Positions 1 to 56,140 of a stretch of 56,140 nucleotides of DNA are shown here, piece after piece (position 1 is the stretch's first letter; each line of letters begins with the position of its first letter). Below the pieces are notes generated by a model. The model was not told where the DNA came from. It saw only the letters and a list, made by a program, of their open reading frames with translations, and did not search any database. Location of the stretch: contig JACSRX010000079.1 in the NCBI GenBank assembly GCA_014879535.1, positions 1-56,140 on the forward strand, in the 5' to 3' direction. The DNA is from Chthoniobacterales bacterium. GTDB lineage: Bacteria > Verrucomicrobiota > Verrucomicrobiia > Chthoniobacterales > JACTMZ01. The translations under genes and the position numbers were made by a program.

Positions 1-1851
1 ACCGTCCTCCCCCGGCGGCGGATAGAATTCGGCCACCTTGGCGACGAATTCGTCGATGAACACCTTCATCATGGCGATGACCGCCTTGATGCGGTTGCTG
101 ATGAAGCTATACATGAACAACGCGGGGATCGCCACGAACAGCCCGAAGGTTGTCGCCAGCAGCGCACTGGCGATACCCGGTGCGATCGAGTTCACATCCA
201 CTTCGCCCGACTTGGCGATGACCGCAAACGTGATCATCACGCCGACCACGGTGCCGAGAAGGCCGACATAGGGACCACCGGCAATGCTGATGGTGAGATA
301 GGTGAGACCCTTGCCGAGTCGGTGCTGCTCGTGGACGAGCGCGGTATCCAAGGCGGCCCGGATCGCCTGGATCGAGCGGGCGCGCAACCCCTGCCCACGA
401 TACCGGTCTTGGGCCAACCTGTTGCGGATCTCCTCCGAACCGACATGGTAAACGTGGTAGAGTGGTGCACCGGTCGCCAGTTCGAGTTCCTCTTCGGACA
501 ATTCCTTGCCGAAAGTGGCGGCGGCCTTGGGCGAATCCAGATCGAGGGCGGTCAGATCGCTGGACACCTCCGCCCACAAGTTCTGGAACGCGGCGTTGCC
601 TTTCTCGATCCGGGCGAGATCGCGGAATTTCACCCCCGCGACCGACCAACCGACAATCATCATGACCACGCAGACCCCGACGGCGATCCAGCCGTCGAAC
701 ATCATGTTTTTGGCGATGTCTCCGAAGAGGGACACGTGCTCGAGCATTCCGCTGCTCTTGCCTCCGCTTCCCTCGGGATCACCGGCCTGCAAGAGCCGTC
801 CGGACAACTCGCTGCCGGCCTGAGTGAGGTAGGCGAGACGGAGGGCTGCGGACGGCAGAGCGGACCCGTAAATCTGCAACTCGTCCAACTCCCCGACAAA
901 ACGGCCCGCGCTGCCTTGGGCGGGATCGGGGCCTCCTAAAAACATGGCACCGCTACCGGCGGGCAATCCCGATTCGACGGCAGCGGCTTCCCGACCGTCC
1001 ACATACAGAACGAGGCGGTTGCCCGAAGCCGTGATGGCGACTTGACGCCAAGCACCGCCTCCAACCGCCTCCGGTGCCACGGCGCGCGGACTGCCCGTTA
1101 GCTCGACAAACGGAGCACCGCCCGCTGCCAGACCGACACGGAATCCGCCGGCATCGGGACGACTGAAAAGAACCGCCTCATTCGAGGTGTTCATCGGCTT
1201 GACCCACAGGACGAGGGTCAGTTCCCCACCCGCTTCCCACGCGTTGGCCGGGGTGCCGGGGATCTTCACCGGCTCGCGGCCGACGAGACGCAGTCCGCTG
1301 GCGATGATCGCCCCTTCCGTGACATTTCCCGCCGTTTCGGCATCGGAACCCGCGGCCGAGGAATCGCGCGGGGGCGTTCCCCGCTCGTCGAGGTGGTAAA
1401 CGAGCCGAGCGTTGTCCGGATACGTCTTCTTGGGATCGGGAGCTCCCTCGGCATCCGGCTTCGAGTTGCCGTAATACAGCCAGACATCCGTCTTGCCGGA
1501 AATCTCGGGCACACGCACCCACGCAAATCCCTCCGCCATGAGCGGGTCGAACTTTTCGAGATGAAAGGCAAGCGATGTCTTGTCATCTCCGGCAATGAAT
1601 CGGAGATCGCTGCCATCCTGGTTCACGAACTCGAACGGCAACACGCCGGGATGCAGGCGCACAAGAACGACGACCTCGCCCGGTTCGCCTTGGATTTCAG
1701 CGCCCTCGACAGTCGGGTCGATGGTCAACTTGACACGGCCGCCCCAGTCATTGTTCCACCAGGCGGAAGCATCGACGATCCCGAGAAGCAGGATGGCAAA
1801 CAGAGCAGCGAGGCCGCGCGAACGCGGCAGTTGTGTGATGAGCGACTTCAT
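1..1851 (-). CDS. DUF2341-LamG-MotA/TolQ/ExbB proton-channel protein (C terminus cut by window edge)
   Basis: The reading frame is open from the ATG at 1851 to base 1, giving 617 residues so far. After a signal peptide (MKSLITQLPRSRGLAALFA...) there is a DUF2341-type region (about residues 28-130, with the WVRVPEISGKTDVWLYYGN signature), then a LamG/concanavalin-like domain (about 145-345). A membrane segment follows near 384-404, and then a MotA/TolQ/ExbB channel domain with two more membrane helices (about 515-545 and 557-583). The family uses proton flow through an ExbB/ExbD-type stator to do work across the periplasm. The ATG overlaps the tpsB stop (ATGA), so the two are translationally coupled. 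This suggests that the channel serves the two-partner secretion machine; that role is inferred. An ExbD gene is expected just outside the left edge. Confidence 0.85.
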   Translation of the reverse strand, partial: MKSLITQLPRSRGLAALFAILLLGIVDASAWWNNDWGGRVKLTIDPTVEGAEIQGEPGEVVVLVRLHPGVLPFEFVNQDGSDLRFIAGDDKTSLAFHLEKFDPLMAEGFAWVRVPEISGKTDVWLYYGNSKPDAEGAPDPKKTYPDNARLVYHLDERGTPPRDSSAAGSDAETAGNVTEGAIIASGLRLVGREPVKIPGTPANAWEAGGELTLVLWVKPMNTSNEAVLFSRPDAGGFRVGLAAGGAPFVELTGSPRAVAPEAVGGGAWRQVAITASGNRLVLYVDGREAAAVESGLPAGSGAMFLGGPDPAQGSAGRFVGELDELQIYGSALPSAALRLAYLTQAGSELSGRLLQAGDPEGSGGKSSGMLEHVSLFGDIAKNMMFDGWIAVGVCVVMMIVGWSVAGVKFRDLARIEKGNAAFQNLWAEVSSDLTALDLDSPKAAATFGKELSEEELELATGAPLYHVYHVGSEEIRNRLAQDRYRGQGLRARSIQAIRAALDTALVHEQHRLGKGLTYLTISIAGGPYVGLLGTVVGVMITFAVIAKSGEVDVNSIAPGIASALLATTFGLFVAIPALFMYSFISNRIKAVIAMMKVFIDEFVAKVAEFYPPPGEDG

Positions 1852-3485
1852 AGTTCCCCCCAAAGTCGGAAGACCATCAGGGAGTCCCCGGCCTTGATGC
1901 TTCCCTGATCCACCTGCGGAATACCGACAACCACCGACCCGTTGAGCCAATCAAGCAGCCTGATCGTCGCCCCGAATCCGTAGCTCCAAAGCTCGAACTG
2001 CGTGGTCTGCTCGGGCAGCGGATCATTGATGTAGGCCGCCCCGGCATCGAGGAAGACGAAGGCACGCAACTCCTCGGCCGGACGCTTCGTCCAGGCCAAC
2101 AGCGATGGCGAATAAAATTCCAGACTGGCGGCCACCGCACTGTCCCCGACGACTTGCGATTCGAGATACCCGCGCACGGTGTTCAATCCGCCCACCGAAA
2201 ACTGCTCGCTGTCCACGAGCGCGTTCGGCGTGGCCTGCCCCTGCAGGACGCCTCGTGCGCGGAAATCCCACCAGAGGTCCTGCTCGTAGCTGCTGTAGCC
2301 GCGGAAATAAAAATAATTGCCGTTGGCCTCATAGCGCCGGTTGTCGAACTCGACTTCACCGCTACCCATTCCGCGGAAGTGCCAGTTGAGCGACCCGTCG
2401 AACTCGAAGCGGTAGTTCTTGCCCGCCCAGAACCCGGTGTAGCCGACCATGAACGGCCAATACGCCACCGGCGACGAGGAGATGAGTGCGTTGTCGAACG
2501 ACAGCGACTGCTCAAAATACTTGTAATCGATCCCGAACGTCACCGTGTGGTAGAGGCCCTGTTTGCCCGGCAACTCCGCGATCAGGCGCGTGCCGTAGAT
2601 CTCGCCATTTCCGGTCGAGGCCGAACCCCCGAGCGTGGACACGTCGCTGTTCTGCCGGATGGCCTGCGCCATGATCGAAAGACCGTCCCACCAAGGGAGA
2701 GGCGCGATGTAGTAACCCGAATAAACCGTGGCGTCCTCCGGCCGCTCCGGTGCCACCTGAAAAGCCAACCCGATCGTGTGCCCGAGTTGCCAGAGATTGT
2801 CGTAGCGTGCTGCCAAGTCGAACCGGAGCGGTGTTGTGTTCTCGCTGTAACGGTTGTTCAACTCCGCACTCGCGTGGAAGGGAAACACGTCCTTCACGAG
2901 CAACTCGACATCCACGGTGCCCGGCTGGGCACCCGGCTTGAACTCGGGGGTCACCTGCAAATCCGAGCGGCGGTTGAGCGCAATGAGGTCCCGCTGAACG
3001 TCGTCGATCCGCGGCAAAACGCCCTCCTGCAGCGACGGGGCGCGGCGCTTGATTTTCTCGATGTCAAAATACCGCGATCCCCTCACGGTCAGGCGCCCGA
3101 CGGGCATTTCCTGGACGACGAGCACGACCACCCCCTTGGACGGATCCTGCGGCGGAACCTCCACGACCACCGTCTGGTAACCCGCCCTCTGGTAGCGCTG
3201 CTCCAACGCGGCACGCGCCAGTTCCACATCCTCCTCCGTGCGATCGGGACCCATGTAGGCGTAAACGGCCATGTCCACCTCGTCCCGCGGAAGCTGCTTG
3301 GAGCCCACGATGCGGTATTCGCGGATGTAAAAGCGGTGCAGGGGGGAGGCTTCCTCGGGTGTCAGACTCGGCGCTGCAGACACGACTGGCCCCGCCTCCG
3401 GCGCGTCTTGGGCCCGGACAAATGCGGGGGAAAAAACGGCAGGAGTCAGAAACATTGCAAGCAATATGTTAGTTGACTTAATCAA
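1848..3485 (-). CDS. TpsB-type outer-membrane transporter (ShlB/FhaC/HecB family)
   Basis: This 545-residue protein should be the outer-membrane pore that secretes the giant TpsA encoded divergently at 4363. A signal peptide ends near the AQDAPEAG segment. A POTRA domain follows (about residues 50-125, starting RFYIREYRIVGSKQL), then a second POTRA-like stretch, then a 16-strand-type beta barrel with the family's conserved VRGY loop (VGGLNTVRGY, near residue 440). Length fits the family (about 550). The start is uncertain: a TTG at 3485, directly after an in-frame TAA, gives the best signal peptide with a basic n-region, while the first ATG lies at 3455. I see no good Shine-Dalgarno sequence before either. 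The stop overlaps the ATG of the downstream ExbB-like gene. Confidence 0.9.
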   Translation of the reverse strand: MIKSTNILLAMFLTPAVFSPAFVRAQDAPEAGPVVSAAPSLTPEEASPLHRFYIREYRIVGSKQLPRDEVDMAVYAYMGPDRTEEDVELARAALEQRYQRAGYQTVVVEVPPQDPSKGVVVLVVQEMPVGRLTVRGSRYFDIEKIKRRAPSLQEGVLPRIDDVQRDLIALNRRSDLQVTPEFKPGAQPGTVDVELLVKDVFPFHASAELNNRYSENTTPLRFDLAARYDNLWQLGHTIGLAFQVAPERPEDATVYSGYYIAPLPWWDGLSIMAQAIRQNSDVSTLGGSASTGNGEIYGTRLIAELPGKQGLYHTVTFGIDYKYFEQSLSFDNALISSSPVAYWPFMVGYTGFWAGKNYRFEFDGSLNWHFRGMGSGEVEFDNRRYEANGNYFYFRGYSSYEQDLWWDFRARGVLQGQATPNALVDSEQFSVGGLNTVRGYLESQVVGDSAVAASLEFYSPSLLAWTKRPAEELRAFVFLDAGAAYINDPLPEQTTQFELWSYGFGATIRLLDWLNGSVVVGIPQVDQGSIKAGDSLMVFRLWGEL

Positions 3486-3554
3486 TTAAGTATTTTGGCT
3501 AAAAAAATTGGCCACAGTTCAAAAATTCAATCCAACGGCAAGCAGCAGAAAGTT

Positions 3555-3579
3555 GATAACGACTTAAACAGGCGTGATT
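3555..3579. promoter_or_regulatory. 25-bp dyad operator candidate, site D (upstream of tpsB)
   Basis: The site reads GATAACGAC on the left and CGTGATT on the right. It matches 21 of 25 positions with the site at 23857-23881 (opposite strand). It lies 70-95 bp upstream of the tpsB start. Half-sites AATAAC/GTTATT are separated by 13 bp in all four copies found in this window. Probable binding site of a dimeric regulator; the neighbouring Rrf2 protein is the obvious candidate, which is inference. Confidence 0.6.
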
Positions 3580-3706
3580 TGACACCTTAAAAGCATACAC
3601 GCTTTCAAGTCAAAGTGTTTTTTGCCCTCGAATCCGTCCATCTTTTCCCAAGGGCGGAATCGCCTCGGGGGTTCGAGTCGCTTCCAATCCGCGCGGACCC
3701 CAAACC

Positions 3707-4162
3707 TCAGATCCCCTCGCCGTCCAAACCACGCGTGTCCACAGTTCCATAGGGCGAAGCCTTCAGGACATCCTCCAAGGACGAGCTATCCATCATGTCA
3801 GCCACCAGATTTCTCGCCTCCCGCATCACATGGCGGAAACGGCACACGGACTCTTGGGAACACCTCTTGTAGTCTGTGACGGACACACAACTGATGGGGG
3901 CCAAGTAGCCGTCAAAATGCCGGACGATTTCCCCCATGGTGATGCGGCCCGGGTGTTTGGCCAGATAATACCCCCCTTTTTTGCCGGGCACGCTGTTCAC
4001 CCACTTGCGCTCTTTGAGATCGAGCATGATGTGCTCCAAGAACCGCTTGGGGATGTCATTGCGTCGGGCCAACTCGATGATGGGAATGGGGGCACCGCCA
4101 TAGTGCTCAGCCAGAGTAAACACCGCCCGCAGGGCGTAATCGGTGCGCATCGAAAGCTGCAT
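3707..4162 (-). CDS. Rrf2-family transcriptional regulator
   Basis: This 151-residue protein has the Rrf2 winged-helix signature: MRTDYALRAVFTLAEH at the N terminus, a recognition region IPKRFLEHIMLDLKE, and GKKGGYYLAK in the wing. Three cysteines follow in C-X8-C-X5-C spacing (in SCVSVTDYKRC and ESVCRF). That is close to the iron-sulfur ligands of IscR/NsrR (C-X5-C-X5-C or similar), so cluster sensing is plausible but not shown. I chose the ATG at 4162 because AAGGA lies 4 bases upstream; a TTG at 4198 is the longer alternative. It sits between tpsB and tpsA and next to the dyad at 4255, consistent with autoregulation and control of the secretion genes. CymR, the cysteine regulator, belongs to the same family, so a link to the sulfur operon further right cannot be excluded. 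Confidence 0.88.
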   Translation of the reverse strand: MQLSMRTDYALRAVFTLAEHYGGAPIPIIELARRNDIPKRFLEHIMLDLKERKWVNSVPGKKGGYYLAKHPGRITMGEIVRHFDGYLAPISCVSVTDYKRCSQESVCRFRHVMREARNLVADMMDSSSLEDVLKASPYGTVDTRGLDGEGI

Positions 4163-4241
4163 GACATCCTTGGTATCACAGAGGATAGGCCGCACCAAGT
4201 GTTGTCCTGGGCGGTCATGACGCCTCGAATGGAAAAGGTGT

Positions 4242-4269
4242 TTGACACGGCATTAATAACGACTAATTT
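4242..4269 (+). promoter_or_regulatory. Probable tpsA promoter
   Basis: TTGACA at 4242-4247 is followed after 16 bp by TAATTT at 4264-4269, giving a predicted start near 4276 and an untranslated leader of roughly 87 bases before the ATG at 4363. The -10 element lies inside the dyad at 4255-4279, so a protein bound there would block this promoter. Confidence 0.55.
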
Positions 4270-4279
4270 AATAGTTATT
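4255..4279. promoter_or_regulatory. 25-bp dyad operator candidate, site A (rrf2/tpsA divergent region)
   Basis: Left arm AATAACGAC, right arm AGTTATT, 9 of 11 outer positions symmetric. It is one of four related sites (3555, 4255, 22263, 23857) sharing ATAACGAC at the left and GT-K-ATT at the right with identical 25-bp length. Its position over the -10 of tpsA and between divergent genes is what is expected for an autoregulated repressor site. Confidence 0.65.
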
Positions 4280-4362
4280 CTAAGCACCTTGATGGCGCGG
4301 GCGTTGGCTTGAGGCCGCCGCGACGCGGACAAACTCACCCGACGGCACAACAATCCGGCATC

Positions 4363-7300
4363 ATGCGCATTCACCGCCAACAGCACGTCGTGAGGGCCGG
4401 GAGCCGCAAGTTCTGGCTGACCACGGCGTTCCTGCTGCTCGGCGGCGCATCCACCTCGTTCACGGGGGACATTCTCCGGGGTGGCGCCACTGTGGAAAAC
4501 ACCCGCGCCCGCGCGGCGGCGGTGGCAGCCAGTGGTCAGCGTGCCGCGGCGGAAAGCCGGGCACGTTTCCAGGACCGTCTCGCCAAGACCACGATGGCCG
4601 TCCAGTCGGCAAGGTCCATGCAGGCCGCGGCACGGGCCGCTGCCGGAGTGGGCAACGTGCCGGACGGACTCACGCCGGGCGGGTTGGAACGCTACGAGCC
4701 AGGCCATCCCGATTATCGCTGGGATGGAGCGGATGGTCCGACCCAATCTGGCCAGATCGTCACCATCCACCAGAAGCTGCAGCAGGCGGTGCTGAACTGG
4801 AAAACGTTCAACATCGGCCGCAACACGACATTGCACTTCGACCAGAGCGCCGGGGGCAACAAGGCCGACCAGTGGGTGGCCTTCAACACCGTGCTCGATC
4901 CTTCGGGGCGCCCCTCACAGATCCTCGGTCGCATGACCGCCCCAGGGCAAGTTTACGTCATCAACCAGAACGGCATCATTTTTGGCGGCTCCAGCCAGGT
5001 CAACACCCGGGCGCTGGTCGCCTCATCGCTCCCCATCAACGTGAACTTGGTGGAGAAAGGCCTGCTCAACAACCCCGATCTCCAATTCCTATTTTCCGCG
5101 TTGCCACTCGCCGCAGGCACCCAAGGCACGGGTGCCTTCGTCCCCTCTCCTCCGTCCAGCGGCACCATTGGCGCCGTCGTCGTCGAGGCCGGGGCGAAGA
5201 TCAGCACCCCCACCTCGGCCGACAACACCGGCGGCCGTGTCGCGCTCATCGGGCCGCGTGTCGTCAACAACGGCGAAATTTCCAGCCCGGACGGCCAGAC
5301 AATCCTCGCGGCGGGACTTCAAGTCGGATGGACCGCGAGTTCCGATCCCAGCCTTCGCGGACTCCAAATCTACATCGGCGCCGTGAGCGACCCCTTGCTC
5401 GCACCCGACGGAGGGGTCGTTGTTCAAAACGGTGTGATCAGCGCCCCGCGAGGTGCCATCACGCTCACCGGCAGGGAAATCCGCCAGTCTGGGGTGATCG
5501 AAAGCACGACCTCTGTCTCGTTGAATGGCCGCGTCGATCTCATTGCCAGCTACAATGCCATCGCCAACCCGCGCTACGATGCCGCCGTGCCGGCCACCGG
5601 CTCACCCTTCCTTTACCGGACCACCGGCTCCGTCCATCTCGAACCGGGCAGTTTCATCAGCATCCTTCCGGAATGGGACAGCGACAAAAAGCTGATCGGC
5701 AGCGCCAAGCTCGCACTTCCGAGCCGCGTCAACATCGAGGGGTTGGCTGTGCATTTCGGCGCCAACTCGGGACTGCTGGCCCCGTCCGGTGAAGTCAACA
5801 TCAGCGTCGGCAATTGGTCCTATCTGAATTCACCCGCCCAATCGCAATTCCTCCGCGATGCCGGGCAGGTTTACGTGGACAACGGTGCTTTTATCGACGT
5901 ATCAGGCTCCCGCGATGTCGTCGTTCCCATGTCGCAGAATTTTCTTTCCATCCAACTGCGCGGGGCGGAGCTCGCAAACTCCCCCGTGCAGCGCGGTGGC
6001 ATCCTTCGCGGCGCAACCCTCATCGTGGACCTCCGGCGCAAGGGCACCTACTTCGGCCGGGAATGGGTTGGGACCCCGCTGGCGGACCTCACCGGATACA
6101 CCGGCCTGATCGAGCGCAGCATCGGCGAACTCACCCTCGACGGCGGCAACATCGATATCCAGGCAGGCGGCTCTGTGGTCATCCAGAGCGGAGCCTCCCT
6201 CGATGTCTCCGGCGGCTGGCGAAACGTGCAGGGCGGCAACGTCCGGACCACGCGGCTCTTGTCCGGAAACCAGATTGTCGACATCGGCAGCGCCACGCCG
6301 GATCGCGTTTACACGGGCATCTATGACGGACGGACCACCGTGATCCACACGAAATGGGGCGTCTCCAAGACCTACCGCAATCCGTTTGCCGCCGACGTCT
6401 CGCGCTACGAACCCGGCTACATCGACGGTGCCGGAGGTGGCAGCCTCTCCATCACCGCACCGGCGATGGCTTTGGACGGCAGCCTGTTCGGCCAGACGGT
6501 GACCGGCCCGCGCCAGCTGCGGTCCGCCACGACGGACAGTTCACTGCCGCAGGTCTCCTCGCTCGCGCTGCTCCTGCAGGCACAGCGAGGCGCAGCGCCG
6601 AACATCATCCCATCGTATCCCGATTTGGTGCAGATCGTCTTTGGCAACGGATCATCGGCAGGCCACGTCGCGCCTTTCGCCCTCGACGCCTCCGGCCATC
6701 CCGGAGAGCTTGACGAGGAGCGGCGCAAACGCATCAACCTCTCGACTGATCTCCTTGCCGGCACCGGCTTCGGTTCTCTCACCATCCAGAACGAAGGCGG
6801 CTCCATGGATCTTCCGCGGGGAGTCAACTTGAACGCACCAACGGGAGGGGCGATCTCCCTCACGGCGGGCAACATCACAATCAGCGGTTCGATCTTCGCG
6901 CCCGGGGGCACCCTCGCCTTCAAGGCCTACAACATCACGCCGGAGCAGGCCGCATTGGCCGCCGCCGCCCCGGTGCCGGTGGTGCCCGCGCCGAATCCCG
7001 GCATGGGGATTTTCCGGCTCGCATCCGGAGCCGTCCTCTCCACCGCCGGCCTTGTCGAGGACGACCGCCCCACCTCAACCCGCGCGGCGCCTCGTCCGTT
7101 CAGTCCCAACGGCGGCTCCATCAGCATCAATGCCTACACGGCCAATCTCGCCCCGGGCAGCCTGATCGACGTCTCCGGAGGCTTCAACATGAGCATCCAC
7201 GCCACGCGCCGCTACGGCAACGGCGGCTCCATCAGCATTCTCGCAGGACAGGACCCCGGTCTCCCGTCAGTGCTCGGCGGTAAGCTTTCACTCGGCTCCT

Positions 7301-10300
7301 CGCTGAGCGGATTCGCCGGCGGCCTTGGCGGCTCCCTCGCAATTCAGGCTCCGCTCATCCAGATCGGAGGCAAGGCGCTCAGCACCAATTCGCTCATGCT
7401 GTCGCCCGATTTCTTCTCGCGCGGCGGATTCGCCAGCTTCCATCTCACCGGACTCGGCGAGGCAACCTCGACCCCCGGAAAATTCCTCCCCGGCGTTTAC
7501 ATCGCCCCGGGCACGCGGATCGAGCCTGTGGTCGCGGGACTGTCACACACGCCGCACACACCGGGCGGACTCGGGTTGACCATGCGCGTCGTGGACAAAC
7601 CCATCGGGATCCGCTCGCCCATGCATCTGGCCTTCTCCGCTCCGGGCGTGAAGGACGCATTTTCCGGCGGACTGCTTGTGCGCGGCCACGTCGTGATGGG
7701 CCAAGGCGCCGTGATCAAGACTGATCCGCTCGGTGGGGTCTCCCTCAATGGAAACACCGTGACCATGCTGGGCTCGATTTTCGCGCCCGCCGGAACCATC
7801 TCCCTCTCCGGCGCCACGGATTCGAAATCCTTGTTTGCGGACCAGAATCAGGCTCTCGCCACGGTTTACATCGGACCCGGGAGCATCCTCTCCGCCGCGG
7901 GCACCACGCTCATGCTGCCGGATCCCTACGGCCGCCGCACGGGACTCGTGCTTCCCGGCGGGACAATCTCCCTGCGCGGCAACATCATCGCCGCCGCGGG
8001 CTCCGTGCTCGATGTCTCGGGTGCCTCCGGTGTCTTCGACGTGCACCCGATGGTGGCGCGTCCGTTCGGAAGCGTGGCGGTGCCGGCCAACAGCGGACTC
8101 ACCGCGCCGCCCTTCGCCCTCCGCACGATTCCCATGCGTCTCGACAGCGGCGGCGGCCTCATTTCGTTGCAAGGCGGACAGCTGCTCTTCTCGGAGGCAA
8201 CCTTGCTGGGCCGCGGCGGTGGCCCGGGCGCCACGGGCGGCTCGCTCATCGTGTCCTCCGGTCGCTTTTATCCCGAGGGGGCGTCACCGCTGCCGAACGA
8301 CATCAATCTCATCGTGAAACAGAGTGGCTCCGTCCTCGCCGAGCCGCCACCGGGCGTCGGCTATGGCGTCGGACTTCCGGCGGTTCCCGCGGCGGGATTT
8401 TCCAATGCCGGGACGGGATACTTCGTCGCCGATGTTTTTGGAGCGGGCGGATTCGATGCGCTCGCGCTCCGGGGCAACGTGCAGTTCCTCGGACCTGTCA
8501 GCATCACTGCCGGATCCGCCATTTCCGTGGCTGACGGCGGCGTGCTCTGGGCTGACAGCGACGTTCGCTTGACCGCACCCTATGTGGCGCTGGGCATGGC
8601 ATTCCAACCACCGGTCGCACCGGAGGACCGCACAAGTCCGTTCCTGCTGGGAAGCGCCCCGTTCAACTTCGCGCCGACCTACGGTCCCGGACGGCTCTAT
8701 GTGACGGCCCGCAATATCGATGTTGGCACGCTCTCTCTGCAGAACATCGGTGGCGCTTCCCTCTCGGCGGATCGTGACCTGCGTGGAAGCGGGTTCTTCA
8801 ACATCGCGGGCACCCTCGACCTGCGAGCCGGGCAAGTTTATCCGGTGACGGCCTCCGAATTCACCATCGTCGCCTACGACTACACGCTCGGGGGCACGAA
8901 CCGCAGCGGCACCATCAACATCACGGGGACATCCACCCAACCGCTGCCGCTCTCGGCCGGCGGCACGTTGAGCGTCTATGCTTCTGTCATCAACCAAGGC
9001 GGTGTTCTCCGTGCGCCGTTCGGCACGATCAACTTTGGCTGGGACGGCACGGGAGCCAAGCCTGTGGATCTCCTTGCCGGCAACGCCGTCGCCTTCCCCG
9101 TGACCGGTGAACTCAACCTCGCACCGGGCAGCGTCACCTCCGTCTCCGCCATCGATCCCATCACCGGCAAAGGCATCACGATCCCCTACGGCGTGAGTCC
9201 GGACGGAACCTCGTGGATCGACCCGCGCGGCGTGGACATCACTTCGGGAGGACTCCCCGAGAAGACCATCCGGGTCGCCGCACAAAATCTCTCGGTGGCC
9301 GAAGGTGCCACGATCGACATCCGCGGGGGCGGCGAATTGCTCGCCTACCGCTGGGAGCAGGGCAATGGCGGCACCGTGGACATCCTGTCTTCAACCACGA
9401 CCTTCGCCGTCCTTCCGGGAGTGCAAGCCGACATCGCCCCCTTTGCCCCGTTCGCCCTCTCGCTCAACGCGGCCGACGGTCCCGGCTACGCCAACAGCTC
9501 TCTCGGCTTGGGCGACCGCGTTTATCTCGCGGGCAGCAAGACGCTGGCCGCCGGATATTACACGCTGCTCCCCGCACGCTACGCCCTGCTGCCCGGCGCC
9601 GTGCTCGTGACTCCGCTGAACCAGACCGCGCCCGCCGGCAGCTACGAGACGGCCGAGGGCGCCAGCATTGTCTCGGGCTACCGCTTCAACGGTCTCAACT
9701 CCTCGCGCACGATCTCGACCATCTCGGAACATTTCGAGGTCGCCTCCGCGGATGTCGTCAACAACCGGGCCAAATACGAGGTGATCACCGCCAGCTCCTT
9801 CCTCGCGCGCGCCGCGTCGGAGCTGAACATCGACGCGCAGCGGCTTCCCCGTGATTCCGGCTATCTTCTCCTGCAGGCGGCAAATACCATGACCCTGCTC
9901 GGCGATGTCATTGCGCAGCCCGCCGGACGCGGACGCGGCGGGGCGATGGACATCAGTTCTCCGCGCGACATCGTCATCAACACCGGCGGGACACCCGTGG
10001 CCGGGGCCATCGCCCTCAGTTCCGAGAAGCTCTCGGGCTTCGAGGTCGAAAGCCTCCTCGTCGGCGGACGCAGAATCCGCGGGACAAACGGCACGTCCGT
10101 CGAGGTGCTCTCGGGCAAGGTGACCCTTGACAATGCAGGCTCCGCACTCTCCGCCCGCGACGTGGTGCTGACAGCAAAAACAGAACTCACCCTCGCAGCT
10201 GGATCTTCCATCTCATCCTCTGGCCCCCTCAGCGGCGCGGCGGAAACGCTCCTTTTCACGGCTGACGGCACCGCACTCCGCGTCTCCGGCGACGAGGATG

Positions 10301-13300
10301 CCGCCATCCTCCGCACGGGCACCACGGCTTCCACGGCGCCCAAGCTCACCATCAACGCAGGGACCTCGCTCTCCGGTGCCGCGCTGCTGATCGACTCGTC
10401 GGCAGGAATGACCATCAACCCGAATACATCGCTCGACGCCGTCGCCTACTCGATCAGCAGCGGCAGGATCAGCCTGCAGCTCGACAACCCCGGCTTGCCA
10501 GTCGCGGACGGACTCATCCTCGGGGGATCACTCCTGCAGAAACTCGGTTCCGCCCACAAGCTGTCGCTCGCGGGCTATTCGTCCATCGACATCTACGGCA
10601 CGGGCACTTTCGGGGGCTCCGAGTTGTCCATACTCGCCCTCAACGCCCCCGAAATCCGCGGCTTCAACACCTCGGGCGGCGAGGCCCGCTTCGTGGCGGA
10701 TGAAATCCTCCTCGGCAATTCCTCGGGCGGCAGCGGACCCGCTGGCGGCGTCGGCACTTCCGGCACGCTCGCATTCGAGGGCAGAACGATCCGCCTCGGC
10801 GCCAACCAACTCGGGGTCGAAGGCTACCAGCTCGTCCGCTTGGGGGCATCCGGAACCGTCATCGGCGAAGGTAGCGGGGCGTTCAATGTCCAGGAATCCC
10901 TCGCCATCAGGACGCCGCTGTTGACCGGCGCATCCGGCGCGGATCGCGCCATCAATGCGGGCGGGGCGTTCACCGTTGAGGGGACGGGGGCACAGGCCGA
11001 CATCACCCGGGCGGGCCTCGGATCCACCCTGGCCTTGAGCGGGGCATCCCTTGACCTAGGAGGACTCGTCCTGCTGCCAAGCGGCCTGCTTTCCGCGAAG
11101 ACCACCGCGGGTGATCTCGTGGTCAATGGACTCCTTGATGTCGGAGGCACCCGCCAGGAATTCTATGACCTGATCCGGTTCGCCGACGGCGGCATCATCG
11201 AGCTGCAATCCCTCGCGGGCGACGTGAACATCAATGCAGGCGCCGCTCTCAGCATCGCCTCGCATCAGGCAGGCGGCGCTGCGGGCACGTTGATCATACG
11301 TTCGCCCCAAGGCGCATTCCTTTCGGCGGGCACCCTGCTCGGTTCCGGAAACAGCCGCCAAGGCTCGTTCGCACTCGACACCGCGGCACTTCCCTCCTAC
11401 GCCGCCCTCGGCGCACAGCTCACGGCAGGCTCCTTCACCGAAAGCCAGGAGTTCCGCATCCGCACCGGCGATGTCGCGCTGGACGGAACAGCACGCGCCC
11501 TCACCTTCCGTCTCTCGGCCGACGGCGGCTCGGTCCTCGTCACCGGCCTCATCGACGCGTCCGGAAAACAGGGCGGTGAAATCTCCCTCGCCGCACACGG
11601 CGACATGATCCTAGGCGGCGGTGCGGTGCTCGATGCCTCGGGCGAGGACTTCAGCAATGCCGGCAAGGGCGGTCTGGTGCAGCTCGAAGCCGGCGCGCAA
11701 ACCGGAGGCATCGTCGGCCCCGGCTCGGTGCAGATCCTCTCTGGATCGACCATTGACCTCTCGGTCGGCTCAAAAATCGAAGGCGATGCATTCACTCCCG
11801 GCACCAGCGCTTACTTCGGACGCTTCTCCGGCAAGCTGCACATCCGCGCCCCCCAGATTGCCGGTTCCACCGACCTCGCCGTCGCCCCGATTGGCGGTGA
11901 CGTGGTGGGGGCCTCCAGCATCCTTGTCGAGGGTTACCGCCTCTACGACCTGACCTCCACCGGCGGCCTCATCACCGGATGGAGAACCTCGCTTGGAGCA
12001 CTGCCTGCAGCCGGAACGGTCCAACGCCGAGTTTACGACGACGCCACTGCCTACCTCTCGGCGGCCAACCATGACGCGATGCTTCTGCGCCTGCTTGGCA
12101 GCGATCCCCAGAATTTGCACAACCTTCTGGTGCTCGCACCCGGCGTTGAGATCATCAACCTCACGGGCAACCTTCGGATCGGCTCCGACTCAGCCTCCTC
12201 GACCGCTCTCGGCAGCGCGTCGCAAACCTCGGCGGATTGGAACTTCGCGGACTTCCGCTTCGGCCCGAACCAGGCCCCCGGCGTCCTCACCCTGCGGGCA
12301 GCCGGCAACATCGAGGTGCTCAACGCGCTCAGCGATGGATTCCGTCCCGACACGCCCTTCGACGCCTCCACACCTGCCGGCCAGCAACTCTGGCTCAGCG
12401 CGCTCATGGCACCCAATCTCAGCCTCCCGCTCAACAACCAGTCTTGGTCGTTCCGACTCTCGGCCGGCGCGGATCTTGGGGCAGCGGACTTCCGCAGCGT
12501 CCGCCCATTGGCTGGCCTTGCTGCGGGCAGTGGCTCGTTGCTGCTCGGCAAGTTCTATCCGCAAATCCTCCTCAGCGGCACCGCGGCGGGTGCCAACGCC
12601 ACCACCGCTGCCGCCATCAACAACCGTTATCAGGTCATCCGCACCGGCACAGGCGATATCACCATCAAGGCGGCCCGCGATGTGCAGCTGCGCAACCAGT
12701 TCGCCAGCATCTACACTGCAGGCGTGCGCGTTCCCAACCCCACTCTCGGGGGCACCTTCGATGTCCCGCTCATCAGGCCGCCGCAGCAGCAAGTTCTCGC
12801 CCTCGGTGCCATCCAGCAGAGTTATGCGGCCTATTTCAGCATGGCTGGCGGCGACCTGAGCATCCGGGCTCAGGAGAACATCCGCCGCGTCACGCAGATT
12901 TCGGGACAGATCGTGGACGACTCCGTGCGGCAACTGCCATCCAACTGGCTCTACCGTCGGGGCTACGTGGACCCGGAAACCGGCGAATTCGGCCGTGCCC
13001 GCAACGCGGACACCGGCGACTTCGCATCGACAGCATGGTGGGTGGACTTCAGCAACTTCTTCTTCGATATCGGCGCGCTCGGTGGCGGCAACGTCACACT
13101 CGAAGCGGGGCAGGACATCCGCAACGTCAACGCCGCCCTCCCCACCAACGGCCGCATGTCCAAAGGCGAACCGGATTCCGGGAAACTCGTGGAGCTCGGC
13201 GGCGGCGATCTCATCGTCCGTGCCGGACGCGACATCGATGCAGGCATTTACTACGTGCAACGCGGCACGGGCATTCTTTCGGCGGGCCGCGACATCATCA

Positions 13301-15621
13301 CCAACCCCACACGCTCCCCGTCGCTCGGTGCTCTGACTGGATCTGCCGCGCTCGCATCGGAGACATGGTTGCCCACGACATTGTTCCTCGGCCAGGGAGG
13401 TTTCGACATCAGCGCCCGTGGAAACATCCTTCTCGGCCCGGTAGCCAACGCTCACCTTCTGCCCGCGGGCTATAACAACACCATCTGGTATAAGACCTAC
13501 TTCTCGACCTACTCGCCAGAAAGCTACGTCAACATTGCGTCGCTTGGGGGCTCGGTCACCCTGCGCACGTCCGCATCCCTGCCGGCCAGCGGCAACAGCC
13601 TCGAACCGACACCCCTGCTGCTGGCTTGGGCGGAACGCCAATTGCTCGGGTTCTCGCAAAACACGCGCTCCTCATTCTACCAGCCCTGGCTGCGCCTTGC
13701 TGAGCGCGCCACCGATCCGTTCCGCACGGTTCTGTCCGTGATGCCGCCCATCCTCAAGGCCATCGCCTATGCCGGGGACATCAATCTCGTCGGCGACATC
13801 ACCCTGGCCCCCTCACCATTGGGAACCGCCGAGCTGGTCGCTGCCGGCGCCATCAACGGCCTGCAGCCCGACGGTGTGATCACGATGCAGGGCACCGGCT
13901 CCACGAAGGCGTGGGCCACCTCGAGCATCAACATCTCCGACGCCAATCCGGCTTCGATCCCCGGGGTGTCGAGCCCGTTCGGCTACCAGACCATCGCCGG
14001 GATCTCCGCGGGGCAAGCGGTCAACACCCAAAGCGAGTTCCTGAAATTCATCGACAATCTATTCCTCGAATCCGGCGCCACGCTGGGCACCGCACTGCAG
14101 ACCAAACTCGCGCTGCACGGCCCGGGCCCATTGCATGCAGCCGACCAAGCGCCCGTGCGACTCTACGCACGCACGGGCGACATTTCGGGACTGTCCCTGT
14201 TCTCGCCGAAATACACCCGCATCTTCGCGGGCCGCGACATCTCGGACATCGCCTTCTACCTGCAGAACGTCCGCGAGGACGACATCAGCATGGTGTCCGC
14301 GGGCAGAAACATCCTCGCCTACAATGCCGGCAGCATCCTGCGCATCGCCGCCACATCGGCCGGCAACATTCCGTTGGCAGCGCGCGGTCCTCTCGCGGGC
14401 GACATCCAGATCGGCGGGCCCGGCAGCCTGCAGGTGCTCGCCGGACGGAAACTCGACCTCGGCACCGGGGCGGACAATGGAAACGGCACCGGCACAGGTA
14501 TCACCAGCATCGGCAACGCCCGCAATCCCTACCTGCCCTTCGGCGGCGCCAGCCTTTTTGTCGGCGCCGGCCTGGGCTCGGCGCCCGGACTCGGCGGCAG
14601 CGACCTCGACTTCGACAACTTCATCAATCTCTACGTCAAGGGCCCCTACGGTGCCGGCTGGCTCTCCGAACTTTCCGCTCAGACCGGCGGCAGGGATTTC
14701 GACGACCTGACGCCCGACCAGCAGAAGCAGATCGCCCTCCAGGTGTTCTACCTCGCGCTGCGCGATGCCGGCCGCCTCGGAAGTTACGAGGACGGCTTCG
14801 CCGCCATCGCCACCCTCTTCTCCGGCGGCCCTTACCGAGGCGACATCCTCACGCGAGGACGCGACATCCGCACCAAGAGCGGCGGTGACATCACCATCTT
14901 CGCACCCGGCGGCGGACTGCAACTTGCCAGCAGCATCATCGGCAATCCGTCCACCCCGCCCGGCATCATCACCGAGACCGGCGGCAACATTTCCATCTTC
15001 ACCGACGGAGACATCGGCATCGGCGTGGGCCGCAGCTTCACACTGCGCGGCGGCAACCAGATCCTCTGGTCCTCCTCCGGCGACATCGCCGCCGGTTCCT
15101 CCGCCAAGACGGTGCAAAGCGCCCCGCCCACCCGCGTGATCATCGACCCGACCAGCGCCACCGTGCAGACCGACCTTGCCGGCTTGGCCACGGGTGGCGG
15201 CATCGGTGTCCTCGCCACCGTGGCAGGCATCGAGCCCGGCGACGTCGATCTCATCGCCCCCACGGGAACGGTCGATGCCGGTGACGCCGGCATCCGCGTC
15301 TCGGGCAACCTCAGCATCGCCGCCGACCAGGTGCTCAATGCGGACAACATCCAAGTGGCCGGCGGCTCCGCCGGCGTTCCCACCACCGCCCCGGTGGCCG
15401 CATCCGTCGCGCCGAGCGTCGCCCCGAGTTCCGCCACCAGCGCCACATCAAGCGCCGCGCAGCAACTCGTCCAGCAATCCGCACCGGCCGGCCGTGACGG
15501 CGTCGAGGAAGCGCCCTCCATCATCACCGTCGAGGTCCTCGGCTACGGCGGCGGTGAAGGCGGTTCCAGTCGGGAGGAAGACGAGGACAAACCGCGCGAC
15601 AACCGCCAAGCCGCGCTCTGA
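4363..15621 (+). CDS. Giant TpsA exoprotein (filamentous haemagglutinin family, DUF3739)
   Basis: This is a 3,752-residue secreted protein. The ATG at 4363 gives a long signal peptide (MRIHRQQHVVRAG, then a hydrophobic FWLTTAFLLLGGA core); an upstream in-frame TTG at 4309 would only add a proline- and arginine-rich leader. The two-partner secretion domain covers about residues 100-330, with typical motifs QAVLNWKTFNIG, GRPSQILGRMTAPGQVYVIN and NGIIFG. It is followed by thousands of residues of glycine/serine-rich beta-helix repeats of the type SLSITAPAMALDGS and VDVSGG. A DUF3739-like segment (LTPDQQKQIALQVFYLALRDAG) lies near residues 3410-3490. The C terminus is an alanine/serine-rich linker plus a charged tail. 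It is probably exported by the TpsB at 1848 and may act as a surface adhesin or matrix fibre; that role is inferred. Expression is probably set by the dyad over its promoter. Confidence 0.93.
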   Translation: MRIHRQQHVVRAGSRKFWLTTAFLLLGGASTSFTGDILRGGATVENTRARAAAVAASGQRAAAESRARFQDRLAKTTMAVQSARSMQAAARAAAGVGNVPDGLTPGGLERYEPGHPDYRWDGADGPTQSGQIVTIHQKLQQAVLNWKTFNIGRNTTLHFDQSAGGNKADQWVAFNTVLDPSGRPSQILGRMTAPGQVYVINQNGIIFGGSSQVNTRALVASSLPINVNLVEKGLLNNPDLQFLFSALPLAAGTQGTGAFVPSPPSSGTIGAVVVEAGAKISTPTSADNTGGRVALIGPRVVNNGEISSPDGQTILAAGLQVGWTASSDPSLRGLQIYIGAVSDPLLAPDGGVVVQNGVISAPRGAITLTGREIRQSGVIESTTSVSLNGRVDLIASYNAIANPRYDAAVPATGSPFLYRTTGSVHLEPGSFISILPEWDSDKKLIGSAKLALPSRVNIEGLAVHFGANSGLLAPSGEVNISVGNWSYLNSPAQSQFLRDAGQVYVDNGAFIDVSGSRDVVVPMSQNFLSIQLRGAELANSPVQRGGILRGATLIVDLRRKGTYFGREWVGTPLADLTGYTGLIERSIGELTLDGGNIDIQAGGSVVIQSGASLDVSGGWRNVQGGNVRTTRLLSGNQIVDIGSATPDRVYTGIYDGRTTVIHTKWGVSKTYRNPFAADVSRYEPGYIDGAGGGSLSITAPAMALDGSLFGQTVTGPRQLRSATTDSSLPQVSSLALLLQAQRGAAPNIIPSYPDLVQIVFGNGSSAGHVAPFALDASGHPGELDEERRKRINLSTDLLAGTGFGSLTIQNEGGSMDLPRGVNLNAPTGGAISLTAGNITISGSIFAPGGTLAFKAYNITPEQAALAAAAPVPVVPAPNPGMGIFRLASGAVLSTAGLVEDDRPTSTRAAPRPFSPNGGSISINAYTANLAPGSLIDVSGGFNMSIHATRRYGNGGSISILAGQDPGLPSVLGGKLSLGSSLSGFAGGLGGSLAIQAPLIQIGGKALSTNSLMLSPDFFSRGGFASFHLTGLGEATSTPGKFLPGVYIAPGTRIEPVVAGLSHTPHTPGGLGLTMRVVDKPIGIRSPMHLAFSAPGVKDAFSGGLLVRGHVVMGQGAVIKTDPLGGVSLNGNTVTMLGSIFAPAGTISLSGATDSKSLFADQNQALATVYIGPGSILSAAGTTLMLPDPYGRRTGLVLPGGTISLRGNIIAAAGSVLDVSGASGVFDVHPMVARPFGSVAVPANSGLTAPPFALRTIPMRLDSGGGLISLQGGQLLFSEATLLGRGGGPGATGGSLIVSSGRFYPEGASPLPNDINLIVKQSGSVLAEPPPGVGYGVGLPAVPAAGFSNAGTGYFVADVFGAGGFDALALRGNVQFLGPVSITAGSAISVADGGVLWADSDVRLTAPYVALGMAFQPPVAPEDRTSPFLLGSAPFNFAPTYGPGRLYVTARNIDVGTLSLQNIGGASLSADRDLRGSGFFNIAGTLDLRAGQVYPVTASEFTIVAYDYTLGGTNRSGTINITGTSTQPLPLSAGGTLSVYASVINQGGVLRAPFGTINFGWDGTGAKPVDLLAGNAVAFPVTGELNLAPGSVTSVSAIDPITGKGITIPYGVSPDGTSWIDPRGVDITSGGLPEKTIRVAAQNLSVAEGATIDIRGGGELLAYRWEQGNGGTVDILSSTTTFAVLPGVQADIAPFAPFALSLNAADGPGYANSSLGLGDRVYLAGSKTLAAGYYTLLPARYALLPGAVLVTPLNQTAPAGSYETAEGASIVSGYRFNGLNSSRTISTISEHFEVASADVVNNRAKYEVITASSFLARAASELNIDAQRLPRDSGYLLLQAANTMTLLGDVIAQPAGRGRGGAMDISSPRDIVINTGGTPVAGAIALSSEKLSGFEVESLLVGGRRIRGTNGTSVEVLSGKVTLDNAGSALSARDVVLTAKTELTLAAGSSISSSGPLSGAAETLLFTADGTALRVSGDEDAAILRTGTTASTAPKLTINAGTSLSGAALLIDSSAGMTINPNTSLDAVAYSISSGRISLQLDNPGLPVADGLILGGSLLQKLGSAHKLSLAGYSSIDIYGTGTFGGSELSILALNAPEIRGFNTSGGEARFVADEILLGNSSGGSGPAGGVGTSGTLAFEGRTIRLGANQLGVEGYQLVRLGASGTVIGEGSGAFNVQESLAIRTPLLTGASGADRAINAGGAFTVEGTGAQADITRAGLGSTLALSGASLDLGGLVLLPSGLLSAKTTAGDLVVNGLLDVGGTRQEFYDLIRFADGGIIELQSLAGDVNINAGAALSIASHQAGGAAGTLIIRSPQGAFLSAGTLLGSGNSRQGSFALDTAALPSYAALGAQLTAGSFTESQEFRIRTGDVALDGTARALTFRLSADGGSVLVTGLIDASGKQGGEISLAAHGDMILGGGAVLDASGEDFSNAGKGGLVQLEAGAQTGGIVGPGSVQILSGSTIDLSVGSKIEGDAFTPGTSAYFGRFSGKLHIRAPQIAGSTDLAVAPIGGDVVGASSILVEGYRLYDLTSTGGLITGWRTSLGALPAAGTVQRRVYDDATAYLSAANHDAMLLRLLGSDPQNLHNLLVLAPGVEIINLTGNLRIGSDSASSTALGSASQTSADWNFADFRFGPNQAPGVLTLRAAGNIEVLNALSDGFRPDTPFDASTPAGQQLWLSALMAPNLSLPLNNQSWSFRLSAGADLGAADFRSVRPLAGLAAGSGSLLLGKFYPQILLSGTAAGANATTAAAINNRYQVIRTGTGDITIKAARDVQLRNQFASIYTAGVRVPNPTLGGTFDVPLIRPPQQQVLALGAIQQSYAAYFSMAGGDLSIRAQENIRRVTQISGQIVDDSVRQLPSNWLYRRGYVDPETGEFGRARNADTGDFASTAWWVDFSNFFFDIGALGGGNVTLEAGQDIRNVNAALPTNGRMSKGEPDSGKLVELGGGDLIVRAGRDIDAGIYYVQRGTGILSAGRDIITNPTRSPSLGALTGSAALASETWLPTTLFLGQGGFDISARGNILLGPVANAHLLPAGYNNTIWYKTYFSTYSPESYVNIASLGGSVTLRTSASLPASGNSLEPTPLLLAWAERQLLGFSQNTRSSFYQPWLRLAERATDPFRTVLSVMPPILKAIAYAGDINLVGDITLAPSPLGTAELVAAGAINGLQPDGVITMQGTGSTKAWATSSINISDANPASIPGVSSPFGYQTIAGISAGQAVNTQSEFLKFIDNLFLESGATLGTALQTKLALHGPGPLHAADQAPVRLYARTGDISGLSLFSPKYTRIFAGRDISDIAFYLQNVREDDISMVSAGRNILAYNAGSILRIAATSAGNIPLAARGPLAGDIQIGGPGSLQVLAGRKLDLGTGADNGNGTGTGITSIGNARNPYLPFGGASLFVGAGLGSAPGLGGSDLDFDNFINLYVKGPYGAGWLSELSAQTGGRDFDDLTPDQQKQIALQVFYLALRDAGRLGSYEDGFAAIATLFSGGPYRGDILTRGRDIRTKSGGDITIFAPGGGLQLASSIIGNPSTPPGIITETGGNISIFTDGDIGIGVGRSFTLRGGNQILWSSSGDIAAGSSAKTVQSAPPTRVIIDPTSATVQTDLAGLATGGGIGVLATVAGIEPGDVDLIAPTGTVDAGDAGIRVSGNLSIAADQVLNADNIQVAGGSAGVPTTAPVAASVAPSVAPSSATSATSSAAQQLVQQSAPAGRDGVEEAPSIITVEVLGYGGGEGGSSREEDEDKPRDNRQAAL

Positions 15622-15634
15622 AACCAAGCGACTC

Positions 15635-17722
15635 CTATTGCTGCGGTGCTCCGAGGGCCTTCGCGCGCTCGATCAGCGTGAGGAATTCCGCGCGATAGCT
15701 TCCGGCATCCTCGCCGAGCGAGCCGCGGGCGATTTTTTGGATGTCATCCCACGAAATGTCCCCCTGCTCGGGTGAGTTGCGGAGCTTCATCCCGAAGGCC
15801 GCGACGGCGGAGGCGAAGCGGAAGTCGTCCGAGGCTTTGCCGAAGTCGGGAATCTCCTTCGCGCCGAACGGAACTTCGAGGAGCTCGCTCTTGTCACCGT
15901 CGGGCGCCTTGTAGCGGAGTTTGACGGTCAAGAGCTCGTCGGAAGAAGCCGACACTGCGCCCTCGGGCTTCCGGTATTTCAACGGATCAACCGAGGGCTG
16001 TCCGGGCACTGCCTGACCGGCCGGGATGATTTCATAGAGCGCGGTGACGGTGTGTCCCTCGCCGATTTCGCCGGCATCCTTCTTGTCGTCGTTGAAGTCT
16101 TCCTTCGCCAGCAGGCGGTTCTCGTAGCCGATGAGGCGGTAGCCCGCGACGCGGGCGGGATTGAATTCGACCTGGATTTTCACGTCCTTGGCAATGGTGA
16201 AGAGCGTCGAGCCCATTTCCTCGACCAGCACCTTGCGCCCTTCGGTGAGGGAATCGATGTAGGCGTAGTTGCCATTGCCCTTGTCGGCGAGCAGTTCCAT
16301 CGTGGAGTCCTTGAGGTTGCCGGTGCCGAATCCGAGGACCGACAGGAACACGCCGGACGCGCGCTCCTTCTCGATCAGGCGCTGAAGCTCGCTCTGGTCG
16401 GTGACGCCGACATTGAAATCCCCGTCGGTGCAGAGAATCACGCGGTTGCTTCCCTCCTTCAGGAAATTCTCCCGGGCCACCTCGTAGGCGAGCCTGATGC
16501 CCTCGGAACCGTGCGTGGAGCCTCCTGCGGAAAGATTGGTGAAGGCGTCGATGATTTCCTGCTTCTTCGTGCCCGGTGTGGACGGAAGCACGAGGCCGGA
16601 GGAACCGGCATAGGCGACGACGGCCACGCGGTCCTTCGGGGAAAGATTCTCGACGAGGGCGCGGAGGCTGCGCTGCAGCAATGGCAGTTTGTCGGGCGAA
16701 TTCATCGAGCCGGAGCTGTCGATGAGGAAGACGAGATTGGCGGGCGCGCGCTCCGAGGCATGTGTCTCGCGCCCCTTGAGCCCGATCTGCACCAGTTCGC
16801 GGCGGCTGTCCCATGGCGCGCGGGCGGCTGCCACAGTCACCGAAAACGGGGCGGACCCTTCAGGCTGCGGATAGTCGTAGCGGAAGTAATTGAGCAACTC
16901 CTCGGTGCGGATCGCCCCGGCGGGCGGCAGTTGGTCGCCCTGGAGAAAGCGCCGCACGTTCGAATAGCTGGCCGTGTCCACATCGATGGAAAACGTGGAA
17001 AGCGGATTGTCCTGCGCAGCAAGGAAGACGTTCTCACGGGTGGCATTGTAGGCCTCGGTGTTGAAATCGCCGGGCCGGACAAGCAACGCCCCGGAGTCGT
17101 TGGCGAAGCCAACTTGGCGGGATCTCGAAACGCCTCCCCTGCCGCTGCCCCCCCCGTTCCCCCAACCTTGCGACAAACTTTCGATCTTTGATTTCTGCAC
17201 TTGATCGACTCCCGCCGAAGCCATCCTCCGCTCGGTAGTCTCGGACAGCGGCGCTGCCGAAGCCAGCACGGGGGCGGAAGACGGAGCCGGGGGCGCGTCA
17301 GCCCTGGCAATCGCTGGAGACGACGCCTCGGCGGGGATCTGCGCCACGGATGCAAGCCCCGGAACTTCAGCCACCGGGTTTTCTCGCTGGGCGAGCAGCG
17401 TATCTTCCGGCCGGAAAATCGATGGCAGAAGCAGCAGGCACGCCGCGGCGGCGATGGTGGTGGGCACGATCCAGCGGATGATGCGACGATGGCGACGGGC
17501 TGCGGATTGATGGTCGGCGCACTGCCGGAGCAGGGCCGTGCGTTCTTTCGGGTCGAGGAGTTCTGTGGGCATGGGAAGGGAGCCAAGGTCTTTGGCCAGG
17601 TTCAGGGTTTCGTTGAGTTCGTTCTGCAAAAGGTCGGAGGCGGCCAGTTCGCGCTCGAACTCCTCGCGCGCGCGGCCTTCCAGCTCGCCAAGTGCATAGG
17701 CGGTGATGCGGGGATCATTCAT
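15635..17722 (-). CDS. Membrane VWA-domain protein with anti-sigma-like N terminus (YfbK/DUF3520 type)
   Basis: This protein has 695 residues. Residues 1-75 (MNDPRITAYALGELEGRAR...) resemble the cytosolic part of anti-sigma factors without a zinc motif. A membrane helix follows near 85-104, then a low-complexity linker. Next come a vWF_A N-terminal segment (NPLSTFSIDVDTASY), a von Willebrand A domain with the MIDAS motif DSSGSM, and a C-terminal DUF3520 region ending in a helix with ISWDDIQKIARGSLG. The start codon overlaps the stop of the ECF sigma gene (ATGA). The arrangement implies a sigma/anti-sigma pair in which the periplasmic VWA domain senses a ligand or partner. The family is widespread and its ligand is unknown. 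The gene converges with tpsA, leaving only 13 bp between the stops. Confidence 0.88.
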   Translation of the reverse strand: MNDPRITAYALGELEGRAREEFERELAASDLLQNELNETLNLAKDLGSLPMPTELLDPKERTALLRQCADHQSAARRHRRIIRWIVPTTIAAAACLLLLPSIFRPEDTLLAQRENPVAEVPGLASVAQIPAEASSPAIARADAPPAPSSAPVLASAAPLSETTERRMASAGVDQVQKSKIESLSQGWGNGGGSGRGGVSRSRQVGFANDSGALLVRPGDFNTEAYNATRENVFLAAQDNPLSTFSIDVDTASYSNVRRFLQGDQLPPAGAIRTEELLNYFRYDYPQPEGSAPFSVTVAAARAPWDSRRELVQIGLKGRETHASERAPANLVFLIDSSGSMNSPDKLPLLQRSLRALVENLSPKDRVAVVAYAGSSGLVLPSTPGTKKQEIIDAFTNLSAGGSTHGSEGIRLAYEVARENFLKEGSNRVILCTDGDFNVGVTDQSELQRLIEKERASGVFLSVLGFGTGNLKDSTMELLADKGNGNYAYIDSLTEGRKVLVEEMGSTLFTIAKDVKIQVEFNPARVAGYRLIGYENRLLAKEDFNDDKKDAGEIGEGHTVTALYEIIPAGQAVPGQPSVDPLKYRKPEGAVSASSDELLTVKLRYKAPDGDKSELLEVPFGAKEIPDFGKASDDFRFASAVAAFGMKLRNSPEQGDISWDDIQKIARGSLGEDAGSYRAEFLTLIERAKALGAPQQ

Positions 17723-18231
17723 GGTGTGGCGGGTTCGGAGGTTTCACGGTTCCAGAGACGCCGGAGGGTCTGCATCGCCTCGTGCAGCTGCACGCCGACA
17801 TTCGAAACGCTGATCTTCATGGCGTCGCTCATTTCCTTGTAGCTGAGCCCCGCCTCGAACTTCAGTTTCACCAGCTCGCGCTGCGTCCGGGGAAGCTGCG
17901 CCACAAGCTGGCGCAAACGGGCGCCATCCTCGGCCGCGATCGCCTCCGCCGCGGGCGACGGATCCTCGGAGGGCCGCTCCTCGTCGAGCGGATCGGGATG
18001 GAAACGCACCACCTTGCGGCAATGGTCGAGGGCGCAGTTCCGGCAGACGAAAAAAAGCCACGGCGTGAGCCGTGGTTCGAGCGCCGCGACGTTCTGGCGG
18101 CTGAGACGGAGGAACGTTTCCTGCACCGCGTCGCGGGCCGCCTCCAGATCGCCGGTGATTTCCCTAGCGTAGCTGATCAGCGGACGCTCATACCGATCCA
18201 GCGCTTGGGCGATGATTTGCTCGGGAGGCAT
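17719..18231 (-). CDS. ECF-type RNA polymerase sigma factor
   Basis: This 170-residue protein has sigma-70 region 2 (DAVQETFLRLSRQNV, LTPWLFFVCRNCALDHCRK) and region 4 (LPRTQRELVKLKFEAGLSYKEMSDAMKIS). There is no region 3 and no extra C-terminal domain. It directly precedes the VWA/anti-sigma-like gene with a 4-bp overlap. Together they should form a membrane-controlled transcription switch. The start is the ATG at 18231; I see no clear ribosome binding site. A promoter on the opposite strand with a dyad at 18329 lies about 100 bp upstream and could also affect this gene. Confidence 0.92.
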   Translation of the reverse strand: MPPEQIIAQALDRYERPLISYAREITGDLEAARDAVQETFLRLSRQNVAALEPRLTPWLFFVCRNCALDHCRKVVRFHPDPLDEERPSEDPSPAAEAIAAEDGARLRQLVAQLPRTQRELVKLKFEAGLSYKEMSDAMKISVSNVGVQLHEAMQTLRRLWNRETSEPATP

Positions 18232-18322
18232 GGCTTCACACGAGCCAACGCGCAGGCGGGGGTTTTCTTAAGGAAAATCTGCAAATACCAAAAAATTCTC
18301 CCTGAACATCGAAGCCAATGAA

Positions 18323-18351
18323 TTGACATTACTGAGTCAGTAAAGTATAAA
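18323..18351 (+). promoter_or_regulatory. Strong promoter with embedded 15-bp dyad (TTACTGAGTCAGTAA)
   Basis: TTGACA at 18323-18328 and TATAAA at 18346-18351 are separated by exactly 17 bp. The perfect dyad TTACTGAGTCAGTAA fills positions 18329-18343 of the spacer. The same dyad type (TTATTGAATCAATAA) lies at 30602-30616 in front of the sulfur operon, again followed by AG and then a TATA element. The predicted transcript start (about 18358) is only a few bases from the first ATG at 18362. Confidence 0.7.
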
Positions 18352-18365
18352 GCGTTCTGACATGA

Positions 18366-19106
18366 GCACGAGCACATCCCGACCAGCCACCCTGTCCACG
18401 ACTTTCAGGGGAGCTTTCGGCCGTCCGAGCCGGGGCCTGGATTTTCTTTGTCGACTCGGATAGCCCGACGCTCCGCCGAGGCGTCCTTCATGTTGGCATC
18501 TTTGCGGGCTTTCCGCCGTTTGCCTACCGCAAGGAGGGAAAGCTTGCCGGTTCCGAAATCGAATTGCTCTCGAAGTTTGCGGAGAGCGAAGATTGGACAC
18601 TGAACTTCACGCTCCAACCCTTCGAAGGATTGTGGGACCGGGTCGGAGATGATGCCTTCGACATCGCCGCGGCGGGGATCTCCAAACTCAAAGGCCGGGA
18701 CTCCATGTGGTCGGAACCGCATGCGGAAGTCCGGCGATCGGTCCTGGTCTTGGACCGCAACAAGCCGTCCATCCAAGACTACGCCGACATCCACCGCATC
18801 GCCGTGGTCCCGGGCTCCGCGGCCCACGCGCATGCGCTGAAGCACCTTCAACACAGGAGCGCAATCCTCGGAGTGAATTCGCTCGAGGAGGGCATCGGTC
18901 TCCTGCTCGACGGATCCGTCGAGGCCGTGGGAACGGGGTCCGTCTCCGCGGCCCACCAAGCACGCACCCGTCCGGGCCTCGCAACGCTCGATGTGCACCG
19001 GCCGAACGAGCGCGTGGAGGAAATCGCCTTTGCGGTGAGGAACAACCCCCTGCTTCTCCACAAAATCAACCAGTTCATCCTCGGCCTCAAAACCCCGCAA
19101 ATCTGA
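18366..19106 (+). CDS. Periplasmic amino-acid-type solute-binding protein (SBP_bac_3), 5' end out of frame or frameshifted
   Basis: The frame ending at 19106 encodes a short family 3 solute-binding protein (about 225 residues of recognisable domain). It has LHVGIFAGFPPFAYRKEGK, GSEIELLSKFAES and a C-terminal NPLLLHKINQFILGL. The family binds polar amino acids or related solutes for ABC uptake. No ATG or GTG exists in this frame after the TGA at 18363; the earliest usual alternative is a TTG at 18564, which would remove the first strand of the fold. The ATG just behind the strong promoter (18362) lies in another frame and stops at 18461 after 33 codons. A single-base indel in the signal-peptide region is the simplest explanation, so the gene may be a recent pseudogene or contain a sequence error. 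No ABC partner is nearby. The promoter dyad shared with the sulfur operon suggests a sulfur-containing ligand, such as cysteine; that is inference. Confidence 0.62.
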   Translation, partial: ARAHPDQPPCPRLSGELSAVRAGAWIFFVDSDSPTLRRGVLHVGIFAGFPPFAYRKEGKLAGSEIELLSKFAESEDWTLNFTLQPFEGLWDRVGDDAFDIAAAGISKLKGRDSMWSEPHAEVRRSVLVLDRNKPSIQDYADIHRIAVVPGSAAHAHALKHLQHRSAILGVNSLEEGIGLLLDGSVEAVGTGSVSAAHQARTRPGLATLDVHRPNERVEEIAFAVRNNPLLLHKINQFILGLKTPQI

Positions 19107-19121
19107 AAAGCAGAGAGGCCC

Positions 19122-19832
19122 TCAGTGCTCCGTGCGCGCCGCAGCGGACATTTCCTCGCGTGCCCTGTTGGCGGCCGCCCACCCCCATTTCGTCCGGAAA
19201 AGTTCCTCCTCGTAACTGAACCCCCAGCGATGCGGACGCGCTGGTGCGGCCGCAGGGACAACAAGCATATCCAGCGCAGCCAGCGAGCCATCAGGGTTCC
19301 GCAACACGCCATCCAGCGCGATTCGGTGGCCTTGACCACCATCAAACGTGTTGCCGGGAGCCTGTGGATTGAGAGCCCGGTCACTCGACGACGCGGACTC
19401 CCTCGGGCCCGACTCGATGGCCTCCGAAAATCCGATGCCCGCGGCGGAGCTTCTGGCCGGGGCACCACCCCCAATGGCTGTCGCACCGCCGGAAGCTCCC
19501 AGGATGCCCGGTCGCCCAGCCTTCCTTGCAGATGATGAAGTCCTACCTATGCCTGCAGCCTGTCTGTTGTGCATGCCTGGCCTGCGCCCATTCGACGAGG
19601 GCACAGCCGAAGTCTCGACGCCCGGTCGGGCCACTTTCTGCTCATGAGCCGATGGACCCGGAATCCTTGACGGCAGCCATGCATCCTCTTCACCACTGGC
19701 AGATCGCCCGCCTTCCACGGACATCGCAGCGGAGCCCGCCTGCTGCCGCTCAAGTTCCGGGCGGCCTGTAAAGACAAGAACGCCGGCGCCCAGCAGCACC
19801 GCGGCAACAATAAACACGAGGGCCTTCCGCAT
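19122..19832 (-). CDS. Secreted or membrane-anchored protein of unknown function
   Basis: This 236-residue protein has an N-terminal hydrophobic segment (MRKALVFIVAAVLLGAGVLV) that acts as a signal peptide or anchor. The rest is rich in alanine, glycine, serine and arginine, with a more ordered C terminus (IALDGVLRNPDGSLAALDML, then HRWGFSYEEELFRTKWGW). I do not recognise a family. The C-terminal block, with several aromatic residues and few gaps, is the part most likely to fold. The gene converges with the solute-binding gene (15 bp between stops), and a promoter should lie between 19833 and the terminator at 19881. Confidence 0.7.
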   Translation of the reverse strand: MRKALVFIVAAVLLGAGVLVFTGRPELERQQAGSAAMSVEGGRSASGEEDAWLPSRIPGPSAHEQKVARPGVETSAVPSSNGRRPGMHNRQAAGIGRTSSSARKAGRPGILGASGGATAIGGGAPARSSAAGIGFSEAIESGPRESASSSDRALNPQAPGNTFDGGQGHRIALDGVLRNPDGSLAALDMLVVPAAAPARPHRWGFSYEEELFRTKWGWAAANRAREEMSAAARTEH

Positions 19833-19880
19833 CGGTTGCGTGTGGTCAAATCAAAAGCTTTGGTCTGACAAAAAGCGGAA

Positions 19881-19906
19881 CAAGCCGGCGGGTTCCCGCC
19901 GGCTTG
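19881..19906 (-). terminator. Rho-independent terminator of the 22.2-20.0 kb minus-strand genes
   Basis: A perfect 11-bp stem (CAAGCCGGCGG with its complement) closes a 4-base loop. Read on the minus strand it is followed by a TTCCGCTTTTT tract. It lies about 75 bp after the stop at 19982. Confidence 0.8.
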
Positions 19907-19981
19907 CCGCCTTCCTGCCTCCCCTCCCTACACCCCCAAGATGAGGGACCACCGGAGGCAAGATCAGCAAGTTGCGAAGAC

Positions 19982-21292
19982 TCAGTCCTTCGGCACGACG
20001 AGACCGCCGTCGGTGAAGCGCTGAACCTTGAAGGTTGAGTCATCGAAGAGGCCGCCACCGGCAATGGCGTCGACATTCTTGATCTGATCGCGCAACGCGT
20101 CGGCGAAGGTCAGCTTCAAACCCGTCAAGCCTGAGAGCGGCTTGAGGATGCGGTTGTAAAGCCACGCCGTGTATTTGCCGTTGCGGACATTGTCGTCTGT
20201 CAGTTCGACACCGTTGTATTTGAGGGCCTTCCCGCGATTGGCCTCAGGGACCACGCCGCCGACCACTCGGGTGTTGGCGTCGCCGGGTGTGAGGTAGCCG
20301 ATGTAGTAGCCCGCTGTGGCCGCCGGATACAGGTAGTCCACCTCTTCGTCCTCGACGAACTTGCCCCTGTAGGCGTCCGGTCCCAGCGTCACGGTGAGGA
20401 TCGGTGCAAGGTTCGCGCCGGAATTGTAGCCACCGCTGCCCAAGCCGCTGAAAATGCCGCTCACGGTCTCCGCAGGCCAGAGCACATGGCTGTTGGCCGT
20501 GCCTCCGTAGGTGACACCGCTGGAGGTCGTCTGACCCGTGATCGCAGGCTGCCACACCCGCACCGGCGTGCTCGTGCCCAGCCCTATTTCGGTGTAGGCG
20601 CCGAAACGCTGGCCGGCATCGGTGTTGCGCCCGATGGCATAGACGACCTTGTTCACGTCGCTGGCGAAATTTCCTGTGAACAACGCCACAGGAAGGCTGC
20701 CCGTGGTGTAGAGCAGTTGGGCCAGTTGGGTGGTGATGTTGTCCCCGGGAAAGCCGGGGCTCGCATAGAAGCCGAGCGGCGAGACGCCGACAATCTCCTC
20801 AATGATCGGGCTGTAAGTCACTCCCTCGAACTCGCCGAGGAATGGCGACGTGGTCTGGAAGTTGGTCGAGAACCCGAAGTCGGCCTTTGCCACCTCGTAG
20901 TCCGCCGGATCCGTGGCAGTCAGAGGATTCGGCACCGCTCCCGTTCCCGTGCCATCCGTGGCCACGAACCGTTGGTCGGTGTTGCCGGCCACTGCCGCGA
21001 CGCCCGCCAAAGCCCCCGAAAAGGAGACCTTGATGACGACGGATTGCCCCGCGTAGGTGCCCTTCCATGCACCGAAGTTGGCGCCGGTGGCGATATTCAG
21101 GGCTCCCGAGGACGAGGTGTTGCCATTGATGCCGCGAAACACCCAGCCGGGGGCCAGAAGTTTCGAGATGGCAGTCTGGGTCGCCGTCCGGTCGCCGTTC
21201 GATGCGACGATGCGTATGACGGTCTGGGCTTGGGTGAGGCTGGCCGTAGCCAGCAGCAGCAGGCCCGCCGCAAGGATTTTCAGTGTTTTCAT
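19982..21292 (-). CDS. Exported protein of unknown function, possibly PstS-like
   Basis: This 436-residue protein uses the ATG at 21292; the longer frame back to 21400 only adds a basic, low-complexity leader that overlaps the upstream gene. The signal peptide is MKTLKILAAGLLLLATAS with cleavage near TQAQ. The mature start (TVIRIVASNGDRTATQTAISKLL) and the later Gly/Ser-rich turns vaguely recall phosphate-binding proteins, but I cannot assign the family with certainty. It lies 68 bp downstream of the PEP-CTERM gene and is followed by a terminator, so the two probably share a transcript that starts at the dyad promoter near 22270. Confidence 0.72.
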   Translation of the reverse strand: MKTLKILAAGLLLLATASLTQAQTVIRIVASNGDRTATQTAISKLLAPGWVFRGINGNTSSSGALNIATGANFGAWKGTYAGQSVVIKVSFSGALAGVAAVAGNTDQRFVATDGTGTGAVPNPLTATDPADYEVAKADFGFSTNFQTTSPFLGEFEGVTYSPIIEEIVGVSPLGFYASPGFPGDNITTQLAQLLYTTGSLPVALFTGNFASDVNKVVYAIGRNTDAGQRFGAYTEIGLGTSTPVRVWQPAITGQTTSSGVTYGGTANSHVLWPAETVSGIFSGLGSGGYNSGANLAPILTVTLGPDAYRGKFVEDEEVDYLYPAATAGYYIGYLTPGDANTRVVGGVVPEANRGKALKYNGVELTDDNVRNGKYTAWLYNRILKPLSGLTGLKLTFADALRDQIKNVDAIAGGGLFDDSTFKVQRFTDGGLVVPKD

Positions 21293-21360
21293 TTGGGTTG
21301 TCTTTCTTTTGGTAGTTTTGGGATTGAGGTTTGTGTGCTTGTTGTTGGATTTCGTCGAAT

Positions 21361-22167
21361 TCATGGGGTGCTTTGCCGCCGCCGGCCAGCCAGTCTCCAA
21401 GCAAGGAAGGAGACGATACCGAATCCGATCAGGACATAGGTGGATGGCTCCGGCACGGCCGTGAAGGACAAGGCCGCGGAATCATCAATGGTGAAATACC
21501 CGGCATAGGTGACGCCCGTGCTGCCGATGCGGTAGAGATCGAGGGCGGTTCCGGCGGTTCCGTTGTCGAAGCTCCCCTCGATGCTTGACCACTGGCTGAG
21601 CGTGCCGAAATCCGTCGTGCCCGGCGTGGCGACCTGCTTGTTGTAGCTGGAAGCTTCCGTGGAACTCGGTTGGAACGTGGCCACGGCGCTGTTGGTCGTG
21701 GACTCGCGGCTGCGGATGCCACCGATGCCCTCCCAGACAGCGGAGATATTCGCCCCCGTGTTGTCCCGGGCCGGCGCCCCCAGACTCGGCCAAGGTGTGC
21801 TCTGCTCGGTCAGGGAAATGCGTTCCCTTGAGGCAAACACCGTGGTCACGACGGCCCCGGAGCGCCCGAAAACGCCCCAATAGAGATCGTCTCGGGTGAT
21901 CCAGTCACTGCCGAATTTGTCCGACAGGTCGGCGCCGATGTTTCCCAAGCCGCTCAGGAGCAGCGTTTCGCCGGGGGTGATTCCCGCCAAAACGGAATAT
22001 TGGCCGAGATTGACGAGGTAGGATTCTCCGGCCCCCTGCCCTCCGGACACACGGAATCCGAGGAACAAGTCTCCCGGCGCGGGGTCCGGCACAACGGCTG
22101 CCGATGCATGGTGGACGGCGCCCAGTAGGAGCGCCGCAAGGTATCTGATGATGGTATGAGTTTTCAC
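21361..22167 (-). CDS. PEP-CTERM sorted secreted protein (paralogue of the next gene)
   Basis: About 268 residues from a GTG at 22167, which gives a clean signal peptide (KTHTIIRYLAALLLGAVHHASA); a TTG at 22245 is the alternative. The mature domain starts GDLFLGFRVSGGQGAGESYLVNLGQ and matches the N-terminal half of the protein at 22358-23806 over nearly its whole length. The C terminus is a PEP-CTERM signal: VPEPSTYVLIGFG, a hydrophobic helix, then RLAGRRRQ. The family is exported, cleaved by an exosortase and released or anchored at the surface. No exosortase gene is in this window. The upstream dyad at 22263 covers a TATAAA element. Confidence 0.85.
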   Translation of the reverse strand: MKTHTIIRYLAALLLGAVHHASAAVVPDPAPGDLFLGFRVSGGQGAGESYLVNLGQYSVLAGITPGETLLLSGLGNIGADLSDKFGSDWITRDDLYWGVFGRSGAVVTTVFASRERISLTEQSTPWPSLGAPARDNTGANISAVWEGIGGIRSRESTTNSAVATFQPSSTEASSYNKQVATPGTTDFGTLSQWSSIEGSFDNGTAGTALDLYRIGSTGVTYAGYFTIDDSAALSFTAVPEPSTYVLIGFGIVSFLAWRLAGRRRQSTP

Positions 22168-22262
22168 AAGTAGATTTGGTTGGATTTGAAAGGTCGGGTT
22201 TGTGGTTTGGTTGCCGGATGACGAAGGCAGATGCGGAGAGTTCAAGAATCCGCACGGCGATT

Positions 22263-22287
22263 AATAACGCTTTATATGGTCGTTATT
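22263..22287. promoter_or_regulatory. 25-bp dyad operator candidate, site B
   Basis: Arms AATAACG and CGTTATT are a perfect 7-bp inverted repeat with 11 bp between. On the minus strand the site starts AATAACGAC, as the other copies do, and contains TATAAA (plus-strand 22271-22276) as a likely -10 of the downstream minus-strand PEP-CTERM gene. Confidence 0.65.
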
Positions 22288-22357
22288 TATCGCGCGGTTC
22301 TACATCGCTTGGTTGTTCGCAAGTTCATGCCGTTTTGGTTGGTGCGCGGCCCCTGTG

Positions 22358-23806
22358 TCAGGGATTGAGGATCGTTGCTTCGATGCGGAAGAACTGCTTG
22401 CCGGTGGCAGGCACGGTGAACTGCTTGCGCGTGTATCCTTCTGGCGGCGTGGGCGTGGCGGGACCGTTGGTGATGGTCACGCCCGCATTGGTCCATGCCC
22501 CCGGGGAACCGAGGTTGGGCGTGGCAAGCACCTGGTAACTCACCTCGTTGGCCGCACGGGCCAGAAAGGTGAACAGCACGCCGCCCTGCGACTTTTCCGA
22601 CTTGAAGAGAGCCGCATTCCCGGCGTTCGGGGGTGTGCCGAAGGAAAATTCCAATCCGTTAGCAAAACCGTCCGAATCCGGATCAGCGGTGCCAAGAGCG
22701 TTCGTCCCGGAGAGGCCATAGGAGGAGGCCCACGTTTGAAAAACAGAATCCACCGTCGCGCTGACTGGCACACTTTGAGTCGTCGCCCCGCTGCTGGCCA
22801 CGGAAATGTTGCCCCCCAGCGCACCCACCGAAGCCGAGGCAGCCACCCGGACATAAACCGTAGAAGGTGCCAGAGAGCCCGACGACGTAGTCAATGTCAC
22901 TTGGCTGTGGTAACCGATGCCATCCGTGGAAACCTCGAATCCTGAGGGCGGAGAGACAGCGACGGTCGCGGTGAGGTTGCTCCCGGAAACAGTGAATGTC
23001 TGCGGGAAGGATGGTGTGCCCTGGGTGGTGGAGAAGGCTGTCAACGAACCGTTGACCGTGAGAGTCGGGGTGCCGCCCCCTCCTCCCGAGGGAGTGAATG
23101 TCACCACGCCGGCGGCGCTGATCTTGAAGTATCCCGGGCTGGTAACGCCGGTGCTCCCGATGCGGTAAAGGTCAAGGATCGCCCCATCAACACCGTTCTC
23201 AAAGTTCGCCTCGATGCTGGTCCATTGGCTGAGGCTTCCGAAATCCGTGGTGCCAAGCGTGGCAACCTGCTTTTCATAGCTCGAAGCCAGGGTGGAGTTC
23301 GGCTGGAAGGCTGCAACCGGGCTGTTGGTTGTCGCTTCGAGATAGTAATAGCTTCCGATGGATCCCTCCCAGACCGCTGAGATCTGGCTCCCCGTCGAGT
23401 CACGCGCGGGAGTCCCCAAACTCGGCCAAGGAGTGCTCTGCACTTCCGTGGAGGGTCGGTGCTTCGAGCAGAACAGCGTTGTCACCGTGGCCCCCGAACG
23501 ACCGAAAATCCCCCAAGACAAATCCTCACGCGTGTGCCAGTCATCGCCATACTTCCCGGACAAGTCGGCGCCGAGGTTGCCGAGAGCGCTCAAGTTGACG
23601 GAACCGCCGTTGGTGAATTGGGAATAGGGGCCGAGATTGACCAGATAGGATTCGCCAGCTCCTTGCCCGCCGGTTACTCGCACTCCGAGAAAGACATCAC
23701 CCGCCTGCGGTGGAGGGACTTTGGCTGCCTGACCCGTGTCGGACCAGAATAGACCAACGGCCGTCACGAGGGGGGCCACGGCTCGAAAGTAGGGGAATGT
23801 TCGCAT
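22358..23806 (-). CDS. Secreted protein with PEP-CTERM-family N domain and DPDxDGF C-terminal module
   Basis: This 482-residue protein begins with a signal peptide (MRTFPYFRAVAPLVTAVGLF). Residues 33-235 are homologous to the mature part of the 21361 protein (GDVFLGVRVTGGQGAGESYLVNLG). After a poly-glycine linker comes an Ig/Big-like domain (TLTVNGSLTAFSTTQG...). It is followed by a DPDSDGFANGLEF motif and a C-terminal beta domain ending KQFFRIEATILNP, as is common in secreted Verrucomicrobiota proteins. It has no PEP-CTERM signal. The two paralogues thus differ mainly in their C-terminal sorting or anchoring part. The start ATG at 23806 lies about 55 bases after the promoter predicted inside the dyad at 23857. 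Confidence 0.85.
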   Translation of the reverse strand: MRTFPYFRAVAPLVTAVGLFWSDTGQAAKVPPPQAGDVFLGVRVTGGQGAGESYLVNLGPYSQFTNGGSVNLSALGNLGADLSGKYGDDWHTREDLSWGIFGRSGATVTTLFCSKHRPSTEVQSTPWPSLGTPARDSTGSQISAVWEGSIGSYYYLEATTNSPVAAFQPNSTLASSYEKQVATLGTTDFGSLSQWTSIEANFENGVDGAILDLYRIGSTGVTSPGYFKISAAGVVTFTPSGGGGGTPTLTVNGSLTAFSTTQGTPSFPQTFTVSGSNLTATVAVSPPSGFEVSTDGIGYHSQVTLTTSSGSLAPSTVYVRVAASASVGALGGNISVASSGATTQSVPVSATVDSVFQTWASSYGLSGTNALGTADPDSDGFANGLEFSFGTPPNAGNAALFKSEKSQGGVLFTFLARAANEVSYQVLATPNLGSPGAWTNAGVTITNGPATPTPPEGYTRKQFTVPATGKQFFRIEATILNP

Positions 23807-23856
23807 GGTTCGTGGAGTGTTGCTCGATTGTGCCCGGCCGCATCGGCGGCCGACAT

Positions 23857-23881
23857 AATCACGTCTTATTAAGTCGTTATT
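23857..23881. promoter_or_regulatory. 25-bp dyad operator candidate, site C
   Basis: On the minus strand it starts AATAACGAC and ends CGTGATT, and it contains TAATAA as a probable -10 for the gene at 22358-23806. It is almost identical to the site at 3555 beside tpsB (21 of 25 positions). Confidence 0.65.
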
Positions 23882-23903
23882 TAAAGCCGAAACTAAGGAT
23901 GAC

Positions 23904-23936
23904 GCCTTGAAGCGTCAAGGCCTTTTTGAATTTTTT
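23904..23936 (+). terminator. Terminator-like hairpin pointing rightwards
   Basis: GCCTTGA, a 4-base loop and TCAAGGC form a perfect stem, followed on the plus strand by CTTTTTGAATTTTTTT. Both flanking genes are on the minus strand, so its direction does not fit either of them. Confidence 0.55.
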
Positions 23937-23954
23937 TGGCGCGCAGTTTGCAGC

Positions 23955-24689
23955 TCAGAGCGTGAGCCGGACGCGGGGGTCGAGTCCGTGGGCGGAAAGC
24001 CACCGCGGATTGTAAATCTTCGACTGGTATTTCGCGCCGCTGTCGCAAAGAACCGTAACGATTGTCTGGCCCGGCCGACGCTCACGGGCGAAACGAAGCG
24101 CCCCGGCAACATTGATGCCGGAAGAAAGCCCGAGAAAGAGCCCTTCCTCGTCGCGCAATTGATAGATGATGGAAAGCGCCTCCTGATCGGGAATGCGATA
24201 GGCAGTGGTCACGCGCAGATCCTCGAGGTTCTTGGTGAACCACGACCACATCGCCGCACCGAGGGGATCGGGGCAGACCAGCGCAATGTCCTCATTTTGT
24301 TCGCGCAGGAAACTCCCCGTGCCCGCCAAGGTGCCGCCGGTTCCCTCAGCGGCAACGAATGCGCCGACGCGTCCCCCGAGCGCCACCGATGACGGTGGGA
24401 CCGATGCCGGCCGTCCCTTCGACGATGGTGTCCCCTAGGTGCAGGGCGCCGGATTCTTCCGCCGCGGTGATGGATGATACCCCAAGCCGTGCGGCCCTTG
24501 ACCGATCCGCCGGGATTCATCCATTCAGCTTTTCCGAGGATCTCGCACCCGGTGGCCTCCGAAAATGCCTCAACCGGATGAGCGGCGTGTTTCCAACATG
24601 GCTGTCGCGATCCCGCGTGCAACCTCGCCGCCCCCGGGCTGCCCTTGGTCGAATGCCTCCAAATGGCGGCGGTTGAATGTCCCGGACAT
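23955..24689 (-). pseudogene. Decayed second cysteine synthase (frameshifts and internal deletion)
   Basis: Pieces of a fold-II PLP cysteine synthase lie in order but in different frames. From the ATG at 24689, MSGTFNRRHLEAF runs into a frame with HVGNTPLIRL, then EAFSEATGCEILGKAEWMNPGGSVKGR (which still carries the PLP lysine region), then ESGALHLGDTIVEGTAG. The C-terminal half is open from about 24386 (VGAFVAAEGTGGTLAGTGSF, LSSGINVAGALRFARE, TIVTVLCDSGAKYQSK). At least three frame changes are needed. About 100 residues between EGTAG and the second glycine loop are missing compared with intact family members. It starts 2 bp after cysE and ends the sulfur operon. An intact cysK exists at 27055, so loss of this copy was probably tolerated. 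Confidence 0.8.
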
Positions 24690-24691
24690 GG

Positions 24692-25645
24692 TCAAATGAT
24701 GAAGTCGATTTCGTCCTCGTGCATCTGCACGGTGACGGAAGATATTTTTCCGCTCCGCTTGTCCATCGTGGTCTGGACCTGTTCCCCCCGCACAAGCAGC
24801 GAATCCGGCTCCACACTTTTCATGAGGAAGACATTCGCCCCGATCGTGCTGCGCGCGCCGATGACGGTGTCCCCTCCGAGAATGATGCCGTTGGGGTAGA
24901 TGACAACGTCGTCCCCGACCTGCGGGTGGCGCTTGAGCCCCTTGACGATCTGCCCGGTGTCATCCTTCTGGAAGCTTCGCGCCCCCAGTGTCACCCCGTG
25001 GTAGAGCTTGACCCGGTTGCCGATCTCGCATGTCTCGCCAACCACGACGCCGGTGCCGTGGTCGATGAAGAAGTGCGAGCCGATCCGCGCGCCGGGGTGG
25101 ATGTCGATGCCGGTGCGCGAATGCGCCCACTCGGTCATCATGCGCGGGATGAGTGGAACATCCTCGCGGTAGAGCAGGTGGGCACTGCGTTGGATCGCGA
25201 TGGCTTCGAGGCCGGGATAGGCGAGCACGATTTCCTCAAGGCTGCGTGCCGCAGGGTCGCCCGCATAGGCCGCCTCGACGTCCGTGCGCAGGAGCGCCCT
25301 CACCCCGGGAACCCCGCGGACGAATCGCTCCGTGATGGCTGCTGCATCCCCGCCCAGTTCCGCTTCGCTTCGCTTCTCTCCATCACGCATGCGCAAACTC
25401 ACGGCGATCTCGGATTCGAGACGGTCGGCCACCTGATCGATGATTTCCTGCGCCGCCTCGGGCAGTTCCTCGATGGATACAGCCTCGTCCGAAAAGAATC
25501 CCGGAAAGAGCAGGTGCAAGAGGTCGTCGCAGAGCTGGGAGATCGCGCGCTTGGAAGGAAGATTGGCACAGTCGAGGTGATTGATGCCCCCCATCTCGCG
25601 GTAGGATGCGAGGATGGGCTCCAGGAGATCGCGGCGTTTGCTCAT
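24692..25645 (-). CDS. cysE: Serine O-acetyltransferase
   Basis: This 317-residue protein starts from the ATG at 25645 (MSKRRDLLEPILASYREMGG). It transfers acetyl from acetyl-CoA to L-serine, giving O-acetylserine for CysK. The N-terminal helical domain (about 1-170) precedes a left-handed beta-helix acetyltransferase domain with the characteristic HPGARIGSHFFIDHGTGVVV, GETCEIG and HPQVGDDVVIYPNGIILGG. The C-terminal tail (SVTVQMHEDEIDFII) ends in isoleucines, the feature by which SAT tails insert into the CysK active site. The start overlaps the rhodanese stop (ATGA). The longer open frame upstream is an artefact running through the rhodanese gene. Confidence 0.93.
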   Translation of the reverse strand: MSKRRDLLEPILASYREMGGINHLDCANLPSKRAISQLCDDLLHLLFPGFFSDEAVSIEELPEAAQEIIDQVADRLESEIAVSLRMRDGEKRSEAELGGDAAAITERFVRGVPGVRALLRTDVEAAYAGDPAARSLEEIVLAYPGLEAIAIQRSAHLLYREDVPLIPRMMTEWAHSRTGIDIHPGARIGSHFFIDHGTGVVVGETCEIGNRVKLYHGVTLGARSFQKDDTGQIVKGLKRHPQVGDDVVIYPNGIILGGDTVIGARSTIGANVFLMKSVEPDSLLVRGEQVQTTMDKRSGKISSVTVQMHEDEIDFII

Positions 25646-26043
25646 GATGCCCGCCTGTTTAGCGGGTTCGAAGCTCGTGCGCCAGCAACGGGGGAACCCT
25701 CCTCGATCACCGGAAATCCCGCTTCGATCCACCCTTCCGTGCCACCCTCGACAATGAACACCTCGCGGAAGCCCGCAGCAGCAAACTCTCCGGCGGCCGT
25801 CATTGCCCGACGCCCGCTGCGGCACAGAATGTAAACCGGCTCCTCCTTCCTCCATTCAAAGTCCCCCGTGCCCCCCCCGCCCTGGACCCGGTCGAGCGGA
25901 AGATTGATTGCTGCACTGACATGAACCTCCGCAAACTCCTCCGGCATGCGCACGTCGATCAACTGCAGCGCCCCGGCCCCCTGCAGCAGCCGGTGAAGAT
26001 CGTTCGGGGTGATCACCCCGTATTCGATGGCATCACCGCCCAT
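25642..26043 (-). CDS. Rhodanese-like sulfurtransferase
   Basis: This 133-residue single rhodanese domain shows LQLIDVRMPEEFAEVHVSAAINLPLD and the active-site loop CRSGRRA with the catalytic cysteine. The most likely start is MGGDAIEYGV at 26043, just after the stop of the sulfate-binding gene; a longer frame to 26097 overlaps that gene. It would move sulfane sulfur between small thiols. Its position between a sulfate-binding protein and cysE places it in sulfur assimilation. Confidence 0.88.
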   Translation of the reverse strand: MGGDAIEYGVITPNDLHRLLQGAGALQLIDVRMPEEFAEVHVSAAINLPLDRVQGGGGTGDFEWRKEEPVYILCRSGRRAMTAAGEFAAAGFREVFIVEGGTEGWIEAGFPVIEEGSPVAGARASNPLNRRAS

Positions 26044-26044
26044 A

Positions 26045-27052
26045 TCAGGGCTTCCGCGCGCCCGGCTGAGAGATCCGGTCGAAAATGCCCCCGTCATTGA
26101 AATGTTCCTTCTGCGCCTCGCTCCACCCGCCGAAGGCTTCCTCGACAGCCACGAGCTTCACGTCGGGGAAAATCGCCCGGTTCGAAGCGAGGAGTTCCAT
26201 GTCACGGGGACGCAGGTAATGCTTCACGATGATCCTCTGGCCCTCGTCGCTCCACAGGTATCTCAGGTATTCCGTGGCTGCCGGCCGTGTGCCACGCTTG
26301 TCCACCACGGCGGAAACCACCGCCACCGGGAACTCCGCAAGGATGCTCACGGAAGGCGTCACGACATCGAACTTGTCCGGGCTGAATTGGCCGGTGATCT
26401 GCAGAACCTCGCTCTCGAACGTGAGCAGCACGTCGCCGATCCCCCGCTCGATGAACGTGGTGCTCGCCGCGCGACCGCCGGTATCAAGCACGGGCACACG
26501 GCGGAAAAGATCTGCAACAAACTGCTGCGCCGTCGCATCACCGCCACCCGGCTGTTCCTTGGCCCACGCCCATGCGGCGAGATAGGAATAACGCCCGTTG
26601 CCCGAGGTCTTGGGGTTCGGCACGATGACCTGAACATCACCCTTCACCAGATCGCCCCAATCGCGGATGCCCTTCGGGTTTCCCTTTCGCACGAGGAAAA
26701 CAATCGTCGAGGTGTAGGGCGAACTGTTGTCGGGGAACTGCTGCTTCCAATCCGCGGAAACAAGGCCTTGGGAAGCGAGAAGGTTCACATCGGTCTCCTG
26801 GTTCATGGTGACGACATCCGCTTCGAGTCCGTCCGCCACCGCGCGGGCCTGCTTGCTTGATCCGCCATGGGAGACGTCGATGACCACTTCGTTGCCCGTC
26901 TGTCTTTTCCAATGCTCCACGAATGCCCCGTTGAAATCCTTGTAGAGCTCGCGTGAGACGTCGTAGGAGACATTGAGCAGCTTCTCCGGAGCCGCGGTGG
27001 CGACGGAGCCCGCCGTCACCGCCGCAAGCAATGCCGGAATGAACCCCCTCAT
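26045..27052 (-). CDS. sbp: Periplasmic sulfate/thiosulfate-binding protein (second copy)
   Basis: This 335-residue protein starts at the ATG at 27052 with signal peptide MRGFIPALLAAVTAGSVATAA. Hallmarks of the sulfate-binding family are LLNVSYDVSRELYKDFN, SHGGSSKQARAVADGLEADVV, NPKTSGNGRYSYLAAWAWA and VLDTGGRAASTTFIERGIGDVLL. It captures sulfate or thiosulfate in the periplasm for an ABC permease. The paralogue at 28086 has the same layout, but no permease (CysT/CysW) or ATPase (CysA) gene is linked here, so the transporter core must be elsewhere. It is separated from cysK by 2 bp. Confidence 0.93.
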   Translation of the reverse strand: MRGFIPALLAAVTAGSVATAAPEKLLNVSYDVSRELYKDFNGAFVEHWKRQTGNEVVIDVSHGGSSKQARAVADGLEADVVTMNQETDVNLLASQGLVSADWKQQFPDNSSPYTSTIVFLVRKGNPKGIRDWGDLVKGDVQVIVPNPKTSGNGRYSYLAAWAWAKEQPGGGDATAQQFVADLFRRVPVLDTGGRAASTTFIERGIGDVLLTFESEVLQITGQFSPDKFDVVTPSVSILAEFPVAVVSAVVDKRGTRPAATEYLRYLWSDEGQRIIVKHYLRPRDMELLASNRAIFPDVKLVAVEEAFGGWSEAQKEHFNDGGIFDRISQPGARKP

Positions 27053-27054
27053 GT

Positions 27055-28041
27055 TCACGCGGATTTTGCGGGTGTCGCCGCTGCGAGTTTTTCCCGTGCG
27101 GGCTCGGCCAACGCGGTGCTGAGATAGCGCTCGCCCGTGCTGCAGCCGATCGTGACGATGACCTTGCCCTTGTTTTCGGGTCGGGCCGCCACCTGCAGCG
27201 CCGCCCACACATTGGCCCCGGTCGAGATGCCGGCAAGGATGCCCTCCTCGGCGGCCAGACGGCGCGCCGTGTCGAGCGCGTCGTCATTCGTAACCATGAC
27301 GACATCATCGACAATCCCAAGGTTGAGGTTCTTCGGAACGAAACCCGCGCCGGTTCCTTGGATTTTATGCGGCCCCGGCTTGAGGGGCTCACCGTTGCGC
27401 GTCTGGGTGATGACCGGCGAGTCGGCAGGCTCGACGGCGATGGCTTGGAATCCCGGCTTGCGCGATTTGATCACTTCGCCCACGCCGGTGATGGTTCCAC
27501 CCGTTCCGACCGCCGAGACGAGAATGTCCACGGCGCCGTCGGTGTCGTCCCAGATCTCCTCCGCCGTGGTGCGGCGGTGGATCTCGGGGTTCGCCGGATT
27601 CTCGAACTGCTGCGGAACCCACGAATCCGGAATCTCCTCATGCAACTGGCGCGCCCGCGCAATCGCGCCTTTCATCCCCTCGGCCGCCGGAGTCAGCACG
27701 AGCTCGGCTCCGAGCAGCGCGAGGAGCATGCGGCGCTCGATGCTCATGCTCTCCGGCATCGTGAGAATCAGACGGTAGCCCTTGGCGGCGGCAACAAAGG
27801 CAAGTGCGATCCCCGTGTTCCCGGAAGTTGGCTCGATGATGGTCGTGCCGGGCTTGAGGATACCCTCCTTCTCCGCAGCCTCGATCATGGCGCGGCCGAT
27901 GCGGTCCTTCACGCTGCCCAGTGGATTCCCGAATTCGCCTTTGATGAGGACCGTGGCCTCCAAGTCCTTACCGAGCCGTTGCAGACGGACCAGCGGGGTT
28001 TTGCCGATGGTCTCCGTGATGGTGGGATGGTATTTGCTCAT
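27055..28041 (-). CDS. cysK: Cysteine synthase A (O-acetylserine sulfhydrylase)
   Basis: This 328-residue protein starts at [20 protein letters not shown] (ATG at 28041). The PLP lysine lies in [11 protein letters not shown], the phosphate/substrate loop in [13 protein letters not shown], and the glycine loop in [13 protein letters not shown]; the length is normal for CysK. It forms L-cysteine from O-acetylserine and sulfide. It lies in the middle of the operon between two sulfate-binding genes and is the intact partner of the CysE encoded further downstream. The extra 40 residues of the longer open frame have no conserved character. Confidence 0.95.
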
Positions 28042-28085
28042 GATGCTGTTTGGGATGTTCGGTGGTTGCTGTCGCCGCAGGAAAC

Positions 28086-29105
28086 TCAGCGCCCCCGGGC
28101 TTGGAAGATCTGGTCGAAAACTCCGCCGTCTTCGAAGTGCTCCTTCTGCGCCTTCGCCCATCCGCCGAAATCGGCGATGGTGACGAGCTCGATCGGCGTG
28201 AAGATGTCCGCATACTTCTTGGCAACCTCGGGATCGATGGGACGGTAAAAGTGACGCCCGGCGATTTCCTGACCCGCCGGTGTGTAGAGGTATTCGAGAT
28301 AGGCCTGGGCCGCTTCTCGAGTGCCCTTGCGATCCGCGACCTTGTCAACCACGGCGACCGGGGGCTCGGCAAGAATGCTCAGCGACGGGGTGATGATCTC
28401 GAATTCCCCGGGGTATTCCTTGAGCGCCAAGTGCGCTTCGTTTTCCCACGAAAGGAACACGTCACCGATCTTGCGCTGGGCGAACGTCGTGGTCGCACCT
28501 CGCGCGCCGGTGTCGAGCACCGGAACATTCTTGTAAAGGCGCCCGATGAACTCGCGCGCCCTGGCATCGTCCCCGCCGTTCGCCTTGAGCGCGTAGGCAT
28601 AAGCCGCGAGGTAGTTCCACCGCGCGCCGCCCGAGGTCTTCGGATTCGGCGTGATCACCGCCACACCCTCCTTGACCAGATCCTCCCAGTCCTTGATCCC
28701 CTTGGGGTTTCCCTTGCGCACGAGGAAAACGATCGTCGAGGTGTAGGGCGAGCTGTTGTGAGGCAGCCGCGTCTGCCAATCCACCGGCAGCAGCCCCCCC
28801 TTCTCCGCGATGACATCGATGTCGTAGGCGAGGGCGAGCGTGACCACATCGGCATCGAGGCCGTCAATGACCGAGCGCGCCTGCTTGCCGGAGCCTCCGT
28901 GCGACTGGCTGATGGTGATGTCGTCGCCCTTCACCTCCTTCCAATGCCGCGCGAATTCCCGGTTGAACTCGGTGTAAAATTCACGCGTCGGATCGTAGGA
29001 GACGTTGAGCAGCGATGTCGCGGCGGACAACGGGGCGCCGGTTGCGAAGACCAATGCCGCGGCAAGAAGGCGCGGACGGATGAAGGCTTGGGTCAGTTTT
29101 TTCAT
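28086..29105 (-). CDS. sbp: Periplasmic sulfate-binding protein (first copy)
   Basis: This 339-residue protein has signal peptide [23 protein letters not shown] and family motifs [57 protein letters not shown] and [23 protein letters not shown]. It is clearly paralogous to the 26045 protein throughout. Keeping two binding proteins in one operon usually means different ligands (sulfate and thiosulfate) or affinities; which is which cannot be read from the sequence. It lies 24 bp after the porin gene. Confidence 0.93.
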
Positions 29106-29129
29106 GAGGATGGATGGTGAAATGCGGGG

Positions 29130-30527
29130 TCAGAAATCAACGCCGAGAAAAACGCCGAGGATGGCGGCATCGGCCACGGCGGTCGTGCCGTTGGGTTGGA
29201 CGATGTATTGGGCGAACGGCTGCACGAACGACCACCCGTTCAATTTGATCCGGTAACCCGCCTCGATGAGCGTCGTCGTTTCCGGCCCCGGATTGCCCTT
29301 GGCATCGGCATTCTGCCGGGTCTGGTCACTGTATCGGCCGAATGCGGTGCCGACAATCAACTGGTCCCGGTCGCGTCCGGGAATGGGCCCCTCGTAAACC
29401 AGGCCGCCCTGCATGTAGAAAGGATAAGTGATGCCGCGTTCGTTCGGCGCGAGGGTGAACAGGCTGAACACCCGCAACCCCTGCGGCGAAGGCCTGTCAG
29501 GATCGGTGGAGGCCTCGCGGAAAAGCATCTGGTCCGCCTGCCAGTAGAACGCGTATCTGTCCGTCCCCGTCTGCGCGGTGTTGTCGCCGTAAAAATATCC
29601 GCCGAATGCGTAGCGCCCCGGGAGCTTGGACGCACCGATCTCCGGAGTGACACCGGTTTCCCCCATGAAAAACAACCCGTTCTGCGAGGGATCGGAGCCG
29701 AGGCCCTGGAACATCAGGCCATGGTTGCCCGGGGAGGTCGCGTCGGGGAACGTCATGAACAGCCCCGCCTTGGTGTATTGCCAAACCACGGGCTTGACCT
29801 CGATCGTCCCCCCCCACGTGGAATAACTCGACCCGAAGGGAATGTTGCCCCCCAGGCCTTCCGCGCTCGCCATGGCGTTGTTGACGAAGAGCCGCGCCAA
29901 GGGCTGCTCGACAAACTCCTTCTGCGGCTGGATCCATCCGCCCGTGAGCGTCAGGAAATCCTCTGCACCGAAAAGCTCCGGCGTCGTGTAGCTAAGACCG
30001 AAGGACATCAACCGCCAGCCGGCACCGCCCACATAACGAGAGGGATTGAACAGCGAACTCGCCTCGACCTCGTTGTTGGGATTCGCGTCGTAGCCCGGAT
30101 CACGCCAGCGCCCCTCGCTGAAAGCCGTCAGTCCCTTCAAGGCGCGACTCCCCGTGAGCTTGAAAAAATCCAAATTGGCATTGAAGGTCAGATGCTGGGA
30201 AAAGGCGTTCCCCGAACCGTTCTCGCTGTCAAGAATGCCGAAATAGGCACCCGCCCAGCTGCCTTGGATCGTGAGACCGCGGTCCTCCACATACGGCTTC
30301 GCACCGAACCAATCCCCGGAAAGGCTCTTGCCATTCCACCACGCCGCAAGCGGCGTCGGCTCGGAATCCGCAACCACGTTTTTGCCGGAAGACTTCACGC
30401 CATCCGTCGTTTCTCCGGCTGCCACATGAACCAGCATCCCGGCAATGAAAACCCCCGCAACAAATCGCTTTCGAGAGTTTTCAAAATACGCGCGATGGAG
30501 GCGCATTAACTTTAGTTGTTTAATCAT
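29130..30527 (-). CDS. OprB-family outer-membrane porin
   Basis: This 465-residue protein starts from MIKQLKLMRLHRAYF (ATG at 30527; a TTG at 30542 is the alternative) and has a signal segment FVAGVFIAGMLVHVAAG. It shows the OprB signature: LSGDWFGAKPYVEDRGLTIQGSW near the N terminus of the barrel, GGWIQPQKEF, RYAFGGYFYGDN and a C-terminal phenylalanine (GVFLGVDF) typical of barrel proteins. OprB porins are known for carbohydrates, but here the gene leads a sulfate/cysteine operon. It is therefore probably the outer-membrane entry for sulfate or an organosulfur compound. That substrate is inferred from context only. Confidence 0.85.
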   Translation of the reverse strand: MIKQLKLMRLHRAYFENSRKRFVAGVFIAGMLVHVAAGETTDGVKSSGKNVVADSEPTPLAAWWNGKSLSGDWFGAKPYVEDRGLTIQGSWAGAYFGILDSENGSGNAFSQHLTFNANLDFFKLTGSRALKGLTAFSEGRWRDPGYDANPNNEVEASSLFNPSRYVGGAGWRLMSFGLSYTTPELFGAEDFLTLTGGWIQPQKEFVEQPLARLFVNNAMASAEGLGGNIPFGSSYSTWGGTIEVKPVVWQYTKAGLFMTFPDATSPGNHGLMFQGLGSDPSQNGLFFMGETGVTPEIGASKLPGRYAFGGYFYGDNTAQTGTDRYAFYWQADQMLFREASTDPDRPSPQGLRVFSLFTLAPNERGITYPFYMQGGLVYEGPIPGRDRDQLIVGTAFGRYSDQTRQNADAKGNPGPETTTLIEAGYRIKLNGWSFVQPFAQYIVQPNGTTAVADAAILGVFLGVDF

Positions 30528-30590
30528 GTTTGGTGGTTGCAAGTCAGATTTGATCGAATGTCCACTTGATGATTCCGAGGGAAAGCATTC

Positions 30591-30616
30591 ATGATATACT
30601 TTATTGAATCAATAAA
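30591..30616 (-). promoter_or_regulatory. Promoter of the sulfur operon with 15-bp dyad (TTATTGAATCAATAA)
   Basis: The perfect dyad lies at 30602-30616. On the minus strand it is followed by AG and TATATC (-10), the same arrangement as at 18329-18351. No good -35 precedes it, so an activator may be needed. The porin start lies about 65 bases downstream. Confidence 0.6.
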
Positions 30617-30797
30617 GAAATTGGGGGATTTTAAACCCTGCTGGCCATGGATGGCTCCATGGCCCATCCACTTTAGGTATCCCCTCTCCCCGATCCAAGA
30701 GATACCGCTGTCTCGGTGCGTTACAAAACTGTGCCCTGTGCCCCTCCGGGAGCGGGAGGCGCGAAGGCCCCCCGCCCGACAGACCATGTTGCGTCGG

Positions 30798-31538
30798 TCA
30801 GCTTTGACGGCTGCGCTTGCGCCAGCGCAGGAGCGCGAGCGCACCGGCACTGAGACCCAGCAACGCGTAGGTTGAGGGCTCGGGGACGACGTTGAAGGTG
30901 TAGGTCTGCACGCCCGAACTCAACGGCGAGCCGCCGTCCGGTGTGCCCGTGGCCTCGAACTCGATCTCGTAGATACCCTCGGCGGTGAAGCCCCAGTTGT
31001 AGTGCTCGTGCCCGCCGGCATCCTGTGCCACCGAATTGTAGGTTCCGAGATCCGTGCTGTTCATGAACTGCGTCGGCTCCCCGAACTCATCGTCCTTCCA
31101 GAGGAAGAAATTCCCGCCCGCGGGAGCGCTGACAATGTTCAGGAGGGTGATGGTGATGGGATTGCCGAAGCCCCATTCGACCGGGTCAACCTCTTCCGTG
31201 CCAATGCCCGCAAAAAGCACTCCGCGGTTGGACGCCTCGGTCTCGGACTGAGGAAGGATCCACAGCGACGTGCCGGAGGCTCCGAGGAAATCGAATGATG
31301 CGCCTGGGGGACGCAGCACATAGCCGCCCGCATTGACTTGGATCGTCGTCAGGGCCGGATCAAGTTCGACCTCGTCCATTCCATCCTCCGCGTGGATCAG
31401 CAGTTCCAGCTCATCGGGAGCGAAAAAGCCAAGGCCGAAAATGTCGGCGTGCCCGGTGGAAATGGTTCCCTGAGCCCGGGCCCCGGAGGTGAATCCCAAG
31501 CCTGCCATCATCGCCAAAGCGATTATCTGTTTCTTCAT
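30798..31538 (-). CDS. PEP-CTERM protein with choice-of-anchor-M type domain
   Basis: This 246-residue protein has signal peptide MKKQIIALAMMAGLGFTSGARA. The domain starts GHADIFGLGFFAPDELELLIH and contains LWILPQSETEA and the conserved GGHEHYNWGFTAEGIYEIEFEATGT. This pattern (His at the start, Trp-Ile-Leu-Pro-Gln, His-x-His/Tyr-x-Asn) matches the choice-of-anchor-M domain family. The C terminus is a PEP-CTERM signal (VPEPSTYALLGLSAG...LRWRKRSRQS). It is likely exported and sorted by an exosortase. It follows the related gene at 31603 by 64 bp and ends the small operon. Confidence 0.85.
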   Translation of the reverse strand: MKKQIIALAMMAGLGFTSGARAQGTISTGHADIFGLGFFAPDELELLIHAEDGMDEVELDPALTTIQVNAGGYVLRPPGASFDFLGASGTSLWILPQSETEASNRGVLFAGIGTEEVDPVEWGFGNPITITLLNIVSAPAGGNFFLWKDDEFGEPTQFMNSTDLGTYNSVAQDAGGHEHYNWGFTAEGIYEIEFEATGTPDGGSPLSSGVQTYTFNVVPEPSTYALLGLSAGALALLRWRKRSRQS

Positions 31539-31602
31539 TTGGTGTGTGTTTTCTGTTGGTTGTTTTTACGGGTCGGGACGTCAGGAGACGGCCCGGAAGC
31601 TT

Positions 31603-32760
31603 CTATGGGGAGCTGACTTTGACGCGGCCAAACCCTGTTCCGCCGGTCAGGCTGCCGAGTTCGTAATCGACTTCGACCATTCCCGGCAGTCCGGGGATGG
31701 GGCGGGGAGATCCGACCTGCGTGATGCCATTGGTGGACCATGAGCCGGTCCCGGGCGTGAGGTTGGTTGCAGCTTGGATGGACCAAGTCAGGTCGGCGGC
31801 GCTGGTCCGGGTCCGCGTGGTCAACACCGGCCACCCGCTGCCGCGCTGAAGGTCCGGCTGGAGAACCCGGGCGTCGGGAACCAGGGGCTCGCCGCCGAAG
31901 GCGTATTCCTCGAGATTGGAGAAACCGTCGGCGTCCGGATCGGCCGCGGGTCCGCTCACCAGCGGGTCCGCGATCTGCCCGGCGGTGAATTCCGTGTCAC
32001 GCCACGCGATGTAGGTGGCGGGACCGGAGGGAATCTCCCATTGTTCGATCCCGAAATACAGCGGAAGAGGTTCGCTTTCGACCGTCTCGCCCGTGGCAAG
32101 GAGCGTGCCGCTGGCCACCAGCCAGACGCGGAACATGCCCGGGGCGGTGAAGGCGAGGTTGATGTGCGAATGTCCGCCGGCCGGAAGGGAAAAGTCGTTG
32201 GTGTAGGCGTTCGTTGAGGACAGGCGGAAGACGGGGTTTCCTCCGGAAGTCTCGTAGCCGTAGAACTGCCCCCCGCCGGGAGTGGTCAGGTTCTCGATGG
32301 AATCCACCCGGAGGTTGAAGCGTCCGCCGCCGGTTCCGGTGAATGTGCCCGCGGCCACCCCGTAGCCGGAGAACCCGAGGTAGAGTGATTTCTTGTTCGT
32401 CGCGCTCGAGAGGCTCGCCGGGAACGACCAGAACGTCCCCCCCTCCGGTCCGAGGAACGCCCACTGGCTTCCCGCGGGCACGGTCGTCCGCTGGTTGGTC
32501 ACGGCATAGGCCACGGCATTGGTCCCGGCGAACTGGGACCCGTTGTCATCGTTGCGAAAACCGAGCGAGAACGTCCTGTTCGTCGGGTTGTAGCTCACGT
32601 TGATGTCCACGTGCGCCGTGGTGACGACGGCATAGCCCGGACCCACCGACGGGGCCGAGGTTCCCGCCGTGCTGCTGACCAGCACGGCGATGTTGGTCTG
32701 CCCGCGCGCGAGCGAACCCAAAGCGGCGACAACGAACATGGCCAGAAAAGCCCCCTTCAT
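31603..32760 (-). CDS. Secreted choice-of-anchor-M type protein with DPDxDGF C-terminal module
   Basis: This 385-residue protein has signal peptide MKGAFLAMFVVAALGSLARG. Its N-terminal domain is related to the 30798 protein (TTAHVDINVSYNP, GGHSHINLAFTAPGMFRVWLVASGT). A DPDADGFSNLEEYAFG motif and a C-terminal beta domain (WSIQAATNLTPGTGSW...GFGRVKVSSP) follow; they are the same kind of C-terminal module as in the 22358 protein. There is no PEP-CTERM. The ATG overlaps the stop of the pseudopilin gene (ATGA), so the two are co-translated. Confidence 0.82.
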   Translation of the reverse strand: MKGAFLAMFVVAALGSLARGQTNIAVLVSSTAGTSAPSVGPGYAVVTTAHVDINVSYNPTNRTFSLGFRNDDNGSQFAGTNAVAYAVTNQRTTVPAGSQWAFLGPEGGTFWSFPASLSSATNKKSLYLGFSGYGVAAGTFTGTGGGRFNLRVDSIENLTTPGGGQFYGYETSGGNPVFRLSSTNAYTNDFSLPAGGHSHINLAFTAPGMFRVWLVASGTLLATGETVESEPLPLYFGIEQWEIPSGPATYIAWRDTEFTAGQIADPLVSGPAADPDADGFSNLEEYAFGGEPLVPDARVLQPDLQRGSGWPVLTTRTRTSAADLTWSIQAATNLTPGTGSWSTNGITQVGSPRPIPGLPGMVEVDYELGSLTGGTGFGRVKVSSP

Positions 32761-33473
32761 TTGTAGCTCACCGAGACGTCTTCACCCGCCTCGATCCGGC
32801 CCTTGATTGTCGCGGCGGGAATGACGGCCACATGCCCGTCGGCGAAAAGATAGTTGGAAGCCCCGCTCTCACCGTCGCCCCCGTCATTCCCCCCGTAGGC
32901 GTCGGGCCAAGTCTCGCGGCGGAAGCCGTCCCAGGATGTGATGTCGCCGCAAATGTGATCCTCCGAAGGAGCGGTTCCCTTGTTGGTCGAGGAGAGGAAC
33001 AGGAGGATCACCTGCGAGGGTTCGGCGATGCGGTTGAGGTTGTCGAAGACGGCCTGCGAGGGGTCGATTCCGCCGAATTCGTCGGCGAAGGCCTCGGGAT
33101 TCACCCGTGCATTCATCACGTAGCTCGTCCCCCCTTGGGCGAGCCGCTGCGGACCCTTGGGGTCCCGGGGCGAGATCCTGACCCGGTCGTAGTTCGTCCC
33201 CAGCACCCCGCGCAACTCATCGATCCAGTAATTGGTCCCGCTATGGGTGGTTCCCGGCAGCCTGCCGCCGTGATCGGCCGCATAGAGCAGCAACCCGGCT
33301 CCGATCGCTTTCATGTTCGCCGCGCAGCGCGTCCGCTGCGCTCCCTCCAAGGCCCCGGCCACGGCCGGCACCGCAATTGCCACAAGCACAGCGACAATCG
33401 CGACCACGACCAAGAGTTCGATCAAGGTGAAGGCTGAACGATTCTCAGTTGAATATCGAATTCGAGCTTGCAT
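32757..33473 (-). CDS. Type IV pilin-like/pseudopilin protein with H-X9-DG motif
   Basis: This 238-residue protein (ATG at 33473; the first ATG at 33479 adds two residues) has a prepilin leader ending SAFTLIELLVVVAIVAVLVA, with cleavage before the phenylalanine and the conserved Glu5. The C-terminal part holds the SNYLFADGHVAVIP stretch typical of planctomycete/verrucomicrobial H-X9-DG proteins. These proteins are processed by a prepilin peptidase, but their role is unknown. No pilus or secretion assembly genes are nearby. The gene is the first of a three-gene unit with the two choice-of-anchor-M proteins, suggesting a shared envelope function. Confidence 0.88.
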   Translation of the reverse strand: MQARIRYSTENRSAFTLIELLVVVAIVAVLVAIAVPAVAGALEGAQRTRCAANMKAIGAGLLLYAADHGGRLPGTTHSGTNYWIDELRGVLGTNYDRVRISPRDPKGPQRLAQGGTSYVMNARVNPEAFADEFGGIDPSQAVFDNLNRIAEPSQVILLFLSSTNKGTAPSEDHICGDITSWDGFRRETWPDAYGGNDGGDGESGASNYLFADGHVAVIPAATIKGRIEAGEDVSVSYK

Positions 33474-33592
33474 TATCATTCATCGGCAAAAAAAAGAGCC
33501 CAAACCGGTGCGAAAGCGGCTCGCTGAAGAAAAGTCTGAACTAATAATGAATTGATTATCATAATGTAATCTCGCATTACCATCCCAGATCC

Positions 33593-33817
33593 GCGTGGAA
33601 TGTCAATGGAATTTTTCGGCACAGATCCATCAGTCCGCAACGACGGCGGAATCCCCATCTCTTCGTCCTGTCATGGGATGACTCGCCTTGCGCACCGTTC
33701 CTCCCCCCGTTTGGTTGGGACTTGATCACAGGGCGGACATTTTCCAAAGATCCCGGTCAATCCTCATTCGTCTCAAAGTCGGCGGCACAGCGTGGAATCC
33801 GCCCGGAATTTTTCGGC
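33593..33817 (+). repeat. Interrupted 28-bp direct repeat (two copies)
   Basis: GCGTGGAAT, six variable bases, then GGAATTTTTCGGC occurs at 33593-33620 and 33790-33817 (22 of 28 identical). In addition GGAATGTCA in the first copy is inverted as TGACATTCC at 33821-33829, directly against the tRNA fragment. Confidence 0.65.
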
Positions 33818-33828
33818 GAGTGACATTC

Positions 33829-33858
33829 CGCGCGGTTAGCTCAGCAGTAGAGCGGCTC
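33829..33858 (+). pseudogene. 5' half of a tRNA gene, left copy of the island repeat
   Basis: Acceptor strand GCGCGGT, TA, D-arm GCTC-AGCAGTA-GAGC and the start of an anticodon stem are present, after which tRNA sequence stops. It differs in one base from the 30 bp at 51448-51477. Confidence 0.7.
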
Positions 33859-33997
33859 TGATCCGACCCCTGCGACTGGACACAATGGAATGAGAGTCTG
33901 CAGGTAGGGTTATTGTTTGGTGGTTGATGGAAACCAGGCCAGCGCGAACTGGAGCGCAGGCCGTAGGCCACAGCGGAGCTTACCAGGTGGCCTGCAG

Positions 33998-36900
33998 CTA
34001 CCAGATTGATCGCAGCACCCAACCCCTCATGCGCTTCAACGCGGCCGAACCTCCCGAAGAAAACAACTGCACTTTTGTCCCCCCGGTATGGGGATAAATT
34101 TGGGATGTCATCACCCGCTCGCCATCCTTCGTGAACACCTCGATGGACGATTGGTCTACGAAAATGCGAAGTCCGAGCACATTGCCTGCTGGCTTGTAGG
34201 GGGCGCGGACGACAGATTGGAATCCCGGGCCGAAGGTGACAAAACCGGACGAGGTCCTATCGAGGTATAGGTTTGAAGCCAGCCTGTCATAGCCGACAAC
34301 AACGCGTTGGGGCCAGTCCTCCTGAACACAAAGATTCACACCGAACTGGTTGCCAGTCACGGCCGCCAAATCGAACTCAACCTCAATCTCATAGGTGTTA
34401 GTCTGCGGCTGAAATTCGGCGAGTGTTTCCGTTTCATTGACGGTTCGGGGGGTGACGTTGACCACCGGTCCACGAAGTAACTGCAGGCCCTGATCCGGTT
34501 GCTGCACGAGCTGATACCCCTTGGGGGATGCGGCCAATTGGAGTTTGCGGAAAATCGTCTGTGCCCCCTTTCCCCAAGTTTCCGGATTTGGGCGGTCCTG
34601 CTCATAAAGCCAGCTTCCAATCCAAGCAATCCACCGGACATCGGTCTCGACCCCGTCATAGTCCCGCACGACTTTGGGCGCAAAGAAATCGGAGCCGCAG
34701 TCAACCCAGTTGGCATGCTCCTTGCCCGTGTCCGTCAGAACGTCGGAAAACATGATCTGATCCACGTAGATGCGCCCCCATTCGCCTGTCTCGTGGTCAA
34801 CGATCTCGATGTGTGCCGCCCTGCCCTTGAACTCCGAGACATCCCACCCAGCCCATTTGAGCGAGTCGGAGTTATCTCCGGTCGTCGAACGCACCACTTG
34901 GCCGTCAACAACCAAGTTGATGCAGGTCAGATCGGGATGATTGCCCCCGCCGATCAGGAAATTGATGCAATTGCGCGAAACAAGAAAGGGGGGGGAAATC
35001 AGGCTTCCCGTGCGGAAGTCCTGGATGCCGGGAGCATACGATGGATCGTGCGAATACGTGCTTGCAAGGCGATCTCCCAAATAGCCGAACGCGGGGCGAT
35101 TCCACCAAAACGGCACCGGCTCCCAACCGAACGCATCGCCCGCAGGAGTCCAGCCATTCCAGTGGTCTTGTTCAAAGTCGGCAAACACCTCCCCCTCGAG
35201 CCCCGTTCCGTAGCGCAGGTAATTCCATGTGGCAGGGTCGATTGTGAACTTCGAGCCGTCAAAATCGCCAATGTAATACTGGACCTTGTCGGTGCCCGCA
35301 CCCACGAAGAGCAGCCATTTCTTCTGGTTGCCCCCACCTCTGATCGGCACTTCAACCATGCCGGGGACTTCCCAAATCTCATTCCGCGCACCTACCCTTG
35401 TGGCGCGGTTTCCATTGAGATCATTGGCGAAGTCGGCATTGAACAGCCCAACCGGCTCCCATGCCTTGAGGTCGTCGGATGAGTAGAAGGCGACCGCCTG
35501 TTTCTCGGATCGTGCAACCGCCATGAACCACCGGTTGCGCGCTGCGTCCCAGAACACATCCGGATCGCGAAACGTCAATTCGCCAGTCTGCTCCACAACA
35601 GGATTGCCGGTGAAGTTGTAGAAGTTGAGATGGTCGGTGCTGTAGGCGATACCCACGCTTTCCTGATGGGTGGTGTTGTCGTGGATGGTATAGATCGCAA
35701 CCATTGGCGGGAGCCCTCCGGGGAGGCCGAATCCGCTGGTGTTTTCCAAATCCACCACGACAGAACCCGTCCAAAATCCCGCATCTTCGGAGATGTCACG
35801 CATCGGCCAACCAACGGGCGACCAAGTCAGCAAATTTGTCGAGACCGCGTGGTCCCAAGTGAATATGTGGTATTTGCCTTGATAGCGAATGACACCGTTC
35901 GGATCGCCCACGTTCGCGTGCTCGAAAGAGAAGTGGTATTGGGGGACATACATTTCGGAATTGTAGAAGGGCAGGATCGTGGCCGGCGGAAGGCCGAGAC
36001 TGAGGGTGAATGGATCCTCGAGCACAGCCCTCACCCGAAAGAACAGTTTCGGACGTTCTGCGCCTCCGAGTGCGGCATCAAGCATCGCTTTGGACACAGC
36101 GATAGTCGTGGTCTCACCTTTGCCGACAACCAAGCTGACTGGCTTGTAGGTGGCAAGGTCGGTCGAAGCATCGATGTAGTAATACCAACCATTCACCGAG
36201 TTGAATGTGATCTCGTGAACATCACCATGACGTCGCTCAAGCGACGTGACCGCAAAACGCTTGGTAAGCCTCAGCCCGGGGAATTTTCTCAGGCAGGCCT
36301 CCTCATAAAGCGAAACGGGGCCGTCAAAGATCTGCAATTCATCAATGTCCGCAATGGCCGAGTAGCCGACAAAATCGATCCCATTGCGCACGGAACCCAC
36401 GCTCAGCCAGCTGCCGTCCGAGTTGTTTGCACCCGGCCGCCCCTGCACCCAAGCTTCAACGCCGTTGACGATGAGGCTGAGGGCACCGGTGTCGGCATCG
36501 TAGCCACCAGCAACATGAATCCATTCCGACATGTTGCTTCGCAATGGCAATACCACACCCGAGAGCACAGCGCCGAAGAAGCTTGTCTGGGAGCGATCCG
36601 AGCCACGAACGATGAACTGAAGGGGGGCCATCCCAGAACCATCGTCCTCGCCAACCTGCACCTGCCAAGAAACTTTCGCGAAGTCGGCTCCGCCGGTCGG
36701 AGAGGTTTCCTTCGAAATGATGCTCTCGAACGGAGATAGCCACGTCGGTCGCAGCCAGAATGAAAATCCAAATGTGTTCCTCTGAAGGGAAGCATCCGAG
36801 GAAAACAGCCGGGTGGATATTCCCGCAGCTTCGTCCCAGCGCAGCTGGAGGCCATCCCCGCTGACCCCTGTCACCTTCGGAGCAACCGCGGTGACAAAGT

Positions 36901-38566
36901 CCTGCTGGAGCGACAATGCGCTTCCCTCCTCGCTGCGGTAAGGCTGCTGGGGCTCATCAAAACTCCAATGCGCGATGAGGTTCGCGGGAAACCGGGGGCG
37001 CATGGAACTTGAGACACTGATGCCAGGGCTGCCGAGCAGCGTGGCAACATCCTTGGCGTTGAGCAGGGCGCCGTAAATTTGCAGGTCATCAAAAAGCGTT
37101 GACGCACTGTAAGCGACGAATCCGCCCCCGTTTCGCACTGTGCCAACATCAAGCGGACTTCCATCGGAGCAATATGCACCAGGAATTCCTTCCACCAGGG
37201 TTTCGACACCATTGACATAAAGCGCCAACCTTCCGCTCGCAGAGTCGTAGCCTCCGGCTATGTGATACCACTTGGCGCTGCCAGCCTGCAACGGGATCGG
37301 GACGGATGAGACGGCTTTTCCGAACTCCACTTCTTGGGCACGGTTTGATCCCCTGACCACAAACTCCACACGTGATTCCCCCGCCCCATTGTCTTCACCA
37401 AGCCGAACCTGCCAAGCCACGCGTGTCGCAGGTTCTCCCTCCTGCGCCGCCATCTGCTTGGCGAGAAGATTGTCCCTTGGATTGATGCTCACGGGGTTTA
37501 TCCAGAACGAGAAGCCGAAACTGTCCGTCTGCAGCACCTCGCTGTTGGCGCTCAACCGGGTGGACACACCGACGCCGCCGTCATAGTGCAAGCGGACCGC
37601 CGGACCGTTGATGCCGATCCCAGAAAGCGGAAGCGACGTCTCCTCATCCAAGATCAGTTCTATTCCCCGTCCTCCAGAATCGGCATACGGTGGCGCCTGC
37701 TCCCCAAACTTCCACCAAGCGAGAAGCGGGGGGGACGGGTCAGGACTGGCCATCAATGCCTCGATTTCGGCCGCAGCCAGAGGTCCATCGTAAATCCGCA
37801 GATCGTCGAGGTAGGCCAACGCAGCATAGGCTACAAGGTCTTCGCCGTTGCGCACAGAACCGATGCTGAGGCGACCAAGTTGCGAGTTCACCGCTCCCGG
37901 GCTGCCCTGTGATGACGCCGCAACCCCGTTGACCACCAGACTCAATTGACCGGTGACGGCATCATACCCGCCCGCCACATGGAACCAAGTGCCCGAAGCT
38001 GCGGAGAGCGGAAACTTCACAGCGCTGAGAACTGAACCAAAGAAGTCACCATTGATCCGGTCTCCGCCACGGACAATCAACTCCAAAGGGGCGGTGCCGG
38101 ATCCGTCGCTTTGCCCGATGCATAGCTGCCAGCCCATGCGGGCAAAACCTTCCCCCGTGGTCGTGGGAATCTCTTTGGCAATAATGCTGTCACCGGCCTT
38201 CAAATCCACAGGTCTGATCCAGATCGAGAACCCAAAGCTATCGGCCTTGAGGATGTCGCCCTCGGCCACCAGCCGGGTGGATCCACCCGCGGAGGCGTTG
38301 AAAAGCAGCCGCACTGCGCCCCCCTCGTATCCGGCGCCTGTTGCCGGAGGTGCTGTGTCCGCATCGTGCTCCATTTGCGGCGCAGAAACCCCGGAACCGG
38401 CATACGGAGAGACGGGCTCGTTCAGATTCCAACGCGCCAGCAACGCTGCACCGCTTGCTGTTCCCGTCGTCAGCACTCCCACCAACAGCACGGAGGCTGC
38501 AATGAGATGAATTCCGGTAACTCTCAAGAGCCGAGGCAACCGACACATTCTGGATGGAGTCGCCAT
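33998..38566 (-). CDS. Triple-LamG glycoside hydrolase family 32 protein (fructan-binding/degrading)
   Basis: This 1,522-residue protein has a signal peptide (residues 1-40) and three LamG domains beginning LLARWNLNEP, LLAWWKFGEQ and LIAHWSFDEP (about 40-270, 280-510, 530-760). A beta linker follows, then a GH32 propeller and sandwich from about residue 870. The catalytic motifs are present but altered. The nucleophile motif is VGDPNG instead of WMNDPNG, the RDP motif is intact (TFRDPDVFW), and the acid/base motif reads WEVP instead of WECP. The propeller carries a beta-sandwich insertion of about 150 residues (ADFEQDHWNGWTP ... HIEIVDHETGEWGRI), also found in the two other GH32 proteins here. 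It should bind and cleave fructosyl chains at the cell surface; activity is not certain. The start lies 1 bp after the stop of the preceding GH32 gene. Confidence 0.88.
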   Translation of the reverse strand: MATPSRMCRLPRLLRVTGIHLIAASVLLVGVLTTGTASGAALLARWNLNEPVSPYAGSGVSAPQMEHDADTAPPATGAGYEGGAVRLLFNASAGGSTRLVAEGDILKADSFGFSIWIRPVDLKAGDSIIAKEIPTTTGEGFARMGWQLCIGQSDGSGTAPLELIVRGGDRINGDFFGSVLSAVKFPLSAASGTWFHVAGGYDAVTGQLSLVVNGVAASSQGSPGAVNSQLGRLSIGSVRNGEDLVAYAALAYLDDLRIYDGPLAAAEIEALMASPDPSPPLLAWWKFGEQAPPYADSGGRGIELILDEETSLPLSGIGINGPAVRLHYDGGVGVSTRLSANSEVLQTDSFGFSFWINPVSINPRDNLLAKQMAAQEGEPATRVAWQVRLGEDNGAGESRVEFVVRGSNRAQEVEFGKAVSSVPIPLQAGSAKWYHIAGGYDSASGRLALYVNGVETLVEGIPGAYCSDGSPLDVGTVRNGGGFVAYSASTLFDDLQIYGALLNAKDVATLLGSPGISVSSSMRPRFPANLIAHWSFDEPQQPYRSEEGSALSLQQDFVTAVAPKVTGVSGDGLQLRWDEAAGISTRLFSSDASLQRNTFGFSFWLRPTWLSPFESIISKETSPTGGADFAKVSWQVQVGEDDGSGMAPLQFIVRGSDRSQTSFFGAVLSGVVLPLRSNMSEWIHVAGGYDADTGALSLIVNGVEAWVQGRPGANNSDGSWLSVGSVRNGIDFVGYSAIADIDELQIFDGPVSLYEEACLRKFPGLRLTKRFAVTSLERRHGDVHEITFNSVNGWYYYIDASTDLATYKPVSLVVGKGETTTIAVSKAMLDAALGGAERPKLFFRVRAVLEDPFTLSLGLPPATILPFYNSEMYVPQYHFSFEHANVGDPNGVIRYQGKYHIFTWDHAVSTNLLTWSPVGWPMRDISEDAGFWTGSVVVDLENTSGFGLPGGLPPMVAIYTIHDNTTHQESVGIAYSTDHLNFYNFTGNPVVEQTGELTFRDPDVFWDAARNRWFMAVARSEKQAVAFYSSDDLKAWEPVGLFNADFANDLNGNRATRVGARNEIWEVPGMVEVPIRGGGNQKKWLLFVGAGTDKVQYYIGDFDGSKFTIDPATWNYLRYGTGLEGEVFADFEQDHWNGWTPAGDAFGWEPVPFWWNRPAFGYLGDRLASTYSHDPSYAPGIQDFRTGSLISPPFLVSRNCINFLIGGGNHPDLTCINLVVDGQVVRSTTGDNSDSLKWAGWDVSEFKGRAAHIEIVDHETGEWGRIYVDQIMFSDVLTDTGKEHANWVDCGSDFFAPKVVRDYDGVETDVRWIAWIGSWLYEQDRPNPETWGKGAQTIFRKLQLAASPKGYQLVQQPDQGLQLLRGPVVNVTPRTVNETETLAEFQPQTNTYEIEVEFDLAAVTGNQFGVNLCVQEDWPQRVVVGYDRLASNLYLDRTSSGFVTFGPGFQSVVRAPYKPAGNVLGLRIFVDQSSIEVFTKDGERVMTSQIYPHTGGTKVQLFSSGGSAALKRMRGWVLRSIW

Positions 38567-38567
38567 G

Positions 38568-40574
38568 TCAATTCCTTGCTGCCCATATCGACCGCAATGA
38601 CCATGCTTTCAAGTTCTGCAATTTCGCAGGGCCGTCGCTTGAAAAAAGCTGCACACCCACCCCCTCGGAGTCGTGGAAAATGAGCGATGTCAGGACAGCC
38701 TCGCCATCGTTGACAAAAACCTCCACCGAGGATTGGTCCACGAAGATGCGCAGTTTGAGCTCCTTGGACTGCGCGAAGAGGGGAGCCGCGACAACGGATG
38801 GAAAGGCCTGATTGAACGAAACGTCCCCGGATTCCCTGCGGTCAACAAACACATTCCGTGCCGAGGCATCGTAGCCAACGACAACTTTCTGCCTTCCCCC
38901 GACACAAAGGTTCAACCCGAAGCGCCCCGCAGCATCATTGAGATCGAACACCGCTTCAATCTCATACGCGTTCAATTCGGGTGTGAACTCCGGAACCGCC
39001 ATCGTTCCTGAAATTTCCAACGGGCCGGATTCATAACCCTTTTGCCGGAGTTGTTGGAGCGCCGTTAGCGGACGCTGCCGGATCTGCCCCCCGCGCGGGG
39101 AGGCCTTAATGGACAATTCCCGTGGAATCGACTGGACCCCCCTCCCCCACGAGGTGGGAACATCGTTGGCATACTCCCAGTTGCCCATCCATCCGATCCA
39201 ATATTCTTCAGGATCATCCCTGTCCGCATCACGCCAAGCTCTAGCTGCATAGAAGTCGTGGCCCCAGTCCACCCAACTCGCCTGCTCCCGCCCCGTATCA
39301 ATCAAGGTGTCGGAAAACATGATATGATCGACCGCAACGAATCCTCGTTCCTCGCTGCGGTCGAGTATTTCGATCGTGGCGGTCTTTCCAACCAGCTCGG
39401 ATACATTCCACCCCCTCCACTTCATGGCTTCCGGGCTGTCTGGTTTGGAAGACCGGACAGGTTTGCCATCGATGATCAAATTCACCGCCACCTCTCCAAG
39501 TTTGCCGCCGCCAGCCAGCAGAAAATTGATGTTGGGATGCGTGATGGTGAACTCGGGAGAGACGAGTCGCCCTACATAGCTGCTGCCAGAAACGTTCGAG
39601 CGCACAAGCCCGCGGCCAAGATGGCCCGAGATGCGATCCACTCGACTTGAAGCTGGCGATTGAAACGCGGCCCCTTCCGCCGTCCAGCCGTCCATGGCTT
39701 CAACAGACTCAAAGTCAGCATACACCTTACCCGGGAGCCCGATACCCGACTCAAGGAACTCCCACGTTCGGTTGTCGATCGAGAACTGCTTGCCGTCGAA
39801 TTCGCCGGGAAAATACTGGATCTTGTTCGGCCCCATGCTGCACACCAGCACCCACTGCCAGCTCGAGGGATCCTCCTCCTTCCTCAGCCGGAGCAGGTTG
39901 GGAACCTCCCAGTTCCCCGCTCGTGCCCCCATCGGACCGAACTCGCTCAGGTAGTCCCATGATTTGAGATCCGCAGAGGAGTAGAAGAGAATCTTGCGCT
40001 TCTCGGGGGCGACCACCAGCATGATCCAGCGTGCGGATTCCTCATGCCAAAACACATCGGGATCCCTGCACGGCATACCCCCCAAACTAAGGACGGGGTT
40101 CTTGGGATAGTAGTCGAAGTAGCTCCCATCGGCACTGAACGAGATGCTCTGCTCATCAAAATTATCCGACTTTCGATGAGCCGTGTAAATGGCCACCCAC
40201 GGGGGCAAGCCGCCGGTCCCAAAACCACTTGAGTTACTGTGATCAATCACCACAGAACCGCTGAAATAGACAAACGAACCGTCGTCACCTCTCATCGGAT
40301 AAGGGAGTTGCCTCCAGAAGACCAAATCGTCGGAAACCGCATGCCCCCACCAGAAGAGGTGGTAGAGCCCGTTGTAGCGGACGAGCCCGTCCGGATCACC
40401 GATCCAACCCCGCTTGGCCGAAAAATGATACTGGGGTCGATAGGGCTCATCGTAAGCTGCGAAGCCGCTTGCGGTGCCCCCGAACAGCGCAACAATGCTC
40501 AGTGCCACCGCCTTGATCTGCCATGCAGCGATGGGGGTTAGTAGAGGCCATGGATTCCCTGCCGGGTCCATCAT
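38568..40574 (-). CDS. Divergent GH32 family protein
   Basis: This 668-residue protein starts at the ATG at 40574, which overlaps the stop of the PEP-CTERM LamG gene. The signal peptide is hydrophobic around AVALSIVALFGGTASG. The GH32 propeller opens YRPQYHFSAKRGWIGDPDG. The usual N-D-P-N-G is changed to G-D-P-D-G but keeps the nucleophile aspartate; RDPDVFW is intact and the acid/base region reads NWEVPN. The propeller insertion covers about residues 291-421. The C-terminal sandwich (LRIFVDQSSVEVFVNDGE) is typical. It most resembles the GH32 part of the large LamG protein encoded next, so the two probably arose by duplication. The substrate (levan, inulin or fructo-oligosaccharide) cannot be read from the sequence. 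Confidence 0.87.
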   Translation of the reverse strand: MMDPAGNPWPLLTPIAAWQIKAVALSIVALFGGTASGFAAYDEPYRPQYHFSAKRGWIGDPDGLVRYNGLYHLFWWGHAVSDDLVFWRQLPYPMRGDDGSFVYFSGSVVIDHSNSSGFGTGGLPPWVAIYTAHRKSDNFDEQSISFSADGSYFDYYPKNPVLSLGGMPCRDPDVFWHEESARWIMLVVAPEKRKILFYSSADLKSWDYLSEFGPMGARAGNWEVPNLLRLRKEEDPSSWQWVLVCSMGPNKIQYFPGEFDGKQFSIDNRTWEFLESGIGLPGKVYADFESVEAMDGWTAEGAAFQSPASSRVDRISGHLGRGLVRSNVSGSSYVGRLVSPEFTITHPNINFLLAGGGKLGEVAVNLIIDGKPVRSSKPDSPEAMKWRGWNVSELVGKTATIEILDRSEERGFVAVDHIMFSDTLIDTGREQASWVDWGHDFYAARAWRDADRDDPEEYWIGWMGNWEYANDVPTSWGRGVQSIPRELSIKASPRGGQIRQRPLTALQQLRQKGYESGPLEISGTMAVPEFTPELNAYEIEAVFDLNDAAGRFGLNLCVGGRQKVVVGYDASARNVFVDRRESGDVSFNQAFPSVVAAPLFAQSKELKLRIFVDQSSVEVFVNDGEAVLTSLIFHDSEGVGVQLFSSDGPAKLQNLKAWSLRSIWAARN

Positions 40575-41545
40575 CGAAGCAAACCACACGTCGAAGATGC
40601 TTCGCTCACTTTCGCGAGCCGATCCATGTGGCCCCGCTGATGATGGGCTCCCTGCGTTTGGGCCACGCGCCTGCGTGTCACCAATGCGAGAACCCCCATC
40701 CCTATTGCCAGCAACGCCCAAGTCCCGGGCTCGGGCACCGCGGCAATGATGCCATCAACCTCCGATTGAGTCAGCGGGGAATCATAAAACCTCAAGTCCC
40801 ACATCCGGGTGCCGGCAGAATACGTCACAGGATCCACGTAGGCACCGTTGAACCCGGTGCCGGCAAAGAATGGGGCCGTGCTGTCCAAACTGGCTCCCGC
40901 GCCCCCCCCCGCAGTGTATCCGAGCCCGTTGACAAACAGACTCAACGCTCCAGTCCCGACGTCATAACCACCGGCAATGTTGATCCAAACATCGGCTTGG
41001 TCGCCTCCGATCTTGAACGGGGTGTTGGTTGTTGCCACCACCCCGACAAAATCCGAGAAGGTGTCATCCCCACGAACCACGAACTCCAAGTTGGAAAACC
41101 CGCCGATGTCATCAAGAAGATGGACCTGCCAAGCGACCGACGCCCAATCCGGACGGTTGGTGGCGGTTGTCTCTTTTCCTATGAAGTTATTGAACGGGGC
41201 CAGAAAAACCGGATTGACCCAAAAGGAGAATCCGAAGCTGCTCCCAGACTGTCCGGCACTGCTGTAGATCTGGGTGGCGGGACCGGGATCAACATAGGCC
41301 AACTCCATTGAGGTGGTGTTCACAGGACTTCCCGGCACTTGAAACGCCGTCGAGGTGCTGACATTCTGCGACAAGTCCGCACCCCCAACAGTGTCGTTGT
41401 AGCCGGTCGTGTCGTTATCAAGCATCCACTGGTGAAGGAGGATCGCTTGTGCGTTTGCTGAACCAACAAGCGCCGCAATAGCCATGCACAACGCCAAGGC
41501 TCTGGACGCGTGAACTGTAATCTTCATGGTGTTTGTCGTTTTCAT
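40571..41545 (-). CDS. PEP-CTERM LamG-domain protein within the fructan operon
   Basis: This 324-residue protein starts from MKTTNTMKITVHASRALAL (ATG at 41545; ATG at 41527 is also possible) and has a signal peptide ending SANAQ. A single LamG domain (FGFSFWVNPVFLAPFNNFIGK, LEFVVRGDD, WINIAGGYDVGTGALSLFVNG) closely follows the pattern of the LamG units in the large GH32 protein. A PEP-CTERM signal follows (VPEPGTWALLAIGMGVLALV, then RRRVAQ). The frame continues about 28 residues past the usual end of such a signal (TQGAHHQRGHMDRL...). That tail overlaps nothing but the next start codon. It may be a sorted, surface-anchored fructan-binding partner of the enzymes; this is inference. Confidence 0.82.
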   Translation of the reverse strand: MKTTNTMKITVHASRALALCMAIAALVGSANAQAILLHQWMLDNDTTGYNDTVGGADLSQNVSTSTAFQVPGSPVNTTSMELAYVDPGPATQIYSSAGQSGSSFGFSFWVNPVFLAPFNNFIGKETTATNRPDWASVAWQVHLLDDIGGFSNLEFVVRGDDTFSDFVGVVATTNTPFKIGGDQADVWINIAGGYDVGTGALSLFVNGLGYTAGGGAGASLDSTAPFFAGTGFNGAYVDPVTYSAGTRMWDLRFYDSPLTQSEVDGIIAAVPEPGTWALLAIGMGVLALVTRRRVAQTQGAHHQRGHMDRLAKVSEASSTCGLLR

Positions 41546-41594
41546 AGTCGGTTTGTTTGGGATGTGGGGTTGATCTCGGATGAAGGGAGATTCT

Positions 41595-43664
41595 CTATCT
41601 CGTTGAAGCCCAGCTTGAGGAAAGCTGATGAATCTCAATCTGATCGACGCGGGGTGCCGACCCGCCGTTTGATGCAATGGCGATCGATCTTGGACCCGGT
41701 GCAGGAAAAATCAAATTGGTCAAAACGGACAGGCCGTCTTGGACAAACACCTCAAGGGAGGAAGTATCGAGCAGCCACCGAATCTTCAATTTGCCACCAT
41801 TCAGGTGAAGAGGCGCCTCCGTGCGGTTGGCGAAGGAGGGGTGAAATCCCGACGCCCCCGACTTCGCCCTGTCCACGAAGATCTTTCCTGCGCCGGCGTC
41901 GACTCCGATCACGGTCGCCTCACCATTTCCCGTTTGTATCGAAACTTCGAACGGGTTCGCACCTGAGACACCAGAGAGCTGCATTTCCACATCCAGCAAT
42001 TCGGAGAGATCCCGCTGGGAAGCCAGCCAGCTTGCAGCGTCGGCAAATGAGCCTCCCGGGAAGGATTTGGGCTGGCCTTCCCACAGGCCCTGCAATTCCA
42101 CCACGGGCTGCTGGGTCAGACGGATGCCGTCGCGCGTGTCGACAAGACCAAGTGTGCGCGGAACAGTCATCACTCCCCGCCAAGGGGTGGTCGGAACCTT
42201 GTCTGCATAGTCCCAGTTGCTCATCCACCCAAGCATGATGCGACGGCCGTCAGTCCGGGGTATATCAGACCAAGTCACCGCAGCGTAGAAATCCCTGCCA
42301 TAGTCGGCCCAAAGTGCGGGACCATCCGACTGCGGGGAAGGCGGCTCCTCCCCCATGACGATGTGGTCGACAAGAATATGTCCCCAATCTGTTCCGTCAA
42401 AACGATCGAAAACTTCGAGATGGGCGGTTTTCCCGCGAAGTTCTGACACATCCCATGTCATGGGCACCAGCACCGGACTGTTGTTCCCAGTGGCCGTTCG
42501 CACAACCTTGCCATCCACAACGAGGTTGAGCCCCATCAAATCCGGGTAATTCCCTCCGCCGATCAAGAAGCTTATGTGGTCAGCTTCGATCTGGAACTCT
42601 TGCGAAACGAGCACCCCCTGATGCTCATCTGCTCCCCCAAAGCTGTCTGCCAATCCTTGTCCTTCGAATCCCCGCACATCACTGGATGGCTCAGGATGCA
42701 CCGCCCCCCCCTTGAACGCTTCGCCTTCCGTCGCGGTCCAGCCAACGTAGTTGAAGTCCTCAAACTCAGCCAAAACAACCCCATGGCTCATCCCGGATTC
42801 TCCTTGCGAATGCGGCGCCCCCACGGCCGGATACTCGGAACGGAAGCTTTTCCCGTCGAACTCACCGACAAAATACTGACAGCCCGAACCGCCCGCGATC
42901 GCCCCGGGATTGAGATTCACGATCAGCACCCACTTCGACTCCCCGCCAGCAACGGGCAACTCAAAGAGATCCGGGCACTCCCAAAGACCGCCGGTGGCTC
43001 CTGCTGGACCGAACTCGCTCAGCATTGCCCAATCCTTGAGATTTGGCGAACCGTAAAACCTGATCTTCTTCTCTGTAGCCATCGCAACAACCATGATCCA
43101 TTTGCCTGTGGGCTCATGCCAAGCCACCTTCGGATCGCGAAAATCCGCCGCTCCGATCTTCAATACGGGATTTCCCGGGAATTGGGTCCATGTTCGTCCC
43201 CGGTCAGTGCTGTAGGCCAGCCGCTGATCCTGCTCCTTGGCCTTCTCGTTGTGACCGGTGTAGATGGCCACGAGCGCATCGTTGCCAAAACCACTCGTGT
43301 TCTTTGTATCGACTACGGCAGAGCCGGAGAAAATCATGATGTCGCCATCCTCCGGAAGCGCGAGCGGGAGGTGCTCCCAACGAACCAAGTCGCGGCTTAC
43401 GGCGTGCGCCCAGCTCATATGGCCCCATTTGTCACCAAAGGGATTGTATTGATAGAACAGATGGTATTCCCCATCCCAGAACACCATCCCATTGGGATCG
43501 TTCATCCAATTGCGTTCGGGCGTGAAATGGAATTGCGGTCTGAACCGCTCTTGATAAGCCGCATCCTGCGCGAATACGCAAATGGCCGAAGCAGCGACCA
43601 TGCTTCCAGCCAAGATGATCGAGAGACCTGCCGGCGTTCCGAGAAACGATGGCCTACGAGGCAT
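41595..43664 (-). CDS. GH32 fructan beta-fructosidase/levanase (canonical motifs)
   Basis: This 689-residue protein starts at MPRRPSFLGTPAGL (ATG at 43664), which overlaps the fructokinase gene by 11 bp; ATG at 43682 is a second option. The signal peptide ends near VFAQD. All three GH32 signatures are canonical: FTPERNWMNDPNGMVF (nucleophile Asp), FRDPKVAWHE, and LWECPDLFEL (acid/base Glu). A propeller insertion (about residues 296-435) and the C-terminal sandwich (IRWLLDTSSLEVFVQDG) follow. It releases fructose from levan, inulin or sucrose-type substrates in the periplasm or outside. As the only copy with intact motifs it is the most likely active enzyme of the three. Confidence 0.93.
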   Translation of the reverse strand: MPRRPSFLGTPAGLSIILAGSMVAASAICVFAQDAAYQERFRPQFHFTPERNWMNDPNGMVFWDGEYHLFYQYNPFGDKWGHMSWAHAVSRDLVRWEHLPLALPEDGDIMIFSGSAVVDTKNTSGFGNDALVAIYTGHNEKAKEQDQRLAYSTDRGRTWTQFPGNPVLKIGAADFRDPKVAWHEPTGKWIMVVAMATEKKIRFYGSPNLKDWAMLSEFGPAGATGGLWECPDLFELPVAGGESKWVLIVNLNPGAIAGGSGCQYFVGEFDGKSFRSEYPAVGAPHSQGESGMSHGVVLAEFEDFNYVGWTATEGEAFKGGAVHPEPSSDVRGFEGQGLADSFGGADEHQGVLVSQEFQIEADHISFLIGGGNYPDLMGLNLVVDGKVVRTATGNNSPVLVPMTWDVSELRGKTAHLEVFDRFDGTDWGHILVDHIVMGEEPPSPQSDGPALWADYGRDFYAAVTWSDIPRTDGRRIMLGWMSNWDYADKVPTTPWRGVMTVPRTLGLVDTRDGIRLTQQPVVELQGLWEGQPKSFPGGSFADAASWLASQRDLSELLDVEMQLSGVSGANPFEVSIQTGNGEATVIGVDAGAGKIFVDRAKSGASGFHPSFANRTEAPLHLNGGKLKIRWLLDTSSLEVFVQDGLSVLTNLIFPAPGPRSIAIASNGGSAPRVDQIEIHQLSSSWASTR

Positions 43665-44598
43665 AACACACCTCCTTGGCATGCTGTTGGAGCTGATTGC
43701 GAAACCGCGGAGGCATACCTGGCGTTGCTCCCCGTTGCGAAGAAACGTGAGCCGCCACTCCATTGGCGAGTTCGCTTATCTCCTCCATGCTCAGGTTGCA
43801 CAACAGCCCCATGGTCATGGCCGCAGTGAAGGAGTCTCCGGCCCCGATCGTGTCTTGCACTACCACATGGCATCCGCCACCCCGACAAAGCCGACGACCA
43901 TCGCAAAGAATGCTGCCCTCGGCCCCGCGGGTGCATGCAACAAGCAGGAAATTGTAGCGTCTCACCAACTCAGTCAGCTGCTCCTCCCGTGATCTTCCCA
44001 ACAAGAACAACCCGGCCATGATGTCCAACTCCGCCTCGTTGATTTTCAGGACGTTGGCCGAGCTGAGTGAATCGTGGAGAAGCTCGCGCGAGAAAAACTC
44101 CTGCCGGAGATTTGCATCAAACACCCTCAATGCTCCAGACGGAACAATGCTCAGGAGGGCCCGGATTGTGGCACTCGAAGTGTGTGATCGCTGGGCCAAA
44201 GACCCGAAATATATGGCATCCGCGGTGGAAACCAGCGCCTGCGCAGCGTCATCCAATTGGATGTTGTCCCAAGCGGCGTTGTCGTGGATGTTGAATATCG
44301 GCTGGCCATCAGCAGCCAGTTCCACCGCAACTGTCCCCGTAGGCCTTGTGGGGTCCGTCTGAATTCCAGCCGTTGGCAGACCGAGTGCCTCGATTTTTCC
44401 CAATATCTCCACGCCCAACGCGTCTGTTCCGACTCTGCTGAGGAGGTGAGCATCGGCCCCCAGCGAACGCGCATGATAGATGAAATTGGCTGGTGCCCCC
44501 CCCATCTGACGCCCCGTGGGCAACAGATCCCAAAGCAGTTCCCCGACACCGACGACTCGTGGTCGGTTGGTGGGCGAGTGTTTTGCGCTGGTATCCAT
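43654..44598 (-). CDS. Fructokinase, PfkB/ribokinase family
   Basis: This 314-residue protein starts from the ATG at 44598 (MDTSAKHSPTNRP), 25 bp after the porter stop. The first PfkB motif is GGAPANFIYHARSLGADAHLLSRVG. The second is DTIGAGDSFTAAM, containing the catalytic Asp of the anion hole. The core begins RVVGVGELLWDLLPTG. It phosphorylates cytosolic fructose with ATP to fructose 6-phosphate. Its place between a sugar porter and a fructanase makes fructose the obvious substrate, supporting a route from polymer to glycolysis. Confidence 0.93.
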   Translation of the reverse strand: MDTSAKHSPTNRPRVVGVGELLWDLLPTGRQMGGAPANFIYHARSLGADAHLLSRVGTDALGVEILGKIEALGLPTAGIQTDPTRPTGTVAVELAADGQPIFNIHDNAAWDNIQLDDAAQALVSTADAIYFGSLAQRSHTSSATIRALLSIVPSGALRVFDANLRQEFFSRELLHDSLSSANVLKINEAELDIMAGLFLLGRSREEQLTELVRRYNFLLVACTRGAEGSILCDGRRLCRGGGCHVVVQDTIGAGDSFTAAMTMGLLCNLSMEEISELANGVAAHVSSQRGATPGMPPRFRNQLQQHAKEVCYAS

Positions 44599-44623
44599 GG
44601 GGCAGCCACCAATCGCTTCCGTC

Positions 44624-46000
44624 TCAACCGTGCCCCAGACGCCGCTCGATGTCTTCAAGGGAGCCGCCTTTGGTTTCAGGCATTAGGAAAATCACCCAGA
44701 GAAGCTGCAGCACCATCATCCCGGCGAAGAAGCCGAATGCCCATGCCCCAGAGGCTGCAGCCACCACCGGGAAGGACCACGAAACCGCGGCAGCCATGAA
44801 CCAATGAGTGAAGCTTCCCAAAGCCTGCCCCTTCGCGCGAACGGTGTTTGGAAACACCTCCGAGATGAAAACCCAGATACAAGCCCCTTGGGAGAAGGCG
44901 AAGAATGCGATGTAAACCAGCAGCGCGATCAAAACGATCGAGCCGTTTGCGGCGCCGCCAAGTGAGAACTGCCAAGCCACCACCGAAAGTGTGACGATGA
45001 GCCCGAGAGAGCCGATCAACATGAGGATGCGCCGTCCAAAACGATCGATGACCAACAGGGCCAGGGCGGTGAAGACGAAGTTGGTTCCTCCAACAAGAAC
45101 CGCTTGGAACAATGCCGAGTCCACTGCAGCTCCGGCCATCATGAAGATCTTCGGCGCGTAATACATCAGCGCGTTGATTCCAGCCAACTGGTTGAACATG
45201 GCGATGGCGATCACCAGCAATACGGATTTGGAGTATCGGCGCTGGAAAAGCGCATCCTGCTTGCCGCCATTGCCATCAAGGGACTGCTTGATCTCCGCAA
45301 TCTTAGCTGCGGTATCCACGACACCCAACTTCTCGAGGACGTCTCTCGCGTTCTCAACCAGCCCCTTCTTCACCAGCCACCGAGGGCTCTCGGGTATGGT
45401 GAAGATCAGAAAGAAGAACACTGCAGCGGGAATCGCCTCGATCCCCAACATTGCCCTCCAAGCCCAGTCGGCGCCGACATACAGCGAAAGGACGTAGTTG
45501 GAGAGGAATGCGAGAAGGATGCCCGCCACCACGTTGAGTTGGTTTATGGCAACCAGTCGCCCACGAGCGCTCCCCGGGGCGATCTCTGCAATATACATCG
45601 GCGCAACCACCGATGCCGCACCGACACCCAGCCCCCCCACGAATCTTGCGACCACCAACACAATCCAGCTCTCTGCCACCGCGCACCCGATAGCAGACAC
45701 AAAATACAAGAGTGCAATAAGCAGCAGCATCTTCTTGCGGCCAAACGCGTCCACCGGTTTGCCAACAATGATGGACCCGATCACTGTGCCAATTAGGGCA
45801 ACCGCGACGGTGAAGCCCAAAGTCTGAGCCGTGAGCTGAAAAACCGAGTTGAGCGCTTCTGTGGTGCCGGAAATCACTGCTGTATCGAAACCGAACAGCA
45901 GTCCGCCCAAGGCAGCAATGATCGTGCCTTGGATTACACTGGCGGTGACACGGCCGTGGGCGGCAGGCAGGGAGGACGAATCTTGGGGGGATGTCGACAT
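44624..46000 (-). CDS. MFS sugar porter (SP family), probable fructose/H+ symporter
   Basis: This 458-residue protein has 12 predicted membrane segments and the sugar porter signatures GGLLFGFDTAVISG (TM1), DAFGRKK (loop 2-3), APMYIAEIAPGSARGRLVAINQL, PESPRWLVKKG and PETKGGSLEDIE. It is the first gene of the fructan operon and should import the fructose (or sucrose) released by the GH32 enzymes. It is transcribed from the region holding the dyad at 46088, divergent from the regulator gene. The start is the ATG at 46000. Confidence 0.93.
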   Translation of the reverse strand: MSTSPQDSSSLPAAHGRVTASVIQGTIIAALGGLLFGFDTAVISGTTEALNSVFQLTAQTLGFTVAVALIGTVIGSIIVGKPVDAFGRKKMLLLIALLYFVSAIGCAVAESWIVLVVARFVGGLGVGAASVVAPMYIAEIAPGSARGRLVAINQLNVVAGILLAFLSNYVLSLYVGADWAWRAMLGIEAIPAAVFFFLIFTIPESPRWLVKKGLVENARDVLEKLGVVDTAAKIAEIKQSLDGNGGKQDALFQRRYSKSVLLVIAIAMFNQLAGINALMYYAPKIFMMAGAAVDSALFQAVLVGGTNFVFTALALLVIDRFGRRILMLIGSLGLIVTLSVVAWQFSLGGAANGSIVLIALLVYIAFFAFSQGACIWVFISEVFPNTVRAKGQALGSFTHWFMAAAVSWSFPVVAAASGAWAFGFFAGMMVLQLLWVIFLMPETKGGSLEDIERRLGHG

Positions 46001-46087
46001 GCGGGGGGAGCTTTTGCTTGCAAGGAGGCTTCTTCACCGCCTCCCCGCCCGCAAGGAAAGACTAGCAGTATTGTCATTTTGCTGGCT

Positions 46088-46102
46088 TTAACGATTCGTA
46101 AA
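46088..46102. promoter_or_regulatory. Operator candidate in the porter/regulator divergent region
   Basis: TTAACGATTCGTAAA contains the perfect 9-bp dyad ACGATTCGT and symmetric outer TT/AA. TTGTCATT occurs as a direct repeat on both sides (46071-46078 and 46104-46111). Dyads of this size between divergent genes are typical sites of GntR-LacI hybrid regulators such as AraR. Confidence 0.5.
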
Positions 46103-46241
46103 CTTGTCATTACTGCTTCGCCATCAGGCGTAAGGATACGGCAAGATCCTGTAGCTCTATCCGCGACGCCCCCGCCCCAACCTGCAAATAGCAATTTGCA
46201 GCGATCGCGAGCCATGCTATGGACAAACCTGACAGCGAAAA

Positions 46242-47381
46242 ATGGACAGCACCCCACCCCCAACTGGCCGGCGCTATGAGGAGATCGCCCGCGAAGTGCG
46301 CGGAGAACTTCTGGCCGGTCGCTACGGCGATGAGGGGCGGATGCCGAGCGAGGCACAACTGGTCCGCCGATACAAAGTTTCACGACCGACGGTGGCGCGA
46401 GCGCTGCGCCTGTTGCAAGACGAGGGTTTCGTCGAACGACGCGCGGGATCAGGAACGTATGCAAAGGTGCGCGATGAAACAAGCCGCCTCCGCGCGAAGC
46501 GATTGCTGGCACTTTTGATGCCAGACTTGGGAAACACCGAGATATTCCAGCTGATCGGAGGAGAAATTGCCAGTCTGGCAAGGGTCAATGATTATACCTT
46601 GGCTTGGGATGCGATTTCCAAGATCAAACCAAAAGCCGAATCGGGAGCAAAGTATGCCGCCGAGCTCTGCCAGCAGTTTATCAACCAAGGTGTCAGCGGA
46701 GTCTTTTTTGCGCCATTCGAACTCATGCCAGAAAAGGAGGCCACCAACCGGGAACTCGCCATCAAGCTGCGAGAAGCCGGCATCTCGGTGGTTCTCCTTG
46801 ATCGCGATGTCACCGTGTTTCCAACCCGCAGCGATTTCGATTTGGTGGGCGTGGATAATTTTCTAGGGGGATACTTGGTCGCGGAGCACCTGCTGAAGCT
46901 GGGCTGCCAAAGGCTCTGTTACGTGGCTCGGCCTCATTCGGCACCAACCGTAGAAATGCGCATCTCCGGAATGCATGAAGCCCTGCGGCACCGACGAGTA
47001 AGCGTGGAACCGCTTGCCGTGCAAATCGGGGATTTGTCGGACAAACGGTTTGTGCGCAACCTCATCTCCCCATTGCCCGATGCATTCCTCTGTGCCAATG
47101 ATCATACAGCGGCACTGCTGCTGCGACGGCTTCACGAAGGCAACATCCGTGTGCCTGAGCAAGTTCGTGTCGTCGGGTTCGATGATGTGAAGTTTGCGAC
47201 CCTTGTGTCACCTCCCCTCACCACGGTCCAGCAGCCTTGGCATGAATTGGCCAGCAACGCCTTCCACGCGATGCTGAGCCGATTGGACCAGCCAACTCTG
47301 CCACCAAGGCACTTCATGTCGACCCCCCGATTGATAGTTCGTGATTCATGTGGCGCTTACCACCCGAGCACCAGCCAATGA
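46242..47381 (+). CDS. GntR-LacI hybrid transcriptional regulator (AraR-like architecture)
   Basis: This 379-residue protein has an N-terminal GntR winged helix (RRYEEIAREVRGELLAGRYGDEGRMPSEAQL, VSRPTVARALRLLQDEGFVERRAGSGTYAKV; residues 1-75). A periplasmic-binding-protein-1/LacI-type effector domain follows (RLLALLMPDLGNTEIFQLIGGEI, VDNFLGGYLVAEHLLKLG, PDAFLCANDHTAALLLRRL, VVGFDDVKFATLVSPPLTTV). This AraR-like fusion usually represses sugar genes and is released by the sugar. It is divergent from the fructan operon with 241 bp between, and the dyad at 46088 is the likely operator. The effector is presumably fructose or a fructose phosphate. Confidence 0.9.
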   Translation: MDSTPPPTGRRYEEIAREVRGELLAGRYGDEGRMPSEAQLVRRYKVSRPTVARALRLLQDEGFVERRAGSGTYAKVRDETSRLRAKRLLALLMPDLGNTEIFQLIGGEIASLARVNDYTLAWDAISKIKPKAESGAKYAAELCQQFINQGVSGVFFAPFELMPEKEATNRELAIKLREAGISVVLLDRDVTVFPTRSDFDLVGVDNFLGGYLVAEHLLKLGCQRLCYVARPHSAPTVEMRISGMHEALRHRRVSVEPLAVQIGDLSDKRFVRNLISPLPDAFLCANDHTAALLLRRLHEGNIRVPEQVRVVGFDDVKFATLVSPPLTTVQQPWHELASNAFHAMLSRLDQPTLPPRHFMSTPRLIVRDSCGAYHPSTSQ

Positions 47382-47545
47382 TCATGGTAACTTATTGACG
47401 ACCTGTTTCTTTCGAGGACTCAATTGCCGCCACTTGGCCAAATTCAGCGTACAAATTTGCTCACCTGATATTACAGCTTTGTCACTTTTTCTAATACACT
47501 GCCATTGTCTGGATTTTAGCAGCTTCGTTAAGCTGGCGGAGTCCC

Positions 47546-48295
47546 ATGAAGGCCCCCACACACACCCACGGCAGCCCCCACATCGGCTTCAGCCTTATGG
47601 AGCTGCTCGTGAGCGTTGCCATAGTCGCCGTGCTCATCGGCATCGGCCTACCCACATACAGCCGTATGATCGAGTCGTCCCACAGGGCCAAATGTGCAGC
47701 AAACCTCCGGCAGATCGGCGCTGGCATTCAACTGGTCGTTGCCGATGGCCCTCCCGTTCTGGGGGCCGGCTACTTCCCTTTTCTGGATGGGAGAGACGAA
47801 AATTGGAATCACACTACTTGGTATCTGATGGTCGCGGAAAAGCTCGGCCTCACGGAGCCCTCGACAAGCGGGTGGGCAGCTCGGCTTAAGCAAAACGCCG
47901 ACATCTTCTGCTGTCCGGCGAACAAATCAGTGCCCAAGTTAAAACAGCTTGGCCCCGACGACGAGGCCTACAGCAACCTTTCATACGGATACCACGACAC
48001 GGTGTTCGGGAGCACCGTGATGCCCGGCCACGCAGACGACAACGTGCTCAACACTGCGAAATGCACGGATCCCTCCAAACTCGTCATGGTGAGCGATTCC
48101 AATGGGGACGGTCAATTCGACTACCAGATAAGCAGCTGGGGCGGGGCAATGACTTGGGTGGGCGATCGACACGATGGCGGCGCAAACACCCTCTTTGCCG
48201 ATGGTCATGTCGAATGGATCAAGAGTGACAGGTTCGGCTGGGGTTGGATACCGAGCCGCCAACGCGATGGAATAATCGTCGTCGGCAAAGACTGA
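47546..48295 (+). CDS. Orphan pseudopilin-like protein with H-X9-DG motif
   Basis: This 249-residue protein has the prepilin leader IGFSLMELLVSVAIVAVLIGIGLPTYSRM, with cleavage before Phe (FSLME keeps Glu5). The C terminus holds RHDGGANTLFADGHVEWIKS, the H-X9-DG type end. It is the same kind of protein as that at 32757, with low sequence similarity outside the leader and end motif. No assembly genes are nearby. The 164 bp before it are AT-rich and may hold its promoter. The role is unknown. Confidence 0.87.
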   Translation: MKAPTHTHGSPHIGFSLMELLVSVAIVAVLIGIGLPTYSRMIESSHRAKCAANLRQIGAGIQLVVADGPPVLGAGYFPFLDGRDENWNHTTWYLMVAEKLGLTEPSTSGWAARLKQNADIFCCPANKSVPKLKQLGPDDEAYSNLSYGYHDTVFGSTVMPGHADDNVLNTAKCTDPSKLVMVSDSNGDGQFDYQISSWGGAMTWVGDRHDGGANTLFADGHVEWIKSDRFGWGWIPSRQRDGIIVVGKD

Positions 48296-48332
48296 CCTCG
48301 TCGACGTGGCCGCTGAGGAACCCAACGACATC

Positions 48333-48776
48333 ATGACCAACAACGATGAGGAATCTGCCGGGATTCAACCCGTTATGCAGGCATACCCGAACGCGACAAT
48401 GCCCATTGAGTCCATCCCCTACAAGGTGCGAGAGATCGCAATACTCCGGGGGCTTGGATACACGCTCCTTGAGATCGCTTCCCGCAGCAGCATCACGCCA
48501 CAAGCTGTCTCGATGATGTTGAAGCGATACCGACGCAGCACGCAGTGCTTCGACTCTTCGTCGGAGCTAAGCCAACTCTCAACCAGAGCCGCAAATACCC
48601 TTGCTCGGCTGGGAATTACCACCAAGAGTGACGCTCAGCGCTGCGAGCTTTTCAAGGAACTCGCCCAGCAGCGTAATTGCGGAAGCAAGACAATCCAGGA
48701 AATCCGGCAGTGGGTTGAGACAGGGGGCCGGAAGCAGGGACCTTCGGCTGGAAGTCGGCAACAACACCAAAGCTGA
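48333..48776 (+). CDS. Small HTH protein with RNA polymerase alpha-CTD-like domain
   Basis: This 147-residue protein starts from the ATG at 48333 (MTNNDEESAGIQ); an upstream GTG at 48306 adds 9 residues. Residues 30-75 form a helix-turn-helix (VREIAILRGLGYTLLEIASR, SITPQAVSMMLKRYRRS). Residues 83-125 read LSTRAANTLARLGITTKSDA ... CGSKTIQEIRQW, the helix-hairpin-helix pattern of the C-terminal domain of RNA polymerase alpha (LSxRAxNxLxxxGIxT ... GxKSLxEI). It lies 37 bp after the pseudopilin gene on the same strand. A DNA-binding protein that mimics alpha-CTD is unusual; its targets are unknown. Confidence 0.75.
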   Translation: MTNNDEESAGIQPVMQAYPNATMPIESIPYKVREIAILRGLGYTLLEIASRSSITPQAVSMMLKRYRRSTQCFDSSSELSQLSTRAANTLARLGITTKSDAQRCELFKELAQQRNCGSKTIQEIRQWVETGGRKQGPSAGSRQQHQS

Positions 48777-48907
48777 AAAAGCGGGCAGCTTTGGCGGAAA
48801 TCAACCAATTCGATGGCCATCGCACACCGTGCTGCAGTGCTCCCTGTTGGCAGTCGCGGCAGAGGTCTCGGCTGCCATGAAAAAAACACCGTGCAAACCC
48901 GGCGCTC

Positions 48908-50956
48908 TTATGCAATTTGCCGTTCGGGTTGCACCCGAGCGGCAGCACCGGTCGAAGCGACTTTTGACCGACGCACGCAGCCTCCGAGCACTCTGTTGGA
49001 GTCCCTCAGCAGACAGCGGGCCGTCGGCCACAGGAGCATACCGGCCAAGGTGATGGCCACCACCACCGTGGAGCTCTCGGGAATGGCCGTGATGGTGAAC
49101 GTGCCGCTGCCTTCATTCCAATTGTAGCTGAATGCATTGTCGAAACTGAAAAGACTGCCCGTGTTGATCGTCGATGTCAGGTCCGACTTGAATGTCAGGA
49201 CGTTGCCGTCCAAGAAATTGCTCACCGTCAGCAGGCTGCCAGGCGTGTAAGTTCCGAAGGACAACGTGCCGATCGAGCCCGCGCCGTAATCCAAAGTCGA
49301 TCCCGTTGTCAGCGTCAGGTTGCCCATGGCTTCCGAGACGCCCGAGCCGCGAAGGATCGTGCCTCCAGAGAGCGTGACAACCGAATCATCGACGATCTGG
49401 TTGCTGGCGGAAATGAGCAGAACCGCGCCGCTGTTGACCGTGACGCTTCCGGCAATGGCTTGGGTGCCCGCTGTCTTCCCGAGTTGCAGCGTTCCATCGC
49501 TGACCACGGTCGCACCTGTGTAGGTGTTGGCCTCTGTGCCTGAAAAGCTTACGGTGCCCGAGCCGGTCTTGATGATACCACCGCCGTTGGTGACTGCTCC
49601 GCTGATCGTCAGCGCGGCGCCGCTTCCGGCATTCGCTGTCAAATTGTGGGCCAAGTCCAGAGTTCCACTCATCTCGGCCGCCGATGCACCGGCCGCGCTC
49701 AGCGTAACGGTCAGGCCGTTGCTGATGTAGCCGGCGACAACTTTGCCCGCGTGGTTTACCCCGTTCCCGATCCGCAACTCGGCCGCCTGCTCGTTGTGCG
49801 TCCCATCAAGCCACCCGAGTTCGGTCGTGCCCGAGCTGCCGAACGCGTTGTTGTTGGAAAGCACCACCGTCCCTTCCCGCACATACTTGTTTGCGGACAA
49901 TTCGTTGTCACCTGAGAGCGTTGCTGTCCCGCCTCCGAATTTCACAAATGGCGCCGGGGCAATGATCTTGCCCGCGACCGCCGTGCTTCCCGCCCCCACG
50001 ATCCAGAACTCCTTTCCGGTGCTGGCCGTCACGTCCCCGTCGATGCTCAGGCTCGCCCCCGATGCCGCCCCCACCCGCGTGATTCCCGGCGCACCGGCAT
50101 CGATGGTGATGCTGCCGGTGACCGTGTTGGCGCCACTGACACTCTGGAGCGCTCCGGCGTCGCCCGCGCCCGAGCCCCGGAGAACCAAGTTCTCCGCGGT
50201 GGTGATGCCATTCGACAACTGCAGGGCTGCGCCCTCCGTGACCGTGGTGTTACCGGCGGTCGATCCCAGCGCGTTGTTGTGCGCCACGCGGAGCACCCCC
50301 GCATCCAGCCACGTGCCGCCGCTGTAGGTGTTGTCCCCCGAGAGAACTACGATGTTGTAGTCCTTCAGCGCCAACCCGCCCGACCCTGAGATCGCGCCCG
50401 CCAAGGCCAGCGTCTTCCCGTTGTCCCAATAAATATCGATCCACGACCCGTTGTTGTTGATCGCGCCGGTGAACGTCAAGTCGCCCCCCATCTTGATCTC
50501 CAACGCGCCTTCCGTGGAGCCGACGATGTCCAAACCGATGGTCTGGAGAGTTCCACCAGCTTCATTTTGGATGAAAGGGTTGATGCCGTCCACCTTGGAG
50601 AACTGCAGAGCGTTGCCGCTCACCACATGCGGGGCGGTGGCGTTGTCGCCGAAGACCAAACCGTTGACTGAGTAGCCCGAGGCATTGTTCGTCGAAGAAG
50701 AGTAGTGGTTGTTGTTGAACTTCAGAACATTGTTTGGCAAAGGAAGATCCCACAGGTCCCCGGGCCACCATCTTGCTCCCGCGGCACCTTGCGTCCAATT
50801 GCCATCGGGCGCGTCGTCCTTCCAGTCATACCAGGTTGCTGCAGGAGCCGGCGAGGGAGCCCAAGCTGCGACCAAGGGCAGCAGCCCCAACAACACAATT
50901 TTGGAGCGAATCAGTCCGATGAAACAGCCGATGCGAAAAGCAGGGGGGGGGGTCAT
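48908..50956 (-). CDS. Autotransporter-associated beta-strand repeat (PATR) protein with PEP-CTERM-like end
   Basis: This protein has about 682 residues from the ATG at 50956. After a signal peptide (IVLLGLLPLVAAWAPSPAPA) and TWYDWKDDAPDGNWTQGAAG it has a long beta-helix of PATR repeats, such as VVLSGDNTYSGGTWLDAGVLRV and NTYTGATVVSDGTLQLGK. The C terminus has the variant sorting signal IPESSTVVVAITLAGMLL followed by RCLLR, then about 30 further basic residues (DSNRVLGGCVRRSKV...), longer than normal PEP-CTERM tails. It is probably a surface beta-helix adhesin or carbohydrate-binding protein of the island. No transporter is linked. Confidence 0.83.
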   Translation of the reverse strand: MTPPPAFRIGCFIGLIRSKIVLLGLLPLVAAWAPSPAPAATWYDWKDDAPDGNWTQGAAGARWWPGDLWDLPLPNNVLKFNNNHYSSSTNNASGYSVNGLVFGDNATAPHVVSGNALQFSKVDGINPFIQNEAGGTLQTIGLDIVGSTEGALEIKMGGDLTFTGAINNNGSWIDIYWDNGKTLALAGAISGSGGLALKDYNIVVLSGDNTYSGGTWLDAGVLRVAHNNALGSTAGNTTVTEGAALQLSNGITTAENLVLRGSGAGDAGALQSVSGANTVTGSITIDAGAPGITRVGAASGASLSIDGDVTASTGKEFWIVGAGSTAVAGKIIAPAPFVKFGGGTATLSGDNELSANKYVREGTVVLSNNNAFGSSGTTELGWLDGTHNEQAAELRIGNGVNHAGKVVAGYISNGLTVTLSAAGASAAEMSGTLDLAHNLTANAGSGAALTISGAVTNGGGIIKTGSGTVSFSGTEANTYTGATVVSDGTLQLGKTAGTQAIAGSVTVNSGAVLLISASNQIVDDSVVTLSGGTILRGSGVSEAMGNLTLTTGSTLDYGAGSIGTLSFGTYTPGSLLTVSNFLDGNVLTFKSDLTSTINTGSLFSFDNAFSYNWNEGSGTFTITAIPESSTVVVAITLAGMLLWPTARCLLRDSNRVLGGCVRRSKVASTGAAARVQPERQIA

Positions 50957-51046
50957 GGCCGGTAGTCTCTCATTCGCGGCTGCCCCCACCACAAGCAGTG
51001 ATCCCCTCAGCCCTCAGAATTCTGTAATTACCAACGTGCCATGCTG

Positions 51047-51398
51047 TCAGTTAGTGCGAGCACCCAGCACCTCTTGGCGGCTCTCCGTTAGCTTTGAGTC
51101 ATTGGTTGGCCCAGATTCAGCCATAACACCGGGGTATTCCTCGATGGTTTGGCTAAGCGTCTTGCGAGAGGACTTGTGCTCCGTGCGGTCGAGGTTGTTG
51201 CGAAGATCACTCAGGAGCCTTTTGGCTTCAGCCACCGAAGTGCACGGAGCTGGCCGACTTACCCAAGCGCTGGACAATGCGCTCGCCCTTGTGCCGAAAT
51301 CGGGCGTAAAAGGAAGGCCGTGAGCCCGAATATTGGTAAATACTCTCCGCCACTTTACGAAAAGGCCCGGCGCCAGAGGATTTCGGTGGCTTCGGCAT
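51047..51398 (-). pseudogene. Truncated and frameshifted tyrosine-recombinase-type integrase (N-terminal part)
   Basis: From the ATG at 51398, MPKPPKSSGAGPFRKVAESIYQYSGS...FYARFRHKGERIVQRLG ends at a TGA. The next frame continues CTSVAEAKRLLSDLRNNLDRTEHKSSRKTLSQTIEEY, so one frameshift lies near 51255. This matches the arm-binding and start of the SAM-like region of phage-type integrases. The catalytic domain is absent; the frame stops at 51047. It lies 50 bp from the tRNA half at 51448, the usual place of an integrase next to its attachment site. Confidence 0.65.
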
Positions 51399-51447
51399 GC
51401 TCCAAAACCGACCCGGTGATTTTTTCAACTCATTTAACAGAGTATTT

Positions 51448-51488
51448 CGCGCGGTTAGCTCAGCGGTAGAGCGGCTCGTTTACACCGA
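51448..51488 (+). pseudogene. 5' half of a tRNA-Val-like gene, right copy of the island repeat
   Basis: Acceptor GCGCGGT, TA, D-arm GCTC-AGCGGTA-GAGC, and anticodon arm GCTCG-TTTACAC-CGA (anticodon TAC) are intact, then sequence changes to a run of A and G. The T-arm and 3' acceptor strand are missing. A complete but different tRNA-Val(TAC) lies 240 bp to the right on the other strand. Confidence 0.72.
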
Positions 51489-51727
51489 AAAAAAGGGGGT
51501 TGGTAACACCTTCCTTTTCATTCCCGTCTGCCGTTTTTCTCTTTTAAAAGAGGGTCAAGCGTTTCGTTTTTTTTGCTGTTTTTTGTTACAAAAGGCCAGT
51601 TTTTCCTGTGTTGGTGTCAACAATGGTGTTACCAGAATTCCGCCCCTTTTTGCCATCGCTACAGAGAACAAAGCGATTCGTCTAAAACGACTTGGCCAGC
51701 ATGTTTAAAATTTCTCTGTGGAGAACG
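51489..51727. other. Intergenic junction between island and phage module with a 10-bp inverted repeat
   Basis: AT-rich, no convincing gene. TGGTAACACC at 51501-51510 is inverted as GGTGTTACCA at 51625-51634. T-runs between them (51560-51592) exclude a simple coding interpretation. It may be attachment-site arm DNA. Confidence 0.5.
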
Positions 51728-51799
51728 TGCGGAGGGCAGGAATCGAACCCGCAACCGTCAGCGTGTAAAGCTGCTGCTCTACCGTTGAGCTACCCCCGC
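51728..51799 (-). tRNA. tRNA-Val (anticodon TAC)
   Basis: A full 72-base cloverleaf on the minus strand. Acceptor GCGGGGG pairs with CCTCCGC (one G-U), the D-arm is GCTC-AACGGTA-GAGC, and the anticodon loop TTTACAC sits on a CAGC/GCTG stem. The T-arm is GCGGG-TTCGATT-CCTGC and the discriminator is A. CCA is not encoded. Confidence 0.92.
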
Positions 51800-51828
51800 T
51801 AAAAAATTCAGGCCGAATCTTAGCCGCC

Positions 51829-52158
51829 TCAAAGCCCAAGGGCAACCCAGATTCGTGGCAAGATGGTTGTGACAACCCATGTCAAAAGAACCGTTGCACC
51901 GCTGGCAAGCCAAACGATCTTTCCGCGCCATGTTTCAATTGTTGAAACTTTGGCATCAAGGGCAATAAAATCATCTTTGATTTGATTTATTTGTTTTTCA
52001 GAGCCGGTGATTCGGCTTTCCAATAACGGAATATTCGCAAGACTGGTAACAACTAATTCACGCAAGTCTGTAATCTTTTCAATGATTGTTTCGGTTTTGG
52101 CTTCAACCTTGTCCAATCTTTCTTCAATGCGCCCAAGGCGGTAATTTTCATTATCCAT
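51829..52158 (-). CDS. Holin/XhlA-like small membrane protein
   Basis: This 109-residue protein starts from the ATG at 52158 (MDNENYRLGRIEERLDKVEAK). A long coiled coil (residues 5-75) is followed by one hydrophobic helix (KIVWLASGATVLLTWVVTTILP) near the C terminus. This layout is typical of XhlA/haemolysin-type accessory holins and of phage lysis or spanin-like proteins. It is the last gene of the phage module, where lysis genes often sit. It begins 1 base after the stop of the preceding gene. Confidence 0.65.
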   Translation of the reverse strand: MDNENYRLGRIEERLDKVEAKTETIIEKITDLRELVVTSLANIPLLESRITGSEKQINQIKDDFIALDAKVSTIETWRGKIVWLASGATVLLTWVVTTILPRIWVALGL

Positions 52159-52159
52159 T

Positions 52160-52396
52160 TTAATTATCCTCCGGTTCATTAAGAATATCACAAATTTCTT
52201 GGACTATTTCGGAAAACTCATAAGGCGGATTGCTTAAATTTTCTGTAAACAATACGGAATCAATCCAAGATTGGGTAGCTTCCGCCTTTGGCGAAGTTTT
52301 ACCGGCTTGGGAAAGTCTTTGATTCAAATACAAAAACAATAGCATTTTTGATGCATAAAAACCATGATCGGCAAAATGTATTTCGGCTTGATCCAT
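52160..52396 (-). CDS. Small phage protein of unknown function
   Basis: This 78-residue, acidic protein is predicted to be helical (MDQAEIHFADHGFYASKMLLFLYL ... EFSEIVQEICDILNEPEDN), with no membrane segment. Its start overlaps the stop of the tail-fibre gene by one base, so it belongs to the same transcript. I recognise no family; tail-fibre chaperones are often small proteins in this position. Confidence 0.6.
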   Translation of the reverse strand: MDQAEIHFADHGFYASKMLLFLYLNQRLSQAGKTSPKAEATQSWIDSVLFTENLSNPPYEFSEIVQEICDILNEPEDN

Positions 52397-53928
52397 TAAA
52401 TTTCTCTGACCTCCACTCTTGATGTTGATTTAAGCACGCTTGCATTCCCGCTGCTGCTTGCTTGCGCCCATTGGAAATTTGCGGTGCCGCCAGTTGCTCC
52501 GGTGCGGATGAATAAATTGGAATATGCATAGCCCTGTTGAGAAGTATTGACGGCAGCACGATTGATTCTAACCAATGTTCCGCTTTCCAAGCGGCATGGC
52601 AAAGCTCCGCCACTGTTTGATTGGTTGACATACGAACCGAAACCATTTTCCGCTGTTGCGGAATAATTCAAACTTGGCAGATTTATCCCCAAAAAATGCC
52701 CTCCGCCCGGATTCGGTGTTTCGATTTGCAAAAAGGCTTCGATTTTATACGTTGTATTGGCAGCAAGGGTAATGCTCATACCGGAAATGTTTGTTGGTGT
52801 TGTATTGCTGCTAACGCTTACGTCTGCCGTTGGTTTCAGGATGATGAAACCAAGATTTGCCAATGTTGCGGCTTTAGCGGCTGCGGCATTTCCATTAATG
52901 TTTGAAAAATTTACCCCTTCGGAACCGTGAAGATGGAGGGAACGGCCTGTGAATCCATCCGTGGCATTAATAGTTTCAGCAAAAAGCCGTGATCCATCGC
53001 CGCCAAGGTCTAATGCGCCGTCAACAATTTCGATACGTTGCCCACGCACGGCATCCCATAATCCCGCAGCTTGCCGCGCAATTAAGCCCCCTTCCCCCGG
53101 TTCTAAATCATTTATTTCAGGGACATTTGCGATATCGTTGTTGTTCATCTTCCACCGCAAACCTTCTGGAGCCAACAAGTTTTGCTCCTCAAAATTAGCC
53201 GAGGCACCAAAGCCTTGCACCCCTGCACCGCTGACCCGGATATCTCCGAACAAAGACGCCTGAAATGCGTCTGCGAATCCTGTAGCCCAATCAAAAGCAC
53301 CATCTTCAACCCTCACAGCCCAATTGCCGATAAGCTCATCCACCAAACCGAAAGAAGCTATTGCCGGTCTGATTACACCCTCCATTGTCGGCCATTCGGT
53401 ATCTTCCGGCCCTGCCTTGGGAATTTCCAAATTTATTGGATCGCTTCCGTCCGGTGCGTGTGTATCGGCATGGGCGGATGGATTGAATGTTTCCGGCTTC
53501 CCGGCCAATGATCCCCAATTAGTCACTTCACCCAAGTTGCCGCTTGGGTTTGCAGTAACCTTTACCGGAATTGCCGAAATTTCATGGACTGTTTCCCTTA
53601 CCGTAATGGTAAGATTCAACACAGCATCTTTTGAAGCCGTATTATAAAGGAAATTCCGCAATAGATTTCCATTCAAAGAAAGGCCAAAATCTTCCGAATT
53701 GCCGGTTGCTTCGGCAAGCTTGGTATCATTGAAGCTGTTGGCCAATTCAAGCGAATAATCCGAAATATCGGCATCCACCAAAACGCCATTTTCAAATATA
53801 CTGAATTTGCCGGAATAGACATTGCCTTCTGTAAGGGCAATATCCCGTAATAATACCTGCGGGTTGTTGTCTCTGACAAATTTGTTAATACTTATGTCAA
53901 TATTGAAATTTTGGGAAATGTTAGCCAT
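52396..53928 (-). CDS. Phage tail fibre / receptor-binding protein
   Basis: This 510-residue protein has an N-terminal baseplate-like domain (MANISQNFNIDISINKFVRDN ... DYSLELAN). The collar motif HADTHAPDGSDPINLE, found in many tail fibres, follows at about residue 153. A repetitive shaft with poorly conserved segments comes next, then a compact C-terminal beta domain (TTYKIEAFLQIETPNPGGGHF ... FQWAQASSSGNASVLKSTSRVEV) resembling phage receptor-binding heads. Neighbouring genes and base composition support a phage origin. The host receptor cannot be inferred. Confidence 0.75.
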   Translation of the reverse strand: MANISQNFNIDISINKFVRDNNPQVLLRDIALTEGNVYSGKFSIFENGVLVDADISDYSLELANSFNDTKLAEATGNSEDFGLSLNGNLLRNFLYNTASKDAVLNLTITVRETVHEISAIPVKVTANPSGNLGEVTNWGSLAGKPETFNPSAHADTHAPDGSDPINLEIPKAGPEDTEWPTMEGVIRPAIASFGLVDELIGNWAVRVEDGAFDWATGFADAFQASLFGDIRVSGAGVQGFGASANFEEQNLLAPEGLRWKMNNNDIANVPEINDLEPGEGGLIARQAAGLWDAVRGQRIEIVDGALDLGGDGSRLFAETINATDGFTGRSLHLHGSEGVNFSNINGNAAAAKAATLANLGFIILKPTADVSVSSNTTPTNISGMSITLAANTTYKIEAFLQIETPNPGGGHFLGINLPSLNYSATAENGFGSYVNQSNSGGALPCRLESGTLVRINRAAVNTSQQGYAYSNLFIRTGATGGTANFQWAQASSSGNASVLKSTSRVEVREI

Positions 53929-53933
53929 TCACC

Positions 53934-54197
53934 TTAAAGGAATCTGTCAATTTTTTGGAATGACCGCCTTATTGCCGCATTCAGGAGGAATCTTGCCACT
54001 ATTCGGGAAAAGAGGATATTTTGCTTGCCTGCCTCTTTCTCCAACCAATCCAATATTATTTCCTTGTGATCTTGGCACCATTGCGGCCCGTAGGCGTCCA
54101 TTGTCGTAGCCATCCAATCACAACGGCAGGCCGAATTTGACTTGATTCCGATTTTGGCCAATATGCCTTTTAAAATGGTTCCGGTTCCCCAATCCAT
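53934..54197 (-). CDS. Small phage protein with paired Cys/Trp motif
   Basis: This 87-residue protein reads GTGTILKGILAKIGIKSNSACRCDWMATTMDAYGPQWCQDHKEIILDWL. The pattern A-C-R-C-x-x-W/K-A ... W-C-x-x-H/N ... I-x-x-W-L recurs in small phage-associated proteins; I know no function for it. It sits between the two tail genes with gaps of 4-5 bases. Confidence 0.6.
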   Translation of the reverse strand: MDWGTGTILKGILAKIGIKSNSACRCDWMATTMDAYGPQWCQDHKEIILDWLEKEAGKQNILFSRIVARFLLNAAIRRSFQKIDRFL

Positions 54198-54201
54198 TGG
54201 A

Positions 54202-54987
54202 TTACAATTCCGGCCCTAAATAGGGGTATCCATTAGGCATATTGTAGGGTTGTATTCCGGTTTCGGGGTCCGGGTCGGCAGGCTCATAATCTTCAATAAG
54301 CGAATATTTAAAAAGCTCCAAGTGATAGACGCCTTCGGTTTCGGGAGCCTCAACGATAAAGGAATCATCCTCTAAGACAATATTGTTAGCATCATGGTTA
54401 AAAGATAAATTGGGGTCCGGTATTGATCCTTCCCACTCAACCGAAAAAACGGAAGATGAGACGCCTTCACCCTCCCAAGGAAGAAACGTTTTTTTAACCC
54501 AAATTTTGATATAGCCGGTAACAGGCGGATAAAAACGGAATCTGTAACGGGATTTCTTTATGCCGTATGTTATACTTGTTTCCCCTGCTCCACTCATCCA
54601 AGCGGCATTTGCTCCTGTTGCTGCCCATTCCAATTCTTCCGGCCATTCGGGATATTCAGTATATGAAATTAACATTGCCGTTGTAAATTCGTCGTCCCAT
54701 TCCTCAGCGGGCATGGGTTCCGGCAAGGGGTAATCATAGGACAACTCTTGTGTGAAACTTTCCTGTTCACAGGATTTTGTTTCCTCATCAAAGGAATATT
54801 CAACTTCCGTTCTTACAACAGGGTTTGGCGATGTTAAAATACGGTAATAGGTAACGGAATGGAGATAATAGCGGCCTGTTTCCATGTTGTAAGAACCGCA
54901 TTTACTTGTTGAAGCATACAAATTTGTTGTTTCAATTTGGATATGTTGCAAAGGCGGGGGCTCGCAGTTGTTACAAATATTTATCAT
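54202..54987 (-). CDS. Phage structural protein, unknown
   Basis: This 261-residue protein starts from the ATG at 54987 (MINICNNCEPPPLQHIQIE). It is acidic and rich in aromatic residues and beta-prone segments (YRFRFYPPVTGYIKIWVKKTFLPW), and carries a CNNC motif at the N terminus. No family is recognised. Position between other tail-region genes suggests a tail or baseplate component. It overlaps neither neighbour (gaps of 4-5 bases). Confidence 0.6.
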   Translation of the reverse strand: MINICNNCEPPPLQHIQIETTNLYASTSKCGSYNMETGRYYLHSVTYYRILTSPNPVVRTEVEYSFDEETKSCEQESFTQELSYDYPLPEPMPAEEWDDEFTTAMLISYTEYPEWPEELEWAATGANAAWMSGAGETSITYGIKKSRYRFRFYPPVTGYIKIWVKKTFLPWEGEGVSSSVFSVEWEGSIPDPNLSFNHDANNIVLEDDSFIVEAPETEGVYHLELFKYSLIEDYEPADPDPETGIQPYNMPNGYPYLGPEL

Positions 54988-54992
54988 TTCAA

Positions 54993-55562
54993 TTAATATT
55001 CGATGGTGGCAAAGCTCCAATTGACTGTATATTGTGCCGGATTACTAAACCAGTTTCGGCAAATAGCGCAATCAATCGGCCCGTATCTTGTGTTAAATAA
55101 AGTCCATTGGCCAGTTTCATCATCTAAACCAACAATGCCAATTTGGACATAAAAAGTATCTTCCGTATTTGTGGTTAAAGAATCGACTATTTCCAGCCAG
55201 CGGGAAGTTACTTGCCCTGTTTCGTCAATGGTAATGCCGCCTTGCAAAACCCCTGTAGCGGGAGACAGTAAATAGGCTGGATCGTCTCCATCCGCAAAGC
55301 CAAGATCAACGCTTGAACCTCCTGCCAAGGTGGAAGGATAAACCCGGATCATTTCATTGCCTTCCTCATTCCGAACAAGAACCATTTCCAAAGGTTTATA
55401 AATTCTTTCGGCAATCCTTTTATTCAATTCCAATACGGTGCCGCCTGTATTACGATGGATTTGATATCCAACACCAGAGCGCAACAATGCCGAATTTACC
55501 AAATCAACCAAACGGTTGTATTTGGCCGGATCAACTTTATTTCCATTAACTTTCAGGTTCAT
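54993..55562 (-). CDS. Phage structural protein, unknown
   Basis: This 189-residue protein starts from MNLKVNGNKVDPAKYNRLVDLVN (ATG at 55562). A conserved-looking core LELNKRIAERIYKPLEMVLVRNEEG and a C-terminal C-A-I-C motif (GPIDCAICRNW) are visible. No recognised family. Probably a tail/baseplate protein from its context. It is followed after 5 bases by the 261-residue gene. Confidence 0.58.
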   Translation of the reverse strand: MNLKVNGNKVDPAKYNRLVDLVNSALLRSGVGYQIHRNTGGTVLELNKRIAERIYKPLEMVLVRNEEGNEMIRVYPSTLAGGSSVDLGFADGDDPAYLLSPATGVLQGGITIDETGQVTSRWLEIVDSLTTNTEDTFYVQIGIVGLDDETGQWTLFNTRYGPIDCAICRNWFSNPAQYTVNWSFATIEY

Positions 55563-55563
55563 A

Positions 55564-56140
55564 TTATGAATAAATATCGCTATTATACCCTTTGGCACTG
55601 TATAGATAAACAGTTTCGCGGGAATAAAGCCCCTCCCCTATCTTTCTTCTGTTACCTCCGATAATAAGCCAATTGTTAGAACCTGAATATCCGCCCCCCG
55701 GCGCTTCCAACTTGCCAACAACGCTATATCTGCTTGCTGGTTCTGTGCTAAAATATTCCGTTTTTGTTACGGTGGTTGAACCAACAATATAACTTGAAAT
55801 TCCGAAATATTCGCTTTCTGGCTTGAATTCCCCTTTGGCACTATCCCAATCATCTTTGAATGTGCTATCCCAATCGGGATGTTGTCTTATATCCAATTCA
55901 ACATAACTGGTTGATTCGTCATAAGTCGTTGTCGGAACGCTTAAATCTCCGTTTCTTGCTTCGGCTATTACCGTTCGTTTCGTGGTCCCTACTCCAAACG
56001 GTTCATCATTTATGCTAATGACTTTCAAGCCATCTATCATCGATCCAACACTTAAAGATGGCAAAGTGTCATAAATCGTTTCAATTTGTTTAGAAACAAG
56101 TTCTTTGGTTTTAGTAACGACTGTTTTTATAGTTTGTGGA
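55564..56140 (-). CDS. Phage protein, N terminus beyond the window
   Basis: The frame stays open to the right edge, so the gene is partial; the visible 191 residues run from QTIKTVVTKTKELVSKQIETI to the stop. Beta-rich, with SNNWLIIGGNRRKIGEGLYSRE near the end. No family recognised. It ends 1 base before the next start, in line with a single phage transcript. Confidence 0.6.
   Translation of the reverse strand, partial: PQTIKTVVTKTKELVSKQIETIYDTLPSLSVGSMIDGLKVISINDEPFGVGTTKRTVIAEARNGDLSVPTTTYDESTSYVELDIRQHPDWDSTFKDDWDSAKGEFKPESEYFGISSYIVGSTTVTKTEYFSTEPASRYSVVGKLEAPGGGYSGSNNWLIIGGNRRKIGEGLYSRETVYLYSAKGYNSDIYS

What the first reader, a model, noticed from the sequence alone, without database searches (positions are those of the whole stretch)
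1..3485. A proton-channel (ExbB-type) protein with a LamG/DUF2341 ectodomain is translationally coupled to a TpsB exporter
Known TpsB transporters work without an energised partner. Here a MotA/TolQ/ExbB protein with a large extracytoplasmic carbohydrate/lectin-like domain begins inside the tpsB stop codon, and the exported TpsA is unusually large (3,752 residues). The layout suggests that proton flow drives or gates secretion, or retracts or anchors the fibre: a powered two-partner secretion system.
Basis: partly seen in the sequence, partly recalled or inferred. Interest (0 to 1): 0.75.

Follow-up and report, generated by a model that had tools for sequence, protein, structure and literature searches.

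The report
Giant-adhesin exporter operon with proton motor
The window holds one end of a widely conserved gene cluster that pairs a two-partner exporter of a giant surface protein with its own proton-driven Ton motor; the pairing is already recorded in Pseudomonas aeruginosa but nobody has tested what the motor does, so it is a good place to ask whether such export can be powered.

Summary
A TpsB gene (1848-3485, -) overlaps by ATGA a gene for a signal peptide, DUF2341 and LamG-like ectodomain fused to an ExbB channel (1-1851, -, cut by the contig end). A giant TpsA (3,752 aa, DUF3739 type) lies divergently beside it. The operon continues on another contig of the same genome, which begins inside tonB. 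Relatives show the missing exbD. The full cluster is tpsB, exbB, exbD, tonB, Porin_5, coiled-coil protein, PpiC isomerase, with tpsA near. It is conserved in 25 fetched loci of the order and across Alpha-, Beta- and Gammaproteobacteria, other Verrucomicrobiota and a Myxococcota MAG. DUF3739 TpsA and DUF2341-ExbB co-occur almost perfectly (25 genomes both, 3 ExbB only, 0 TpsA only, 110 neither). So it is one machine, not chance adjacency. It is not new: the gene order matches P. aeruginosa pdtB-exbB2-exbD2-tonB4-PA0696 to PA0699, reported in 2009 and called 'still uncharacterized' in 2020. TpsA size is normal for the family. The powered-secretion idea fits the evidence but is untested; a motor for the conserved porin is the main rival. 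The finding is a member of a known but functionally unsolved kind.

The parts
1848..3485 (-). tpsB: outer-membrane two-partner transporter, 545 aa, two POTRA domains and barrel; no predicted N-terminal plug helix
   Evidence: POTRA_2, ShlB; AF2 mean pLDDT 85.5, residues 1-50 unstructured; best PDB folds CdiB 6wim, FhaC 4ql0
1..1851 (-). exbB fused to periplasmic DUF2341-LamG ectodomain; 617 aa seen, runs off the contig
1848..1851 (-). ATGA overlap of exbB start and tpsB stop (translational coupling inferred)
   Evidence: in 78 of 86 loci the ExbB mature N-terminus begins 60-160 nt after the tpsB stop
1423..1617 (-). DUF2341 domain of ExbB (residues 79-143)
847..1248 (-). LamG / ConA-like lectin domain of ExbB (residues 202-335)
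   Evidence: fold match to arabinan-binding domain 4 of AbnA, 5hon_A Z 23.6, rmsd 2.0, 185 aligned
67..390 (-). MotA/TolQ/ExbB channel domain (residues 488-595); channel Thr534 and Thr567 kept, Ser562 where many ExbB have Glu
3707..4198 (-). Rrf2-family regulator between tpsB and tpsA, local to this genome
   Evidence: no hit in the 26 same-order loci
4363..15621 (+). tpsA: giant filamentous-haemagglutinin-like exoprotein, 3,752 aa, TPS secretion domain and C-terminal DUF3739
4741..5313 (+). TPS secretion domain of TpsA
15049..15384 (+). DUF3739 domain of TpsA

Best explanation
This is one end of a Pdt-type two-partner secretion operon: tpsB, DUF2341-LamG-exbB, exbD, tonB, Porin_5, coiled-coil, PpiC, with a 3.5-4.6 thousand residue DUF3739 TpsA. 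That identity is shown (above 0.95). Inferred mechanism: five ExbB subunits around an ExbD dimer (stoichiometry taken from known ExbBD and TolQR structures) conduct protons past the conserved ExbD aspartate and ExbB threonines; the motion is passed through TonB across the periplasm to the outer-membrane apparatus, most likely TpsB with its TpsA in transit, so that export or final display of the very long beta-helix is pulled or gated by the proton motive force. The lectin-like ectodomains would form a periplasmic collar that holds the motor to peptidoglycan, to the outer-membrane partner or to TpsA, while the PpiC and coiled-coil proteins keep TpsA export-competent. The target of the energy transfer is inference, not shown.
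For: Operon conserved: ExbD beside the DUF2341-ExbB, and TpsB before it, in the same-order loci whose contigs reach that far. In the 80 best named relatives with room to judge: TpsB directly upstream 68/73, ExbD 70/73, TonB 61/67, Porin_5 63/63, coiled-coil 56/63, PpiC 43/63. Near-perfect co-occurrence with DUF3739 TpsA: 23 both, 3 ExbB-only, 0 TpsA-only, 31 neither in the window's order; 2 both, 79 neither in the order of Methylosinus; 25 of 26 ExbB-bearing genomes or records from elsewhere have DUF3739 (Fisher p 5e-13 and 2e-24, not corrected for relatedness). TpsB-type transporters of another kind in the same order have no ExbB neighbour (3 of 3: L080, L081, L082). Channel residues: ExbD Asp in 106/107, both ExbB Thr in 110/110. 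Chaperone-like PpiC and coiled-coil genes belong to the same operon; the parvulin Par27 binds the TpsA FHA in Bordetella (PMC8151025). Precedent: a proton motor, GldLM, powers type IX secretion and adhesin movement (PMC8986121).
Against: No secretion assay exists. FhaC-type TPS translocates in vitro without added energy (PMC5422565), and Par27 is not needed for FHA secretion. The pre-POTRA segment of TpsB is short, variable and low in complexity, with no conserved TonB-box-like motif seen by eye. The Porin_5 gene is as conserved as tpsB and could be the real client. In Methylomagnum the exbB-exbD-tonB cluster is not next to tpsB, although a DUF3739 TpsA lies about 15 kb away on the same plasmid. 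All family ExbBs lack the transmembrane Glu found in many ExbB proteins, so channel activity itself is inferred.
Confidence: 0.48

Rival explanations
1. The Ton motor powers uptake or signalling through the Porin_5 barrel (or another outer-membrane protein), and TpsA is a surface fibre that captures the nutrient or signal, as HxuA does for HxuC. TpsB exports TpsA passively; the genes share an operon because they serve one task.
For: Porin_5 in 63/63 loci; in P. aeruginosa the cluster is induced by phosphate starvation and a cell-surface signalling system (PMC2729926, PMC7035377); proteobacterial members carry sigma factor and FecR genes; HxuABC precedent described in PMC5422565.
Against: Porin_5 is not a TonB-dependent receptor family with a plug domain (own knowledge), and Pfam finds no such domain in it; exbB follows tpsB directly, while the porin comes fourth; the strict co-occurrence shown is with TpsA.
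Confidence: 0.3
2. The motor does not export TpsA but acts on the finished fibre or the envelope: it anchors, releases, retracts or moves the surface adhesin, or couples to peptidoglycan through the lectin-like collar, in the manner of Tol-Pal or gliding motors.
For: Large periplasmic ConA-like domain with the fold of a glycan-binding module; TolQ is the nearest ExbB-family structure by sequence; GldLM moves SprB as well as secreting it (PMC8986121).
Against: No OmpA/Pal-type peptidoglycan-binding protein was seen among the operon genes; glycan binding by the ectodomain is untested and a shared fold does not show it.
Confidence: 0.17
3. The adjacency is a chance or local arrangement with no functional link.
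For: Only that the window alone shows one pair of genes.
Against: Conserved order in three phyla and strict co-occurrence.
Confidence: 0.01

Closest known systems
P. aeruginosa PdtA/PdtB locus (PA0690-PA0699: pdtA, phdA, pdtB, exbB2, exbD2, tonB4, porin, PA0697, YbjN protein, PpiC)
   Same: Same gene set in the same order (PMC7035377; compare Klebsiella L075 and Methylosinus L073); large TpsA; co-expressed
   Different: The window lacks the VreA/VreI/VreR regulators and YbjN; tpsA is divergent with an Rrf2 gene between. Whether PA0693 carries the DUF2341-LamG ectodomain was not tested here
FhaC/FhaB and CdiB/CdiA two-partner secretion
   Same: TpsB fold (best PDB hits CdiB 6wim and FhaC 4ql0), TPS domain on TpsA
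   Different: Adds a dedicated ExbB-ExbD-TonB set, porin and isomerase; the TpsB model shows no N-terminal plug helix
ExbB-ExbD-TonB and TolQ-TolR-TolA motors
   Same: Channel domain, ExbD aspartate, TonB-like C-terminal domain
   Different: About 340-residue periplasmic DUF2341-LamG ectodomain on ExbB; transmembrane Glu replaced by Ala, Gly or Ser; no TonB-dependent receptor in the operon
GldLM motor of type IX secretion
   Same: Proton motor that drives outer-membrane protein export and adhesin movement (PMC8986121)
   Different: Different outer-membrane channel and no GldL/GldM relatives sought here; a working analogy only

Membership tests
Two-partner secretion (type Vb) | TpsB with POTRA_2 and ShlB-type barrel | tested here: met
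Two-partner secretion (type Vb) | TpsA with TPS domain encoded nearby | tested here: met
Two-partner secretion (type Vb) | TpsA secretion depends on TpsB | not testable with these tools
   needs a deletion strain
Two-partner secretion (type Vb) | N-terminal plug helix before POTRA1 as in FhaC | tested here: inconclusive
   residues 1-50 of the single-chain model unstructured; short variable segment in the family
ExbB/TolQ proton channels | MotA_ExbB domain, helical membrane fold and conserved channel Thr residues | tested here: met
ExbB/TolQ proton channels | Adjacent ExbD with transmembrane Asp | tested here: met
   met in relatives; in this genome the gene lies in the contig gap
ExbB/TolQ proton channels | Transmembrane Glu of E. 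coli ExbB (own knowledge: E176); not universal in the superfamily | tested here: not met
   Ala 80, Gly 16, Ser 14 of 110; of 7 own-genome paralogues 4 have Glu, 3 have Gly, Gln or Asn, so it does not define the superfamily
Pdt-type (PUMA3-linked) TPS cluster | Order tpsB-exbB-exbD-tonB-porin-unknown-PpiC with a giant tpsA | tested here: met
   against the published order (PMC7035377)
Pdt-type (PUMA3-linked) TPS cluster | Vre-type sigma factor and FecR regulators next to it (regulation, not core) | tested here: not met
   present in many proteobacterial loci, absent from most verrucomicrobial loci and from the window
Pdt-type (PUMA3-linked) TPS cluster | P. aeruginosa ExbB2 carries the same DUF2341-LamG ectodomain | not tested
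   no P. aeruginosa chromosome locus was fetched; full-length homologues seen in Klebsiella, Burkholderia, Cupriavidus, Dyella
GldLM / type IX secretion | GldL and GldM with SprA translocon | not tested
   used only as a mechanistic analogy

The most novel reading that the evidence does not exclude
A proton-powered subtype of two-partner secretion, spread over at least three phyla, in which a dedicated Ton motor with a lectin-like periplasmic collar drives or gates export of 3,500-4,600 residue TpsA proteins through TpsB.
Probability: 0.4. Interest if true: 0.85.

Novelty: new member of a known kind. Interest (0 to 1): 0.52.

Why it matters
Type V secretion is described as needing no energy source, and what drives it is an open question (PMC5422565, PMC8151025). 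A whole branch of TPS that travels with its own ExbB-ExbD-TonB set offers a clean genetic test, and it gives a first functional context to the DUF2341 appendage, which a 2025 survey of stator relatives lists as unexplained (PMC12505986).

Tried and rejected
Chance adjacency: rejected by conservation and co-occurrence. 'No ExbD follows': rejected; ExbD is in a contig gap here and present in relatives. 'Unusually large TpsA': rejected; typical for the family. Surface location of the lectin-like domain: rejected on predicted topology, since a signal peptide plus an N-terminal ectodomain before the first transmembrane helix puts it in the periplasm. A conserved TonB box in TpsB: looked for by eye in alignment A3 and not seen. 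Structural matches of the ectodomain to clostridial neurotoxin binding domains reflect the common ConA-like jelly roll and say nothing about function; the best match is an arabinan-binding module. The profile for the sensor-like VreA gene matched too widely and was dropped. A P. aeruginosa chromosome locus was not reached because the single genome scan returned other taxa among its best 80.

Full report
WHAT IS IN THE WINDOW. On the minus strand at the left end lie tpsB (1848-3485) and, overlapping its stop by ATGA, a gene for a 617+ residue protein (1851 to 1, cut by the contig end). Pfam gives POTRA_2 and ShlB for the first and DUF2341, Laminin_G_3 and MotA_ExbB for the second. Between tpsB and a divergent giant tpsA (TPS domain and DUF3739) is an Rrf2 regulator gene.

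THE REST OF THE OPERON. The window is a complete contig (C50). In the same genome Porin_5 occurs once, at the start of contig C68. The first 325 or so bases of C68 encode the C-terminal domain of TonB in another frame, starting in a run of G; then come Porin_5, a coiled-coil protein and a PpiC isomerase. In same-genus relatives the order is tpsB, exbB, exbD, tonB, porin, coiled-coil, PpiC. So exbD and the 5' half of tonB fall in the gap, which I estimate at about 0.8 kb from relatives.

CONSERVATION. Same-order loci carry ExbD beside the DUF2341-ExbB wherever the contig reaches that far. In these, where the contig allowed a judgement, TpsB was directly upstream in 68/73 (one more, L137, was hidden by an overlapping ORF), ExbD downstream in 70/73, TonB in 61/67, Porin_5 in 63/63. 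Annotated plasmid copies in Methylosinus, Cupriavidus and Klebsiella show the same core order. The ExbB tree separates Verrucomicrobiota from Pseudomonadota and places the window with Akkermansiaceae relatives, on a long branch, so there is no sign of a recent transfer between phyla.

CO-OCCURRENCE. In 57 genomes of the window's order, DUF3739 TpsA occurs in 23 and the DUF2341-ExbB in 26; all 23 are among the 26, and two of the three exceptions are 88% complete assemblies while in the third tpsA is cut by a contig end. In 81 genomes of another order the same two genomes have both and 79 have neither. Of 26 ExbB-bearing genomes or records elsewhere, 25 have DUF3739. Fisher tests ignore relatedness and are only descriptive. 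TpsB-like transporters of another kind in the same order (L080-L082) have no ExbB beside them.

MOLECULAR DETAIL. ExbD keeps the transmembrane Asp in 106/107; ExbB keeps both channel Thr in 110/110 but has Ala, Gly or Ser at the Glu of E. coli ExbB in all 110 with a letter there. AlphaFold2 gives a beta-rich ectodomain followed by ExbB helices; residues 146-343 superpose on the arabinan-binding domain of AbnA, Z 23.6-24, rmsd 2.0-2.1, and the helical part matches TolQ. The TpsB model matches CdiB and FhaC and shows no helix in its first 50 residues; the family has only a short variable segment before POTRA1.

WHAT IS KNOWN. In P. aeruginosa pdtA, phdA, pdtB, exbB2, exbD2, tonB4, PA0696 (putative porin), PA0697, PA0698 (YbjN family), PA0699 (PpiC) are co-regulated; [quoted passage not shown] The 2017 TPS review lists PdtA but holds no mention of ExbB. 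A 2025 stator survey names DUF2341 as an unexplained appendage (PMC12505986). I found no paper that tests the motor's role in TPS, within the limits of the library.

JUDGEMENT. Identity as a Pdt-type TPS operon with a dedicated Ton motor: shown. Proton-powered or gated TpsA export: plausible, untested, about 0.4-0.5. Motor for the porin or a receptor: about 0.3. Fibre anchoring or movement: about 0.17. The find is a member of a known but unsolved kind; its value is that it makes the question of energy in type V secretion directly testable.

Noticed in passing
window 1-1851; L086-L165: The whole DUF2341-ExbB family lacks the transmembrane Glu of E. coli ExbB (Ala/Gly/Ser in 110 of 110) while keeping both Thr and the ExbD Asp.
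   Followed up: partly
G059 (genome of L097, Rhodoblastus): Nine DUF3739 matches in one genome, so several giant TpsA proteins may share few TpsB-motor sets. The number of motor sets there was not counted.
   Followed up: no
L070, L072, L077, L116, L126: Two exbD genes in tandem between exbB and tonB.
   Followed up: no
L075 (Klebsiella quasipneumoniae plasmid pKqq_SB98_1): Complete tpsA-tpsB-exbB-exbD-tonB-porin-YbjN-PpiC set on a plasmid typed as conjugative.
   Followed up: no
window 3707-4198: Rrf2-family regulator between tpsB and tpsA, not found in the 26 same-order loci; possible redox or iron-sulfur control local to this lineage.
   Followed up: partly
window 33998-46000: Three glycoside hydrolase family 32 genes, one with LamG domains, and a sugar transporter: probably a fructan-use cluster.
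   Followed up: no
window 15635-17722: YfbK-like von Willebrand A protein convergent with tpsA.
   Followed up: no
window 48908-50992: 694 aa protein with an autotransporter-type PATR repeat.
   Followed up: no
L049 3063-5480: Two related proteins with a predicted membrane anchor and repeat-like helical region after PpiC in a same-genus relative.
   Followed up: no

Follow-up and report, generated by a model that had tools for sequence, protein, structure and literature searches.

The closest described relatives of the regulator considered here are Rrf2 proteins. CymR, the repressor of cysteine metabolism in Bacillus and Staphylococcus, has the Rrf2 fold and acts on sulfur and cysteine genes; in B. 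subtilis it senses cysteine with CysK (PMC2940859) and binds no cluster (PMC9338935). NsrR, IscR, RirA and RsrR share the fold, and in ScNsrR the ligands of the iron-sulfur cluster are Cys93, Cys99, Cys105 and Asp8 (PMC9338935). On the side of the targets, two-partner secretion is switched by limitation for a nutrient anion, phosphate, in PdtA/PdtB of Pseudomonas aeruginosa, through PhoBR and a sigma/anti-sigma system, and in HxuCBA of Haemophilus influenzae the exoprotein is coupled to Ton-dependent uptake of heme, with HxuC as TonB-dependent receptor and induction by iron limitation through Fur (PMC5422565).

We analysed a stretch of 56,140 nucleotides from a Chthoniobacterales bacterium (the window, contig C50 of a 3.17-Mb genome), in which an rrf2 gene lies next to two-partner secretion genes. 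Compared with CymR, the window Rrf2 protein has three invariant cysteines and Asp8, and its predicted targets include tps and secreted-protein genes; cysK, the gene of the CymR partner, is present in the window contig. Compared with NsrR, IscR, RirA and RsrR, it shares the three-cysteine pattern and Asp8 seen in ScNsrR, whereas its cysteines are spaced C-x8-C-x5-C and its predicted targets belong to sulfur assimilation. The 25-bp dyad discussed below is similar in size to the 23-bp site of NsrR and the 11-3-11 site of RsrR (PMC9338935, PMC5015018). Unlike PdtA/PdtB, the window system would answer to an Rrf2 sulfur regulator and have Ton and ABC transporter genes in its operon; unlike HxuCBA, it combines exbB-exbD-tonB with a porin-like protein, with no receptor identified. 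In the open-access literature, we found neither an Rrf2 sulfur regulon in Verrucomicrobiota or Planctomycetota nor a two-partner secretion system tied to such an operon. The Rrf2 family itself is known, and what appears to be new is a regulon with a new subfamily, operator and targets. Our main reading, to which we assign a probability of about 0.8, is that the dyads serve as operators for the Rrf2 product of the 3707-4162 gene, a CymR-like regulator of sulfur assimilation that would most likely repress when sulfur is plentiful.

Four dyads in the window

The regulator, the candidate operators and the tps and secreted-protein genes are arranged as follows.

1..1851, minus strand: exbB with DUF2341 and laminin-G domains (PF01618, PF13385, PF10102; synteny)
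1848..3485, minus strand: tpsB, POTRA/ShlB outer-membrane transporter (PF08479, PF03865)
3555-3579, unstranded: candidate operator dyad GATAACGACTTAAACAGGCGTGATT, 70 bp before the TTG start of tpsB, after rrf2
3707..4162, minus strand: rrf2, PF02082 regulator with Cys92/Cys101/Cys107 and Asp8; start MQLSMR
4255-4279, unstranded: candidate operator dyad AATAACGACTAATTTAATAGTTATT, between divergent rrf2 and tpsA
4363..15621, plus strand: tpsA, giant two-partner-secretion exoprotein with filamentous haemagglutinin N-terminal domain (TIGR01901); no cysteine
19982..21292, minus strand: secreted protein of a distant PstS-like family (family profile against PstS 4exl, E=7e-8; synteny)
21361..22167, minus strand: P0004, PEP-CTERM secreted protein (PF07589); no cysteine, no internal methionine
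22263-22287, unstranded: candidate operator dyad AATAACGCTTTATATGGTCGTTATT, upstream of P0004
22358..23806, minus strand: P0003, paralogue of P0004 (67% over the shared domain); different C-terminus, no PEP-CTERM
23857-23881, unstranded: candidate operator dyad AATCACGTCTTATTAAGTCGTTATT, 50 bp upstream of P0003

The first-pass annotation had noticed the four 25-bp sites at 3555, 4255, 22263 and 23857, and all of them are present at these positions. As it had described, the two arms of each site, read on the better strand, carry ATAACGAC and GTKATT, the 3555 site and the reverse complement of the 23857 site agree at 21 of 25 bases, and all four sites are intergenic. Nor did the many random matches that it had named as a risk materialize: with zero or one mismatch, the pattern AATMACGn11CGTKATT occurs at exactly these four sites in the whole 3.17-Mb genome, the 3555 site being the weakest of the four with one mismatch. 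Allowing two mismatches added 14 background-like matches (8 in all for the reversed-pattern control), those on contigs C67 and C93 having low matrix scores. The order-wide consensus AATAACGACYn5RGTCGTTATT, at up to three mismatches, also returned exactly these four sites from the organism's own genome, and none when reversed. With a scoring matrix built from the rrf2 loci of named genomes, the window's family left out, the four dyads are the top four scores of the 56-kb window (34.3 bits at 4255, 31.9 at 23857, 29.0 at 22263 and 19.7 at 3555), against a maximum of 15.9 bits in 200 Markov-simulated windows. A weak dyad at 46087-46111, TTTAACGATTCGTAAACTTGTCATT, scores 14.1 bits, below the null maximum, and has a sugar-transporter-like gene on one side and a divergent GntR-like regulator on the other.

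The earlier proposal that sites overlap -10 elements is plausible by eye, with a TTGACA at 4242, upstream of the tpsA site; it is left at that strength because a strict sigma-70 consensus scan at the sites found no promoter.

Inverted repeats such as these might instead be RNA hairpins, intrinsic terminators or a small dispersed repeat, which we find hard to credit. Similar AAACGACYn5RGTCGTTT strings with T tails do occur in unrelated genomes of the order, and the 22263 site folds well (z -3.4), but for two of the sites folding does not exceed that of shuffled sequences (z -0.8 and -1.3), and for another it does so only weakly (z -2.1). Moreover, the 4255 site lies between divergent genes, the base identity of CGAC/GTCG is conserved and not its pairing alone, and the genome holds just four copies. 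The terminator reading was rejected: one family does have such strings, with GC stems and T tails, but the window sites behave differently. The terminator-like strings recur in G071-G073 and other members of the order, in genomes that lack the rrf2 orthologue.

The regulator and its sites in related genomes

The 3707-4162 product belongs to the Rrf2 family (PF02082, 117.1 bits against a cut-off of 30; TIGR00738, 113 against 73.3). CymR is the best named equivalog by score, at 70.6 against an NCBIfam cut-off of 195, and the cluster-sensor equivalogs give 62.2 against 207 (IscR), 54.4 against 182 (NsrR) and 49.2 against 193 (RirA). Among solved structures, the profile matches comprise NsrR, IscR and RsrR, with CymR (2y75) second best. 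The three spaced cysteines reported in the first reading are Cys92, Cys101 and Cys107; they form a Cys92-x8-Cys101-x5-Cys107 series at the end of the dimer helix that is invariant in 31 orthologues, and Asp8 is invariant in orthologues as well. The window Rrf2 protein is likely to represent a subfamily of its own, CymR-like in its targets and with probable Fe-S-ligand residues.

Within the order, about 33 genomes carry an rrf2 orthologue at 65% identity or more. Two of the same genus (G001 and G005, 72-76% identity) have one dyad each, a counterpart of the 4255 dyad upstream of the divergent rrf2. The gene across from rrf2 is not tpsA in these genomes but encodes an AstE/AspA-type deacylase, so that the site follows the regulator although the neighbour changes. 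In many genomes of the order, the dyad lies directly downstream of rrf2, ahead of the next gene, and the operon that follows there encodes a sulfate-binding protein, astE, cysT, cysW and cysA.

Scanning for the order-wide consensus, at up to three mismatches and with the reversed pattern as control, gave 57 sites in 21 of the 33 orthologue-bearing genomes (control, 12), 16 of them near rrf2 and 41 elsewhere, and a single site in the 37 same-order genomes without the orthologue (control, 7). This co-occurrence is not fully independent, as the consensus came from the surroundings of rrf2, a concern addressed by the reversed control and by the 41 sites lying elsewhere. The remaining 12 of the 33 genomes had no site at this threshold, indicating that sites diverge or get lost. 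A scan of named genomes retrieved 80 rrf2 loci, from Chthoniobacterales and Limisphaerales/subdivision 3 as well as from a few Planctomycetota and others; 47 of the 80 have a site at up to four mismatches within the 500-bp flanks of rrf2, whereas 46 shuffled half-sites averaged 0.07 and never exceeded 2. In typical subdivision 3 genomes, rrf2 is followed by one site at about 48 bp and a second at about 150 bp, with sulfate genes beyond them. Orthologues in Chthoniobacterales, Limisphaerales and some Planctomycetota usually have the dyad, AATAACGACTnnnnnAGTCGTTATT, beside them. An inverted repeat of about 23-27 bp, conserved along with the regulator, has the form of an Rrf2 operator. With site presence tracking the orthologue, the first-pass view of the dyads as operators gains support, and the local Rrf2 protein very probably binds the four dyads.

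It is very unlikely, in our judgement, that another regulator such as a paralogous Rrf2 binds the dyads and that their nearness to this rrf2 is incidental. A second Rrf2 gene does lie beside a dyad and a DUF3034-metY operon in G085 and G087, and contig C94 of the window genome encodes a paralogue with 41% identity. However, no dyad lies near the C94 paralogue, genomes with only 39-44%-identical paralogues have no dyads, and the dyads track this orthologue across orders and into another phylum. The first two of these results led us to reject a paralogous Rrf2 as the binder.

Genes associated with the dyads

In Chthoniobacterales, Limisphaerales and some Planctomycetota, the orthologues of the window rrf2 lie mostly beside sulfate or cysteine genes, with sulfur genes within 5 kb in most of the Chthoniobacterales loci and, among the last 52 loci of the list, in 43. 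Away from rrf2, sites precede SulP and cysK-sbp (L166, L167, L186), the DUF3034-metY operon (L151, L162, L177, L187), a cysJ-like reductase (L158), the cysN region (L159, L164, L179, L180, L182), an APS-kinase fusion (cysC; L185), an OprB porin with DUF2292 (L148, L155, L161), carbonic anhydrase (L154, L157) and an AstE-like deacylase (L169, L184), the gene families being profile-confirmed for examples only. In relatives, operator and gene context thus point to control of cysteine and sulfur genes of the CymR type and, judged on these grounds, the dyad regulon across Verrucomicrobiota is a sulfur-assimilation regulon. A regulon defined from sequence in Verrucomicrobiota, and apparently in some Planctomycetota, yields a regulator, a 25-bp operator and a list of targets that can be tested directly.

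Two further arrangements were seen among these loci. A second Rrf2 paralogue (L151:2675-3112, L162:1983-2423) and the DUF3034-metY operon point away from each other on either side of a dyad, and this paralogue may share the operator. In three related genomes (L153, L160, L163), a cyanophycinase-like gene is separated by dyads from an autotransporter-like surface protein.

The window has a group of sulfur genes of its own.

24692..25855, minus strand: cysE-like serine O-acetyltransferase (NF041874, TIGR01172)
26045..27208, minus strand: sulfate ABC transporter substrate-binding protein (TIGR00971, 437 bits)
27055..28161, minus strand: cysK, cysteine synthase A (TIGR01139, 452 bits)
28086..29105, minus strand: second sulfate ABC transporter substrate-binding protein (NF008022, 493 bits); no cysteine, no internal methionine
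29130..30542, minus strand: OprB-family porin (PF04966); a relative carries a dyad in G085-G087

The matrix scan found no strong dyad directly before these oprB-sbp-cysK-sbp-cysE genes. Looking elsewhere in the organism's genome, we found no further site at cysTWA (C68), at metY (C66) or on a second contig with an ABC transporter (C54). Sulfur control in this organism therefore rests on the relatives and on the tpsB-cysTWA operon proposed below. A cysteine-synthase-like gene broken over several frames (23955-24816, minus strand) lies beside the 23857 site, separate from the intact cysK at 27058-28161.

The pairing of a TpsA secretion domain (TIGR01901) with a POTRA/ShlB-type TpsB (PF08479, PF03865) identifies a two-partner secretion system. 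Dyads accompany orthologues of tpsA, tpsB and the secreted pair in three other families. In G084, from another family, dyads lie between divergent tpsB and tpsA (48% identical), and the homologue of the secreted pair that follows tpsA has its own dyad 56 bp upstream; the P0003 homologues of G084 and G085 have dyads 56-64 bp upstream. G085 carries two dyads between divergent tpsB and a secreted homologue, and G207 one between tpsA and a secreted homologue. In G058, one dyad precedes tpsB and further ones stand ahead of a second secreted homologue; the secreted homologue of G056 likewise has dyads in front of it. G057 has tps and secreted genes with no site in the stretch examined. Same-genus genomes G006-G010 have tpsB and neither the rrf2 orthologue nor the sites. 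The co-occurrence that the first-pass annotation had proposed to look for, among orthologues of rrf2, tpsA/tpsB and the secreted pair, is thus found across relatives, and on this comparison tpsA, tpsB and the secreted pair are conserved members of the predicted regulon. That annotation had described both secreted proteins as PEP-CTERM proteins, which is borne out for P0004 (PF07589) and not for P0003, in which no such signal is found.

In the window, exbB is the next gene of the tpsB operon and runs off the contig, C50 ending inside it. In G058, G084, G006, G007 and G009, tpsB is followed by exbB (DUF2341/laminin-G/MotA-ExbB), exbD, tonB, a porin-like gene, a coiled-coil protein and ppiC. Contig C68 of the window genome begins inside tonB and continues with porin, coiled coil, ppiC, astE, cysT, cysW and cysA. 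Joining C50 to C68, tpsB probably heads one operon that lies behind the 3555 dyad and ends in the sulfate transporter CysTWA; what is missing between the contigs would then be exbD together with the proline-rich portion of tonB. This proposed operon is invoked because cysTWA on C68 has no dyad of its own.

Predicted response to sulfur supply

The link between site and regulator, the sulfur content of the relatives' regulon and the conserved sites at tps and secreted genes are the parts of our main reading that the sequences support; from there we infer that the protein physically binds the sites, that it represses and does not activate, what its chemical signal is, and that the tpsB operon continues over the gap between the contigs. 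When sulfur is plentiful, as cysteine or as an Fe-S cluster made from it, an Rrf2 dimer would occupy the 25-bp dyads over or next to the promoters and repress transcription. When sulfur runs short, the protein would leave the DNA, and rrf2, tpsA, the tpsB-exbB(-exbD-tonB-porin-ppiC-astE-cysTWA) operon and both secreted proteins would be switched on. Repression in sulfur sufficiency is expected from the ScNsrR-like residues and the comparison with CymR, and the signal could enter through the cluster or through a CymR-like partner.

The first-pass annotation had proposed an iron-sulfur or redox signal. Because the regulon across Verrucomicrobiota is one of sulfur assimilation, sulfur or cysteine supply is the most likely signal; a cluster may still be the sensor, given the invariant Cys92, Cys101, Cys107 and Asp8. 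Iron or redox could even be the primary input, in that CymR works without a cluster and the window Rrf2 keeps three cysteines. The protein would then be primarily a sensor of NO, O2 or iron, with the sulfur genes as one output of cluster status, a reading that we hold to be unlikely. The match of Cys92-x8-Cys101-x5-Cys107 and Asp8 to the ScNsrR ligands (PMC9338935) and the profile matches to NsrR, IscR and RsrR structures speak for it; yet the sites and neighbours are sulfate and cysteine genes, the loci examined contain no suf/isc or NO-detoxification target, and the scores fall far below the IscR, NsrR and RirA cut-offs.

Alternatively, Rrf2 might mainly activate from these sites, and TpsA and the secreted proteins would be made in sulfur sufficiency, as for Serratia shlBA. 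Rrf2 proteins are able to act both ways (PMC5015018), and Serratia hemolysin transcription drops in sulfate starvation, though via flagellar control (PMC6687942). We judge this quite improbable, as the sites lie about 50-95 bp upstream of the starts, where promoters are expected, the co-targets are sulfate uptake genes, needed in starvation, and the target proteins are sulfur-poor. Neither cysteine nor any methionine besides the initial one occurs in P0004, in the PstS-like protein or in one of the sulfate-binding proteins. P0003 contains a single cysteine, and TpsA has no cysteine and 29 methionines in 3753 residues. Homologues not under a dyad contain 3-6 methionines. In this small sample of few proteins, the low cysteine and methionine content fits production in sulfur shortage. 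TpsA-type beta-helices are cysteine-poor in any case.

Returning to repression under sulfur plenty, the predicted control of sulfate uptake and cysteine synthesis by this regulator across relatives suggests that the cell makes the giant surface protein and its exported companions as a means of coping with a lack of sulfur. This gives a handle on when and why giant two-partner-secretion and PEP-CTERM proteins are made, probably when sulfur is short, sister species having a phosphate version. In G006, G007, G008 and G010, pstSCAB (phosphate) lies directly before tpsB, and this phosphate version of the tpsB-exbB operon belongs to same-genus genomes without this Rrf2. A tentative reading, to which we give somewhat less than even odds, is that the Tps proteins, ExbB-ExbD-TonB, the porin-like protein, PpiC, the PstS-like and PEP-CTERM proteins and the ABC transporter make up a single system that spans the envelope and takes up a nutrient anion or esters of it, in interchangeable phosphate and sulfate versions. 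The sulfate version would be that of the window organism, whose tpsB operon has the predicted sulfur-Rrf2 operator and would lead into astE-cysTWA. If so, the giant adhesin would be a nutrient-capturing surface protein, comparable to HxuA for heme, and not a simple adhesin, and nutrient capture becomes a predicted function for proteins otherwise labelled adhesins.

The secreted PstS-like protein at 19982-21292 is a conserved neighbour of the secreted pair. At L222, L223, L224 and L325, all same-genus loci without this Rrf2, pstSCAB stands ahead of tpsB-exbB-exbD-tonB. The fusion of exbB to DUF2341/laminin-G inside the tpsB operon brings a Ton system together with two-partner secretion, which is unusual.
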